Position numbers and translations under genes: made by a program. Under the pieces are notes generated by a model, which saw only the letters and a list, made by a program, of their open reading frames with translations, had not been told where the DNA came from and made no database searches. This document shows, piece after piece, positions 1 to 64,000 of a stretch of 64,000 bases of DNA (positions within the stretch are counted from its first letter, which is position 1; the number at the start of each line of letters is the position of its first letter). The stretch is from Turnera subulata. Lineage: Eukaryota > Streptophyta > Magnoliopsida > Malpighiales > Passifloraceae. The stretch covers positions 282,273 to 346,272 of the forward strand of contig JAKUCV010000976.1 of the NCBI GenBank assembly GCA_028386065.3, written 5' to 3'.

Positions 1-258
1 TAAATCCTACAAAAGGAAGTTGCTTTTTAAACTTCCTATGTCTGACAGAAGCGAGAAAGAAGGTGGAGGAGTTAAGACCATTTAACCGCTTCCTCAAACC
101 GGTGAACTTCTTTCCATCACTAAACGTGGAGTTCCTTTATTAAATAAACATATACACGGTTTTATTACTCTCTCTCTTACTCTCATAAAAAATCCTCTCA
201 ATCAAAGAACACTCGTAATTCAAACGCTAAATCACTCTCAAACACTCAAACTCAAACC

Positions 259-3200
259 ATGAAGACATACTCTGGGAAAAGTAATCCTGCAAAGGAAACC
301 AAGACCCTGAAATCGATTAAACCTACCAAGAAAACACCTTCACAAAAACCAAAAATCGACACCACCTCAAAAACCAAACCTCAATCCTCCAAGAAAACCC
401 GAAAAGAGAAAGGGAAGAGAGTCAGCCCAAACTTAACTTCCACAGAAAAGACTGCGGCTGAAGAATTGGAGAAGTTCAAGGCCGACGAGATGTTGAAGAA
501 GAAAGTTGAGAAGGGAAAAGGATTGCAGAAGTCAGAGGCATAGAAGGCAAAAATTCCTGATAGTATTTTCTATTCTCCTCTTGTTCTGTTACTGGAAACT
601 TCGGTTGATTCACAAAATTTGCCTGTTGCTACATCTGTGATGTCAAATGCTAAAAGAATTGCACTTGAGAGGATCTATAACCCTAAGTATGCTAAATAAA
701 ATATTGTCCCTTCCATTGAAAAACACATAGGTGTGAGAGTTTTGTAAGAAACAGAGAAGTGGGCTGTAGAAAATATACAAGGTGCTAGTGAAATTTTATC
801 TGTTATGCCTGTAGCCGATGAAGTTAACACTATTAAAACTAGTATTCTTAATCAATTTGGAAAATTTGGTAAGAATGAGGCTAGGGAGTACTTCTTCGAC
901 ATTTTGAGACCTGTGTTGCCTGAGAAAGAGGGAGGTCTGTCGGGACGTGATGAGTGTCCTGATGACATGTTGGTTGAACGAGAGCAAAAAAATTGCTGCT
1001 AAACTGAAAAGAATTGAAGATGACACTCAAAAGGTAAAAGATTTGATTCCTAGTAAAACCAAATCTGGTGAGAAAGAAGCTGCAGTTGATGAAAATTTGA
1101 TTGCTGTTGAAACCAAATATATGGAAAAGGAAGCAGTGGTTGGTGATGTTGTGGTTGCAAAAAAAAACCACCCTTTTTGTGTAGAAAGAAGGAGAACATA
1201 TGCAGAAGGGCAATGCTGTACTGGAGGAGTTGCTAAATTTGAATACAACACCAGCTGAAGGATCCAAGGATACCAGCCGTGATGGTTTGACTTCAATAGA
1301 GATATTGAAGATTGTTGAGAGTGCTGAAAAAGAAGCTCAAAATAAACTTGATGATCTGGTTAGACAAAAACCTGATGATAAGCAGAAAGATGATGAAGAA
1401 CAGGCTCAAGGAGAATCTAAGTCTAACAATGGAAAAGAGTTTAGAGAGGCAGAATGATAAGGAACAGGACAAATCAGTCTCAATTGGACAACCAGAGCAG
1501 ACCAAGAAGAAAAGGACTGATGTGGTTTATGGAAAAACCAAATCACCAGTACTGAGAAAACCAAGTGCCTGACTCCTTGATAGAGGCATATTTAGAAAGA
1601 CTAGGAAGAAGAAGAAGAAGGACAATCGAATTCATGTTATTGATTCCGATTCTGATATTGTTCCTGCCAATAAAGATGAAGAGATGCAAGAGGAAGAACC
1701 TTCAAAGAAGAGGAAGAGAGCAAAAGATAGTTATTCTGAAAAGATTATCAGCTACAAGTCTGCAGGTGATGATCAAGTTGATGAAGAATCAGAACATGAA
1801 GACGACACTGAGAATGACTACATCTCGAGCTATTACTCGGATATGGAAGAAGACAATGAGGATAATGGTAATGAGGATGAATCTGAGAAAGAAGAGGAAG
1901 ATGAAGACAATGGTGATGAGGAAGAGGAGAATGCTGACAATGAAGATGATGATGTAAAGGACAAAGAACAAGAGAAACATGAACCAGAAGATGAGTAAGA
2001 AGAAGAGGAAGTCCCTGTTGTCAATGTTAGTGTAATGCCCAAAAGCCAATCATTGGATGATTATATAGTCATGTTATTTATTAAGGTTTTATTCCAATAA
2101 ATATGTTTATCTGTGATAAACGCTTGCACATATTTATAACCTACGAATATTTTATATTCTTGAATTGTCCCTAGTCGATTATTATTATAGATGGGTTGTA
2201 ATAATAAATTAAGACTAGCGTATGTTGAGAATTATATGAGATATGAATTCTACATACGGGTACAAGTTAGAGAACTTGTGGTCTAGACTGACCCGACATA
2301 AGAACACTACATGAACTGTTATATATATATGTTGTCATTAGTGGTTCTTATATGTACTATCCTTAGACCTGAGATCATCACGGTTCCCAACATATGAGTC
2401 GTGTACTTTGACATTACTCTTAGTTACCCGTAACTGAGTAAACCTTAGAGTAATTGTTGGGTACATGATATAATGTGTAGTGGGTTTTGTATGATCAAGA
2501 TGGAATTCATTCAACCCTTATAACCGGTATATTATCAGTTGGGCCTCTTGATAGAGTTGAACTTTAAATGCATGGCCATGCTCAGATTAAGTGATATGGG
2601 GATATCATTTGTATCTGTTTTACACAGTTAACTTAAGGATCAAGAAAAATTAGATTAAACATATACGAGAATGACATATTCCATGTCTCGTGTTTGATCT
2701 TGATAATGTGACGAAAGGATAATGACATTTTTCCGAGGCATAATGAATCAGTACTGATCTGGTCACTTGGGTAGTAATGATTTATTGCTAGACACCGCTC
2801 ATTGTTTATAATTATAAATGAGAGTTTATAATTATTGCCAACGTGATTAGTGCCTACAGGGTCACACACTTAGAACTGTTGATTCGAGCCAGTGGTTGGA
2901 CCATGGTTCGACCAGGTTATTGAGCTAGTGGTTAGACCATGGTTGGACCGGGTCGTTTAGGTTGGTTCGGTTCAATAGTTACCAGAATTATTGAACCTGA
3001 ATTACTGTCCAAAAAGCATGAAAGGATGTGTTGTCTTATATATATATATATGTTTATATGTATGATTAAGTTAGTGGAGACATAATCATGTTGATGATTA
3101 TGACTAAAGTATAGATATTGGAAACACAATCATGCATATTGATATGTGAAAAGATACATATGTATGATTGGGTTGGCCACATTCTACACTAACTAACATT

Positions 3201-4556
3201 GATATATGTATATGTGATATACATGAAAGGGTGTGGTTAATGAGATTAACACACCAAGCTCAACACACCAATCTCAAAACACATCAAACACTCTAGACTC
3301 TCTAGCTCTCGGAAATTCTGCAGCTAGCACTGCAGTTCGGGAGTGCTCGGGTTAGTGATCGTGAGACGGTTGCTAGCGGTCATCAATGGTTCATGTGGAT
3401 ACCGTAGAGGAGTCGGATTTGTGTCCGGTTATTGTTGATTCGTATCATCAGTTGAGTGAAACATCTCGACCAAACCAGGTACGAAATTTTTGTTATTCGG
3501 TTGACCCTGTTTCACATAGATCCTCCATTAGTTCCGGGTTTTCCGCTGCGCATATTGTCTCTTTGTTTGCATACCCGGTTACTTACAGTCAAGCCTCCCA
3601 AGAAGAAGGCCAAGACAAGTGTCAAGGACAAGCAAGATGAAAAACCCAAGAGGAAAAAAGATGGGGATTCGAAGTTCGAGACTCTTACAAAAACCTGTAA
3701 TGTGGTTTTGGAAGATTTTGATGCTCTTGGGATTACTCAAATCCTAAAGCATTATAAACTGGATTACTTGGCCACCTTGAGAATACAAGCCGACGAGATG
3801 ATTGCTAAGGAGTTTTATGAAAAACTGATGGTTAAAACGGACAAGAAGTGAGTGGTTGAGTATGTACTAACCACTATTAGAGGGAAAAAGATGAAAATTA
3901 CAACTAAGACGATTCAGGAGGAGTTGAAGCTGAAAAGCGGGACCATCAAGTACTACAACACAGCTTCTGGAACGAAGATCAACACTGATGGTGCTCCAAA
4001 ATATAGTCAGCAAATCAAGTTGGTTTATGGTTTTGCCAAGAAAGGAGAATATAAGCATGCTAGCCCACTTGCATGAGGCTTGCTCTACATGCTCACCAGG
4101 GTCATTATGCCTCGACCATGACACTTGATCGAGATCAAAACCTCTGACTTGAGGCTCATTGCATGTCTGATGAAGAAGAGTCCAATTTGTTTTGCGCACC
4201 AAATTTTGCATCATATGGCTCTCTACAAAGCAAGATGCCATGGATTACTTGTCACTCTTCTTACTAAATGATTTGGCATGAGATCAACCAAATCTGCTAT
4301 TCTCATGGAGCTCAGAGAAATCAATCGCAAAATCCTTACCAAGATGGGTATCAAGCTTTCCTCGGTTGGGAAATTTGAAGTGGTCAGGGCCGGTGCAGGC
4401 ACCAAAGAGTCTCATTTGGATGATTTTGCAACTCGGATTAGCTTCCTTGAAACTAATATTGGTGCTTTGCGTGAAGAGGTAAGGGAATTGAAAGCTGATA
4501 TGATGGAACAATTTGAACATGATTCTCTTCAAATTGCTCTCTCCAGTTCCTTCTGA
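259..4556 (+). pseudogene. decayed envelope-like ORF of the SIRE-type element
   Basis: The N-terminal part (259-543) is a lysine/serine/threonine-rich basic segment. The middle (about 560-1998) ends in a long Glu/Asp tract (1684-1998). After the solo LTR the frame resumes at 3588-3592 with a basic patch, then a helical domain (about 3660-4240) typical of the plant retrotransposon 'envelope-like protein' family. The C-terminus (4278-4556) is a predicted coiled coil. Many stops and frameshifts break it: the first stop is at 541-543, then others at about 697, 746, 3849, 4074 and 4271. Removing the solo LTR and one target-site copy joins the two halves in one frame, so the ORF was open there before insertion. 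No signal peptide or clear membrane span is seen. Function in plants is unproven. Confidence 0.65.
2072..3587. mobile_element. solo LTR nested in the envelope-like pseudogene
   Basis: A 1516-bp block begins TGTTATTT and ends CTTACA. It is flanked by GTCA at 2068-2071 and 3588-3591; the repeat may be five bases if the end is placed one base earlier. The envelope-like reading frame continues exactly across the block once one GTCA copy is removed, which fixes the boundaries. It has no coding capacity. The text resembles copia-type LTRs, but I see no second copy, primer-binding site or internal domain, so it is a solo LTR. Orientation is not determined. Confidence 0.7.
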
Positions 4557-4831
4557 TGATGATTGAAACCTCTTCAGATCTGATGCTTTTAAGACTCATG
4601 GATTGTATTTAGATCATGTTCATTTTGGTTATAATATCTAGTTCTTATCATGGTTCTTGTATGTTGGAATGTTTACTATCTTATGTTTCTTTTGGGATAT
4701 TTGTTTAACTTAAAGATAATTGTTTTACTCTTTTGAATGTTTATCCTACATGAATGATGATCTTTGCTATGTTCCGATGATATTTTGTTTATCATCCCCT
4801 TATGCTGATGCCAAAAGGGGGAGAAATCTGT

Positions 4832-5090
4832 TGTGTTGATTATGTGCATGAACAGTGTGGACGTGGTTTCTGTTAAAAACCACTATTGTGTTGATTATGT
4901 GCAGGAATAGTGTGGATGTGGTTTCTGTTAAAAACCACACTTTGATTGATTATGCAGGGATTATAGAAATACGGTTGTTGTTAAAATCATACTTTTGATC
5001 AATCTGATTAGTTTTATACAGGAAGTGTGGAAATGCGATATCTGGTTCTTATTAAAATCACACTTACGACAATGACATGGTTTTTGTTAA
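4832..5090 (+). repeat. degenerate tandem repeats in the 3' untranslated region
   Basis: About four units of 54-70 bp each run from a GATTATG(T)GCA-like start to a GTTAAAA(A)CCACA-like end. The first two (starting near 4832 and 4886) are nearly identical and later ones are increasingly diverged. They lie between the envelope-like stop and the polypurine tract. Confidence 0.7.
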
Positions 5091-5411
5091 AAAAACCCAA
5101 ATTATAAATTGTGAATGCAGCGCTACTTCATGTTATACATACATTCGACTAATCTCTTATGCAGAAAAAAAAACACAAGGGGGAGTTTTTGGCTAAGTAA
5201 GCCAAAATATAATTCACAAGGAAATATTTAGGCCAAAATGGGCCAAGCTTGCTGTTTCTTGGAATTAACTTATCCTTGATGAATTGTAAAATTATTTTTG
5301 AAAAGGGGAGCAATAAAATAGGGGGAGCTTTTAAAACTATCTGAAAAATATTTTCAATCCTTGTTTCAATAAAATCAACATTAATTTATCATCGTAAAAA
5401 AAGGGAGAGAT

Positions 5412-6392
5412 TGTTAGCCTAAACTTGGGCTAATCACTTCTTAAGGCTGAACTGTGATTTAACCAATATTAGTCATGGTACATAATTGTGTTTTGATGAT
5501 TAACAAATTATATAACAAGAATACTTTGAGTTTTGCCTTGTGTCGATTTTAGCTTGATAAACCATACCGTAAAAACCACGCCAGATGGTTTTTGTTGCAA
5601 CCATATTTGGAAGCTGTCACTTTCAACTTTTCCAGCAACTTGTATGTGGTCCTCCAAGCATTTAAACCCCACTTCCAATGGTCTAATTGGTGAACAAGTA
5701 AGAGGGAAGACTTATGGGATGTGCAGTAGACTTTATCACCCAACTCCTACTTAATTCATGAAGGTGGTCCAAACTTTCTATTTCTGAAAATACTTTGCAA
5801 CCAAGGAGTTGACATGGCACAATGGTCTCAATTTTGAGCAATTATGAAATGAAGCCAACTGGGAGTTCAAAGAGCCGTTGCAGTAACTTTCCCCCCAACT
5901 CAGATGCTATAAAGAGGGTCCATAACACCTCTGGAAAATTATCCCAGCTATTGTGCAAAATCTAAGTTCATACATTCAAAGGGCAGTTTGTAAGCAAGTC
6001 TTGGTTTAGATTTGCTGGGTACTCAAGTCTAGGATTAGATTTGAGGGTAGGTTAAAGCTTAGCCTGTGAAAAGCTTGTAAAGGTTTGAGCTTAGCCTAGA
6101 AAAGCTTGTGTTTGTAAAGGTTAAGGTTGAACCCGCAAAAACCTTAAGTATAGTGTGTGTTTGAAATCCTAAAGAAAGGAACCTTTAGATAGTGGAGGTA
6201 CCTGGTGAGGGGGAACCACTCTAAATCACTTGTGTTTGCTTTTTTTTTTTTCCCTACCTCATTCGTATTTTGCCTTAAACACTCATCAAGCCTTTACCCG
6301 AATTTGGTTCCACAAAAACCAGATCCTGCTAAATTTGAAAAAGTTTTAAAGCCTAATTCACCTCTCCCCTCTTAGGTACTTTTGGGCCTACA
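5412..6392 (+). repeat. 3' LTR of the SIRE-type copia element
   Basis: The block runs from TGTTAGCC to GGCCTACA, so it has the TG...CA termini and short imperfect inverted ends of an LTR. It is preceded by a purine-rich tract (AAAAAAAGGGAGAGA, about 5397-5410) that fits a polypurine primer. The length is 981 bp. The 5' partner is outside the window, so LTR age cannot be judged. Confidence 0.75.
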
Positions 6393-6413
6393 GATTTGAT
6401 TTGGGAAAAAAAT

Positions 6414-6960
6414 TTCATGTGGCAAATTGTCAAAAAAAAAGTTTGGTGGTTATTTGTTTTTAAGCGGTTTTTGGGTTTTTTGGGCCCCCGTGTTTAGTGG
6501 TTTGGCCAATTTGGTACCCCGATATTTTTTTTGGCCGGGCATATACCCCGAGATTGCATGGGCAGGCCAAATGTATACCCCTGGTCAGGCACCTGCTGAC
6601 GTGGAGGCTGCCCAGGTATTTGCGCTTGTTACTGTAGCAAAACAACGTCGTTTTAGGTGAGAAAACGACACCGTTTCATGCCACGTCGGACACAGGTGGC
6701 TTAGTGGGGCCCACTTCACTCAAAGCCAATCCTCCAAAATGACGTCGTTTTGCTACAGTAACACGCGCAAATACCCCGGGCAGCCTCCACGTCAGCAGGT
6801 GCCTGACCAGGGGTATACGTTTGGCCTGCCCATGCAATCTCGGGGTATATGCCCGACCAAAAAAAATATCGGGGTACCAAATTGGCCAAACCACTAAACA
6901 TAGGGGCCCAAAAAACCCGAAAACCCGTTTTTAAGCTAAAGTTCACGTGGTAAATTGTTA
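6414..6960. mobile_element. foldback (long inverted repeat) element
   Basis: Arms at about 6461-6660 and 6735-6932 are near-perfect reverse complements, separated by about 75 bp. The whole is flanked by imperfect 19-bp direct repeats (6414-6432 and 6942-6960). Both arms translate into mirror-image short ORFs rich in Pro/Trp/Phe, which is a by-product of the inverted repeat. The arm tips near the loop carry ACGTCGTTTT, also found in LTRs elsewhere in the window. It fits a foldback or Mutator-like MITE; the family is not recognised. Confidence 0.65.
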
Positions 6961-7475
6961 GAGAAAAGGTTTAGATAGTGAGTTATTTTAAAACTAAAGT
7001 TCAATTTTTGCCCTAAAGGCCTAAACATAATGTAAGCGCCGGCGGGTTTTGACCCAAATTCAAAATAAAAAAAAATTCGATTCCTATCATCTTTGATGGA
7101 CTATTTTCTCATGTTAATAAAGACACATGTACTTTGGACTTCTTTTTTGTTTTTTTAAACATATTAAACTTCAAAATGTATTCTGAAGTTTTCGAAATGA
7201 ATGACTGAAGTCTTTTGTTGAAAAGAATAAACAATTAACAAGAAACCACACCACCATTAAATAAATATTTCGTTATTTAATTTGATCAATTAAAATTTTA
7301 AAAATATATAACTTGTTGCTTAAAGACACTAGTTTTTACGCATTGTTGATATACTCTCCAAGTCGAATTCTCTCTCAACTCAATGGAAGTGAACTTCAAC
7401 CAACTGAGCCAATAGCTTAGTCAATTTCTTTTTGTTTATGATAAATGCCAATTTTTTTTTTATTGTCTTGAGAAC

Positions 7476-7569
7476 GGCCCAAAAGAAAAAGACAGGAAAA
7501 AAGGAAAAGGGGAAAAAGAAGACCCCGCCGAGTCCATAAGCCCAAAAAACTCGATGAAATAAACCCTAA
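7476..7569 (+). promoter_or_regulatory. RPF2 promoter: two site II elements and a telo-box
   Basis: GGCCCAAAA at 7476-7484 (UP1 / site II, TGGGCC on the other strand), AGCCCA at 7539-7544 (site II, TGGGCT) and AAACCCTAA at 7561-7569 (telo-box) lie 137-230 bp upstream of the ATG. Site II plus telo-box is the established signature of plant genes for ribosomal proteins and ribosome biogenesis, bound by TCP and Myb-type factors. No clear TATA box is seen, which also fits that class. From 6961 to 7475 I see only A/T-rich intergenic sequence. Confidence 0.75.
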
Positions 7570-7705
7570 CAGCGAAAGCAGCACACACCTTCTCTTTTAT
7601 TTTTTTATCTGCCGTCGTCCTTTCCGCCATCTGCCGCACTCTGGAAAAACAGCCAACTACTAGCTTCGCCGTTTCTCCTCAAGTGAAGAGGCCTTCTTGT
7701 TTCTC

Positions 7706-9836
7706 ATGGACAAGATAAAGACCCCGAAGACGGGAAGGGCTAGGCGCGAGCTCCAAAAGCGTTCCCCAAAGCTTGTAACCTCAATATTCTCTCTCTCTCT
7801 TTTTTTTTTTTGTTTATTTATTGTTGTTATTATTATTATTATTAAAGTGGGGAGTTCTAATTCTAAAAGGGTTTTGGGTTGGTTGCAGGTTGAAACAGGG
7901 AAGAAGACACTAATACTTCAAGGGAAAACCAGCGGCCTCCTTAACAATGTCTTGACTGAGCTGTTTCACCTGAAGAGGGAGAGCGCGATTCGGTATACCC
8001 GTAAGAATGAGAATATTAGGCCTTTTGAGGCCGGCGGTGAGACTTCCTTGGAGTTCTTCTCCAAGAAAACCGATTGCAGCATCTTTGTGGTAAAATTCCA
8101 TTTTTTTTTAATTCAAATCTTTGTTGTTTGGTATGGTGGATTTGTTTTAAAGCTTTGCTGTGTTCTTGTTTATCCTCCCCAGTTTATAGGGGCATGTGAA
8201 GTGGTATTATGATTCCGTGTTTTTTTTTTTTTTTTGGGAACCCCTGGGGCTGTCAAAAAGCAATCATGCATAGTTGAGTTTAAAACATACATTCATGCAT
8301 CAGTGCCCGGCCTCTTGGAAATCTTAATCTGGCGTTACAGTCTCATGTTGCTGTCACTGTTGATTATAATGCTGAATGTGGCCGAATCAATTCTGGTTGA
8401 ATTTATTGTTGTTATTCATTTAGTTACTATTTGTTCTGATCGCACACTTCTGAATTTGTTTTTTTTTTTTTTTTTTTTATGGTTGGACTGCTCATCTCCT
8501 GCGCCATCAACAAGTCTTTGCAAGCATTTGTTGGCAATTATGAAATATCAAAATTTGATGCATTCTGCTTTCTGCCTTCATACCCCTTTCAAATGCATCA
8601 CTTCATCACCCTTGTTCTTTCCGAACAATACTTTTGCTTTCCTTGCCTCATTTATGCTTTTCCAATACAAATTCTATTGCAGCCTCTTATTTATATCTGG
8701 AGACGGTAAATCCAGTAGTTACATCTTCTCTTTTTCTGTCTGCTATTTTCTTTTTGGTGCGTCTAGTAACTCCCTTGGTTTCTATTTTGCAGTATGGTTC
8801 CACATCAAAGAAACGGCCTGACAATCTTGTCATTGGGAGAACCTTTGACTATCAGATATATGATCTTATTGAAGTTGGGGTTGAGAATTTCAAATGTGCT
8901 GACTCGTTCGCTTATGACAAAAAACTAGCTCCACAAGCAGGGACTAAACCATTCATTGTGTTCATTGGAGAAGGATTTAAAAGTGAAGATCAGTTGAAAC
9001 ATTTGAAGGAAGTCTTGCTTGATATGTTACGTGGAGAGGTACGTTTCTGCCGCTTGCCCATTTTTTGATTTAATTCTGGAAAATAACTAAATAAAGCAGT
9101 GACCCAATTGATGCAGGTTGTGGAAAATTTGAATCTTGCTGGATTAGGTCGTGTTTACGTGTGTACGGCTATTTCTTCAAATCGTGTGTTTTTAACTCAC
9201 TGTGCAATTCGTCTAAAGAAGTCTGGTATAATAGTCCCCAGGACGGAACTGATCGAGATCGGCCCTTCCATGGATTTAGTTGTCCGTCGTTATCGACTTC
9301 CCAATGACAGTCTAAGAAAGGAAGCCATGAAAACATCCAAAGACAAGCCTAAGAAGAAGGTCGACTAATCTATCCCTCTTTTGTTTCATTTGAATCTGTC
9401 ATAACATGTCACTGACGTAAACCTGGTTTTTGCTTACAGATTAAGAATGTTACTGAAGATGCTGTGGGGGGTAAGATCGGAAATATTTATATTCCAGATC
9501 AGAAGGTAAGACAACAAATTATTTACCTTATTTACCTGGAAAACCTCTATTTGAGCTTTGTACTAGGAATGTGTTACCAACCTTTTTTTGACTTCAGAAT
9601 CCATTTCAACCATGTTTGGTTATGATTCGACGAGGCAGTTCTTATTCTTTCACCCTACTGGATCCATTTATCTCCTTTTCTTTTCACGCTGACATGATGT
9701 GAATATTCTTTCGATTTAGATTGGAGAAATGGCCCTACCTAACAAAGCTAAAGGACTTAAGAGAGAGCGCCGTGAAGCAAAGATGAAAAGTTCAAATAAT
9801 GAGCCTGCAACTAAGAAGCATAAGGAAGATTCCTAA
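7706..9836 (+). CDS. RPF2: ribosome production factor 2 homolog (Brix domain), six exons
   Basis: RPF2 acts in the nucleolus in 60S subunit assembly. With RRS1 it is known to load the 5S RNP (5S rRNA, uL5, uL18) onto the pre-ribosome and to support 27S pre-rRNA processing. Exons 7706-7774, 7889-8089, 8793-9038, 9117-9359, 9440-9505 and 9720-9836 all join in frame with GT...AG introns, giving 313 residues, the family's usual length. The Brix domain covers about residues 25-235: the segment TSLEFFSKKTDCSIF, then KKRPDNLVIGR, and near its end ELIEIGPSMDLVVRR. The tail (about 240-313) is Lys/Arg-rich, as expected for a nucleolar RNA-binding protein. The ATG at 7706 is chosen because it starts the conserved basic N-terminus; the in-frame codons just upstream are TTG TTT CTC. 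Intron 2 (703 bp) has long T tracts. I see no lesion, so the gene appears functional. Confidence 0.95.
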
Positions 9837-10808
9837 GCAGGCAGGAGCCTCCAGGATTGATTCTCTTTTAGTGTTTTCTTGTTATTTTTCCTTCTACTCT
9901 TTTCACCTCCTAGTATTTTGGCCACTGCTTTTCAATTAAATGAAAATCAAGGGGGTGGGTGGCGGAGACTTGAGATATCCATCTTCCCCTTCACTTTTGT
10001 GTATCTATGCCTATGAGGATAAAGGTGTTTCTCTGTAGGAAAATAATTTCGGTTCGAGCCAAATATATTACAATGGTATTATAATTACCATCCATGTCAG
10101 CCTATACCATTTCGAGTCAAACACACCATTCGCACCAAACCTGGAACCCAACGGCCTTATTACCGCACCTCGGAATTGGCCTATGAACAAACCTAATTCT
10201 CCAGTCTCCCTCCAGTCTCCATTTTCCGCATTAGCAAATGCAAACATTGGAATTAATCACTTCCCGCAATTGATCGTTTTAACATTGACAGTTGTTGCTA
10301 TTGTTTTAAGTCAAATTTTAATCATTCCCTGACTCACTTCTATGAATTAAATTAGCCACTTCTGTTAGGTTAGGATTCCGTTAATGCATTTAATAGAATA
10401 AAAAGATATGGGACTCGAAAACCAAGCTTGAAATCTCCAAAACACCAAGCCCTTTATGATGCGCATCTGGGTGGTATTGATACATAAGCCATCAGAAACG
10501 GTACTGCTCAAGTGAGGTTGGTAAGTTCATACCGATTACGATTTTGAAACTGTACCATTTGTACACCCCTAAGTCCTTGATAACTAGTTACAAACTTTAT
10601 AACTAGAAGTGTAGTTGAATATAACTACTACCTTGCTTGCTTTGTGTTAATGCTCTGCTCTATATTTTGTGTTTGTCTCCTAGGATTGCTACTCTGTTCT
10701 CTGTTTATCTCTTAGAACCGATGCTCTCCCTCTTTCCGTCACATTCTTTAACAATCGATGCTCTCTATTTGTTATTCTCTTAGATTTTGATGATGAATCA
10801 TATGACAC
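9837..10808. other. 3' UTR of RPF2 and intergenic sequence
   Basis: The first 150-200 bp are presumably the RPF2 3' UTR (T-rich, with AATTAAATGAAAATC near 9934 as a loose polyadenylation context). The rest is A/T-rich unique-looking sequence without an ORF, RNA gene or repeat that I can recognise. Confidence 0.5.
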
Positions 10809-12595
10809 TATGAACACCCAAATTTGACCCATGATTTATTCTATTATTTTTGAATTATCAGTATGCTTATGTCTTTGATTGATGAGTTGATTTAATTATT
10901 GGAATGAATATATTTGTGATTTAATATGGTAGAATAAGGGTATTTTATTTAGTTATTTCTTTCTATTTGTTTTGCGCTTTATTATTTATTTAATTTTGGG
11001 TTATAAATAGATATTAAGTTTGGGCCAATAAGATATGGATCCTCCAGAGACGTTAGCCCATTTAAACAAAAGGCTTGTAGTGGATTCTAATCCTAATTTT
11101 CGTGGAAATTAGGGGTTAATTATATATTTTGCCTATTTTGTATTTTTATGGCATTTTTAATGGAAAAGAGGAATGATTTGATGTGTAATTGATAAAAAAG
11201 AAAAGTACTGGAGTAGGAGACAAGTTTAGGGTGTTTTTTGGGTTAGGGAATACTTTAGGTGTGGGAACCAACTAGGAATCGGATTGGAGGAGGAAAAGTA
11301 AGAAAAAAGGAAAAATGGAGACATGCCCGCAGCCACTGGCGGATAAGGAAGGGAAGACCGCCAGGCCTCGCGGTCGTCACGACATGACCGCCCGGGCCAT
11401 GGCGGCCAACGCTTCCACAATCTTCTTTTTTCCTCTTTTTCCAATTCCTAACTCTTAACCGTCAGATTTAGGGGTTCAATCTCGACCCTTAGATTATTAG
11501 GACGACCCCTTACCCTCTGAACACTATAAATAGACCTCCTATTACACACAATGGGGACACACATGAGAATTATTCTCTACACACCTAAAGCCTTGAGTGC
11601 TTGGAGAAATCTTTGTTCTTTGAGCATAGGAGGTATTAGAGGAGCTGATTTTCTGGAGCAATCTCGTGGAGAGGAGTAGCAACAATCCAGTAGCAGGAGG
11701 AGAGCAAGAAGGAGACCAATCGAAGCAAACCGTTGGAGTAGAAAGTGCAAACCCGAGGAGGGTGTTTTTCCCTGCGCAGTCTCGGGAAAATCGCAATATC
11801 TTGGTCTATAGACGTCGAATTGCTGGGTTATTGGAGTCTGTGGAAAGCTAAGAGAGGGATCTACAACTTTGCTGTTGACGCCAGATGCTGGCCTTCTACA
11901 CCAGCTTTCGATTGAAGTCAAGCCACAATTCTGTTGAGAAGCGGAAAGCTAATAGGAGCAAGAGGAGGGCTTCAAGAGGCAACCCTAACCCTACTAATTC
12001 AATTTTTGCTGCTTTGTTGTGTTGTTGTAATGATATTGATGATGATGTTTTGATTGTTGTGTGAATCCATGTCAGAACTACGTGGCTTTGACCCCGGTTG
12101 CGGGGGTACGTAGGTAGTCTCGGTTTGAAAACGGGATGCAAGCCAAATTGTGTGTTTTCTTTTTATTACGTTGCTGTGTTGTGTTGTTGTGTTGCTATGT
12201 TGTGTTGTGTCATGATGCCATGTAAGAACTATGTGAACTTGAAATCCGGTCGCCGAAGTACGTAGGTGGATTCTAGTGGTGGAATCTCAAGCTCAATTAT
12301 GTGTTTATTTTCTGTTTTATCTTTTATTTTCGTTTTGTTTTCTTTTGTTTGTTGTTTTTGCATAAGGCATACTTTGATTTTCAATTACACATGATTTCGC
12401 CCCAACGTGGATGGGTGCCTAACACCTTCCCATCTGTGACGAACCCCCGAATCCTACATCTTTGGTACGCTATGACTGGTTGCTGTGGGTAATGGATGTC
12501 AAGGTTTTTCCCTGAATTTTGTCCTTAATAAAATTCGGGTGGCGACTCCTTTGATGTAGTGAGGGATCAAATTAATTTTTGGTCGGGTCCACGCA
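10809..12595 (+). repeat. 5' LTR of element A
   Basis: It runs from TGAACACCC (10811) to the bases before the primer-binding site (12595); the expected terminal CA is preserved but the preceding bases are altered. A GC-rich cluster of GACCGCC/GGCGG motifs lies at 11330-11410 and a TATA box (CACTATAAATAG) at 11523-11534. The downstream part carries two related segments around 12072 and 12225, each with a TACGTAGGT motif, where element B LTRs have one, so a local duplication is likely. Confidence 0.7.
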
Positions 12596-12597
12596 GT

Positions 12598-12615
12598 TGG
12601 CAACTCCACTAGGGA
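12598..12615 (+). promoter_or_regulatory. primer-binding site of element A
   Basis: TGGCAACTCCACTAGGGA lies two bases after the LTR end. Element B has TGGCGACTCCGCTGGGGA in the same place, and the shared TGGCGACTCC style is typical of Tat/Ogre elements, reported to use a tRNA-Arg primer. The A copy has three changes from B. From 12616 to 13347 the leader has no gene; it includes an ACGTGATGCACTACGTCACACGT stretch (about 12833-12855) that is partly palindromic. Confidence 0.6.
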
Positions 12616-13347
12616 CTTAGAGGGTTCAAGAAATTTTGTGCAATCGTAGATTATTGTATACCTCTTTGTTTATCATATGCGTGTCTTGCATTCATGATTA
12701 TTGTGTGAAGCTTCTACATTTAGAGGATACGGGGATCCTAGTCCGTTACATGCCGTCATACGGGGTTATCGATTAGAGTGAACCTATTTCTCGTCGTTTA
12801 GCAATGATGGGGGTTAATAGGCTTGCGACCTCACGTGATGCACTACGTCACACGTGAGTAGGCCAAATTTTGCCTTAGCGACGATCCTTTAGCCCCCAAC
12901 CAGCTGCATACCCTGGGCATCTCATGCATAATTAATCAATACTTGGTACGCGTGTATATGTGTTTGTGTTTGTGTGTCGAATGTGTTTTGTTGTTGTAGA
13001 TCCAAATTTCATGCATGCATTAATGGTGAGAGAAGAAAAGAGAGTGTCATCTCCATGGTTTTGGTAAGTCGAAGATTGTTGTTAACCCAGTTGCAAAATG
13101 TTTTCCATCAATTAAATAATCTTTTCCCTAAAAAAACACCATGTATCCGCCTTCTTTACTCTATAAATTCTAACATAGGATTGCATCTACATAACATATT
13201 TGCATAATTTTGAAAACTAATGCATAGATCCGGGAATCGACCCCAGTATCGCACCTTTTTGAAACAATACCCTTTCTTGATAATGGCCCGACCATTGAAC
13301 TAGTCCGACGAGACCTTGAATTCCGCTTCCGTATTTGACAGCGAACC

Positions 13348-13881
13348 ATGTACAAGTGTTGTAGCAAGCGTGCTAGAAGTGTTGACAACGAAGGTATGAC
13401 TCCGGAAAATACCCCAATGGAGAAGGGTGAGAAACCAAAGTGGGAAGAATGTACTTACTACCAAGTAAAGGAAGAACAACTTTGACTTCAAACTATGATG
13501 GATAAATTAGAGGCAATGGTTCTCCAGGGAATCGTGGCTGATGATGAATATGCCCGAATGATCATGAGGCATTTTCGAGAGGTGATGGGGCAATATGGTG
13601 TAGTCGAAGACATAATAAGGGAACTCCATCTTGAGCATGACATCCTTCATCAAAAGTATACTCAAATGGCTGGAGAGTACAACGACTATGTAGAGGCCAT
13701 AGAAAGGAGTGGTGATTCGGAGACGGATGAACAAACAAATCGAGAGAATGCCACGAACTCCGAGGAAAGGGAGAATGGACAAGAGGACGGTGATGATGTG
13801 CTTGAGGTTCATGAAGATTACCCGAACGAGGTTATCACTACTAGGGCCACGAAGAAGGTTCGTGGATCCGAGGAAGAATAA
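13348..13881 (+). pseudogene. short acidic ORF of element A with one in-frame stop
   Basis: An ATG at 13348 opens a frame that runs to 13881, interrupted only by TGA at 13483-13485. Without that stop it would be a 177-residue protein. The first third is basic and Cys-containing, the middle (13495-13700) is helical, and the C-terminal third is strongly acidic (Glu/Asp/Asn) and ends with a short basic segment. It occupies the place of gag but I do not recognise a gag, zinc-knuckle or protease motif. It could be a remnant of the gag N-terminus or an unrelated accessory ORF. Confidence 0.45.
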
Positions 13882-14159
13882 GTGTGCACTTGGGATCGAT
13901 GTGAAAGACGATGGGAATCATTAATTCTACGATTGAGTCGGGTATCTCATTTTTCCCCGTGGGGCTTTCTTGTTTTCTTTCTATTTCGCTTCAGTGAATA
14001 AATTTTTTTTCATATTTTCTATGAATACGATAATTAAACTTAGTCGAATAAGCTTAAAAACCACAAAATGAACTACGTAGATCTGATCCGGTGAAAATGA
14101 ACTTGAAAAAATGGTATTCTCTCCTAGATATTTAAAGGAGCTTGGCTTGTGAAATTATC

Positions 14160-14300
14160 CTTCCTAAAAAAAAGAGACAAAAAAAGAAAAAAAGAAAAAA
14201 AAAGAAAAAGAAAAAGAAAAGAAAAAAGAAAAAAATAAAAAAAAAGAAAAAAGAAAAAGACAAAAAAATGAAAAAGAAAAAAAAAAAGAAAAGAGGAAGG
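14160..14300. repeat. A/G-rich low-complexity tract
   Basis: About 140 bases are almost entirely A and G in short AAAAAG units. The lysine-only ORF it yields, and the Phe-only one on the other strand, are not genes. It separates the small + strand ORF from the antisense pseudogene. Confidence 0.85.
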
Positions 14301-14559
14301 GAATTCACAACCAATGTGCCATTGGTCGACACTCTTGCGAAAAATATCTTTTGAGTCTGGACTTGGAATTTTTCGCTGGTACAAACCATACAAACATGAT
14401 TCCCGGCTCAAATGGTTTTTGAAACTGCATACATGGTTGCACCATTTAGAAAACATAAGCATACATGCATAAAAAAATGTGAAAAATACAAAAAGAAGTT
14501 GTACATATAGGTCTAGGACATGCATACATCATGAAAAAACACCAAAAAAAAAAAAAATA

Positions 14560-16260
14560 CCGGCTACGCCTGTTCTTCTTTCGACCTTGACGACTCTGGG
14601 GGTTAGCTTACTGAATAGTAGCCTCGGAATTGCCTGTCGTGTGATCCGTAGGCTGAGGGACTGACTGTGGCGTAATGGGGGGCACTGGCTGCCTATAGAG
14701 ACGAGGATCCCGAGATGCAAGTGTAGGCTATACGCACTGGTCCCCAGTCCTGCAAGATGCCATCTCTCGCAGACGGACAGCCTGAGCCGCTAGAGTCGCC
14801 TTCGCCCGACCAAGGGCTCTCCAAAGCCGAGACACCTGAGAAGCCAGAACCTGTCATAAGCAAAGAAGAGATGATTAGATTATTAGAATGCAGGAAATGC
14901 AGTTTTAAAGAATTTTTACCTGAGTAACGCCAGAGGGGAATGCGGGAAAGCCATTGGGAACATCCTCGAAAAAGGGAAAGTCTCAGAGCCAATACTCATC
15001 GTTTTAAGCCCGGTAAGACTCCTCAAACGGTGGGAGGACCGGACCCGATGAGGAGGATGACGCCCCGGCTCTCCTCCTCGAACTCGAACTCCGCCGAGGT
15101 GGATCAACCCTAGTAACCGATTCGCCACCCCTGGTAGGGCCAAGAAGTTAGGGCATCAGATATATAGCGACAAAAGATGGGTAGTCGCCATCCTCGGTCA
15201 ACTGCTCGAGATGCCAACCTATACAGTCTGACTCGGGGACATTGTTCCTATTGTTTATAGTCCACATGGAGATCGGTAGGAAAGAGGGGACCCGAGGCTC
15301 GCGAAGGATCTGTAAGCAGACACGCTCACCCAGATACCAGGTATACATGCCCTGATACCCGATCAGATATCGACCGCAATCCATCACAAAGGCTCGGGAT
15401 CTAGCTCCCTCGAGTCTATGAAGTAGATAAGCAAAAGCAGTGAGCCGGATCTGAAAAGTGAAGATATGTAAGAGAAATGATGGAATTAAGAGAATAGAGG
15501 AAGCACAAAATATGTGGGATAGCTACCTGATCTGATGAGGTGATCTGCTCGAGGAAATGGTAAGGACGGATGTGATCATGGGCATGCAATCTACCCTGAC
15601 AGAACTGAGAATCCCATCGAAGGACTACCGTCACTCATCGGGAATCTGCACCCGTTCTGGGACGGATAATTGAAGGTACTCCATGCCCCACACCTACAAA
15701 AACAAAACAATTGGACATTGAATGGATCAAAGAGGAAACGTAGGAGAATAAAAAGTACGAGGTATATCTCCCAAATCCAGGCCGAGCCCGGAAGATGATA
15801 GGTGATGCGTCGAGAGAAGCTGCTTATCTCCCGGTAGGCGCGTGCAAGACCGGCTGAGGCCCAATCGATCATCGGACCTCTCATATCCACTAGAGAGGCC
15901 AGCAGATCAGTCCGAACCTGATCGTTTCCCAATGCATAGATGGTCCTGTTAAGGCTCACCTGGACCAAACCTCGAGCTAGCTAGTCAACCGCGTCGGGAT
16001 AGTCTGAAGATAACAACTGACCCTGCAACCATGTCGGAAAAACCTCACCTTCATGGTCCTCGACCCATTTTGGCGCGACGCCGAGTAGCTCCTCGAAATG
16101 CTCTATCCCTAGCTCCTGATCGAGAACAACCGGCGTGCCACGGAATAGCAATCCAGTGATGTGGGAGTAGTCGGAAGGGGTCATCATCACCTCCCCACAC
16201 CGTAGATGGAAGGTGTTGGTGGTGTCCCACCATCTCTCCCCGGGTGCCGAGACGGCCTGT
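14560..16260 (-). pseudogene. antisense plant-mobile-domain ORF of element A
   Basis: Read on the - strand from about 16250, the translation contains ERWWDTTNTFHLRCGEV followed by MMTPSDYSHITGLLFRG, the characteristic start of the plant mobile domain (PMD), then a segment at 15591-15968 (NRTIYALGN ... DWASAGLARAYREISS) and a C-terminal part at 15148-15387 and 15416-15634. The pieces are separated by stops and probable introns, e.g. an acceptor-like TTTTGTAG on the - strand near 15690. PMD proteins occur both as host genes (MAIN family) and as extra antisense ORFs of Tat-lineage retrotransposons; the setting here argues for the second. It is antisense to the LTRs of element A and cannot make a full protein as it stands. 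From 16480 to 17092 I see no gene. Confidence 0.65.
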
Positions 16261-17092
16261 AAATCAACTTTGTCGCCCTGGAATGTTCAGAAGCAATCTC
16301 AGAGTCCAACCCGCGCGATGATCTCCTGCACCTTCGCATTGTCCACCACATGCTCCAAGATCATGGACCGAGATTTAGCCCCGCTGTGGTTCCGGCTCCT
16401 ATCCTCAACCTGTAAAGATACACCCGGAAACGTTAATACTCTCTCCAAACCGGGCCAAACCAAGTCAAACTAGTTTCACATTCATATAGACATACATGAT
16501 GGGAGTAGATTTGTAGGAAGAAATCATATATTTCAGCATCATAACGGCATTTTATTTGCAGATCAAAATGCAAGAAGATCACAAATCCCGTCCCGGTGAA
16601 ATTCAAAATTGGCCGAAACTGACACAAACCCATCAACACTCATCCATTATACAACACTTTTGTGCAATTCAAACATCAAAAAAGCAACCCAATCATCCAA
16701 ATTATCTATTTTCGCCAAGAACCCTAAACCCCCAATTGGGCATTTCATCAATTAGACAATTCTTGTATTTAATCTAGCAAACAAACATGTGAAAAAGTAT
16801 TGTAGACATACTAAGATCATTTCCAAACAATCAAACACAACAAACAAGGCATAAATTCGGAATTATGGAGAAGTTGGGCAAAAACTCCAAAACGAATTAA
16901 AGTGTTGATTCAAGTAGTTTTAGTTGATGGAAATGACATACTTGCAGTGTAGGATGCTTAGAAGTGATATGCCTACCAGGGGATTTGAGCAATAACGCCA
17001 GATTCCCCTTTAGATTCGATTTTGGGCGATATCTCCTCATGGAGTTTTCCCTTGATTTATGAATACTTGATGATGATAAAGCCATGGAGAAA

Positions 17093-18461
17093 GTGAACAC
17101 CCAAATTTGACCCACTAATATTTTATTTAATTAGATTATAAATGTGTTTTTGTCCATGAATTAATGAGATAATTTGATCCTAGGATGAAATATGTTTATG
17201 ATTTAATTTAGTGAAAGATTAATATTTTTATTATGTTTGGATTTTTGTGTATTTAGCTTGAAATTATTGAGAAGAGTTAATTCTGAATTTAAGTATCTTT
17301 AAGGTTTGAATTTAATAAAAAATATGGATGTTTTATTGTTTTAGGCTTTTATTTTATTTTTGGACCCTTTTGAGATGATTTTGGGTTTAAAATAAATTAG
17401 GAGCCTTGACCAATGGAACATGGACCCTCCAACAATCTTAGTCCATAAAAAACACTGAACTTAGAGGCCTTTTAATCTGAATTTTTGTCCAGAATTCGGA
17501 TTAAATTGTTTCCTTAATGGTTTTTGATATTTATGGTATTTAGAGTAGAGTGGGGAGAAAGTAAGGAAAATTAGGAAAAGGCTGGGGCTAGGCTACAAGT
17601 TAGGAGGTTTTCTGGAGCTTTAAAACAGGCAAAAGACTGAATAGGAAGGGCGTGGGAATCAAGTTGGACCGGAATAATGAGGATCAAAACCGGAAAGGAA
17701 AGAAAAAATTTCGAAACAGGTGCCGGCGGACATGGAGACATGACCGCTAGCACCTGGCGGGCTTTGAGAAAGGACCGCCAGCACTTGGCGGTCGTCGCTA
17801 GAGGACTGCCGGCGCTTGGCGGATATTGCTCCAAGTTTCAGCAGTTTCCAGATTTTTTCTGTTCTCTTGATTCTGGGTGTCTACCATTGGATCTAGGGAT
17901 TCATTCCCGACCCTTAGATCAACACCACGTCCAGACCCCCTGAACACTATAAATAGGACCCACCATTCACCCTCATTCACACACAATTTCTCTATTCCCC
18001 CTATATACACACATAAGCTTAGGTGCTTGGAATAATTGTCTAATTCCAAGCTTAGGGGTTGAGATTCTGGAGGAGTTTCGTAGAGAGGAGTAGCAAGAAG
18101 GAAGTAGCGAGAGGAGAGCAAGAGAAGAAGTAGAAGGAGGCGGATCAAAGCAAATTGGTGGAGGAAAGCTTCAAACCCGAGTAGAGAATTCCTGTGCAGC
18201 CAGTCCTCGAAGAATTGCCATATCGGGAGCTATAGATGTCGGTTTTCTACGTTCTTGGAGTTCTCGGAAAGCTAAGAAGTAGATCTACAAATTTTCTGTT
18301 GACACCAGACACCATTTTGGCTTCCTTCCACGTTTAATTATCCGTTGAAATTCTGCCGAAATTCTCCTAAGGAGTGGTAAGCAAGTGGGAGCTAGAGGAG
18401 GGCTTCAAGAGGTAATTCGTTCTAATTCTCTTAATTGATTGCTGTTGTGACGTGATGATGC
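17093..18461 (+). repeat. 3' LTR of element A, truncated
   Basis: It starts TGAACACCCAAATTTGACCC like the 5' LTR and shares with it the GACCGCC/GGCGG cluster (17715-17825), the TATA box CACTATAAATAGG (17945-17957) and the following leader. It lacks the last roughly 500 bp: at 18461 it meets element B's LTR, in reverse orientation, at a TGTGAAT sequence that also occurs in the 5' LTR near 12059. Confidence 0.7.
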
Positions 18462-18548
18462 TGTGAATACCCGACCCAAAATCACTTAGGCCTATTCACC
18501 TTTCCTTTACACCTTCTTCATAACCATCATCCAACATATTTGGAGTCC
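18462..18548 (-). repeat. first LTR of element B, outer fragment
   Basis: TGTGAATACCCGACCC opens 87 bp of LTR that resume at 31415 after the Athila insertion. The five bases AGTCC (18544-18548) match the AGTCG at 31410-31414 in four positions and are the Athila target-site duplication. Confidence 0.8.
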
Positions 18549-18636
18549 TGATATGCACACTACAGACCAACACGGGACCTTTCCAACATGCTTTGTCCTC
18601 ATATTATTGTGTGTTTTCATGCATTGTGTCAATTAG

Positions 18637-19791
18637 TGTAACGTCCCGGCTTGTCGACTGTCACTACAGACCAACACGGGACCTTCCCAACATGCTTTGT
18701 CCTCACTCGCATGTTTCCAGGGAAAACTTCCCAAGAGGTCACCCAACCTTGTTGATATAGTTAGTACCCATCAAACCATTTAAGCTATTCTCAATTGTAC
18801 AGTCCCATACCTATAGGACCTTAAAATCACTTCATTTGAGCTATTCTTAATTATACAGTCCCATACCCGTATAATTACGAAACCGCTCCAACTGTGCAGC
18901 CCCATCCCTACACAGTCTCAGGATCTCTCCTATTCCGGTGTGGATTCGGTTCATTCATGTGCCCCTCCGTCTAAAGCCTGCTGGAAGCCGCTCCTTATCC
19001 ATGCTCATTCCAGCACTGGCGTACACTTCCCGGCCTCATAGACCCCGGGGTGTCACAGCCCCACCAGCTTCCCCTAGGTTCGTCCCCGAACCCTGCACCG
19101 TACTAGAGGAGTCCTGGAGCTCCGCTACCATCTGTAACGTTCCGGCTTGTCGACTGTCACTACAGACCAACACGGGACCTTTCCAACATGCTTTGTCCTC
19201 ACTCGCATGTTTCCAGGGAAAACTTCCCAGGTGGTCACCCATCCTAAAATTGCTCCAAGTCAAACACGTTTAACTTTGGAGTTTTTCTAGGATGAGCGCC
19301 GAAAAGGTAGGTGCACCTTGTTGATATAGTTAGTACCCATCAAACCATTTAAGCTATTCTCAATTGTACAGTCCCATACCTATACAACCTCGAAATCACT
19401 TCATTTGGGCTATTCTTAATTATACAGTCCCATACCCGTATAATTACGAAATCGCTCCAACTGTGCATCCCCTTCCCTACACAGTCTCAGGATCTCTCCT
19501 ATTCCGGTGTGGATTCGGTTCATTCATGTGCCCCTCCGTCTAAAGCCTGCAGGAAGCCGCTCCTTATCCATGCTTATTCCGGCACTGGCGTACACTTCCC
19601 GGCCTCATAGACCCTGGGGTGTCACAAGAAGGGCATTTTGGTCACTTCTCATGTTGTAATTAATTTAATGGGTTATTTGGGGTACGGGTGTTTAGTTGAT
19701 AATTTTCGTGTTCCGGGAATGATAAGGGCAATTTAGTCATTTTATATTTAAATTCTATTTTATATTAATTAATTGGGGCGCAGGCATTTCA
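18637..19791 (+). mobile_element. small LTR-type insertion with 5S-like sequence (TRIM-like)
   Basis: It runs from TGTAACGTCCCGG to GGCATTTCA and is flanked by ATTAG on both sides (18632-18636 and 19792-19796), a clean 5-bp target-site duplication. Inside are two LTR-like units starting TGTAACGT(C/T)CCGG (18637 and 19131) and each ending GGGGTGTCACA (near 19057 and 19625), separated by about 75 bp. This is the size and form of a terminal-repeat retrotransposon in miniature. The last 165 bp (19626-19791) match instead the 3' end of the large LTR family at 36420-36574, so the insertion is composite. No coding capacity. Confidence 0.65.
19225..19283 (-). other. 5S rRNA-derived segment in the second unit of the insertion
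   Basis: On the - strand the text reads AACTCCAAAGTTAAACGTG ... AGGATGGGTGACCACCTGGG, closely resembling the internal control region of plant 5S rRNA (AACTCCGAAGTTAAGCGTG ... AGGATGGGTGACCTCCTGGG). Carrying a 5S-like segment in the LTR is known from Cassandra-type TRIMs. It is diverged and not a 5S gene. The first unit (near 18735-18750) has lost about 75 bp of this region. Confidence 0.7.
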
Positions 19792-21516
19792 ATTAGTACT
19801 TCAATTTTGCTGATTAAGTGTTTTTATCAGGAATTTATTGTTTTTATTGAAGAATGGAAGCTTTTTAGCCAAGTTTGGAAACCAGGCCCAATTTAAGAAA
19901 CTTTCTGCAGTGAGCATAGCCGACTATTTTGAAGAATTTGGGAGTTCTAGGCATTGAAATTAAGTGAGTTCAATTGGAGACGAAACTAGACTTCCAGAGC
20001 TTTCTATGGATTAAAGTTCATAATTTTTAGACGTGTCTACAAGGAGCAGTAATTATTTTAATCCAGACCAGGATGCAAATTTTTCTGTGCCGACCCAGGC
20101 CTAGTGTTTCGGAGCTATCTTGAGCTACAGAAGTCCAATTGAAGAGTTCTTTTTATGGAAAGAAAGTTGAGACAATGATCTAAAACTCTGTAGAAGATCC
20201 CAACGCCCGGTTCGGACGTCTTCTTGGAGTTAAGTGGCGTGCAAATTTCGGGTTAGAAAATAGGAAAAAGTCCAACTTGGAGTGCAAGTCAAGAATTCAA
20301 TTTCCATTCAAAGAAGGAGAGCCCCACCGACTTCCAGCAGCTAAAGACAATATAAAAGGACCCCCTAGGTTGACATATTCAGGAGGCAGAAGTCAGAGGG
20401 CGAAGCTCTGCCGAATTAGTTAGTTATTAGGTCACACACACTAGTAGGGTTAGGGTTTTCACTCTTTTGGATCCTCTAAGTGGTGCCGAATTTCTCATCT
20501 AATTTCAAAGGTTATTCCCCACAACAATTCAACGTTTTTCCAGCAAGATATGAAGGTTCAGAGTCACAGAATCACCAGTCCAATGGCAGTAGAAATCGAC
20601 ATCAGAGAGGAGCAAGTCGACGCCATCAACTCTCTACACCAATCGGCCAACCGACTCTTCTTCCTTCCCGTATCTCGATTTTCTTTCTGTTTAATTGTTT
20701 ACTTGATGAATTCTTGTGAGATTTTATTGATTTGTGATTTTATTGTGATGAACTAATTCTCTAATCTAGGATTAGGGATGTAGCCAATTACTTCTATGAT
20801 TTTACTATCTATGGATTGATGTTTATTTAATTGATTGCGTTGATTATTCAATCTATGTGTGCCAAATTTATTATCTACTCTGGATTGATTCTTATTGATT
20901 GCAACATGCGAGAGCTGCATGATTTATATGATGATACCTAGAAGAACATAGATTGATTGATGCTAAATTATGCGAGAGCTGATAGTTTCTTAGGGTTTGA
21001 TTGATTGTTTTGTGCTTAATGAGTTTAGTATTGATGCTAGGCTATGCGAGAGCTAGGTAGTAATCTTTGCTGAATATTTGATTCAACATGCGAGAGCTGA
21101 GGATTAAGACATTAGAAACAATTGCCCACAATCACACATCAACATAGATATCGACGTCCATGCATAGTAAACCTAGATAGTAATTGTGTGAACCCCGATT
21201 TCCTAGATTGCTTTAGATATTGATAGAACTTGACTTTAGATTAAGTCTGTGATTTTATTTCTTTTATTTTTTGATTTCGACATCACTTTTTTATTTGATT
21301 TGCCTAGATAATCATAAGTTGTGACATTAGGTAGCACTTATTTTCCTTGTTCCGTGGATCGACCTTGATTAGACTACTACACTACATTGTACACTGTGCG
21401 CTTGTAGTTAACAATCGTTGCATTTACTCGTGAGTTATTTGTGTGTCGTGTTGTGAATTGATCAAGAATTATAAATTTGAAAAAGTCACAAGTAAATAAA
21501 ACGCTTCAAGCATTTC

Positions 21517-21534
21517 TGGCGCCGTTGCCGGGGA
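21517..21534 (+). promoter_or_regulatory. Athila primer-binding site (tRNA-Asp type)
   Basis: TGGCGCCGTTGCCGGGGA lies eight bases after the left LTR end. This is the sequence used by Athila, Calypso and Cyclops elements, complementary to the 3' end of tRNA-Asp. It appears intact. Confidence 0.85.
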
Positions 21535-21673
21535 ACAAACGGTTTTAACACTATTGAGATTGCAGCTAGATTACTTTAGGTTTTATTTTTCGCATTAGTT
21601 TCTTTTTATCTCTTTTTATTTTCTTTAATCAATTTTTGTTCTTATTTTTTATTAGTGTTGTCGTTTTTTGTTG

Positions 21674-24600
21674 ATGCCCAAGACGAGACGCGGTGCTTCA
21701 TCGAGTCCAATTCCTGAGATCAATCCGGAGATCGAGAGAACATTACACAAGCAACTACGCGCGAACAAGCGAAAGCAGAAGCAAGTTGTAGAACCTGTGG
21801 AGTTTCTTCAAGACACTAAAATAGAAGAAGAAGCTGTAGTTGTAGCAGATAATTTCGAGATAGTCATCATGACAGAAGAAGGAAACAAGACATTGCGTGA
21901 CTACGCAACACCGAGTTTGGATATCGTGCAGTCGAGCATTGCAAGGCCACCGATCAATGCCAACAATTTCGAACTGAAGACAGCACTCATTCACATGGTG
22001 CAACAGGAACAATTTGGAGGCTTGGATAATGAGGATCCGAATCAACATCTACTGACGTTTACGGAGATTTGTGATTTGATCAAGATCAATGGGGCGACTG
22101 ATGATGCAATTCGACTTCATCTATTTCCATTTTCTTTGCAAGGCAAGGCTAAGAAGTGGTTGAAGTCAGGAGCAGCTGGAACATACAAGACGTGGGAGGA
22201 GCTTTCCAAGGCTTTTCTTACCAAATATTATCCACCTGATAAAGTAGCACGTATCCAGAGCAAGATTACATCATTCACTCAATTCTATAGAGAAAGTTTT
22301 TGTGAAACATGGGAATGTTACAAGGATCTTATTCAAGGATGCCCACAGTTAATCTGAGAGAGCAAGTCAAGGCTGTAGCACTTAGGAGCGGAAAGCAATT
22401 AGATGATTCCTATCCACCTAAAGAAGATGAAGCCGACACCATCATTAAACAAGAAGAAGAAGATGAGAAACCGAAAGTAGAGAAGCAGTTACCTGAAAAG
22501 GGAGCAGAGGAAAAGAAGCAAGAGCAAGAGAAGTGGATTCCCAAGTGGAAGCTAGCAAAGCAGAAAAGAGAGCAACCGAAAGACATATGGCCTGAAGCCA
22601 AAGCTTATGAACCACCGGTTCCATTCCCTCAGCGACAGACGAACAATTCGGGAGATTTCTTGAACATTTAAAGAAATTGCATATTAATGTTCCATTTACT
22701 GAAGTAATTTCTCAAATGCTTGCTTATGCTAAATTTCTCAAGGAAATTCTTTCCAGGAAAAGGAAGCTAGAAGATTACGAGACAGTGGCTTTGACGGAGG
22801 AGTGCAGTGCAATCCTGCAGAACAAGCTGCCGCCGAAACTGAAGGACCTTGGAAGTTTCTCTATTCCTTGCAATATTGGTTCTAAGTGCATTGAGCGAGC
22901 TCTATGTGATTTGGGAGCTAGTGTTAGTCTTATTTCGATGCGAATTGCTGAGAAGCTCGATATTGGAGATATGAAGCCGACTACCATCTCTTTTCAGCTG
23001 ATGGAGGATATTCCAGTGGGGATATTGGAGGATATTCCAATCAAGGTTGGGAAGTTCTTTGTACCAGTTGATTTTGTGGTGCTCAACATGGAGATTGATT
23101 TACAAATGCCAATTATTCTTGGGAGGCCGTTCTTAGCTACTACTGGAGCTCAAATTGATGTTCGTGATGGAAAGCTTACTTTAAGGGTTGGGAATGAGAA
23201 AATCGAGTTCAACGTCTTCCGTGCAACAGAAGGACCACTCGAAGAAGATAGTTGTTTCCGAGTTGATTTTATTGACGATGTCATAAAGGAAGTGAGCAAA
23301 GTAGCAAGTAGTGACGATCCACTTTTGAATTGCTTGGTGACGAGTGGCACTACTGAAGATGATGATTTGGAGATTGCCCAAAGTGCAGAAATTTTGCAAT
23401 CCACGCCACCATTGGAAGCGACCGAAGACAAGAGCTTTGAGTTGATTGGAGAAGAGAAGAAAGATGATGTTCGGAACGTGCCAAAGGTAGAGCTGAAACC
23501 ATTACCATCTAAGCTACGGTATGCATTCTTAGGTCCCGACTCTACATATCCTGTTATTATCAATGCCGAGTTGAGTAAAGTAGAGGAGGAGATGCTACTT
23601 GATGTGCTTAGCAAGCATAGAAAAGCTATTGGATATTATGTTGAGGACTTGAAGGGGACTAGTCCTACATTCTGCACGCATCGGATTTTGCTTGAGGAAG
23701 GTAGCAAACCGAGTATTGAAAGTCAAAGAAGGCTTAATGAGAACATGAAGGAAGTTGTGAAAATGGAGATTCTTAAGCTTCTTGATGCAGGGATTATTTA
23801 TCCGATTTCTGACAGTGAATGGGTAGCCCCAGTTCACGTGGTACCATGGTACCAAAGAAAGGAGGACTGACAGTGGTCAAGAACAAGGATGACGAGTTGA
23901 TTCCAACGAGGACTGTTGCAGGATGGAGAATGTGTATTGATTATAGGAAGCTGAACAGTGCTACGCACAAGGATCACTTTCCACTGCCATTTATCGATCA
24001 AATGCCTGAGCGACTGGCTAAGCATTCTTATTATTGCTATCTGGACGGATATTCGTGATTCTTTCAGATACCTATTCACCCGAATGATCAAGAGAAGACG
24101 ACGTTCACTTGTCCGTATGGAACTTTTGCTTATCGACGGATGCCTTTAGGGCTGTGTAACGCACCAGCCACTTTTCAGAGATGCTTGATGGCGATTTTCT
24201 CTGACTACATAGAGAAGATTACGGAGGTTTTCATGGGTGACTTTTCCGTCTACGGGAAGACATTTGAGGATTGTTTATCTAACCTATCAAAGGTACTTAC
24301 AAGATGTGAGGAGACTAATTTGGTGCTCAATTGGGAAAAATGCCATTTTATGGTACAAGAAGGAATTGTTCTTGGACATTTAGTTTCCGAATGTAGGATT
24401 GAAGTAGACAAAGCCAAGATAGATGTGATAGAGACCTTACCTCCACCGAATTCAGTCAAGGCAATTCGCAGTTTTCTTGGACATGCCGGATTTTACAGAA
24501 GATTCATTAAGGATTTCTCAAAGGTAGCCAAACCTCTTACTAATCTCTGGAATAAGGACGTGCCTTTTGTCTTTGATGAACACTGTATGGAAGTATTCGA

Positions 24601-25260
24601 CAAGCTCAAGAAGGAGCTGATTTCGGCACCCATCATTCAACTCCCTGATTATTCACTTCCGTTCGAGATAATGTGTGATGCAAGCGACTATGCTGTAGGC
24701 GCAGTCTTAAGACAACGCCGAGATGGGAAGTTGCACGCCATTTACTATGCAAGAAAGACTCTAGATGATGCTCAAGTTAATTATGCAACTACGGAGAAGG
24801 AGTTATTAGCTGTTGTATTCACAGTTGACAAGTTCAGGAGTTACCTTTTGGGTTCCATGGTGATTGTTCACGCGGACCACGCTGCATTGAAGTACTTGCT
24901 CCAGAAGAAAGATGCGAAACCACGACTTCTTCGATGGATTCTTATGTTGCAAGAATTCGACCTAGAGATCAAGGACAAGAAAGGGACGGAGAATTTAGTT
25001 GCTGATCATTTATTAAGATTGCAATTGGAGAAAAACGAGAAGCAAGAAAAGGAGAAGCCGATCAATGACGCACTGCCGGACGATTACCTCGCCATGGTCA
25101 ATGCGATTTCCACAAAGAAACCTCCTTGGTTTGCCGAGTTCGTTGATTATCTATATCGCATGGGATACATTCTGAAGGATGAGAGAAATTATGATCATGT
25201 CCACAATCAAGACGATTTTCATGGAAGGCGATTCACCGAAAAGCTTCATGATCCACCATA
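21674..25260 (+). pseudogene. Athila gag-pol: gag, protease, reverse transcriptase, RNase H; no integrase
   Basis: Gag (21674-22354) has the retrotransposon gag helical domain (around KKWLKSG and KAFLTKYYP) but is cut at a TGA (22355). The frame that follows starts late in gag, so a deletion has removed the zinc-knuckle region. Protease (about 22860-23220) has the active-site motif as LCDLGAS. Reverse transcriptase starts near 23750. It suffers an 8-bp tandem duplication (GGTACCAT, about 23840-23855) that shifts the frame, a TGA at 24057-24059, and Gly in place of the first catalytic Asp of the (Y/F)xDD box (FMGDFSVYG, near 24235). RNase H (about 24660-25020) keeps CDASD, a Glu and a later Asp. 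Integrase is absent: the frame runs from the RNase H tail straight to the terminal segment at 25200-25260. The ATG at 21674 is preferred over upstream TTG codons. Confidence 0.88.
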
Positions 25261-25261
25261 A

Positions 25262-26390
25262 CCGCCCATCCATCCAGTCCAGCTAAGACGATAGTAAAGA
25301 AGCGTTGTGTGGGAGGCAACCCACAATTTAAGGCAGTTTTAGTGTTTTGAGTCTTTTATTTTTATTAATTTTGTTTTTGTTTTTGAGTCTATGCAAATTG
25401 CAAGAAGGAATTTTTCGAGGAGAGATCAACCACATTGGAAGGGTCAAGACGAATTCTTCATCAAATTAAACAGAGAAGCTTTTCTTAAGCTCAAACTTTT
25501 ACTCTTCTGCATAATTTGTGTGATGATTTGCTTGAGTGCTTTGTTGGATTTTATTTGTTTTGATGCATTCATACATTTAGCACTTATCCTTTGGTTCCGA
25601 TGGCAAGCTCATAACAAACTAGGCTAAATTAGAGGAGACAATTTTTAGGATTTTCTTTATTTTTCTAGCACCATAGGATTTTTCATCTTTTCATAATTCA
25701 TTAAAAAGATAATAATAAAAAATAGAAAATCACAAAAAATCAGAAAAACATTTCAGAAAAAACACAAAAAAACGATAAATAAAAAAAAATGGGTTTAGGA
25801 CATACCGATCAGTGCACCGTGGTGCACAAGGAGGACAATTAGCGCGCCCACGGGCTAGCCAACACGCACCAACCCGCGCACCAATGCGCAGGCCAGCGCG
25901 CGCCAACCAGCCCGCTGACGCATCTACAGGCGCACTAAGGCGCACCCGAGACAGCCCACAGGCGCACCAATCGGCACACCAGCAGGCGCACCCGCTAGTG
26001 TGCGCAACCAGCGCACCCGAGGAGGCCCAGGCACACCAATTGGCACGTCAGGCGTGCCAATAGCATGCCAAAGCGCGCCCAGCAGCACCAATTGCGCACA
26101 CCGACCCGAGAGCAAGGAGGCCAAGCAACCGACTTGGATTTTTGGACCAGCACCCCTTTGCAATTTTTTTTTAGTTAGTCCTACACCCACCAAAAATATA
26201 TATAGGTTAGTATTCCTTTAGTTTTTAGGATTAGGATTTAGTTCTTATTTTATTTTTAGGGATTTTTCTAATCCTTGGAGAAATAGGATTCCTAGAACAC
26301 ACCCACTTTGAATACTAGTTTGAGGAGGATTCCTAGCACCCATAGGACTAGGAGTGGCACCAACACCCCTTTTTCCACCGCCTCTAGAGC
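25262..26390 (+). other. spacer between pol and envelope-like ORF, with a GC-rich repeat island
   Basis: The first 60 bases keep the conserved GGGAGGCAACCCAC stretch (about 25309-25322) seen at the pol end of Athila-like elements. A/T-rich sequence follows to about 25800. From 25840 to 26130 there is an abrupt GC-rich island of degenerate repeats built on GCGCACC and GGCGCACCA. ORFs on both strands in it are repeat by-products. No gene is seen. Confidence 0.7.
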
Positions 26391-26548
26391 CTATAAATAC
26401 ACACCCATACCCCCATATTTTTCCACACAAAAACATTCAAGCTCTAGACATCCATACACCCTAGCGCCGATTTCACTTCCCTAGCACCCTTTAGGTTTTT
26501 TCTTTGATTTCTTTTCGTCTCCCTCTCTTTCTTTAGCCCTAGTTCAAG
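26391..26548 (+). promoter_or_regulatory. candidate internal promoter or splice acceptor for the envelope-like ORF
   Basis: CCTATAAATACAC (26391-26403) is a good plant TATA box about 155 bp before the ATG, followed by a C/A-rich leader. A pyrimidine-rich run ending TTTCTTTAG (26527-26535) just before the ATG could instead be a splice acceptor for a subgenomic mRNA. Either would allow expression of the second ORF; neither is proven. Confidence 0.45.
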
Positions 26549-27748
26549 ATGACTTTTCCCACAAACAACCCTTTCCGACCCAACTTCACCATCACCGACC
26601 ATACCCCGCGCTTTATGCCTATGCCTAAGTTTACCGAGTACAATCCGGGATGGATTTCTGAAGAGAATTGCGCTAGGTTTGACAAGCTGATTAGGAGACC
26701 TCTAATTCCTACGAGGTACATTGATTTTGAGGTGGTTGAATCTTACAATCTTGAGGAGCCGATTGGTGAGTACCTTGCCAACATAGGACTAGTCGATTTT
26801 TCCAAGATTAAGGAGCCGTCATACGAGGAGCTTACTTATGAGTTTCTTGCCACTTTTGGGTATGACGTGGATCTCAAGGACATTCATGATCCCGGCTATG
26901 TCAAGTTTCGGCTTGCAAGGAAAGATTATGAGATGAGCTTAATTGATTTCAACAAGATTTTTGGTTTTGATGCCGAAGGATGGCGAGTTCCTAGCTGTGG
27001 CTTTAACGCAAGTGTCATGTGGAATACACTTTGCTGTACTTCATATGCGCGCTTCAAGGGCTTGGCTAATGACTTGTGCATTAAGGACAATGCACAAAGG
27101 TATTTACATAGAGTTTTGGCACACTCTTTCTTTGGAAGAACCAAAGATGCACACAAGGTGCAATGTGATGAGCTTTTTGTACTCTTTTGCATGGTACACG
27201 GGTACAAACTCAATGGAGGACTTTGGTTGCTGCAAAATTTTGCTCATATTTGCAAAGGAGAAGGTGAGATAGCATATGGAGGGCTGATCACTCATATCGC
27301 AAAATTCTTAGGAATTAACCTAGATCCCTACACTTTAACCCCTTCTAACCCCGCACTTGAGACTGTGCATAAGCATATTGCCGCAGCAATGGCCCTAGAA
27401 CTCCATGAACCCATTAATCCATATCCTTTTAGTTATGAAGAAGAGGTTGATAAGGAATGCTTTTGTGTTAGCACACAACTGATCCACCATAAGCCACCAT
27501 CGTCTACATCATCAGTGGAGTCCGATTCGTCCAACATCTTCGACTTTCTCATGGGATGGGAAGCTCAAGTCGATGGCATAGCCAATCTCAACAAGACCAC
27601 CGACGAATTACTCTCTCAATTGGATAAGTTGGCTGACACTGTTGATAAGTAAGGGAGAGTCATGTGCAGTAAATTGGATGAACAAGAGAAGACCATTGCG
27701 CAACTTAGGAAGAAGCTAGAGAACATAGAGAACAAACTTGCCGAGTAG
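26549..27748 (+). pseudogene. Athila envelope-like / ATHILA ORF1-type protein, one in-frame stop
   Basis: The ORF is open from ATG 26549 for 367 codons, reaches TAA at 27650-27652, and then stays open in the same frame to TAG at 27746-27748. Without that stop it would be 399 residues. The N-terminal half resembles the ATHILA ORF1 family, with features such as RPLIPTRYIDFE (residues about 50-61) and a block around residues 125-140 (FRLARKDYEMSLIDFNKIFG). A Ser-rich linker (about 315-330) and two coiled-coil helices follow; the second one lies after the stop. I see no signal peptide; a role as an envelope is hypothetical. It is far better preserved than gag-pol next to it. It could still make the 367-residue form. 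Confidence 0.7.
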
Positions 27749-29600
27749 TTTCATGCATCATCATTCTATGTGTTGTGTTTTTATTGCTTTATGTCTTTAC
27801 TCTTATAGGATGCAGTAAACGCTAGTCATCCTCGTGGCAATTTAAATTTCATGTCAATTGTGTTTAATTTTGGTGTCTTGAACACCCCGTGGCAATGCAA
27901 TTTCGATTTCTCTATCTCTCTTATGGTTGATTCTTACTTTCTCTCTTACTTGGATTATCTTTTGTTATGTGCTACACGTGCTTCAATCTAAGTTTGAGGA
28001 GAGTGCCTCTCCTATGTGCCTATCTTTTTACCCTTTGTTTCTTTTCTTTCTTGACAATGAGGATATTGTCCGATTTAAGTTTGAGGAGGGGGAACAAATT
28101 TGTTTGCAATTTGTTTGTGTTTGTTTGTTTTTGTGTCAATTAAAGAGCATATTTTTGACTTTAATATATTGAGTATGCATATTTTTTATTCTAGATTACT
28201 TAGTAAAAAGCCATTACTTTTTCAAAATTGTTTTTCAAAAAAAAAAAAAAGAAAAAAAATGTTTTCAACTTGTTTTCAAACCCACCATTCTATGATCAAG
28301 ATGATTTTTGTTGATGGATAACCAAGAGAGTTACTTTGAGTTTTTGAAATCTTTTTCTTTTAGATGCAAGAAGTTTGATTTTTGATTGATCTTGTGTTCA
28401 TGCCTAGTTATGATGAATTCATGCAAGTTCTAGCATTCTTTGCCTATCATTTTTTGACATCCTATGCATTATTTTTCAAAATTTTGACGTCACATATATG
28501 TCCTAGAACAAGTTTTCAGAACTTTTCAAAGCGAATTTTTCTCATAGATGCTCAATAAAAGAGATGATTTAGGCATTCTTTGTTTAAACCAACAAGCCAA
28601 TAAAAAGCCTACCCTTTATCATTATCCCCTTGTTTAACCCCTTTGAGCCTAAATCATGGTAGCTAATTTTTCTTTCTTTACCCACATTTACCCACCTTTA
28701 ACCCTTTGAAGCCTTATAGCTACCATTCTTTTCTTTCATTATCCATACCCTAACTTTTTTTCAAAGTTCCTTAAGAGATTTTTGTTCTATATTTTTATTA
28801 AGATTCTTTCTATGATAAGTGCAATTGTACTGTATCTTTTCACATCCAAGAAGATCTATGCATTGAAGATGTTTGCACTTTCAATTGTTTCAAGTATGTT
28901 ATGGAATGTCAAGCGCAGGAAAAAAAAAGAGAAAAAGGAGAAAAAAAAATCGACAAAGTCGATTCAAAAGAAAAGAAAAAAAATTCAGAAAAATCCAAAA
29001 AAGATGGAAATTGCGGAATGATGGTTCCTGAAACAAGTTGAATTTCTTTTGATGATCACATGATGGATGTTATTTCAAGACTTGCACTTTGAGAATTCTT
29101 TTCAATCTCTTGATAATGCATATTGCAATCTTTTCTTAAGCGAATTTTTGAACTTTGATATCCCTACACACCTTTTCGTTGATCAACCTTTACCCAAGAC
29201 CTCATCACAACCCTTTGTAAAGTCCTATTGATATTTTTGAGAGTGTTTATTCATAATAGTGGAGTTAAGTTCTGGAATTTGCCTATGGGACTAGTTTTTC
29301 AAATTTTCATGACGTCAATTCATTCTTGCATGCATATGGGAAATCAATTTTTGCTAAGTGATTTGTGTGAAAGCTTGTGCGGGTAAGTCACACCATGGCA
29401 AGAATGTTTTTTCATGAGATTTTCTTTCTTTCTTGGCAATTGATCTTAAATGATTACTCATAAGCTCTTGGTCATTATCTTGGAAGTCTTGATATGGATT
29501 CTTTTTGATTGTGTGATTTGGTGGAGATTTTCAAAATCCTCATTTGGTTTATCTTGTTTTATTTGCTTGAGAACAAGCAAAGTTTAAGTTTGAGGAGATT
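27749..29600 (+). other. 3' untranslated region of Athila with repeated purine-tract motif
   Basis: There is no gene. The motif AAGTTTGAGGAG occurs three times: at 27990, at 28077 (followed by GGGG) and at 29586, the last directly before the right LTR and therefore the working polypurine tract. An A/G-rich run sits near 28918-28990. The rest is A/T-rich. Confidence 0.7.
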
Positions 29601-31409
29601 TGATAACACCTAAATGTTAGTGTTTTTATGATGGTTTTGAATGGCATTTTCTATGTTTTCTTGGTCGATTATGTGTATAATCTCTATATTATTGTGTGTT
29701 TTCATGCATTGTGTCAATTAGTACTTCAATTTTGCTGATTAAGTGTTTTTATCAGGAATTTATCGTTTTTATTGAAGAATGAAAGCTTTTTAGCCAAGTT
29801 TGGAAACCAGGCCCAATTTAGAAAACTTTCTGCAGTGAGCACAACCGACTATTTTGAAGATTTCCGGAGTTCTAGGCAATGAAATTATGTGAGACCAAAT
29901 GGAGACGCAATTCCACTTTCAGATCTTTATGTGGATTAAATTTCATAATTTTTGGACGTGTCTCCAAGGAGCAGTAATTATTTAAATCTAGCCCAGGATG
30001 CAGATTTTTCTGTGCCGACCATGGCCCAGTTTTTTGGCGATATCTTGAGCTACGGAAGTCCAATTGAAGAGTTCTTTTAATGGAAAGAAATCTGAAAAAG
30101 TTATCTAGAACTTTGTAGAAGAGCCCAATGCCCAGTTGGGATGTCTTATAGGAGTTAAGGGGCGTGCAAGGTTCGGGTCAGAAAACAGGAAAAAATCCAA
30201 CTTGGAGTGCAAGTCAAGAATTCAATTTCCATTCAAAGAAGGAGTACCCCACCGACTTCCAGCAGCTAAAGACAGTATAAAAGGACCCCCTAGGTCGACA
30301 TATTCAGGAGGCAGAAGTCAGAGGACGAAGCTCTACCGAATTGGTTAGTTATTAGGTCACACACACTAGTAGGGTTAGAGTTTTCACTCTTTTGGATCCT
30401 CTAGGTGGTGCCGAATTTTTCATCCAATTTCAAAGGTTATTCCCCACAACAATTCAATGTTTTTCCATAAAGATTTGAAGGTTCAGAGTCACAGAATCAC
30501 TAGTCCAATTGCAGCAGAAATCGACATCAGAGAGGAGCAAGTCTTCGGCCAACCGACTCTTCTTCCTTCCCTTATCTCGATTTTCTTTCTGTTTAATTGT
30601 TTACTTGATGAATTCTTGGGAGATTTTAATGATTTGCAATTTTATTGTGATGAACTAATTCTCTAATCTAAGATTAGAGAAGTAGCCAATTATTTCTATG
30701 ATTTTACTATCTATGGATTGATGTTTATTTAATTGATTGTGTTGATTGTTCAATCTATGTGTGCCGAATTTATTATCTACTCTGGATTGATTCTTATTGA
30801 TTGCAACATGCGAGAGCTGCGTGATTTATATGATGATACCTAGAAGAACATAGATTGATTGATGCTAAATTATGCGAGAGTTGATAGTTTCTTAGAGTTT
30901 GATTGAATGTTTTGTGCTTAATGAGTTTAGTATTGATGCTTGGCTATGCGAGAGCTAGGTAGTAATCTTTGCTGAATATTTGATTCAACATGCGAGAGCT
31001 GAGGATTAAGACATTAGAAACAATTGCCCACAATCACACATCAACATAGATATCGACATCCATGCGTAATAAACCTAGATAGTAATTGTGTGAACCCCGA
31101 TTTCCTAGATTGCTTTAGATATTGATAGAACTTCACTTTAGTTTAAGTCTGCGATTTTATCTTTTTTATTATTTGATTTCGACATCACTCTTTTATTTGA
31201 TTTGCCTAGATAATCATAAGTTGTGACATTAGGTAGTACTTATTTCCCTTGTTCCGTGGATGACCTTGATTAGACTACAACACTACATAGTACACTATGC
31301 ACTTGCAGTTAACAATCGTTGCGTTTATTCGTGAGTTATTTGTGTGTCGTGTTGTGAATTGATCAAGAATTATAAATTTGTAAAAGTTACGCGTGAATAA
31401 AACGCATCA
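29601..31409 (+). repeat. right LTR of Athila
   Basis: It runs from TGATAACACC to AACGCATCA (1809 bp). It matches the left LTR closely from the ATTATTGTGTG stretch onward, with scattered substitutions and a deletion of roughly 25-30 bp near 30541. TATA box AGTATAAAAGG at about 30275. The 11-mer ATGCGAGAGCT is present, with one copy changed to ...GAGTTG. Directly after it come AGTCG and the rest of element B's LTR. Confidence 0.85.
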
Positions 31410-32937
31410 AGTCGCCACCCAAATTTTATTAAGGGACAAAAACTTGGGAAAAACCCTTCATGTGACTCCATTTAGACAACTGGATAACGAACCAAAGATG
31501 CTGGACCCGGGATTCGTCATGGATGGGAAGGTGTTAGGCACCCATCCATGTTGGGGCGAAACTTTGTGCAATTAGAGGATTTTGTATGCCTTGTGCAAGT
31601 GTGCAAGTGTGAGCACCAAAACACATAATAACTGAATATTAAAAAGAAAGGGGAGAATAAGAAGATTAAGCTTGAGTTTCCACCACTAGAAACCACCTAC
31701 GTACCCCGGCGACCGGGTTCAAAGCCCACGTAGTTCTTGACATGGCATCACAACATTCACATCATCATCAACATCAACATCTCAACAATAATTGGTCAGA
31801 CAAAAGGGATTAGGATTACCTCTTGTAGCCCTCCTCTTGCTCCTTGGTTTGGGTTGTGCCTCCCACACAATTTCCTCCCACTCCTTAACTCAATCTTGGA
31901 GTTCTTCTTGATTTTCCCCTTTGCTGCTTTCAATGGATGATGCTACCCACGAAATTCTACCAGAGTTTTGCCTATGGAACTATTTCTTAAGCTTGGAGGG
32001 ATAGAGTTTCTCCAAGCTTCAAAGCTTTATGAAGAGTGTTTTTGTAATAGAATGTGTCTTTTGAAATGTGAGAGGGGGGGTCCTATTTATAGTGTTTTGG
32101 GTAGCCTAGGAGCGTGGACCAACTTAATGATCAAGGTAATGGCCAAAAATCTAGGCCAAAATCGAGTAGAATCAGATTACGGGCGAAAATCGGGGAGAAA
32201 ACGCATTTCTGGGTGTGCATGACCGCCATGGCCGGCGTCATCCTAGGGTTGACAGCCAGGCCGAGCGGTCATGGGTGGAAGACCGCCCAGGCCCGGCAGT
32301 CATCCCGAGATGACCGGCCGCGCCTATGCGTCTCACCCGTTCTTTCCTTTTTCGGTCCCGATTCTCCCCTAATTCCTCCCTGATTGATCCTACCGCGTAA
32401 TTAACCCCTAGACTGCCCAGAATCCTCTGCTTTCTTGATTACTACTCCTCTCAATCATCTCCTAATTCATTAATTACACATTGATTCCTCAATTTAAGCC
32501 AAAATCATACCAAAAACATTCTTGCTATTAAGGAATGATTTAACTCTGATTTTCCACGAAAATCAGAGCTAAATTTGTCTGCAAGCAAGGTGTTAATGGG
32601 CTGTGCAACTGTGAAAAAAAGTCCATACCTTATTAAATTGGACCCTTACATTTATCTTCAACCCAAGAATAAATATAATTGGGTTTAATAAATAAATAAG
32701 CCAAAATTTAATGAGATAAAATACATTTTAGCAATTTAGTCCTTAACATATCCTATGATTATATCGTCTCATTAATCCTAGGCATGTAAAAGTCTTAATT
32801 ACTATAACGTATAAATTCTACTAAAATTAAACCCCATCCATACTTCAACCCAAGACTAACTCATCAATCTTATGATTCAAACATGTCTGGAGTCTAATCT
32901 CAATATGATTTTCATGGGTCAGATTTGGGTGTTCACA
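31410..32937 (-). repeat. first LTR of element B, main part
   Basis: It continues the LTR begun at 18462 and ends GGGTGTTCACA (32937); total without Athila about 1.61 kb. On the - strand it has a TATA box (CACTATAAATAGGA, 32081-32094) and, upstream of it, the GACCGCC/GGCGGTCAT cluster (32219-32330). It is the downstream (3') LTR relative to the first interior. Confidence 0.8.
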
Positions 32938-33220
32938 GAAGCCCCTCGTTGGTGAGTCTTTAAAACTTAAAGACGAAGCTATGCAAGGAAGGAACAACCA
33001 AATTTGGATAACGAATGTGAGTGTTGTGGACCAATGGTTGGAGCATCACATGCTCCATCTCGAGAATCATCTCTTCCCGAGGTTTGTGATTGACTCATCT
33101 CATCTCTTGGGATTTTCCTGGTCCCAAGAGCTATCGGGAATCATCTCATCCCGGGGTTTCTTTTGGGATTTTCCTAGTCCCAAAAGTCATTAACAAAGGA
33201 TCATCTCACCTGTACTAACT

Positions 33221-33301
33221 AAGGATATTATCACCCTCCCGTGGGGATTTTGCTATCTAAGGATATTATCACCCTCCCGTAGGGATTTTGCCAACCAAGG
33301 A
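33221..33301. repeat. 38-bp tandem array, left part
   Basis: Two units and a start of a third of AAGGATATTATCACCCTCCC plus GTGGGGATTTTGC(T/C)AAC. The array is split by the element at 33302-41361 and resumes at 41362. From 32938 to 33220 is the end of the first interior of element B, without a gene. Confidence 0.85.
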
Positions 33302-36300
33302 TGTAACGTCCCGAATTTCGTTAATTAATTTTTCCGGAATTTTCGAAATTTTCGGTATTTAATTTCCATTTTTACCCTTGCGGAGTTTCCGGGAGTCTTT
33401 GGTTAAGAATTATTGATATAATTAATTGATTCACTTTGAAAATATTATTTTCATTTTTAGAATCGATCCTTGTTCGGGAACAATTGGAGTTCCGGGGGGA
33501 ACTATGGGGTTTGTCGTAGTTCCACTCAAAACTACGTCGTTTTGAATTAAAGTAAGAAAAAAAATAAATAAATAAAAACCTAACCCTACTATTCACGTGT
33601 TGACCAGGGGAGGAGTTGACCGCGCCTTAGCCCAAAACGACGTCGTTTTGGGTCAAGGCCGGCAATCCTAACCCCTTCTTCTTTTCTTTTCTTTTTCGTT
33701 TCCCTTCTCTTTCTTTTTGGTTCTGCTCTTCCGCCGTCTCACCCCTCTCACCCACAAGCTCTCTCTCTTCTCTCCCTCTTCGTTTTCACTCAACCCGCCA
33801 CCATTAATCATCTCTCTTTCTCTTCTTTTTCTTTTCTTTTTCTTTCCCCATAGTGCACCCGACTTCCTTCGTTCTTCTTTTTCTCTCTTCATGCCGATGG
33901 CCGCCATCACCGTGGTCATCTTCTTCCGTTGATGGGAGTCGCGGTCGATGGGAGGGCTCGGGGTGTATGGCAAGGGCGAACGGCAGGGAACTCAACGGAG
34001 AACTCGAGGATCGCCGCCGCCGCTGCATTCGGGAGTGTTCGTGTGTGCAGAACCCGAGGAACATCACGGTGCCGCCTCCGAGCACTGGTAAGTCGCGCCG
34101 CCCTGCCTTCTCTTTTCCTCTTCCCTATTTTCTTTTCTTTTCTTTGCTCGGGATTGTGTGACTAATCTCGATTTGGGATTGTGGTTTTGTGGCGTCGGGG
34201 CGAGTTTGTGGTTGCGGTTGTTGTTTGTGGTCGGTGGATTTTGGATGTTCTGTTCCGTGACTAATTGGGGGTATTGTTTATGGGCTTGTGGTGGTTGTTG
34301 CCGGCTGTGGCTAGGTCGGTTGTGGATGGCGTTGAGTGTGCATGTGTGGCTATTCTGAGGGCGCGACTGGCTTGCTCGGATGCGGGTGATGTTGGTGCAC
34401 GGATTCTTTGTCCCCGACAGAGGTTTGCTGCAGGCTTGGGTTCAGTGGACAGAACCGGGATGTGAGCATCCTATTTTGGCGGTTATTACCGGTAAGCAAT
34501 CCGGTGTGCTTTGATTGTTTCATGGTTTGTTTGTTTGCTTTGCAAATCTGGCGTGTGGAATTGAAAGTTGGTTGTGTGCTTGTTGTTGGATAGTTGTCGG
34601 GAAAGTGTTTCCTAACCATGGTGGTTTTCCGGCGAGGCTCGGGTACTGTTCCGGCGAGGCTGACCGGAATCCGGCGAGCTCGGGAATTTTCCGGCGAGGC
34701 TCGGGTTGCTGTTTTGGCAAGACAATGTTTTTCGGCATTACGTGGTAATTCTCGGGTTTTGATGCGAATTTCAATTCTTGTACAATCATGTAGTGTAAAT
34801 GCATATAATCAGTGTATTGAAATAAAACGGATCTAGTGGAAACCGGGTGTGGGGAAAAAGTGACGCGTGGCCGGTATATATATCCGACGCACATAATATC
34901 CTTAGGCCGGAAAGGTCGGGCTCGGGAGCTCGATTAGTGTGAGTAAGTGAATGGGCCGGGCCTAGACCCAAGTTATGCCATGTTAAGGATATATGGGCTT
35001 TAGGCCCAAGGACTATTATAGATACGGGCTATAGGCCCAATAAAGAGTAATTAACTTAAAATGGGCTTTAGGCCCAATGACTTTAAATGAAATGGGCTTT
35101 AGGCCCAGTGAACCGTTAATCGAGATAAATAATTGAACTTAAGCAAACTTTGGTCTCGGGCTAAGTTATAGGATTTGTCGAGCTAAGATTGGGCTTAAAG
35201 ACTAAAAGATTTCATGTCGTTATAGTCACGGCATTGACATGCATTCATCATGTTTTTGTGTGAACCTTATGTGTGGTCATTTTGACTCTAATATAGGAAA
35301 TGTTGAGATGGTATGAGCTTCGGCTTCCGGACAATTAATATGGCCAAGGTGAGGACTTATAAACCTTTGTATGCATTACTGCCTACAATGCTCGGTTAAC
35401 TGTCTTGATATATAAAGTGGTATTGATTGTTGGTCTTGAATGTTGTATGCATGCTTGTCTGATGTGCTGATGTTGCTATCTGCGAGTGTACTATGTTGGT
35501 GATATCTCTGATGTAGTGTGCATGATTTGTGAACTGTGTACCAGTGTGATATAATATGCCTATCGTGCATGAGTTGTTTTGTGTGATAAATAACGTGATA
35601 TAGATTTGTGGTTTGTGTGGTGGACCATGGGCTGGGGCCCGGATTTGAGATTAAGATGTTAAATCCACACAACGATGTTGACAGTAACGTATGGTACAAC
35701 TCTTAAAGAATAAATGAGAATAACGAATTGTAATAAAGACTATTGTGGGGCTGTTGACCGGTTGGTTCGAGCGGGAAGTGTTACCCCTCAGGATGGCATG
35801 CGGGTTAGCATGTGGGCCTGTGATGGCCGGTTCTACCTCCCTCTTTCTACCTTCCCCTTTCTACCTCCCTCTTTCTCTTTGTCTCTCTCTCTCTCTCTCT
35901 GGATATGTTTGGGCTTCGTGCCTGGTTTATTTGGGCTTCGTGCCTGGTTTATTTGGGCTTCGTGCCTGGTTTATTTGGGCTTATGCCTGGTTGTCTCATG
36001 AGACGGGACCGAGCTCGACGCACACAGTAGAGGGCCCTAATATAAATATTTAAACTTAACAACAAGATAATAGAATAAGTAATGATAAGTGATGATTTGT
36101 AGTCAAATGATATCTTGCTCTGTGTATTGCGGTTGTTGTTGTTTGATGCCGGTGTACTTGTAGTTGATTTGTTTTGTATATTATTGGTTTATTTGTCTGC
36201 GGTGAGACAGTGGTTGGTCTCACCCCCTCACAGTTTTACACAGGTTAGCTGATCGATGATCAGAAGAGCATATCAGCAGGTGGCGGTGCTTTCCTCTCCT

Positions 36301-36574
36301 CGGGTCGGATCCATAGAGTTCACTGCATACATGTTATCATATGTATAGTCTTCCGTTGCATACTCGTTGTTGTGTAACTTATTGTATAATTATTCATTGA
36401 ATTGTGTTGTCGATATTGTATCCTGGGAAGAAGGACATTTTGGTCACTTCACATGCTATACATTATTTAATGGATAATTTTGGGATACGGGTGTCCCGGG
36501 AATGATAAGGGCAATTTGGTCAATCCTTAATTAATTTATAACTTATATTTATAAATTGGGACACGGGCGTTTCA
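33302..36574 (+). repeat. left LTR of the large non-autonomous element
   Basis: TGTAACGTCCCG...GGGCGTTTCA. In order it contains a 22-bp palindrome (33631-33652), a pyrimidine-rich stretch (33665-33850), a GC-rich exon-like block ending in CTG|GTAAGT (about 34086), a cluster of TGGGCTTTAGGCCCA quasi-palindromes (34985-35110), a CT microsatellite (35870-35900) and four 21-22 bp repeats around GGGCTTCGTGCCTGGTTTA (35920-35990). Short ORFs inside are not conserved with other copies. Confidence 0.88.
33631..33652. promoter_or_regulatory. 22-bp perfect palindrome with GACGTC core
   Basis: The core AAAACGACGTCGTTTT is flanked by CCC and GGG. The same site occurs at 38439-38460, and in wider form with different but still complementary arms at 57545-57570 and 63904-63929. 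GACGTC is a bZIP C-box core, so a dimeric transcription factor site is a reasonable guess. Confidence 0.6.
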
Positions 36575-38108
36575 GCTGGTAGCGGAGCAGGCTGTAGATC
36601 CTTCGAGATGTTTGGATACGTGTTTTCACTTATATGCATAAGTCTGCTCCAGTTTGAGTCGGTTGTTGCATATGTCAAATGCATTCATATAGTGAGTCGT
36701 ACTATGGATCCGGTGGAGGACACGCACCTGCTGGGGGTCGGAGTGACCCGGTATAGTTGTTGAAATGATATGTTTATCTTTACAGCTTGGCTGTAAGCAA
36801 AGTTTATCTTGTGGTATATCCACTGTTTTGTCAGAGTCGGGGTAGACTCTTGACTCTTTACTTGTATCGTCTGTCTGTGTGGAACTGGCCAATACAAGTA
36901 AGAACCATCAATTTGTTTTTGGATGTTATGTCTGTCAAGAGATGATCTGATATGATTCTTGTGATTTTGTTGATCTTGGTGATCATGCTATGTGTGGTCA
37001 GATTATATAAATTTGAGGATTTGAAGTTACTCGTGAAATTATAATATGGATTTAATCCTGTTTGGAATTCGAGATGATAATTTCTTGAATTAGTCTGAGG
37101 ATGATTTAATGATATAATTGGGGGAAATATCTTTTAAAGATACTTGAGGTAATAAACTTGGATGAGTTTGGGGTTGATCTAATGGTATATTTGGTGAATT
37201 ATGTTTCAATGATGCTTGAGGTACTTGACTTTGTGGAGATTTGAGATATTAGTGGTGATTGTGATAATAAGGTTTTGATCATGAATCATTATTGAGGTTA
37301 TAGCTCATGTGCGGTTGAGGATTTCGAAAATAGGTTTACATTGAGGGTTGACTTCTGAGGTGATCTCGAGTATGATGATTCACTTGCTAGTCTGTTAAGT
37401 ATGTGAGGAGGGGAACAGTGATGATGTCTTAAGTTTCTTATCAAATAAATTTTGGTGTTCGTGCTAAGTGTGACTTGAGGAGTAGAATATAAGCATGAGT
37501 ATGAGTTACGAAAGAATGTTTGGGTCTTGAGGAGTCTAAGTTTTGGAATTATAATTATGATATTCCGGTGACGATTCGTTTTTAGTGCCTAAGGTATGAC
37601 CTAGGTTACATACGATTTTGGTTGAAATGGTGTGTGTTAGAGAAAATACAATGAGGTTCAGGTCATGAGATTGATTATGGATTTTTGGTTTTGAGGTATT
37701 CACAAAGTGATGATCTTGTACTTCGGTAACAACTTGGGGTTCTGTGTTAGAGGAAATGCGTAACAGATTAAAGGATTGGATATATTTGGTTGTTTGATGA
37801 TAAATGAAATGGATTTTAGATTTTGATGTTATTGATGTGGGTCATGGTTAGATAAGACTATTGGGGTTAATACTTTGATCTTATGGTCCACGGATCATGT
37901 TTGACTTAAGTTGATGTTTGACTTGGTAATTCGGAGTTCTAGCTTGGGAAAGGTAAACTTATGTGATTGATGGTCATCATGGTTCTACTTGGTGGTTTTG
38001 GCCAACGGTATTTTGATACCGGATGACACTGTTTGTGTCAGTTAAGCACTTGGTTGCTTGACTTCTCTTGAAATTTCGAGGACGAAATTTTGTTAAGTGG
38101 GGTAGAAC
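36575..38108 (+). other. non-coding interior of the large non-autonomous element
   Basis: It contains the primer-binding-like TGGTAGCGGAGCAGG (36577) and the polypurine region (38077-38108). Between them is A/T-rich sequence with no ORF of note and no trace of gag, protease, reverse transcriptase or integrase that I can recognise. Confidence 0.8.
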
Positions 38109-41100
38109 AGTAACGCCCCGAATTTCGTTAATTGAATTTTCCGGAATTTTCGAAATTTTTGGTATTTAATTTCCATTTTTACCCTTGCGGAGTTTCCGGG
38201 AGTCTTTGGTTAAGAATTATTGATATAATTAATTGTTTCACTTTGAAAATATTATTTTCACTTTTAGAATCGATCCTTGTTCGGGAACAATTGGAGTTCC
38301 GGGGGGAACTATGGGGTTTGTCGTAGTTCCACTCAAAACTACGTCGTTTTGAATTAAAGTAAGGAAAAAAAATAAATAAATAAAAACCTAACCCTACTAT
38401 TCACGTGTTGACCAGGGGAGGAGTTGACCGCGCCTTAGCCCAAAACGACGTCGTTTTGGGTCAAGGCCGGCAACCCTAACCCCTTCTTCTTTTCTTTTCT
38501 TTTTCGTTTCCCTTCTCTTTCTTTTTGGTTCTGCTCTTTCGTCGTCTCACCCCTCTCACCCACAAGCTCTCTCTCTTCTCACCCTCTTCGTTTTCACTCA
38601 ACCCGCCACCATTAATCATCTCTCTTTCTCTTCTTTTTCTTTTCTTTTTCTTTCCCCATAGTGCACCCGACTTCCTTCGTTCTTCTTTTTCTCTCTTCAT
38701 GCCGATGGCCGCCATCACCGTGGTCATCTTCTTCCGTTGATGGGAGTTGCGGTCGATGGGAGGGCTCGGGGTGTATGGCAAGGGCGGACGGCGGGGAACT
38801 CAATGGAGAACTCGAGGATCGCCGCCGCCGCTGCATTCGGGAGTGTTCGTGTGTGCAGAACCGAGGAACATCACGGTGCCGCCTCCGAGCACTGGTAAGT
38901 CGCGCCGCCCTGCCTTCTCTTTTCCTCTTCCCTATTTTCTTTTCTTTTCTTTACTCGGGATTGTGTGACTAATCTCGATTTGGGATTGTGGTTTTGTGGC
39001 GTCGGGGCGAGTTTGTGGTTGCGGTTGTTGTTTGTGGTCGGTGGATTTTGGATGTTCTGTTCCGTGACTAATTGGGGGTATTGTTTATGGGCTTGTGGTG
39101 GTTGTTGCCGGCTGTGGCTAGGTCGGTTGTGGATGGCGTTGAGTGTGCATGTGTGGCTATTCTGAGGGCGACAACTGGCTTGCTTGGATGCGGGTGATGT
39201 TGGTGCACGGATTCTTTGTCCCCGACAGAGGTTTGCTGCAGGCTTGGGTTCAGTGGACAGAACCGGGATGTGAGCATCCTATTTTGGCGGTTATTACCGG
39301 TAAGCAATCCGGTGTGCTTTGATTGTTTCATGGTTTGTTTGTTTGCTTTGCAAATCTGGTGTGTGGAATTGAATGTTGGTTGTGTGCTTGTTGTTGGATA
39401 GTTGTCGGGAAAGTGTTTCCTAACCATGGTGGTTTTCCGGCGAGGCTCGGGTACTGTTCCGACGAGGCTGACCGGAATCCGGCGAGCTCGGGAATTTTCC
39501 GGCGAGGCTCGGGTTGCTGTTCTGGCAAGACAAACAAAAAGCCGTAATGCACCATTAAGAGCCCAAAACTACGCTTAAAGTTAAGAACATGTTAGTACAT
39601 CACATTTACGTATATTAGTCACATAACTTTATTTTGCCTAGATCACCTTTGGCCCACACCCCTTTTTCACTGCGCACCGGCCATATATATAGGCTGCGTG
39701 TATTATAGGAATCCGGCCTTTGGTCGGGCTCGAGAGCTCAATTAGTGTGAGTAAGTGAATGGGCCGGGCCTAGACCCAAGTTATGCCATGTTAAGGATAT
39801 ATGGGCTTTAGGCCCAAGGACTATTATAGATACAGGCTATAGGCCCAATAAAGAGTAATTAACTTAAAATGGGCTTTAGGCCCAATGACTTTAAATGAAA
39901 TGGGCTTTAGGCCCAGTGAACCGTTAATCGAGATAAATAATTGAACTTAAGCAAACTTTGGTCTCGGGCTAAGTTATAGGATTTGTCGAGCTAAGATTGG
40001 GCTTAAAGACTAAAAGATTTCATGTCGTTATAGTCACGGCATTGACATGCATTCATCATGTTTTTGTGTGAACCTTATGTGTGGTCATTTTGACTCTAAT
40101 ATAGGAAATGTTAAGGTGGTATGAGCTTCGGCTTCCGGGACAATTAATATGGCCAAGGTGAGGACTTATAAACCTTTGTATGCATTACTACCTACAATGC
40201 TCGGTTAACTGTCTTGATATATAAAGTGGTATTGATTGTTGATCTTGAATGCTGTATGCATGCTTGTCTGATGTGCTGATGTTGCTATCTGCGAGTGTAC
40301 TATGTTGGTGATATCTCTGATGTAGTGTGCATGATTTGTGAACTGTGTACCAATGTGATATAATATGCCTGTCGTGCATGAGTTGTTTTGTGTGATAAAT
40401 AACGTGATATAGATTTGTGGTTTGTGTGGTGGACCATGGGCTGGGGCCCGGATTTGAGATTAAGATGTTAAATCCACACAACGATGTTGACAGTAACGTA
40501 TGGTACAACTCTTAAAGAATAAATGAGAATAACGAATTGTAATAAAGTCTACTGTGGGGCTGTTGACCGGTTGGTTCGAGCGGGAAGTGTTACCCCTCGG
40601 GATGGCATGCGGGTTAGCATGTGGGCCTGTGATGGCCGGTTCTACCTCCCTCTTTCTACCTCCCCCTTTCTACCTCCCTCTTTCTCTCTGTCTCTCTCTC
40701 TCTCTCTCTGGATATGTTTGGGCTTCGTGCCTGGTTTATTTGGGCTTCGTGCCTGGTTTATTTGGGCTTATGCCTGGTTATCTCATGAGACGGGACCGAG
40801 CTCGACGCACACAGTAGAGGGCCCTAATATAAATATTTAAACTTAACAACAAGATAATAGAATAAGTAATGATAAGTGATGATTTGTAGTCCGATGATAT
40901 CTTGCTCTGTGTATTGTGGTTGTTGTTGTTTGATGCCGGTGTACTTGTTGTTGATTTGTTTTGTATATTATTGGTTTATTTGTCTGCGGTGAGACAGTGG
41001 TTGGTCTCACCCCCTCACAGTTTTACACAGGTTAGCTGATCGATGATCAGAAGAGCATATCAGCAGGTGGCGGTGCTTTCCTCTCCTCGGGTCGGATCCA

Positions 41101-41361
41101 TAGAGTTCACTGCATACATGTTATCATATGTATAGTCTTTCGCTGCATACTCGTTGTTGTGTAACTTATTGTATAATTGTTCATTGAATTGTGTTGTCAA
41201 TATTGTATCCCGGGAAGAAGGGCATTTTGGTCTCTTCACATGCTATACATTATTTAATGGATAATTTTGGGATACGGGTGTCCCGGGAATGATAAGGGCA
41301 ATTTGGTCAATCCTTAATTAATTTATAACTTATATTTATAAATTGGGACACGGGCGTTTCA
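38109..41361 (+). repeat. right LTR of the large non-autonomous element
   Basis: It matches the left LTR closely except for the first base (A instead of T), one fewer of the 22-bp repeats near 40720, small substitutions and the anomalous block at 39534-39721. It ends GGGCGTTTCA followed by the AAGGA target duplication. Confidence 0.88.
39534..39721. other. 188-bp block that is the unreversed complement of the sister LTR
   Basis: Position by position, each base equals the Watson-Crick complement of the base at 34726-34913 in the left LTR, in the same direction, with no mismatch seen in 188. On both sides normal LTR identity resumes at once (GACAA before, GGTCGGG after). A third, diverged LTR (about 58670-58860) has the 34726 version. 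So the order of bases is kept and only their identity is complemented, which is not an inversion. Confidence 0.95.
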
Positions 41362-41720
41362 AAGGATATTATCACCCTCCCGTGGGGATTTTGCTAACTA
41401 AGCACATTATCACCCTCCCGTGGGATTTTGCTAACTAAGGATATTATCACCCTCCCATGGGGATTTCGCCAACAACGGATATTATCACCCTCCCGTGGGG
41501 ATTTTGCCAACTAAGGTTATTATCACCCTCCCGTGGGGATTTTGCTAACTAAGGATATTATCACCCTCCCGTGGGGATTTTTCCAAGTAAGGATATTATC
41601 ACCCTCCCATGGGGATTTTGCTAACTAAGGATATTATCACCCTCCCGTGGGGATTTCGTTAACAAGGATCACCTCACCTGTGTGAACTAGGGATATTGTC
41701 GCCCTCCCGTGAGGATCTCT
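41362..41720. repeat. 38-bp tandem array, right part
   Basis: About eight further units of GGATATTATCACCCTCCC(G/A)TGGGGATTT plus about 10 bases, then two degenerate ones. It belongs to the first interior of element B, next to its 3' LTR. The second interior has a different, longer repeat in the same place. From 41720 to 42224 no gene is seen. Confidence 0.85.
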
Positions 41721-42224
41721 TCTCATCTCGGGGGTTTTGGGATTTTCCTGGTCCCAAGAGCTAACGGGAATCATCCCATGGTTCTTCTACATCGTCTCGG
41801 TGCTCCTCTATGTCGGGACAACATCCATGGGATATCTCCCTCAACATCTTCATCCACTCTACTTTAGGGGTATCTGCCCCCTAACGACTTTCTTCTACCC
41901 TACTTCTATCTTAGGGGCAGATGCCCCTGGTCTCGGCTGGTCTAGATCGAGCATGTTCGCGGACCCTTCGGATCCTTCTTCATTCAAGGCAATCATCCAA
42001 AGAATAGGCTCATCACGTTTTCAAAAGACTCATCATTCTAAAGTAAAATACACGTCTAACTCATCATAACACATATCATTGTAAATTCAAGTAAAAGATC
42101 ATAAAATACCCCTTAAGTGATAAATACACATGTTTTCCTCGCCTCTCTTTCATATTCTCTCTTTCCCTTTTTTTACCTTCCTCTCTCAATTTTCTGGAAT
42201 TTTTCAATTTTTTTTCGGGCGAAT

Positions 42225-42504
42225 AGTGTCGGCCGCGCGGTCGTGAGGAGGGATGACCACCACTTTCTGGCGGTCTTGTATGGATGACCGCCAGGCGTGG
42301 CGGTCTTCTCGTCATGACCACCCGCGCTGGCGGTCATAGCTCCCGGGTCTTCATCTTCTTTTCCTTTTTTTTTTTGGCTTTTGGGTTTGGGCTTTAGGGT
42401 TTTTCACGACTCCTCTCAACTCAAAACACTATAAACACAGCTCTGGGGACGTCTAAAGACCCTCATAAACCTCAAAATCCCTTCTACACACATCTAAAAC
42501 AAAC
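42225..42504 (+). promoter_or_regulatory. promoter-like region of the first antisense ORF of element B
   Basis: A GC-rich cluster at 42225-42345 alternates GACCGCC/GACCACC with GGCGGTC, giving several hairpins. It is followed by AAAACACTATAAACACAG (42422-42439) as TATA region and ATG at 42505. The same order, cluster then CACTATAAAT, occurs on the other strand in the element's LTRs. Confidence 0.6.
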
Positions 42505-43816
42505 ATGAGTGAGAATTTTCATGCCAAGATGCTTCAATGGATGGCGAGCGTGCCTCACATATGCCGTCAAAGTTTTGCGGTGTTGGGACTCTCCACATTA
42601 TTCCACCTTCGCGGCATGGCGGTGGAGGAGAACTTGATTCGTGCTGCTGCAAAATTCTGGGACAAGAGTCGCCGTGTTTTTCGCTTCGGTCAAGACATGA
42701 TGGAGCTTTGTCCTTCTATTGATGAATCAACACGTTCATGGGTGCAAAATTCATAAGCGAAGTTGCCATGGTTTCTCTTGCAAAACCCGTCCTGAAAGAG
42801 GTTAGCAAATTTCTTTTCGTGGCTGATGGGCAACTTAGTTTTCTTCTGGATTAGCACAACTGTCTTGACTTATCGAAAATTATTGACCAATATTTCCTTG
42901 GTGGTTCGGAACATCGTCCGGGGGAGTGTGATACCGAATGGAGAGAAAAACGAAACCATGCTCTTACCCTTGTGATGACACATGAATTTCTCTTAGTAGG
43001 CTCCCCTGGTGTTTGTCCTCACCAAGTCGGTGCTTTGGTGGCTGAACTTTTTAACAAAAAGAGCCTTACTCCAATGATTTTAGGTGAAACCCTCCATTTT
43101 CTAGACAAACTGGTGGACGATCCCTCAGCTCTTATGTCCGGCTCTCCCCTCTTGCTTCAGGTATAAATTCTCCCACTCTGATTCTCGAAGTATCACCGTT
43201 ATCATGCTGATTCTTCATACTTTTTCAGATATAGTTGTTTGAACACCTCACATTGATTGAACGGCCTCAAACCAATCCTCCGAATTACATTCGTCGTGGC
43301 TATTCCATCTTCTTCCACACCATTCGGGATTGGACCATCTTCATGAGGGATCTCACAGGCGCACAAATCATGTGGTATTGCTGGTGGTTGGGGATGCAAA
43401 AGGTAGTCATTCGTACATTATGCAAGGATTGGGTCCCAATCCCAGGTCTAGAGCAATCCACATACTATCGTCCGAATAGGATCCTGAGACGATTCGGCAT
43501 AAATCAAGTAGTTCCATCAACTATCCTAACTCCTACCACTGGACCCATGGAGGCGGCTGCTCTAAAAGTCATCAAAGGAGGTTGGGCTCTGGCCCTGTGA
43601 GAAGGTACTGGTGGTCATTTCGAGATACATCCCTCATTGGCATATTTGGAGTGGCTGAAAGAGGATGTGGCTGATACTGAGAGGTCCTTGCGTCTGATGA
43701 GAGAAGCATTCTTAGAAGAGTTGGTGCCCCCAGGCATTGGATTGCCCAATCGTCTAGTTGAATAGAAGAATGGCGGGGACGGCGCTCCAAGTCGAAAAAG
43801 GCACAAGAAGGATTGA
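42505..43816 (+). pseudogene. antisense ORF of element B, first copy (plant-mobile-domain-like)
   Basis: It starts MSENFHAKMLQWM and matches the second copy (50671) along its length. Exon 1 runs to 43160 and ends CAG|GTATAA; a 68-bp GT...AG intron (43161-43228) follows; exon 2 holds the block around YYRPNRILRRFGINQVVP seen in plant-mobile-domain-type proteins, and ends in a basic tail (SRKRHKKD, stop at 43814-43816). Lesions: a one-base deletion near 42727, TAG at the start of exon 2 (near 43232), TGA near 43600 and TAG near 43764. It is antisense to gag and the LTRs. The product in other Tat elements has no known function; a nuclear DNA-linked role is guessed from the PMD family. Confidence 0.6.
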
Positions 43817-44326
43817 GTCTCATTCCAACAACTATCTCTTTACACTTATGATGCATGCGAATAAATGAGTGAACAAACTCCCTTTATCTTTTGTCAGTCT
43901 TTGGATTATCTATGATAATAATGGAACCGAACCCCAACGTACCCATGACCTTTTTTCTTTTCTCTTTATTTTTTTTTTAGGCTCACGAGATCAGGCGCAC
44001 GTAGTTCTCTTCTTTGGTCTGTTGTTTTGTCTCTTCAGATAAGAATTTTTTTCTTGCTCGAATGGCTTGATCAGAGACCTCTATTTGATTAGGGCTTTGA
44101 TCAGGAGTATTATTGTTATCATTAATGTTCCATCTTTAGATTAACGTCCAAATATTTTGGGGAGTTTGTCCAACACACCATATTCATGTGAACCATATAT
44201 GTAAAAAGACATCATTGAAATAACAGAAAGAGTGCCCCTTTTATTGAAACGAAACATAACATAAACTTGCCCATTGGCTTATTAAACACTCAACTAAGCA
44301 CTCTGCAAAAGTCAACATACAAATCC

Positions 44327-46891
44327 TCAAGCCATCCCACCTTTCCCAAAGAGATGCCTACAACCAAAGTCCTCGTCTTTGTCTATCCTCCTCTTTTCTT
44401 CTTCTTCTTCCTCCCTTATTTCTTCGGGATAACAGTCAAAGAATACCTCAAATCCTGGTTTTCTGGTCTTCGTGATGCTACACATGCATGGTTCAGAGAA
44501 ATCGCAAAAGGGAAAGTCCTCTTCTTTCTTCAAAAAATATCCATTCAGTGTTTTGAAGTATGGAGTCATGGGAAAATCCCATTCCCGTTTGTTCTTGCGG
44601 GCTGCTACATTAGCTTGGTTCTTCACCTTTTGCTCTTCCAGCTCCGCCGGGGTTGGAACATATCCCAAACCAAAAGGAGGCACAACACTCAAAATTTCAA
44701 GGACCTCTAACACTCCTTGCTGCCTCCTTCCTAACCCCATAATCGGAAAATATTTCATCTTTCTCACAATGCTCATAACCGACGAATTGCCAAATGGGTC
44801 TTAATAAGTGGGTCTCATAATGGTCTTGTCAATCATTATAGTACTGATAGATTAGAAAACAAAACCGGATAAAGACACCTCTTCTTCTTCTTCAATCCCA
44901 CATATCGGTTTGATATTCTTTTCAGCCATTTCTCCTTTAATGGTGACTATCCCCCCTTTGTAAGGGAATTGTAACATCTGATGTAAGGTGGAGGCTATAG
45001 CTCGGGCTTGGTGCAACTGTGGTCTTCCAAGGAGCAAATTGAAACTCGATGCAATATCGAGCACTTGGAACTCTACCAAAAAAGGAGCGGACCCGATGAT
45101 GACTTCCAGCTTTAACATGCCCAACACTTCTCTTCTGGCATTGTCATATGCCCTGACCATAGTTCGGGAGGGTAAGAAATCTGCAACTCCAAATCCTAAG
45201 GAACTCGCGGTTTTTAATGGACAGACATTCAGGGCGGATCCATTATCTATTAATACCAAGGGTATTTGATTTTTCTTGGCCTGAACGGTTATGTATAGGG
45301 CATCAATATGGGCTTCCCTACCCGAGCGGAGATCTTTGTCTGAGAAGGATTTCTGATTGTCAACTTCTACTAAAGCTATCATGTTGGCCAATGCATCTGG
45401 TGCGGTATCAATGGGGACATGAGCCTTGCTTAAGGTTTGGTGTACCTTTTCTTGATGTGGGCGAGAAGACATTAGTAAACCCCAGATAGAGATATTGGTC
45501 TGAGTCTTCTTCAATTGTTTTGTCACTAAGTCTTCTTCATGATCCGTTATTTCTTCCGGTTCATCTAGGCGAATGGGAGCCCTTCTCGCCACTCCTCCCG
45601 ATCTAGTGTTTACATCAACTTCTTCATCAGAGTCTTCATACCAACTCAGATCGAGCACACAGTATGGCAACTCAGGCTCGGAATCGACCTCCATCATATC
45701 GACCTCTCCGAGTAAGGGCAAGGGATTTGACTTGGTATTCGGCCTTTTGGGCAGAATTATTTCATTCCTTTCTATTAAATCCTGGATCTCATGCCGATGT
45801 TGGACGTAGTTGTCTGTAGCATGCCCAACCACCTGATGGAATCCACAAAATTTATTAGGGTCCCCTCCATAGGGAAGACCAGATTTTGGTTCCAGGGGCT
45901 GCAGTAAATTCTTTTCCACACACTTCTGCAGCATCTTTCCTAAAGACATAGGTAGGGGAGTAAACTCCCTTCTATTCGACTCAACCTGTAGTGGGGTCTG
46001 AACAGCGACATGATTCACTTTGGCGTGCTTTTTTCTGGGGGGCGCATTGAAACTCCTTCTGGAGGTGTCCGTAGGCATCCTGATCTTACCCGAACTAATA
46101 GCATCTTCCAACTGTATTCCCGCCCCAATGAGTGCTTTAAAATTGGCATAATAATTGCCAACCATGCGATCGTAGTAAATTGCCTGTAGGTTCTTGATCA
46201 CCATCTGCACTTGATCTTCTTCTGTAGGTCTGTCCACCATTAAGGATGCTTTATTGCGCCACCTCGAGATGTATGCAGAAAACGTCTCTTGAGCCTCTTG
46301 CTTGGTTGTGTCGAGATCCCTTTTGGTCATATCCACTTCAGTGTTATAGCTATACTGCTTCAGGAATTCTTTACAGAGGTCCTCCCATTTGCTTATCTTC
46401 CTCTCATCCAAGGTCATGAACCACCTCAAAGCTCCTCCAGATAAAGTTCTTTGGAATAATTGGGTCATTAATTCAGGCCCAATCCCCATAGGTTGCAGCA
46501 TCCTCACATAGATCTTCAGGTGAGTTGTGGGATATTCTGTTCCGTTGAACTTCTCCATATCTGGCTTCTTAAATTTTTCAGGCAAACGGGCCTCGGGGAA
46601 CAAAGACAGGCGATCTAAATTCCAATCGTCCTCTTTCTTCTTCATGGTTTTCAAGAGGGCCTCTAGTCTTCTAAGTCTCTCCCCATCTTCCTTAGATTCT
46701 TGCGCCACCGAATCACTATCCTAAACTATCACCACATTATGCTCGCCATCCGGTTTTGAATTTTGTCCCCCATTACTCCCAGGGAACACCATCTTCCCCT
46801 TCTTTAGGGCTTGGAGTGCTTCCATGATATTCAGATCCTTAAGTAAGTTCAGAATTTCCTCAGGCACTTTGGCCCCATTTTCCTCACTCAT
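44327..46891 (-). pseudogene. gag-protease-G-patch frame of element B, first copy
   Basis: One frame of 855 codons runs from ATG 46891 to 44327, interrupted by three stops: 46721-46723 (codon 57), 44852-44854 and 44801-44803. Gag: SLFPEARLPEKFKKPDMEKF then a helical gag domain (about residues 110-260). A Cys/His patch (CGFHQVVGHATDN, near 45835) may be a zinc-binding remnant. Protease: VLIDNGSALNVCPL (near 45245), with DNGS where most retropepsins have DTGS, typical of Tat/Ogre. The C-terminal part (GLGRRQQGVLE ... FGLGY) resembles the G-patch found after protease in Tat elements. Reverse transcriptase and integrase do not follow. ATG 46891 is chosen because the second copy starts at the homologous place. 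Confidence 0.75.
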
Positions 46892-47382
46892 GTTGTCCTA
46901 ATATTTAAAGGACCAGTGTCAGGGTCTTTGACTCCCAGGGACTATCTCACACATGTCTCTCTAGATTTATATATGGAGGAATGAACGTGGGGGCACCTCA
47001 TGTATTTCTACTTGAACTCACAACAACAAGCACTCAAATGCACGCAACACCTATTGATTCATCAAGCATGGGATGCTCAGGGTCTGTGGCTGGTTGGGGG
47101 CTAAAAAAGTGTCACTAAGGAATAGTTTGGCCTACTCGCATGTGATAAAAGATATCGCGTGAGTTCCAAGGCCCATTAATCCCCATCATTGCATGAGCAG
47201 CGAGAAACTGGTTCACACAAACCGTTATCGCTTAAGGAATGCATTGTAATGGACTTGGATCCCCTGGCCCTCTTACGGTAAGGGCTTCAGAACATTTATC
47301 ATGAATGCAGGGCACTTATGATGACACATAAAAAGGCATACAGAAATTCAATAATCGCACAAAGTTTCTTGAACCCTCAAAG

Positions 47383-47400
47383 TCCCCAGCGGAGTCGCCA
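47383..47400 (-). promoter_or_regulatory. primer-binding site of element B, first interior
   Basis: On the - strand TGGCGACTCCGCTGGGGA, two bases from an LTR terminus (TGTGAATACCC, 47403 on the + strand). Region 46892-47382 is the untranslated leader, without a gene. Confidence 0.65.
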
Positions 47401-47402
47401 GC

Positions 47403-47760
47403 TGTGAATACCCGACCCAAAATCACTTGGGCCTATTCACCTTCACTTTACACCTTCTTCATAACCATCATCCAACAGCTTTGGATTCGCCACCTAAATT
47501 TTATTAAGGGACAAAAACTTGGGAAAAGCCCTTCTTGTGACTCCATTTAGGCAACTGAATTGATGAAGGTGCTCTCCTTGAGGGGGGATAAAAAGCATCA
47601 CGTCCCAAGTTCGAATCCCTAGTGTTGCAGCATGGTGAAGGATTTAATCGGACAGAGGGAGTGATGTAACAATACCTGAGTATGGTGGGTCCCTTGGGGA
47701 GACGGCCTTCACAAAAAAAAGCACTTTGTTTGTGAAGGCCCTCTCCCCGAGGGACCCACC
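47403..47760 (-). repeat. duplicated LTR tip (156 bp) and inserted hairpin/SINE-like segment
   Basis: 47403-47558 repeats the terminal part of the B LTR. It is followed by 202 bp of foreign text with a Pol III B-box-like GTTCGAATCCC (about 47612), a run of eight A (47713-47720) and a hairpin (arms about 47684-47715 and 47729-47760) whose right arm ends exactly where the full LTR begins (47761). A tRNA-derived SINE fragment is possible; the A box is not convincing. Confidence 0.5.
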
Positions 47761-49368
47761 TGTGAATACCCGACCCAAAATCACTTGGGCCTATTCACCT
47801 TTCCTATACACCTTCTTCATAACCATCATCCAGCATCTATGGAGTCGCCACCCAAATTTTATTAAGGGACAAAAACTTGGGAAAAACCTTTCATGTGACT
47901 CCATTTAGGCAACTGATTAGCGAACAAAAGATGCTGGACCCGGGGATTCGTCATGGATGGGAAGTTGTTAGGCACCCATCCATGTTGGGGCGAAACTTTG
48001 TGCAATTAGAGGACTTTGTATGTCTTGTGCACGTGTGCAAGTGTGAGCACCAAAACACATAATAACTGAATATTAAAAAGAAAGGGGAGACGAAGAAGAA
48101 TGGGCTTGAGTTTCCACCGCTAGAAACCACCTACGTACCCCGGCGACCGGGTTCAAAGCCCACGTAGTTCTCAACATGGCATCACAACAATCACATCATC
48201 ACCAACATCAACATCTCAACAATAATTGGTCAGACAAAAAGGGATTGGGATTACCTCTTGTAGCCCTCCTCTAGCTCCTTGGTTTGGGTTGTGCCTTCCA
48301 CACAATTTCCTTCCACTTCTCAACTCAATCTTGGAGTTCTTCTTGATTCTCCTTTCTTACTGCCTTCAATGGATGATGCTACCCACGAAATTCTACCAGA
48401 GTTTTGCCTATGGAACTATTTCTTAAGCTTGGAGAGGTAGAGTTTCTCCAAGCTTCAAAGCTTTTTGAAGAGTGTTTGTGTAATAGAATGTGTCTCCCCC
48501 GAAATGTGAGAGGGGGGTCCTATTTATAGTGTTCTGGGTAGCCTAGGGGTGTGGACCAACTTAATGATCAAGGTAATGCCAAAACATCTGGGCCAAAATC
48601 GAGTAGAATCAGATTACGGGCGAAAATCAAGGAGAAAATGCATTTCTGAAGGTGCATGACCGCCATAGCCGGCGGTCATCCTATGGATGACAGCCAGGCC
48701 GGGTGGTCATGGGTGGAAGACCGCCCAGGCCCGGCGTTCATCCTGAGATGACCGCCCGCGCCTATGCGTTTCGCCCGTTCTTTCCTTTTTCGTTCCCGAT
48801 TCTCCTCTAATTCCTCCCTGATTGATCCTACCGCGTAATTAACCCCTAGACTGCTCAGAATCCTCTGCTTTCTTGATTACTACTCCCCTCAATCTTCTCC
48901 TAATTGACTAATTACACATTGATTCCTCATTTTAAGCCAAAATCATACCAAAAACATTGTTGCTATTAGGGAATGATTTAACTCTGATTTTCCACGAAAA
49001 TCAGAGCTAAATTTGTCTGCAAGCAAGGTGTTAATGGGCTGTGCAACTCTGAAGAAAAGTTCATACCTTATTAAATTGGACCCTTACATTTATCTTCAAC
49101 CCAAAAATAATGGGTTCAATAAATAAACAAGCCCAAATTTAATGAGATAAAATACATTTTAGCAATTTAGTCCTTAACATATCCTATAATTAAATCGTCT
49201 CATTAATCCTAGGCATATAAAAGTCTTAATTACTATAACGTATAAATTCTATTGAAATTAAACCCCATCCATGCTTCAACTCAAGACTAACTCATTATTC
49301 TTATGATTCAAACTTTTTTGGAGTCTAATCTCAATAGAATCTTCATGGGTCAAATTTGGGTGTTCACA
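47761..49368 (-). repeat. middle LTR of element B
   Basis: TGTGAATACCC...GGGTGTTCACA, 1608 bp. On the - strand it serves as 5' LTR for the interior to its left and 3' LTR for the interior to its right. TATA region at 48519-48536 (- strand), GACCGCC/GGCGGTC cluster at 48655-48760. Confidence 0.82.
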
Positions 49369-49830
49369 GAAGCCCCTCGTTGGTGAGTCTTTAAAATTTT
49401 AAGGACGAAGAAACGCAAGGAAGGAACAACCAAATTTGGATAACGGGTGTGAGTGTTGTGGACCATTGGTTGGAGCATCACATGCTCTACCTCGAGAATC
49501 ATCTCATCCCGAGGTTTCTTTTGGGATTTTCCTGGTCCCAAAAATCATTAACAAAGGATCATCTCACCTATGTTAACTAAGAATATTGTCTACCTCCCAT
49601 GGGGAATTCATCTACCGAGGGGTTTCTTTAGGGATTTTCCTGGTCCCAAAAGTCATTAACAAAGGATCACCTCACCTACGTTAACTAGGGATATTATCTA
49701 TCTCCCGTGGGGAATTCATCTACTGAGGGGTTTTTTTGGAATTTTCCTGGTCCCAAAAGTCATTAACAAAGGATCATCTCACCTATGTTACCTAGGGATA
49801 TTGTCTACCTCCCGTGGGGATTTCACCTCA
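49369..49830. repeat. start of second interior and about 105-bp repeats
   Basis: The text next to the LTR matches 32938-33220 of the first interior. Three units of about 105 bp, each with CCCAAAAGTCATTAACAAAGGATCA-type text (near 49537, 49646 and 49750), replace the 38-bp array of the other copy. From 49830 to 50399 there is no gene. Confidence 0.75.
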
Positions 49831-50399
49831 TCTCGGGGGTCTTGGGATTTTCCTGGTCCCAAGAGCTAACGGGAATCATCTCGTGGCTCGTCTACATCTT
49901 CTCGGTGCTCCTCTACGTCGGGACATCGTCCCTGGGATATCTATCCCTCAACATCTTCATCAATTCTATCTTAGGGGCATCTGCCCCTAGCAACTCTTAT
50001 CGACTCTACTTCTACCCTAGGGGCATCTGCCCTTGGCAACTCTCAACGGTTCTTCTTCTATTTCAAGGGCATCTGCTCCTGGTCTTGGCTAGTCTAGATC
50101 AAACATATTCATGGACCCTTCGGGTTCTCCCTCACTCAGAGCATCACAACTCGAGGCAATCATCCAAAGCATAGGCTCATCACGTTTTCAAGAGACTCAT
50201 CATTCTAAAGTAAAGTACACGTCTAGCTCATCATAGCACACATCACTATAAATTCAAGTAAAAGATCATAAAATGCCCCTTAAGTGATAGATACACATGT
50301 TTTCCTCGACTCTCTTTCATATTCTCTCCTTCCCCTTCTTTTCCTTCCTCTCTCAATTTTCTGGAATTATTTTTTCAAAATTTGTTTTGGGTGAATAGT

Positions 50400-50670
50400 G
50401 CTTGCCGGGCAGTCGTGAGTAGAGATGACCGCCACTTCCCGACGATCTTGTATGGATGACCGCCAGGCGTGGCGATCTTCTCGTCATGACTGCCCGCACT
50501 GGCGGTCATAGCTCCCGGGTCTTCATCTTTTTTTCCTTTTTGGCTTTTGGGTTTGGGTTTTAGGGTTTTTCACGAGTCCTCTCATCTCAAAACACTATAA
50601 ATACAACTGTGGGGACATCTAAAGACCCTCACAAATATCAGAATCCCTTCGACACACATCTAAAAAAAAA
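50400..50670 (+). promoter_or_regulatory. promoter-like region of the second antisense ORF
   Basis: GC-rich GACCGCC/GGCGGTC cluster at 50400-50515, then AAAACACTATAAATACAACT (about 50589) and ATG at 50671. The TATA context AAAACACTATAAATA is identical to that in the LTR of the same element on the opposite strand (32085-32099). Confidence 0.6.
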
Positions 50671-51977
50671 ATGAGTGAGAATTTTCATGCCAAGGTGCTT
50701 CAATGGATGGCGAGCGTGCCTCGCATATGCCGTTTGAGTTTTACGGCGCTGGGACTCTCCACATTGTCCCAACTTTGTGGCGTGGTGGTGGAGGAGAACT
50801 TGATTTGTACCGCTACAAAATTCTGGGACAAGAGTCATCGCGTTTTTTGCTTTGGTCAAGACATGATGGAGCTTTGTCCTTCTATTGAGGAATTCAACAC
50901 GTTCATGGGTGCAAAATTCATAAGCGAAGTGGCCATGGTTTCTCTTGCAAAGCCCGTTCTGAAAGAGGTTAGCAAATTTTTCCTCCTGGCAGATGGGAAG
51001 CTTAGTTTTCTTCTGGATCAGCACAACTGTCTTGACTTATCGAAAATTGTTGACCAATATTTCCTTGGTGGTTCGGAACATCATTTGGGGGAGTGTGATG
51101 TTGGATGGAGAGAAAAGCGAAACCGTGCTCTTGCCCTTGTGATGACACATGAAATTCTCCTAGTAGGCTTCTGGGGTGTTTGTCCTCTCCGAGTTGGTGC
51201 TTTGGTGGCTAAAATTTTTGACAAAAAGAGCCTTACTCCGGTGATTTTAGGTGAAACCCTCCATTGTCTAGACAAACTGGTGGACGATCCCTCAGCTCCT
51301 ATGTCTCGCTCTCCCTTCTTGCTTCAAATATAAATTCTCCCACTCTGATTCTTGAAGCATCATTGTTATCTTGCTGATTCTTCATACTTTTCAGATGTGG
51401 TTGCGTGCACAACTCACATTGATTGAACGGCCTCAAACCAATCCTCCGAATTACATTCGTCGTGTATATTCCGTCTTCTTCCATACCATTCGGGATTGGA
51501 CCATCTTCATGAGGGACCTCACAGGCACACAAATCATGTGGTATTGTAGGTGGTTGGGGATGCAAGAGGTAGTCATTCGTACTTTATGCAAGGATTGGGT
51601 CCCACTCCCGGGTCTAGAGAAATCCGTATACTATCGTCCAAACAGGATCCTGAGACAATTCGACATAAATCAAGTAGTTCCATCAACTATCCCAACTCCT
51701 ACCACAGGACCTATGGAGACGACTGCTCTAAAAGTCATCAAAGGAGGTTGGGCTCTGGCCTTGAGAGAAGGTACTGGTGGTCATTTCGAGATACACCCTC
51801 ACGGTCATATTTGGAGTGGGTGAAAGAGGATGTGGCTGATATTGAGAGGTCCTTATGTCTGATGAGAGAAGCATTCTTAGAAGAGTTGGTACCCCAGGCT
51901 TTGGATTGCCTAATCGTCAAGTTAAAGAGAAGAATGGGGACGGTGCTCCAAGTCGAAAAAGGCATAAGAAGGATTAA
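50671..51977 (+). pseudogene. antisense ORF of element B, second copy (plant-mobile-domain-like)
   Basis: Exon 1 is fully open (50671-51327, MSENFHAKVLQWM...). The splice donor seen in the first copy (CAG|GTATAA) is CAA|ATATAA here, so the intron (51328-51394) has lost its GT and the frame ends at TAA 51331-51333. Exon 2 (51395 on) is open through the YYRPNRILRQFDINQVVP block, then a one-base deletion near 51800 shifts the frame; the conserved basic tail ends at 51975-51977. Together the two copies show the same two-exon gene with independent lesions. No membrane segment or known catalytic motif is visible. Confidence 0.6.
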
Positions 51978-52431
51978 GTCTCATTCCAACAAGTATCCCT
52001 TTATACTTATGATGCATGCGAATAAATGAGTGAACAAACTCCCTTTATGTTTTGTCAATCTTTGGATTATCAATGATAACAATGGAACCGAACCCTTGTT
52101 GGGCTTCCTATGTACCCATGACCTTTTTTTTTTTTAGGCTCACGAGATCAGGCTCACGTAGTTCTCTTCTTTGGTATGTTGATTTGTCTCTTTGGATGAG
52201 AATTTTTCCATGCTCAAATGGCTTGATCATAGACCTTTATCTGATTGGGGCTTTGATCAAGATTATTATCATTAATAATCCATTTTTAGATTAACGTCCA
52301 GATATTTCGGGGAGTTTGTCCAACACACCATAATCATATGAACCATATATGTAAAATGACATCATTGAAATAACAGAAAGAGTGCCCCTTTTATTGAAAC
52401 AAAACACAACATAAACTTGCCTGTTAAACTC

Positions 52432-54937
52432 TCAACTAAGCACTCTGCAAAAGTCAACACACAAATCCTCAAGTGATCCCACCTTCCCTAAAGAGATGCC
52501 TACAACCAAATCTATCCTCCTCTTTTCTTTTTCATCTTCCTCCCTTATTTCTTCGGGATAACAGTCAAAGAATAGCTCAAATCCCAGTTTTCTGGTCTTC
52601 GTGATGCTACACATCCATGGTTCAGAGAAGCCGCAAAAGGGAAAGTCCTCTCCTTCCTTCACAAAATATCCATTCAGTGTTTTGAAGTATGGAGTCATGG
52701 GAAAATCCCATTCCCGTTTGTTCTTACGGGCTGCTGCCTTAGCTTGGTTCTTCACCTTTTGCTCTTTTAGCTCTGCCGGAGTCTGAATATATCCCAAACC
52801 AAAAGAAAGCACAGCACTCGAAATTTCAGGGACCTCTAACACTCCTTGCTGCCTCCTTCCTAATCCCATAATCAGAAAATACTTTATCTTTCCCATAATG
52901 CTCATGACCGATGAATTGCCAAATGGGTCATAATAAGGAGGTCTCACAATGGGCTTATCAGTCACTATGTTCAACCATTTCCCCTTTAATGGTGACTATC
53001 CCCTCTTTCTAAGGGAACCGTAGCATCTGATGTAAGGTGGAGGCTATAGCTCGGGCTTGGTGCAACCATGGTTTTCCAAGGAGCAAATTGAAGCTAGATG
53101 CAATATAGAGCACTTGGAACTCTACCAAGAAAAGGGCGGGCCCGATGATAACTTCCATTTTCATCATGCCCAACACTTCTCTTCTGGCATTGTCATATGC
53201 CCTGACTATAGTTCGGGAGGGTAGGAAATCCGCAGCTTCAAATCCTAAGGAACTCGCGGTCTTTAATGGACAGACATTCAGGGCGGATCCATTATCTATT
53301 AATACCAAGGGTTTCTGGTTTTCCTTGGCTTGAACGGTTATGTATAGGGCATCAATATGGGCTTCCCTACCCGAGCGGAGGTCTTTGTCTGAGAAGGATA
53401 TTTGATTGTCAACTTCTACTGAAGCTATCATGTTGGCTAATGCTTCTGGTGTGGTATCAATGGGGACATGGCCTTGCTTAAGGTTTGGAGTACCTTTTCT
53501 CAATGTGGGCGAGAAGACATTAGTAAATCCCAGATAGAGATATTGGCCTGAGTCTTCTTCAGTTACTTTATCACCATGTCTTCTTCAGGATCTGTTATTT
53601 CTTTCGGTTCATCTAGGTGAAGGGGAGCCCTTCTTGTCACCCTTCCCGATCTAGTGATGACATCAACTTCTTCATCAGAATCTTCATACCAACTCAGATC
53701 GAGCACATAGAATGGCAGCTCAGGCTTGGAATCGACCTCCATCATGTCGACTTCTCCAAGTAAGGGCAGGGGATTCGACTTGGTGTTCAGTCTCTTGGGC
53801 AGAATTATTTCATTCCGTTCTATCAAATCCTGGATCTCATGCCGAAGTCGGACGCAATTGTCTGTAACATGCCCGGCCGCCTGATGGAATCTGCAGAATT
53901 TATTAGGATCCCCTCCAATGGTAAGACCAGGTCTCGGCTCCAGAGGCTGCAATAAATTCTTTTCCACACATTTCTGCAGCATTTTTCCTAAAGACTCAGG
54001 GAGGGGAGTAAAATCCCTCCTGTTCGACTCAACCTTCAGTGGGGCCTGAACAGCAACATGGTTCACCTCGGCGTGCTTCTTTCCCTAGGGTGCATTAAAA
54101 TTTCATCTAGAGGTGTCTATAGGCATCCTGATCTTACCCGAACTAATAGCATCTTCCAACTGTATTCTTGCCCCAATGAGTGCTTTAAAATTGGCATAAT
54201 AATTGCCAACCATGCGATCGTAGTAAATTGGCTGTAGGTTCTTGATCACCATCTGCACTTGATCTTCTTTTGTAGGTCTGTCCGCCATTAAGGATGCTTT
54301 ATTGCGCCACCTCGAGATGTATGCAGAAAATGTTTCTTGAGCCTCTTGCTTGGTTGTCTCAAGATCGCTTTTGGTCACATCCACCTCAGTATTGTAATTA
54401 TATTGCTTTAAGAATTCTTTACAGAGGTCCTCCTATTGCTTATCTTGCTCTCATCCAAGGTCATGAACCATCTCAAAGCTCCTCCAGATAAAGTTCTTTG
54501 GAATAATTGGGTCATTAATTCAGGCCCAATCCCCATAGGTTGCAACATCCTCACATAGATCTTCAGGTGAAATGTGGGACATCCTGTCCCGTTAAACTTC
54601 TCGATGTCTGGCATCTTAAATTTTCAGGCAGGCGGGCCTCGGGGAATAAAGACAAGCGATCCAAATTCCAATCGTCCTCTTTCTTCTTCTTGGTTCTCAG
54701 TAGATCCTCCAATCTTCTAAGTCTCTCCCCATCTCCCTTAAATTCTTGCACCACCAAATCATCATCCTGAACTATCTTTACATTATGCTTGCGATCCGGT
54801 TTTGAATTTTGTCCCCCATTACTCCCAGAGGACATCGTCTTCCCTTTCTTCAGGGCTTGGAGTGCTTCCATGTTATTCAGATCCTTGAGTAAATTCAGAA
54901 TTTCCTCCGGCACTTTGACACCATTTTCCTCACTCAT
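52432..54937 (-). pseudogene. gag-protease-G-patch frame of element B, second copy
   Basis: ATG at 54937 (MSEENGVKVPEEIL), homologous to the first copy throughout. Several indels split it into pieces: 54937-54563, 54614-54408, 54384-54103, 54066-53563, 53503-53009 and 52974-52432. Protease keeps VLIDNGSALNVCPL in the 53009-53503 piece; the G-patch-like GLGRRQQGVLE lies in the last piece. A stretch of about 80 bp present between protease and G-patch in copy 1 (around 44855-44935) is shortened here. No pol follows. Confidence 0.72.
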
Positions 54938-55428
54938 GTTGTCCTAATGTTTAAAGGACTGGTATTAGGGCCTTCGACTCCCCAAAGACTATCTCACACA
55001 TGACTTTCTGGATTTATATATGGGGGAACGAATGAAGGGGCACCTCATGTATTTCTACTTGAACTCACAACAACAAGCACTCAAACGCACGCAACACCTA
55101 TTGATTCATCATGCATGAGATGCTCAAGGTATGCCGCTGGTTGGGGGCTAAAAAGACTACCGCTAAGGAATAGTTTGGCCTACTCACATGTGATAAAAGA
55201 TATCGCGTGAGGTCCAAGGCCCATTAATCCCTACCATTGCATAAGCAGCGAGAAACCGGTTCACAAAAGCCACTATCGCTTAAAGAAAGCATTGTAGCGG
55301 ACTTGGATCCCCTGGCCCTCTTACGGTAGGGGCTTCACAACATTTAGCATGAATGCAAGGCACTTATGATGATAGATAAAAGGCATACAAGATTTAATAA
55401 TTGCACAAAGTTTCTTGAACCCTCAAGG

Positions 55429-55446
55429 TCCCCAGTGGAGTCGCCA
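55429..55446 (-). promoter_or_regulatory. primer-binding site of element B, second interior
   Basis: On the - strand TGGCGACTCCACTGGGGA, two bases from the LTR terminus at 55449. 54938-55428 is leader without a gene. Confidence 0.65.
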
Positions 55447-55448
55447 GC

Positions 55449-57211
55449 TGTGAATACCCGACCCAAAATCACTTGGGCCTATTCACCTTTCCTTTACACC
55501 TTCTTCATAACCGTCATCCAGCATCTTTGGAGTCGCCACCCAAATTTTTTTAAGGGATAAAAACTTGGGAAAAACCCTTCATGTGACTCCATTTAGGCAA
55601 CTGATTAGCGAACAAAAGATGCTGGACTCGGGGTTTCGTCATGGATGGGAAGGTGTTAGGCACCCATCCATATTAGGGCGAAACTTTGTGCAATTAGAGA
55701 ACTTTGTATGCCTTGTGCACGTGTGCAAGTGTGAGCACCAAAACACATAATAACTGAATATTAAAAAGAAAAGGGAGAAGAAGAAGATTGGGCTTGAGTT
55801 TCCACCGCTAGAAACCACCTACGTACCCCGGCGACCGGGTTCAAAGCCCACGTAGTTCTCGACATGGCATCACAACAATCACATCATCACCAACATCAAC
55901 ATCTCAACAATAATTGGTCAGACAAAAAGGGATTAGGATTACCTCTTTTAGCCCTCCTCTAGCTCCTTGGTTTGGGTTGTGCCTTCCACACAATTTCCTT
56001 CTACTTCTCAACTCAATCATGGAGTTCTTCTTGATTCTCCCTTCTTACTGCCTTCAATGGATGATGCTACCCACGAAATTCTACCAGAGTTTTGCCTATG
56101 GAACTATTTCTTAAGCTTGGAGAGGTAGAGTTTCTCCTAGCTTCAAAGCTTTTTCAAGAGTGTTTGTGTAATAGAATGTGTCTTCCCCGAAATGTGAGAG
56201 GGTGGTCCTACTTATAGTGTTCTGGTTATCCTAGGGGCGTGGACCAACTTAATGATCAAGGTAATGCCAAAAACTCTGGGCCAAAACCGAGTAGAATCAG
56301 AATACGGGTGAAAATCTGGGAGAAAACGCGTTTCTAGAGGTGCATGACCGCCATGGCCGGCGGTCATCTTATGGATGACAGCCAGGCCGGGCGGTCATGG
56401 GTGGAAGACCGCCCGCGCCTACGCGTTTCACCCGTTCTTTCCTTTTTCGGACCCGATTTTCCCCTAATTCCTCCCTGATTGATCCTACCACGTAATTTAC
56501 CCCTAGACTGCTTAGAATCCTCTGCTTTCTTGATTACTACAACCCTCAATCATCTCCTAATTGACTAGTTACACAATGATTCCTCATTTTAAACCAAAAT
56601 CATACCAAACCTGTTCTTTCCTTTTTCGGTCCTGATTCTTCCCTAATTCCTCCCTGATTGATCCTACCGCATAATTAACCCCTAGACTACTTAGAATCCT
56701 CTGCTTTCTTGATTACTACTCCCCTCAATCTTCTCCTAATTGACTACTTACACATTGATTCCTCATTTTAAGACAAAATCATACCAAAAACATTCTTGCT
56801 ATTAAGGAATGATTTGACTCTGATTTTCCACGAAAATCAGAGCTAAATTTGTCTGCAAGCAAGGTGTTAATAGGCTGTGCAACTCTGAAGAAAAGTCCAT
56901 ACCTTATTAAATTGGACCCTTACATTTATCTTCAACCCAAAAATAAATATAATTGGGTTCAATAAATAAACAAGCCCAAATTTAATGAGATAAAATACAT
57001 TTTAGCAATTTAGTCCTTAACATATCCTACGATTAAATCGTCTCATTAATCCTAGGCATATAAAAGTCTTAATTACTATAATGTATAAATTCTATTAAAA
57101 TTAAACTGCATCCAAGCTTCAACCCAAGACTAACTCATCAATCTTATGTTTCAAACATGTCTGGAGTCTAATCTCAATAGAATCTTCATGGGTCAAATTT
57201 GGGTGTTCACA
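55449..57211 (-). repeat. last (5') LTR of element B
   Basis: TGTGAATACCC...GGGTGTTCACA, 1763 bp. It is longer than the other two because a segment of about 170 bp is tandemly duplicated (about 56436-56607 and 56608-56780). The - strand TATA has changed to CACTATAAGTAGGA (56207-56220). The GACCGCC/GGCGGTC cluster is at 56340-56420. Confidence 0.82.
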
Positions 57212-57218
57212 CCACCAT

Positions 57219-60200
57219 TGTAACGCCCCGATTTTTGTTAATTGATTTTTACGGAATTTTCAAAAATTTTGGTATTTAGTTTCCACTTTTACCCTTGCTG
57301 AATTTTCGGGAGTCTTTGGTTAAGAAATTGTTGTTATAATTAATTTATTCTCCTTGAAAATATTATTTTTACTTTTGGAATTTATCCTTATTCGGGTTGT
57401 TTGGGAACAATTGGAGTTCCGGGGTGAAATATGGAGTTTATTGTAGTTTCACTCAAAACTACGTCGTTTTGGATTAAAGTAAAAAAAAAAAGAAAAACCT
57501 AATCCTATGCGCGCGTTGACCAGGGGAGAGTTGACCACGCCTTAAGACCAAAACGACGTCGTTTTGGTCTAGGCCGGCCAACCCTAACCCCCTTCCTCTT
57601 TTCTTTTCTTTTTTGTTTCCCTTTCTCTTTCTTTTCTTTTCTTCTCTTCCGCCGCTCTCCCCGTTCTCCCTCTCTCCCATGTTTGCTCCCGGATCCTTCT
57701 CCTTCAAATCGTGGGTTCAACGGCTCAGGGGTTCCTGCATTTCTTTTCTTCTCCTCTTCTAATCTCTTTTCTTCTCTTCCCGATTCACTATCATCACCTC
57801 TTTTCGCTCTCGCCGCCGTCCTCACCATCTCGTCTTCCTCTCGCCATCGAAGAACGCCGCCGCCTTAGCTGTTGCTTCCCTCTTCACTACCGTCGTTATC
57901 GGGACAAAGGGGGAGGCTTGGAGACTTGTGGTGTCAGGCGCTAGTGTTGGCGAGGAGAACTCGAGGGCTAGACTCGAGTGCACGCCCCCGCCGTTGCTAG
58001 TTGCTGGTAAGCCTCACCGTTTCCTTTGTTCCTTCTTCCTCTTCCTTTTTGTTTTTGGGGGGCGATTTATTAAATGGGGGTTGTTGTGTGGACTAACCGA
58101 TTTGATTCAGTGTTTGTTTGGGTTTTGTGGGTGGCGGTTGGGCTTGTCAATGGTGGTGGTATGTGTGTTGTTGTTGCCTGGGTTGGTGTTTGGGTGCATG
58201 ACGGAGGTCGGGTCTGTGGTGGCTTTGTTGTGGGGTTGATGACGGCGAATCCGAGGTTGTTTACGGGGGCCGGTTTGTTGTCTCGTGATGGTGATGCATC
58301 TAGCCGGAACTGTTCTGTTCGAATCGTGGGCTCGTTTCTGCAGTGAGGTGCAGGGTTCGTTTTGGGGCTTTGGAGGCCAGATCCAGTGTGCGGTCGATGG
58401 TGGTGCTGGAATTCTTTGGCAGTGTTGTTGCTAGGCTCGGGCCACTATTGTTTGTACAGAATCGATATCCCGGTAACTTCCAGTCCCTAATTCGTTTGTG
58501 TTCGTTTAGATGATGTTTATCATGGTTGGTTGTTGGACTCTATGTTGAATTTTGGTTGATGTTCGGGTTTGAGCAGATGGTTGTGGCTGTTCCGGCGACT
58601 CGGCTTATTGTTTCAGCAAGTCTGACCAGAATCCGATGACATGGTTATTGATCCGGTGAGATAGTGTTATTTTTTCGACGTGACACGGTAATTCTCGAAC
58701 GATGGCGTGTGTTCAGTTTTCGTTCAAATCATGCACTGCAACTGCTTTTGACTATTGTATTAAAATGAGATGAAATTAGTGGAAATCGGGTGTGGAGGGA
58801 CGAGATGCGCGTGGCCGCAATCCTTCCGACGAGTATAGTATCTTTAAGTCAGAAAAACTAGCCTCGATAAGGTTTGATTAAGTTTATATGGGCTTTAGGC
58901 CCAACAGCCATTATGGATATGGACCTTAGGCCCAAGAAAGAGTAATTAATTTAAGATGGGCTTTAGGCCCAATGACTTTTATGATGTGGGCTTTAGGTCC
59001 AAGTAAGGTTAATGTATGATTTGGGCTCTAGGCCCAATGGATAATTAAACCATATAATTATTATTAATATGGGCTTAGATCTAATAAGGACTTGAGAATA
59101 TTGATTAGGCTTGAGGACTCATGATGATATATCTAAATAAGCACGTTTTAGTGTACATTTGTTATATTTTTATGTGGACCTTATGTATGGTCGTATCTTG
59201 GTTCTAATATAGGATATGTTGAGGCGGAACGAGGCTTCGGCTTCCGAGACAATTGATATGGCCCAGGTGAGGACATATAAACCTTTGTATGCGTATTGGC
59301 TACAATACTCGGTCATTTGTTATGGTTCATTAAGGGATAACATTTGTTTGGCATTTAAAGCTATATGCGTGTATGCCTGTTGTGTTGATGTTGTTGATGC
59401 TCGGTGTATCATGATGATGATATCTTTGTTCTTGAGTGCCTGATTATGTGAACTGTGAGCCTATGTGATATGGTATGCCAGTTGAGCATGATATGTTGTT
59501 ATGATTAAGAAATGATTATATGACTTTGTGGTTCGTGTGAAGACTTGAGGACTGAAGGCTTGGACTTGAGAATAAGATATTAAATCCACACAACCCTGTT
59601 TGATCATAACGCATGGCACAACTCTTTAAGCATAATTGAGAATAACGAACTATAATAATTCTACTGTGGGGCTGTTGATCGGCTGGTTCGAGCGGGAAGT
59701 GATACCCCTCGGGATTTCATGCAGGATAGCATGGTATATGCAGTTTAGCATATGGGTCTTTGATGATCGGTTCTACCCCCCTCTTTCTATCTCCCTCCTT
59801 CTACCTCCCTCTTTCTCTCTGTCTTTCTCTCTCTCTCACTGATTGTATTGGGCCTTGCCCTGATTATATTGGGCTTATGCCCTGGTTGTCTCATGAGACG
59901 GGATCCAGCTCGACGCACACAGTAGATGGCCCTAATAAAATATTAAATCGATAATAAGATGATTAAAGGCAAGTTTAGGTTTAAAGTCTGATGATGACTT
60001 TGTGCTGTGCAATGTGACTTGTTTGTGCTCTATGATTGCTACTGCCTGATGCCAGTATTTGTGGTTGATTTGTATTAGTATACTTTGGTTTATCTGTTTG
60101 CGGTGAGAAGGTGGTTGGTCTCACCCCCTCACAGTCTTTACACAGGTTAGCTGATCGATGATCTGGAGTGCATATCAGCAGGCGACGGTGCTTTCCTCCT

Positions 60201-60396
60201 CAGGTCGGATCCATAGAGTTCCTTGCATACTTGTTTTATGTATTTTGTCTTCCGCTGCATATTCGAAGTTATTTAATTTATTGTATAATTGTGCATTGAT
60301 TTTGTTATTTGTATCGTATCCCGGTAGAAAGGGCAATTTGATCTTTTCATATGTTTTAATTGATTTAATTGGATATTTTGGGATACGGGCGTTTCA
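57219..60396 (+). repeat. LTR related to the large non-autonomous family, solo
   Basis: TGTAACGCCCCG...GATACGGGCGTTTCA, 3178 bp, clearly homologous to the LTRs at 33302 and 38109 but well diverged. It has a 26-bp version of the palindrome (57545-57570), the CTG|GTAAG junction (about 58004) and at least five TGGGCTTTAGGCCCA-type repeats (58889-59042). No primer-binding site follows at 60397 and I see no target-site duplication, so it is a solo or truncated copy. Confidence 0.78.
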
Positions 60397-63300
60397 ACAC
60401 CGGCAACATTGGCCATGACACAATCATCATCAATTTTATTATAAATTATATAATAAATTATCCAAGGTAAATGAGTATGCAGCGGAAGACAAAATAACAT
60501 AAGGAACATGAAAGTAAAGCACCCTATTGATCCGACCCGTCGAGAGAAAAACACCGCCACCTGCTGATATGCACCCTATTCAACGAACAGTTCACCTGTA
60601 AAAGATGTGAGGGGTGAGACCAACTACTGTCTCACCATAAACAAATAAACCAAGATATAAACATGTACAAGTAAACCACCAATACACTGGTACATGGCAA
60701 TAAAATTCACAGTGCACAAAGAATGTCATCAACAGTGCACATCACAAGTCATCAACAAACTTTTATCCGACGCATGTACTTCATCGTCTTACTATTAACA
60801 TAATTCTTCAGTTTTATAAGGGTTGTACATTTTATTATTAGGGCCCTCTACTGTGAGCGTCTGGCGTGGTAGCGATTGGCCAGCTTCCCAGGGCATATGC
60901 CCAAACATAAACCATATACATATATCAGTACACCGGAATGGGTAAGTTCCGACAAGTGAAAAACCACTAACAACCAAGTGGCCGACAGCTCTAGGAGGGC
61001 TGCTCTCCTCAAATAATACATAATACAAGAACCTTGGGCACACCCGTCTATCCCTAAGTCGCCGGCTCTGTGAGGGGTGCTCTCACCAAAAGAATAGATA
61101 ATAACAAATAACCAAGGGGTACACCCGACCATCCCTAAGGCGCCAGCTCTGTGAGGGGTACTCTCACTAATATACTATCGAGGGGCGTACCCATCTATCC
61201 CCTCGTCACCGTCTCTGTGAGTACAACTCACTATAAATACAGGACCCGAGGAGTACCCTCTCCCCCGCTCGGTGCTACCGGTCAACAGCCCCACAACAGA
61301 AATTATTTATCTTTTAGTTTACCAGCTTGGTAAGTTGTTACTGTATTATATATAAAGTAGTTGTATGCTCTTTAATAATTCTTGTATCATGTGTGCTCCT
61401 TTTCTATCAGTACATCTCATGTACTCAAAACTTGATGACAACCATCATAGGTACCATATCATATAATCAGCACACAATAAGAAAATATAACACCAGCATG
61501 ACAACCAGAGCAGACAAGAGCATACGACACAACAAGCACCCAGGCAAACAACGTTTGATAGAAACAATAATTTATCACGTCATTTACCCATGACCATCAA
61601 CCAGAGCATTGTGGGCAGTAATGGCATACCAGAGTTTATAAGTCCTCACCTGGATAAATAAAAACTATATTGGAAGCTAGCACATCGACCTGCTGATCCT
61701 CAAGCATCACTCATGCCTAAATCAATATACATGCATATGTCACTATAGCTCACAACTAGCATATAACGGAAAACGGCATGCTATTTTAAACCGTTTAGGA
61801 TTATTGGTAAAAGCCCCTAACCCTACACATAACATACAAAGAAGTTACCTCAAAGCTCAAGGTCTTTGAAAACAAGAAAACCATTTCAAGAGTAATTCAA
61901 CCGTGTTCAAAGAAATATTATCTGAACAAGTCAGGGTCAAAATTTAGAAACCCTTATATATATTGGTAATCAAAAGGCCTATGTGGTAGTAATTTCTTAT
62001 AGAAAACTTTCAGAAATAAAGTTAAGAAAAAATTCCACGATGCAATACTCCATAGCCCATTAGACAAGAACAAACCTTTTTGGTCATAAGCCTTGTATCA
62101 CCCATGAATTTAAAACAATTTAAATGTCATGTATATGATCAAGTGCAGGGTATGTAAGCATGTGAAACCAACACATAATTAGGAAAACAAATTAAACAAT
62201 GATTGGATGGAAACAAAATAATGAAAGTAGAAGTAACCCATGTGAAGCGCGCAATCCTCTAGTTGATTCAAGCCTACACTAAAATTCTAAGCATTGACCT
62301 TGAATGGTTAAATCCACGTGTTTTGGTACTGTCGTTGTTTGTTCAACCTATTTGACACCAACCCAAGTCTTGTTTCAATCAACAAAGACACGCAACCAGA
62401 CACATGTTTCGTTAATGACGCACTCAATCCATGCAAAGAAACATCCGTTTCCAACACCTTTCTTACCCAAATTATTTACAATATTCTTACAGTCATTATT
62501 ATATTATTACCCAATTAAAATTTGGTACTGCACTTAATTTACACTCCAAGACTTGAGGCTTACCTAAAATTGAAGAACCTATAGACCATGAACCCTGAAA
62601 CTAGAAACCATGTCCGATCATCGTCCTCCCACAAGCCAACTCAGGCAGTATTGAACCGAGGCCGAGCTCTGAGCTCTATCAAGGGAAAAACGAGAGTTTC
62701 CACCACCCGCTCCTATTCCTTGCCCTCCCTTGCAAACTATTACCTAAGATGACCACAACGGCGTTGCTCCTTTGGGTGGCGGCTTGAAGTAAAGAAAGAG
62801 ATGAGAGAAGGGTTTGAGAGCAAAAGGGAATTCATGGATGAAGAAGACGGCATGGAAAAAAATAAGAAGAAAATGAGAGGAGATGAAATAAAGTAACAGG
62901 TTAAGAACATCGGTTGCAAACCCTTGAATTGAATTTTTTTTTAAAGGATCAAACAACATCGTTTTTGCCTTCCACAGCCCCAAGTCAAAGCACCCATATG
63001 CATTGTTCCATACCTTATACCTCCTACTTATTATATATATATATATTTTTTCTTTTGAAACTAAGAACACATTTAGGAACCAACTCCCAAAATAAAATAA
63101 AAGGCATTGGTTTAAATTTAAATTTCTAAAAAAATACATAAATGAATGAATCTTTTGACCAAAATGGTGAAAATTTCCATGAGGTAAAGTTAGAAAAAAA
63201 ATTCTGAAAATTTCATAATAAAATTTACGAATAAAAATAAAAATAATAAAAATAAAAATTCGGAGCATTACAGTTCTACTCCACTTAAGAGAAATTTCTT

Positions 63301-63583
63301 CCTCGAAATTTACATATAAAAAAATAAACGCTTAACCTACACCATGCGGTGTCATCCGGTATATAAATACCGTCGGCCAAAACTACTAAGTAGAACCATC
63401 ATGTCCATCAACCATATTTCCAAGCAAGAACTCCGATATACCAAGTCAATCATCGACTCTAGCCAAACATGATCAATAGAGCATAAGATCAAAGCACTAA
63501 CCCAAGAGTTCTATCGAACCGTGACCAACATTAATAATATCAGAATCTGAAATCCGTTTCATTATCATCATTGATACTTCCCT
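60397..63583 (-). mobile_element. - strand 3' end of a related element: LTR plus a little interior
   Basis: The LTR starts on the - strand at 63272 (TGTAATGCTCCG) and runs left to about 60397, where its last bases are lost or altered. 63273-63583 is interior: read on the - strand it holds the CGAGGAAGAAATT and TTAAGTGGAGTAGAAC 3'-end signature and matches 37970-38108. This is a different subfamily from the other copies. No coding sequence. Confidence 0.7.
60961..61250 (-). repeat. tandem repeats of about 80-90 bp within the - strand LTR
   Basis: Three to four degenerate units contain GGCTCTGTGAGGGGT(G/A)CTCTCAC-like text followed by an A/T-rich segment and a (C/G)ACACCCG(T/A)C(T/C)ATCCCTAAG segment. 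They occupy the place of the 22-bp repeats of the other LTRs. Confidence 0.65.
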
Positions 63584-64000
63584 TGTAATGCCCCGATTTT
63601 TCGTTATTTGATTTTTATGGAATTTCCAAATTTTTGGAATTTAAATTCCAATTTTACCCTTGTAGAATTTCTGGGATTTTTGGTCAAGAAAATTAATGTT
63701 AATAATTTATTTTTACATGAAAATATTTTGTATATGATGGATTTAATCCTAGTCTCGGGTTCTGCGGAATTTATTTGTGTTTTAGGGTGCAACACTTGGT
63801 GTAGTGTAGTTTTGCCAAAAACTACGTAGTTTCAGGTGAGGCCAAACATAAGACTCATGCCAGACCTGTGTTTTGACCGTCTTAAGAGGGTTGACCGCGC
63901 CTCAGTCCAAAACGACGTCGTTTTGGACTAGGCCGGCTCAAACCCTAAAACCTCCTTTTCCTTCTTTTCTCTTCTCCTCTCCTTCTCTTCTTCCACCCCG
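63584..64000 (+). repeat. start of another LTR of the same superfamily, cut by the window end
   Basis: TGTAATGCCCCGATTTTTCG at 63584, with the usual following text (GGAATTT..., TTTACCCTTG, CAAAAACTACGT) and a 26-bp palindrome at 63904-63929. Its end is outside the window. Confidence 0.75.

Follow-up and report, generated by a model that had tools for sequence, protein, structure and literature searches.

A 188-Base Block in One Long Terminal Repeat of a Retrotransposon Reads as the Unreversed Complement of Its Sister Copy

Introduction

Under the name of swinger DNA, Seligmann has described nuclear and mitochondrial gene sequences that follow the exchange rule A↔T + C↔G, and the passages concerned point to an embedded case in the Kamimuria wangi mitogenome, its 16S gene, and state that the DNA cases found so far follow this rule only (PMC4942731). 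A swinger article with "sharp switches" in its title is cited in passages of both PMC4942731 and PMC7027195, and further passages on the subject are found in PMC5094600. One passage of PMC7027195 argues that random artefacts are unable to make systematic exchanges, which counts against a slip in a file; as an orientation slip is non-random, it is not excluded by the argument in the form given in that passage. For the K. wangi 16S gene, parts of PMC3900512 contain a table row with two columns of like skew signs, while the text describes the skews differently, as both slightly positive; the record may or may not hold an error.

A repeat copy placed in the wrong orientation by assembly is described in parts of a preprint on the plastid record NC_029456 of Dendrobium nobile, where the inverted repeats are arranged as tandem repeats (PMC12288543). 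There the whole repeat is misdirected, a form that is possible in real DNA.

Here, we analyze a stretch of 64,000 nucleotides of Turnera subulata DNA (the window), in which a 188-base block within a long terminal repeat (LTR) reads as the complement of the sister LTR in the same direction. Like the swinger DNA described in passages of PMC4942731, the block follows the exchange rule A↔T + C↔G and is embedded in regular sequence. The named swinger case is a single mitochondrial gene in a deposited record, although nuclear cases are also claimed in that article (PMC4942731, in the passages concerned), whereas the present window contains both copies, altered and unaltered, within a retrotransposon, and under the exchange rule the two agree with 0 mismatches in 188 positions. 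If placed by assembly, the block would resemble the repeat of NC_029456; unlike that repeat, it corresponds to only half of a reverse-complement operation and is obtainable by no rearrangement.

The Block and Its Carrier

Both blocks occupy the equivalent place in the two LTRs of one retrotransposon of 8,060 bases, with the following features:

33297..33301, + strand: left copy of the target-site duplication AAGGA, 5 bases
33302..36574, + strand: LTR1, starting with TG and ending with CA, paired with LTR2 by BLAST
34726..34913, + strand: sister block in LTR1, ancestral text, matching the third LTR directly
36575..38108, + strand: internal region (about 1.5 kb) in which stop-to-stop frames reach at most 101 aa
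38109..41361, + strand: LTR2, starting with AG and ending with CA, the holder of the altered block
39534..39721, + strand: altered block in LTR2, equal to 34726-34913 complemented in the same direction (188/188)
41362..41366, + strand: right copy of the target-site duplication AAGGA, 5 bases

The two near-identical LTRs, each about 3.27 kb long, lie in direct orientation, and BLAST pairs 33303-34725 with 38110-39533 at 98.3% identity and 34914-36574 with 39722-41361 at 97.0% identity. With no frame longer than 101 aa in its interior, the element is probably non-autonomous with long LTRs and, judged by the same frame length, its internal region is probably non-coding and free of gag-pol. We take the carrier to belong to the LARD-like class of long-LTR, non-coding retrotransposons, which it matches in its LTRs of about 3.27 kb, its 1.5-kb interior without a long frame and its 5-bp target-site duplication; we know of nothing in this class that makes complemented blocks. 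By eye, the start of the interior, after 36575, contains a stretch that we take to be tRNA-Met-like and a candidate primer-binding site, and a purine-rich stretch before 38109 is a candidate polypurine tract. The insertion of the retrotransposon splits a 38-base tandem array, found at 33215-33302 and 41362-41669. The surroundings form a large two-copy segment (31410-33250 and 41656-47558 against 47843-49716 and 49760-55604), the pieces of which are 87-90% identical and in direct order, and the 8-kb element is present only in the left copy.

A base-by-base recomputation found 39534-39721 to equal the same-direction complement of 34726-34913 at all 188 positions, as originally predicted. Every base of the block is thus exchanged by one fixed rule with the direction kept, and the observation is correct in every letter and confirmed as real in the file; an exact match of 188 bases in 64 kb is not a matter of chance. 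The other ways of reading the sister sequence fail, the mismatches being 188/188 for the direct text, 126/188 for the reverse and 150/188 for the reverse complement, the last about the level of unrelated sequence. The bases adjoining the block on the left and on the right are those of the sister LTR, so the switch to regular sequence is sharp and the flanking identity resumes at once, in agreement with what had been reported. Because no base is its own complement, the block edges are exact.

The direction of the change is given by a third copy of the same family:

57220..60392 (ends of BLAST pieces), + strand: third, older LTR, with identity of about 73-83% across the aligned pieces and 68% within the block

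The LTR1 block matches this copy directly at 58671-58855 (68% over 189 columns, E 2e-10), whereas the LTR2 block matches it solely after being complemented; at E 1e-3, BLAST aligns the LTR2 block directly with neither LTR1 nor the third LTR. As the third LTR matches the text of LTR1 and not that of LTR2, LTR1 is ancestral and the block in LTR2 is the altered one, which bears out the earlier view of the 34726 text as the original. The change is visible in this element because a sister copy exists.

Differences Between the LTRs and Placement of the Block

Outside the block, 48 mismatches in about 3,084 positions and 26 gap columns separate LTR1 from LTR2; the first LTR base is an additional mismatch. 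One gap of 22 columns reflects a difference in the copy number of a 22-base tandem unit, present in about 3.9 copies in LTR1 (35908-35992) and about 2.9 copies in LTR2 (40717-40779). At this rate, about 3 differences are expected inside the 188 bases and 0 were observed (P ~0.05); among the other windows of 188 bases, 123 of 2,709 are likewise without differences. With the block read as complement, the run free of differences extends further:

34715..34924, + strand: difference-free run of 210 bases, nearest differences at 34714/39522 and 34925/39733

The block lies exactly in the center of this run, with 11 spare bases on either side. Of the 3,084 possible placements of a block of this length, 146 are free of differences and 4 are exactly centered. 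The differences of LTR2 would persist if its own letters were complemented, be it in a file or a cell, and the zero count therefore weakly favors a copy of the sister as the source, or an interval chosen for its identity; the argument is weak and was made post hoc. The exact centering (4/3,084), which was also noticed post hoc, leans toward a chosen rather than an accidental interval.

Search for Further Blocks

We compared the whole window with its own complement, reverse and reverse complement in an exact-match scan, in which only blocks with a sister copy inside the window are detectable. Same-direction complement matches of at least 16 nt numbered 14, each pair counted from both sides. A low-complexity filter removed 10 of these, and the remaining 4 represent the 188-nt pair and one 18-nt pair that consists mostly of an A/T run. 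Low-complexity runs aside, the window holds no second same-direction complement match longer than 18 bases. We then combined base relabeling with direction into 47 rules and took the best row of each after filtering. No other of these rules gave a comparable match in the window: the next longest, of 44 nt, is an ordinary inverted repeat, and the remaining rows above 20 nt are, by our own classing, two-base same-place tracts (35, 34, 30 and 25 nt) and mirror-type self-matches (23 and 21 nt).

To assess composition, we trained a strand-symmetric Markov model on the remainder of the window. Models of orders 1 and 2 did not separate the block from its complement, and under orders 3 and 4 the complement fitted better than the block itself. 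As 14 of 675 control windows (order 3) and 6 of 675 (order 4) scored at least as high, the composition test is too weak to detect other such blocks. The block with its flanks had no match among plasmid records.

As a measure of the base rate, we used the 16S gene. The direct text of a 300-base stretch of E. coli 16S had 37,541 occurrences, spread over 5,375 genomes in a set of 5,426 from E. coli, and its same-direction complement gave 0 megablast matches in the same 5,426 genomes. For a 22-base 16S motif, a GTDB-based genome collection contained at least 116 stretches with the direct text and 0 exact matches to the complement. These controls cover one gene, under selection, in prokaryotes, and they speak against a common cell process and equally against a common software slip.

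Origin of the Block

We consider it highly probable that the origin lies at the level of the file, whether by accident or by intent, and the explanation that we favor, with somewhat better than even confidence, is an orientation slip during assembly or gap filling rather than an event in the DNA. LTR2 may have had a short stretch that was hard to place, both LTRs having the 210-base identical run there, and the gap may have been closed with minus-strand sequence of the element, a read or a consensus, probably taken from the sister LTR. The fill would then have been reversed without complementing, or complemented without reversing, and written into the forward sequence; the true LTR2 would have ordinary LTR text at 39534-39721. 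We infer the patching step, its source and the software involved. Computation shows that the reverse of the reverse complement of the sister text is identical to the block, and omitting half of a reverse-complement step is therefore enough. The original prediction had described the operation as complementing without reversal, a wording that is too narrow in that a minus-strand read yields the identical text when it is reversed and left uncomplemented. With no differences in the block, a patch taken from the sister LTR is weakly favored, as is a chosen interval. Points against a patching slip are that the window contains no N run and no lower-case letter and that it shows a single such block among sequences with a sister copy there, where a systematic bug would be expected to produce others. 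We know of no named gap-filler with a bug that complements without reversing, and no such bug was reported among the matches listed in our literature search, which was mostly at the level of titles and abstracts. A deliberate edit after assembly, in which 188 letters inside an exact repeat were complemented to serve as watermark, planted control or test of readers, fits nearly as well as the orientation slip; we regard it as a real possibility, if on balance a doubtful one. It would account for the single block in the window, low-complexity runs aside, for its position wholly inside the difference-free run with equal margins, a centering recognized only after the fact, and for a length that is a multiple of 4 and equals 47 bytes in 2-bit packing, a property expected by accident in 1 of 4 cases. 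If this were the origin, the public record would be unedited. The earlier judgment that a data-handling error or an edit is the likeliest cause thus stands as the best reading of the exact match, the third LTR and the scan of 47 rules, which do not amount to proof.

Explanations by events in the molecule fare worse. DNA synthesis and strand exchange are antiparallel, and rearrangements thus yield direct or reverse-complement copies. An ordinary inversion, template switch or gene conversion between the LTRs would agree with the position and flanks that the two LTRs share. Inversion, however, would give the reverse complement, from which the block disagrees at 150 of 188 positions, and it is refuted, as had been stated from the first; template switching and conversion are established to give direct or reverse-complement copies only, and we dismiss this group of explanations almost entirely. 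That the block in the file is also real in a living molecule is, on grounds of mechanism and parsimony, very unlikely. It would demand that a polymerase made a 188-base copy with A↔T and C↔G exchanged, by "swinger" replication, or that synthesis ran with parallel strands, to which we attach very little credence; we give equally little to a nuclear stretch of 188 bases having been copied with parallel polarity or a fixed exchange and joined seamlessly into the end of a retrotransposon. In its favor, swinger DNA in nuclear and mitochondrial genes has to date been claimed under this rule alone, according to passages of PMC4942731, the switches at the left and right edges are sharp, and parallel-direction synthesis in PCR has been claimed in an F1000Research paper (PMC4304224). 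The statement in the original prediction that no known mechanism explains the block is accordingly to be qualified by the published swinger proposal, which in the passages concerned covers exactly this exchange. Such copying is nevertheless forbidden by established antiparallel synthesis, an exchange of LTR2's own bases would leave the 3 or so differences that are not seen (P ~0.05), and no same-direction complement of 16S appeared in the prokaryote controls, though 16S is under selection. Moreover, the claimed swinger sequences are database records called swinger by their author alone, as far as the passages of PMC4942731 go, and an orientation slip would produce the very exchange that is the sole one claimed there for DNA.

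If the block is a file error, it represents damage to an assembly that would probably escape routine quality control: GC content is unchanged, neither gaps nor ambiguous bases remain, and same-direction complements are ignored by standard aligners. Recent repeats, LTR pairs among them, lend themselves to detecting such damage, and a scan for same-direction complements of at least 50 bases would be a cheap assembly test. If the block were true in the molecule, it would contradict antiparallel synthesis as the sole route of DNA copying and make the swinger claims directly testable.

Other Features of the Window

Elsewhere in the window, inverted arms of 123 bases at 6491-6613 and 6778-6900, separated by a 164-base spacer and containing exact pieces of 44, 36 and 41 bases, are perhaps a short hairpin-type transposon. 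The frame 7697-8212 has a Brix-domain match of 28.0 bits, under the Pfam cut-off of 28.2, and is perhaps an exon of a ribosome-assembly gene. Retroelement pieces span 21668-27652, with matches to gag, reverse transcriptase/RNase H and ATHILA ORF1 and a protease match under the Pfam cut-off. A gag-like protein of the window (P0025) had 77 matches at 29-51% identity, and a reverse-transcriptase piece showed 55-75% identity among the best 120 of 2,739 matches; among the matches listed for the two, the named sources are almost all plants, which points to a flowering plant as host. One protein filed under Weizmannia (Heyndrickxia) coagulans is 48% identical to the gag-like P0025 over 38% of the query and is perhaps plant contamination in a bacterial assembly.
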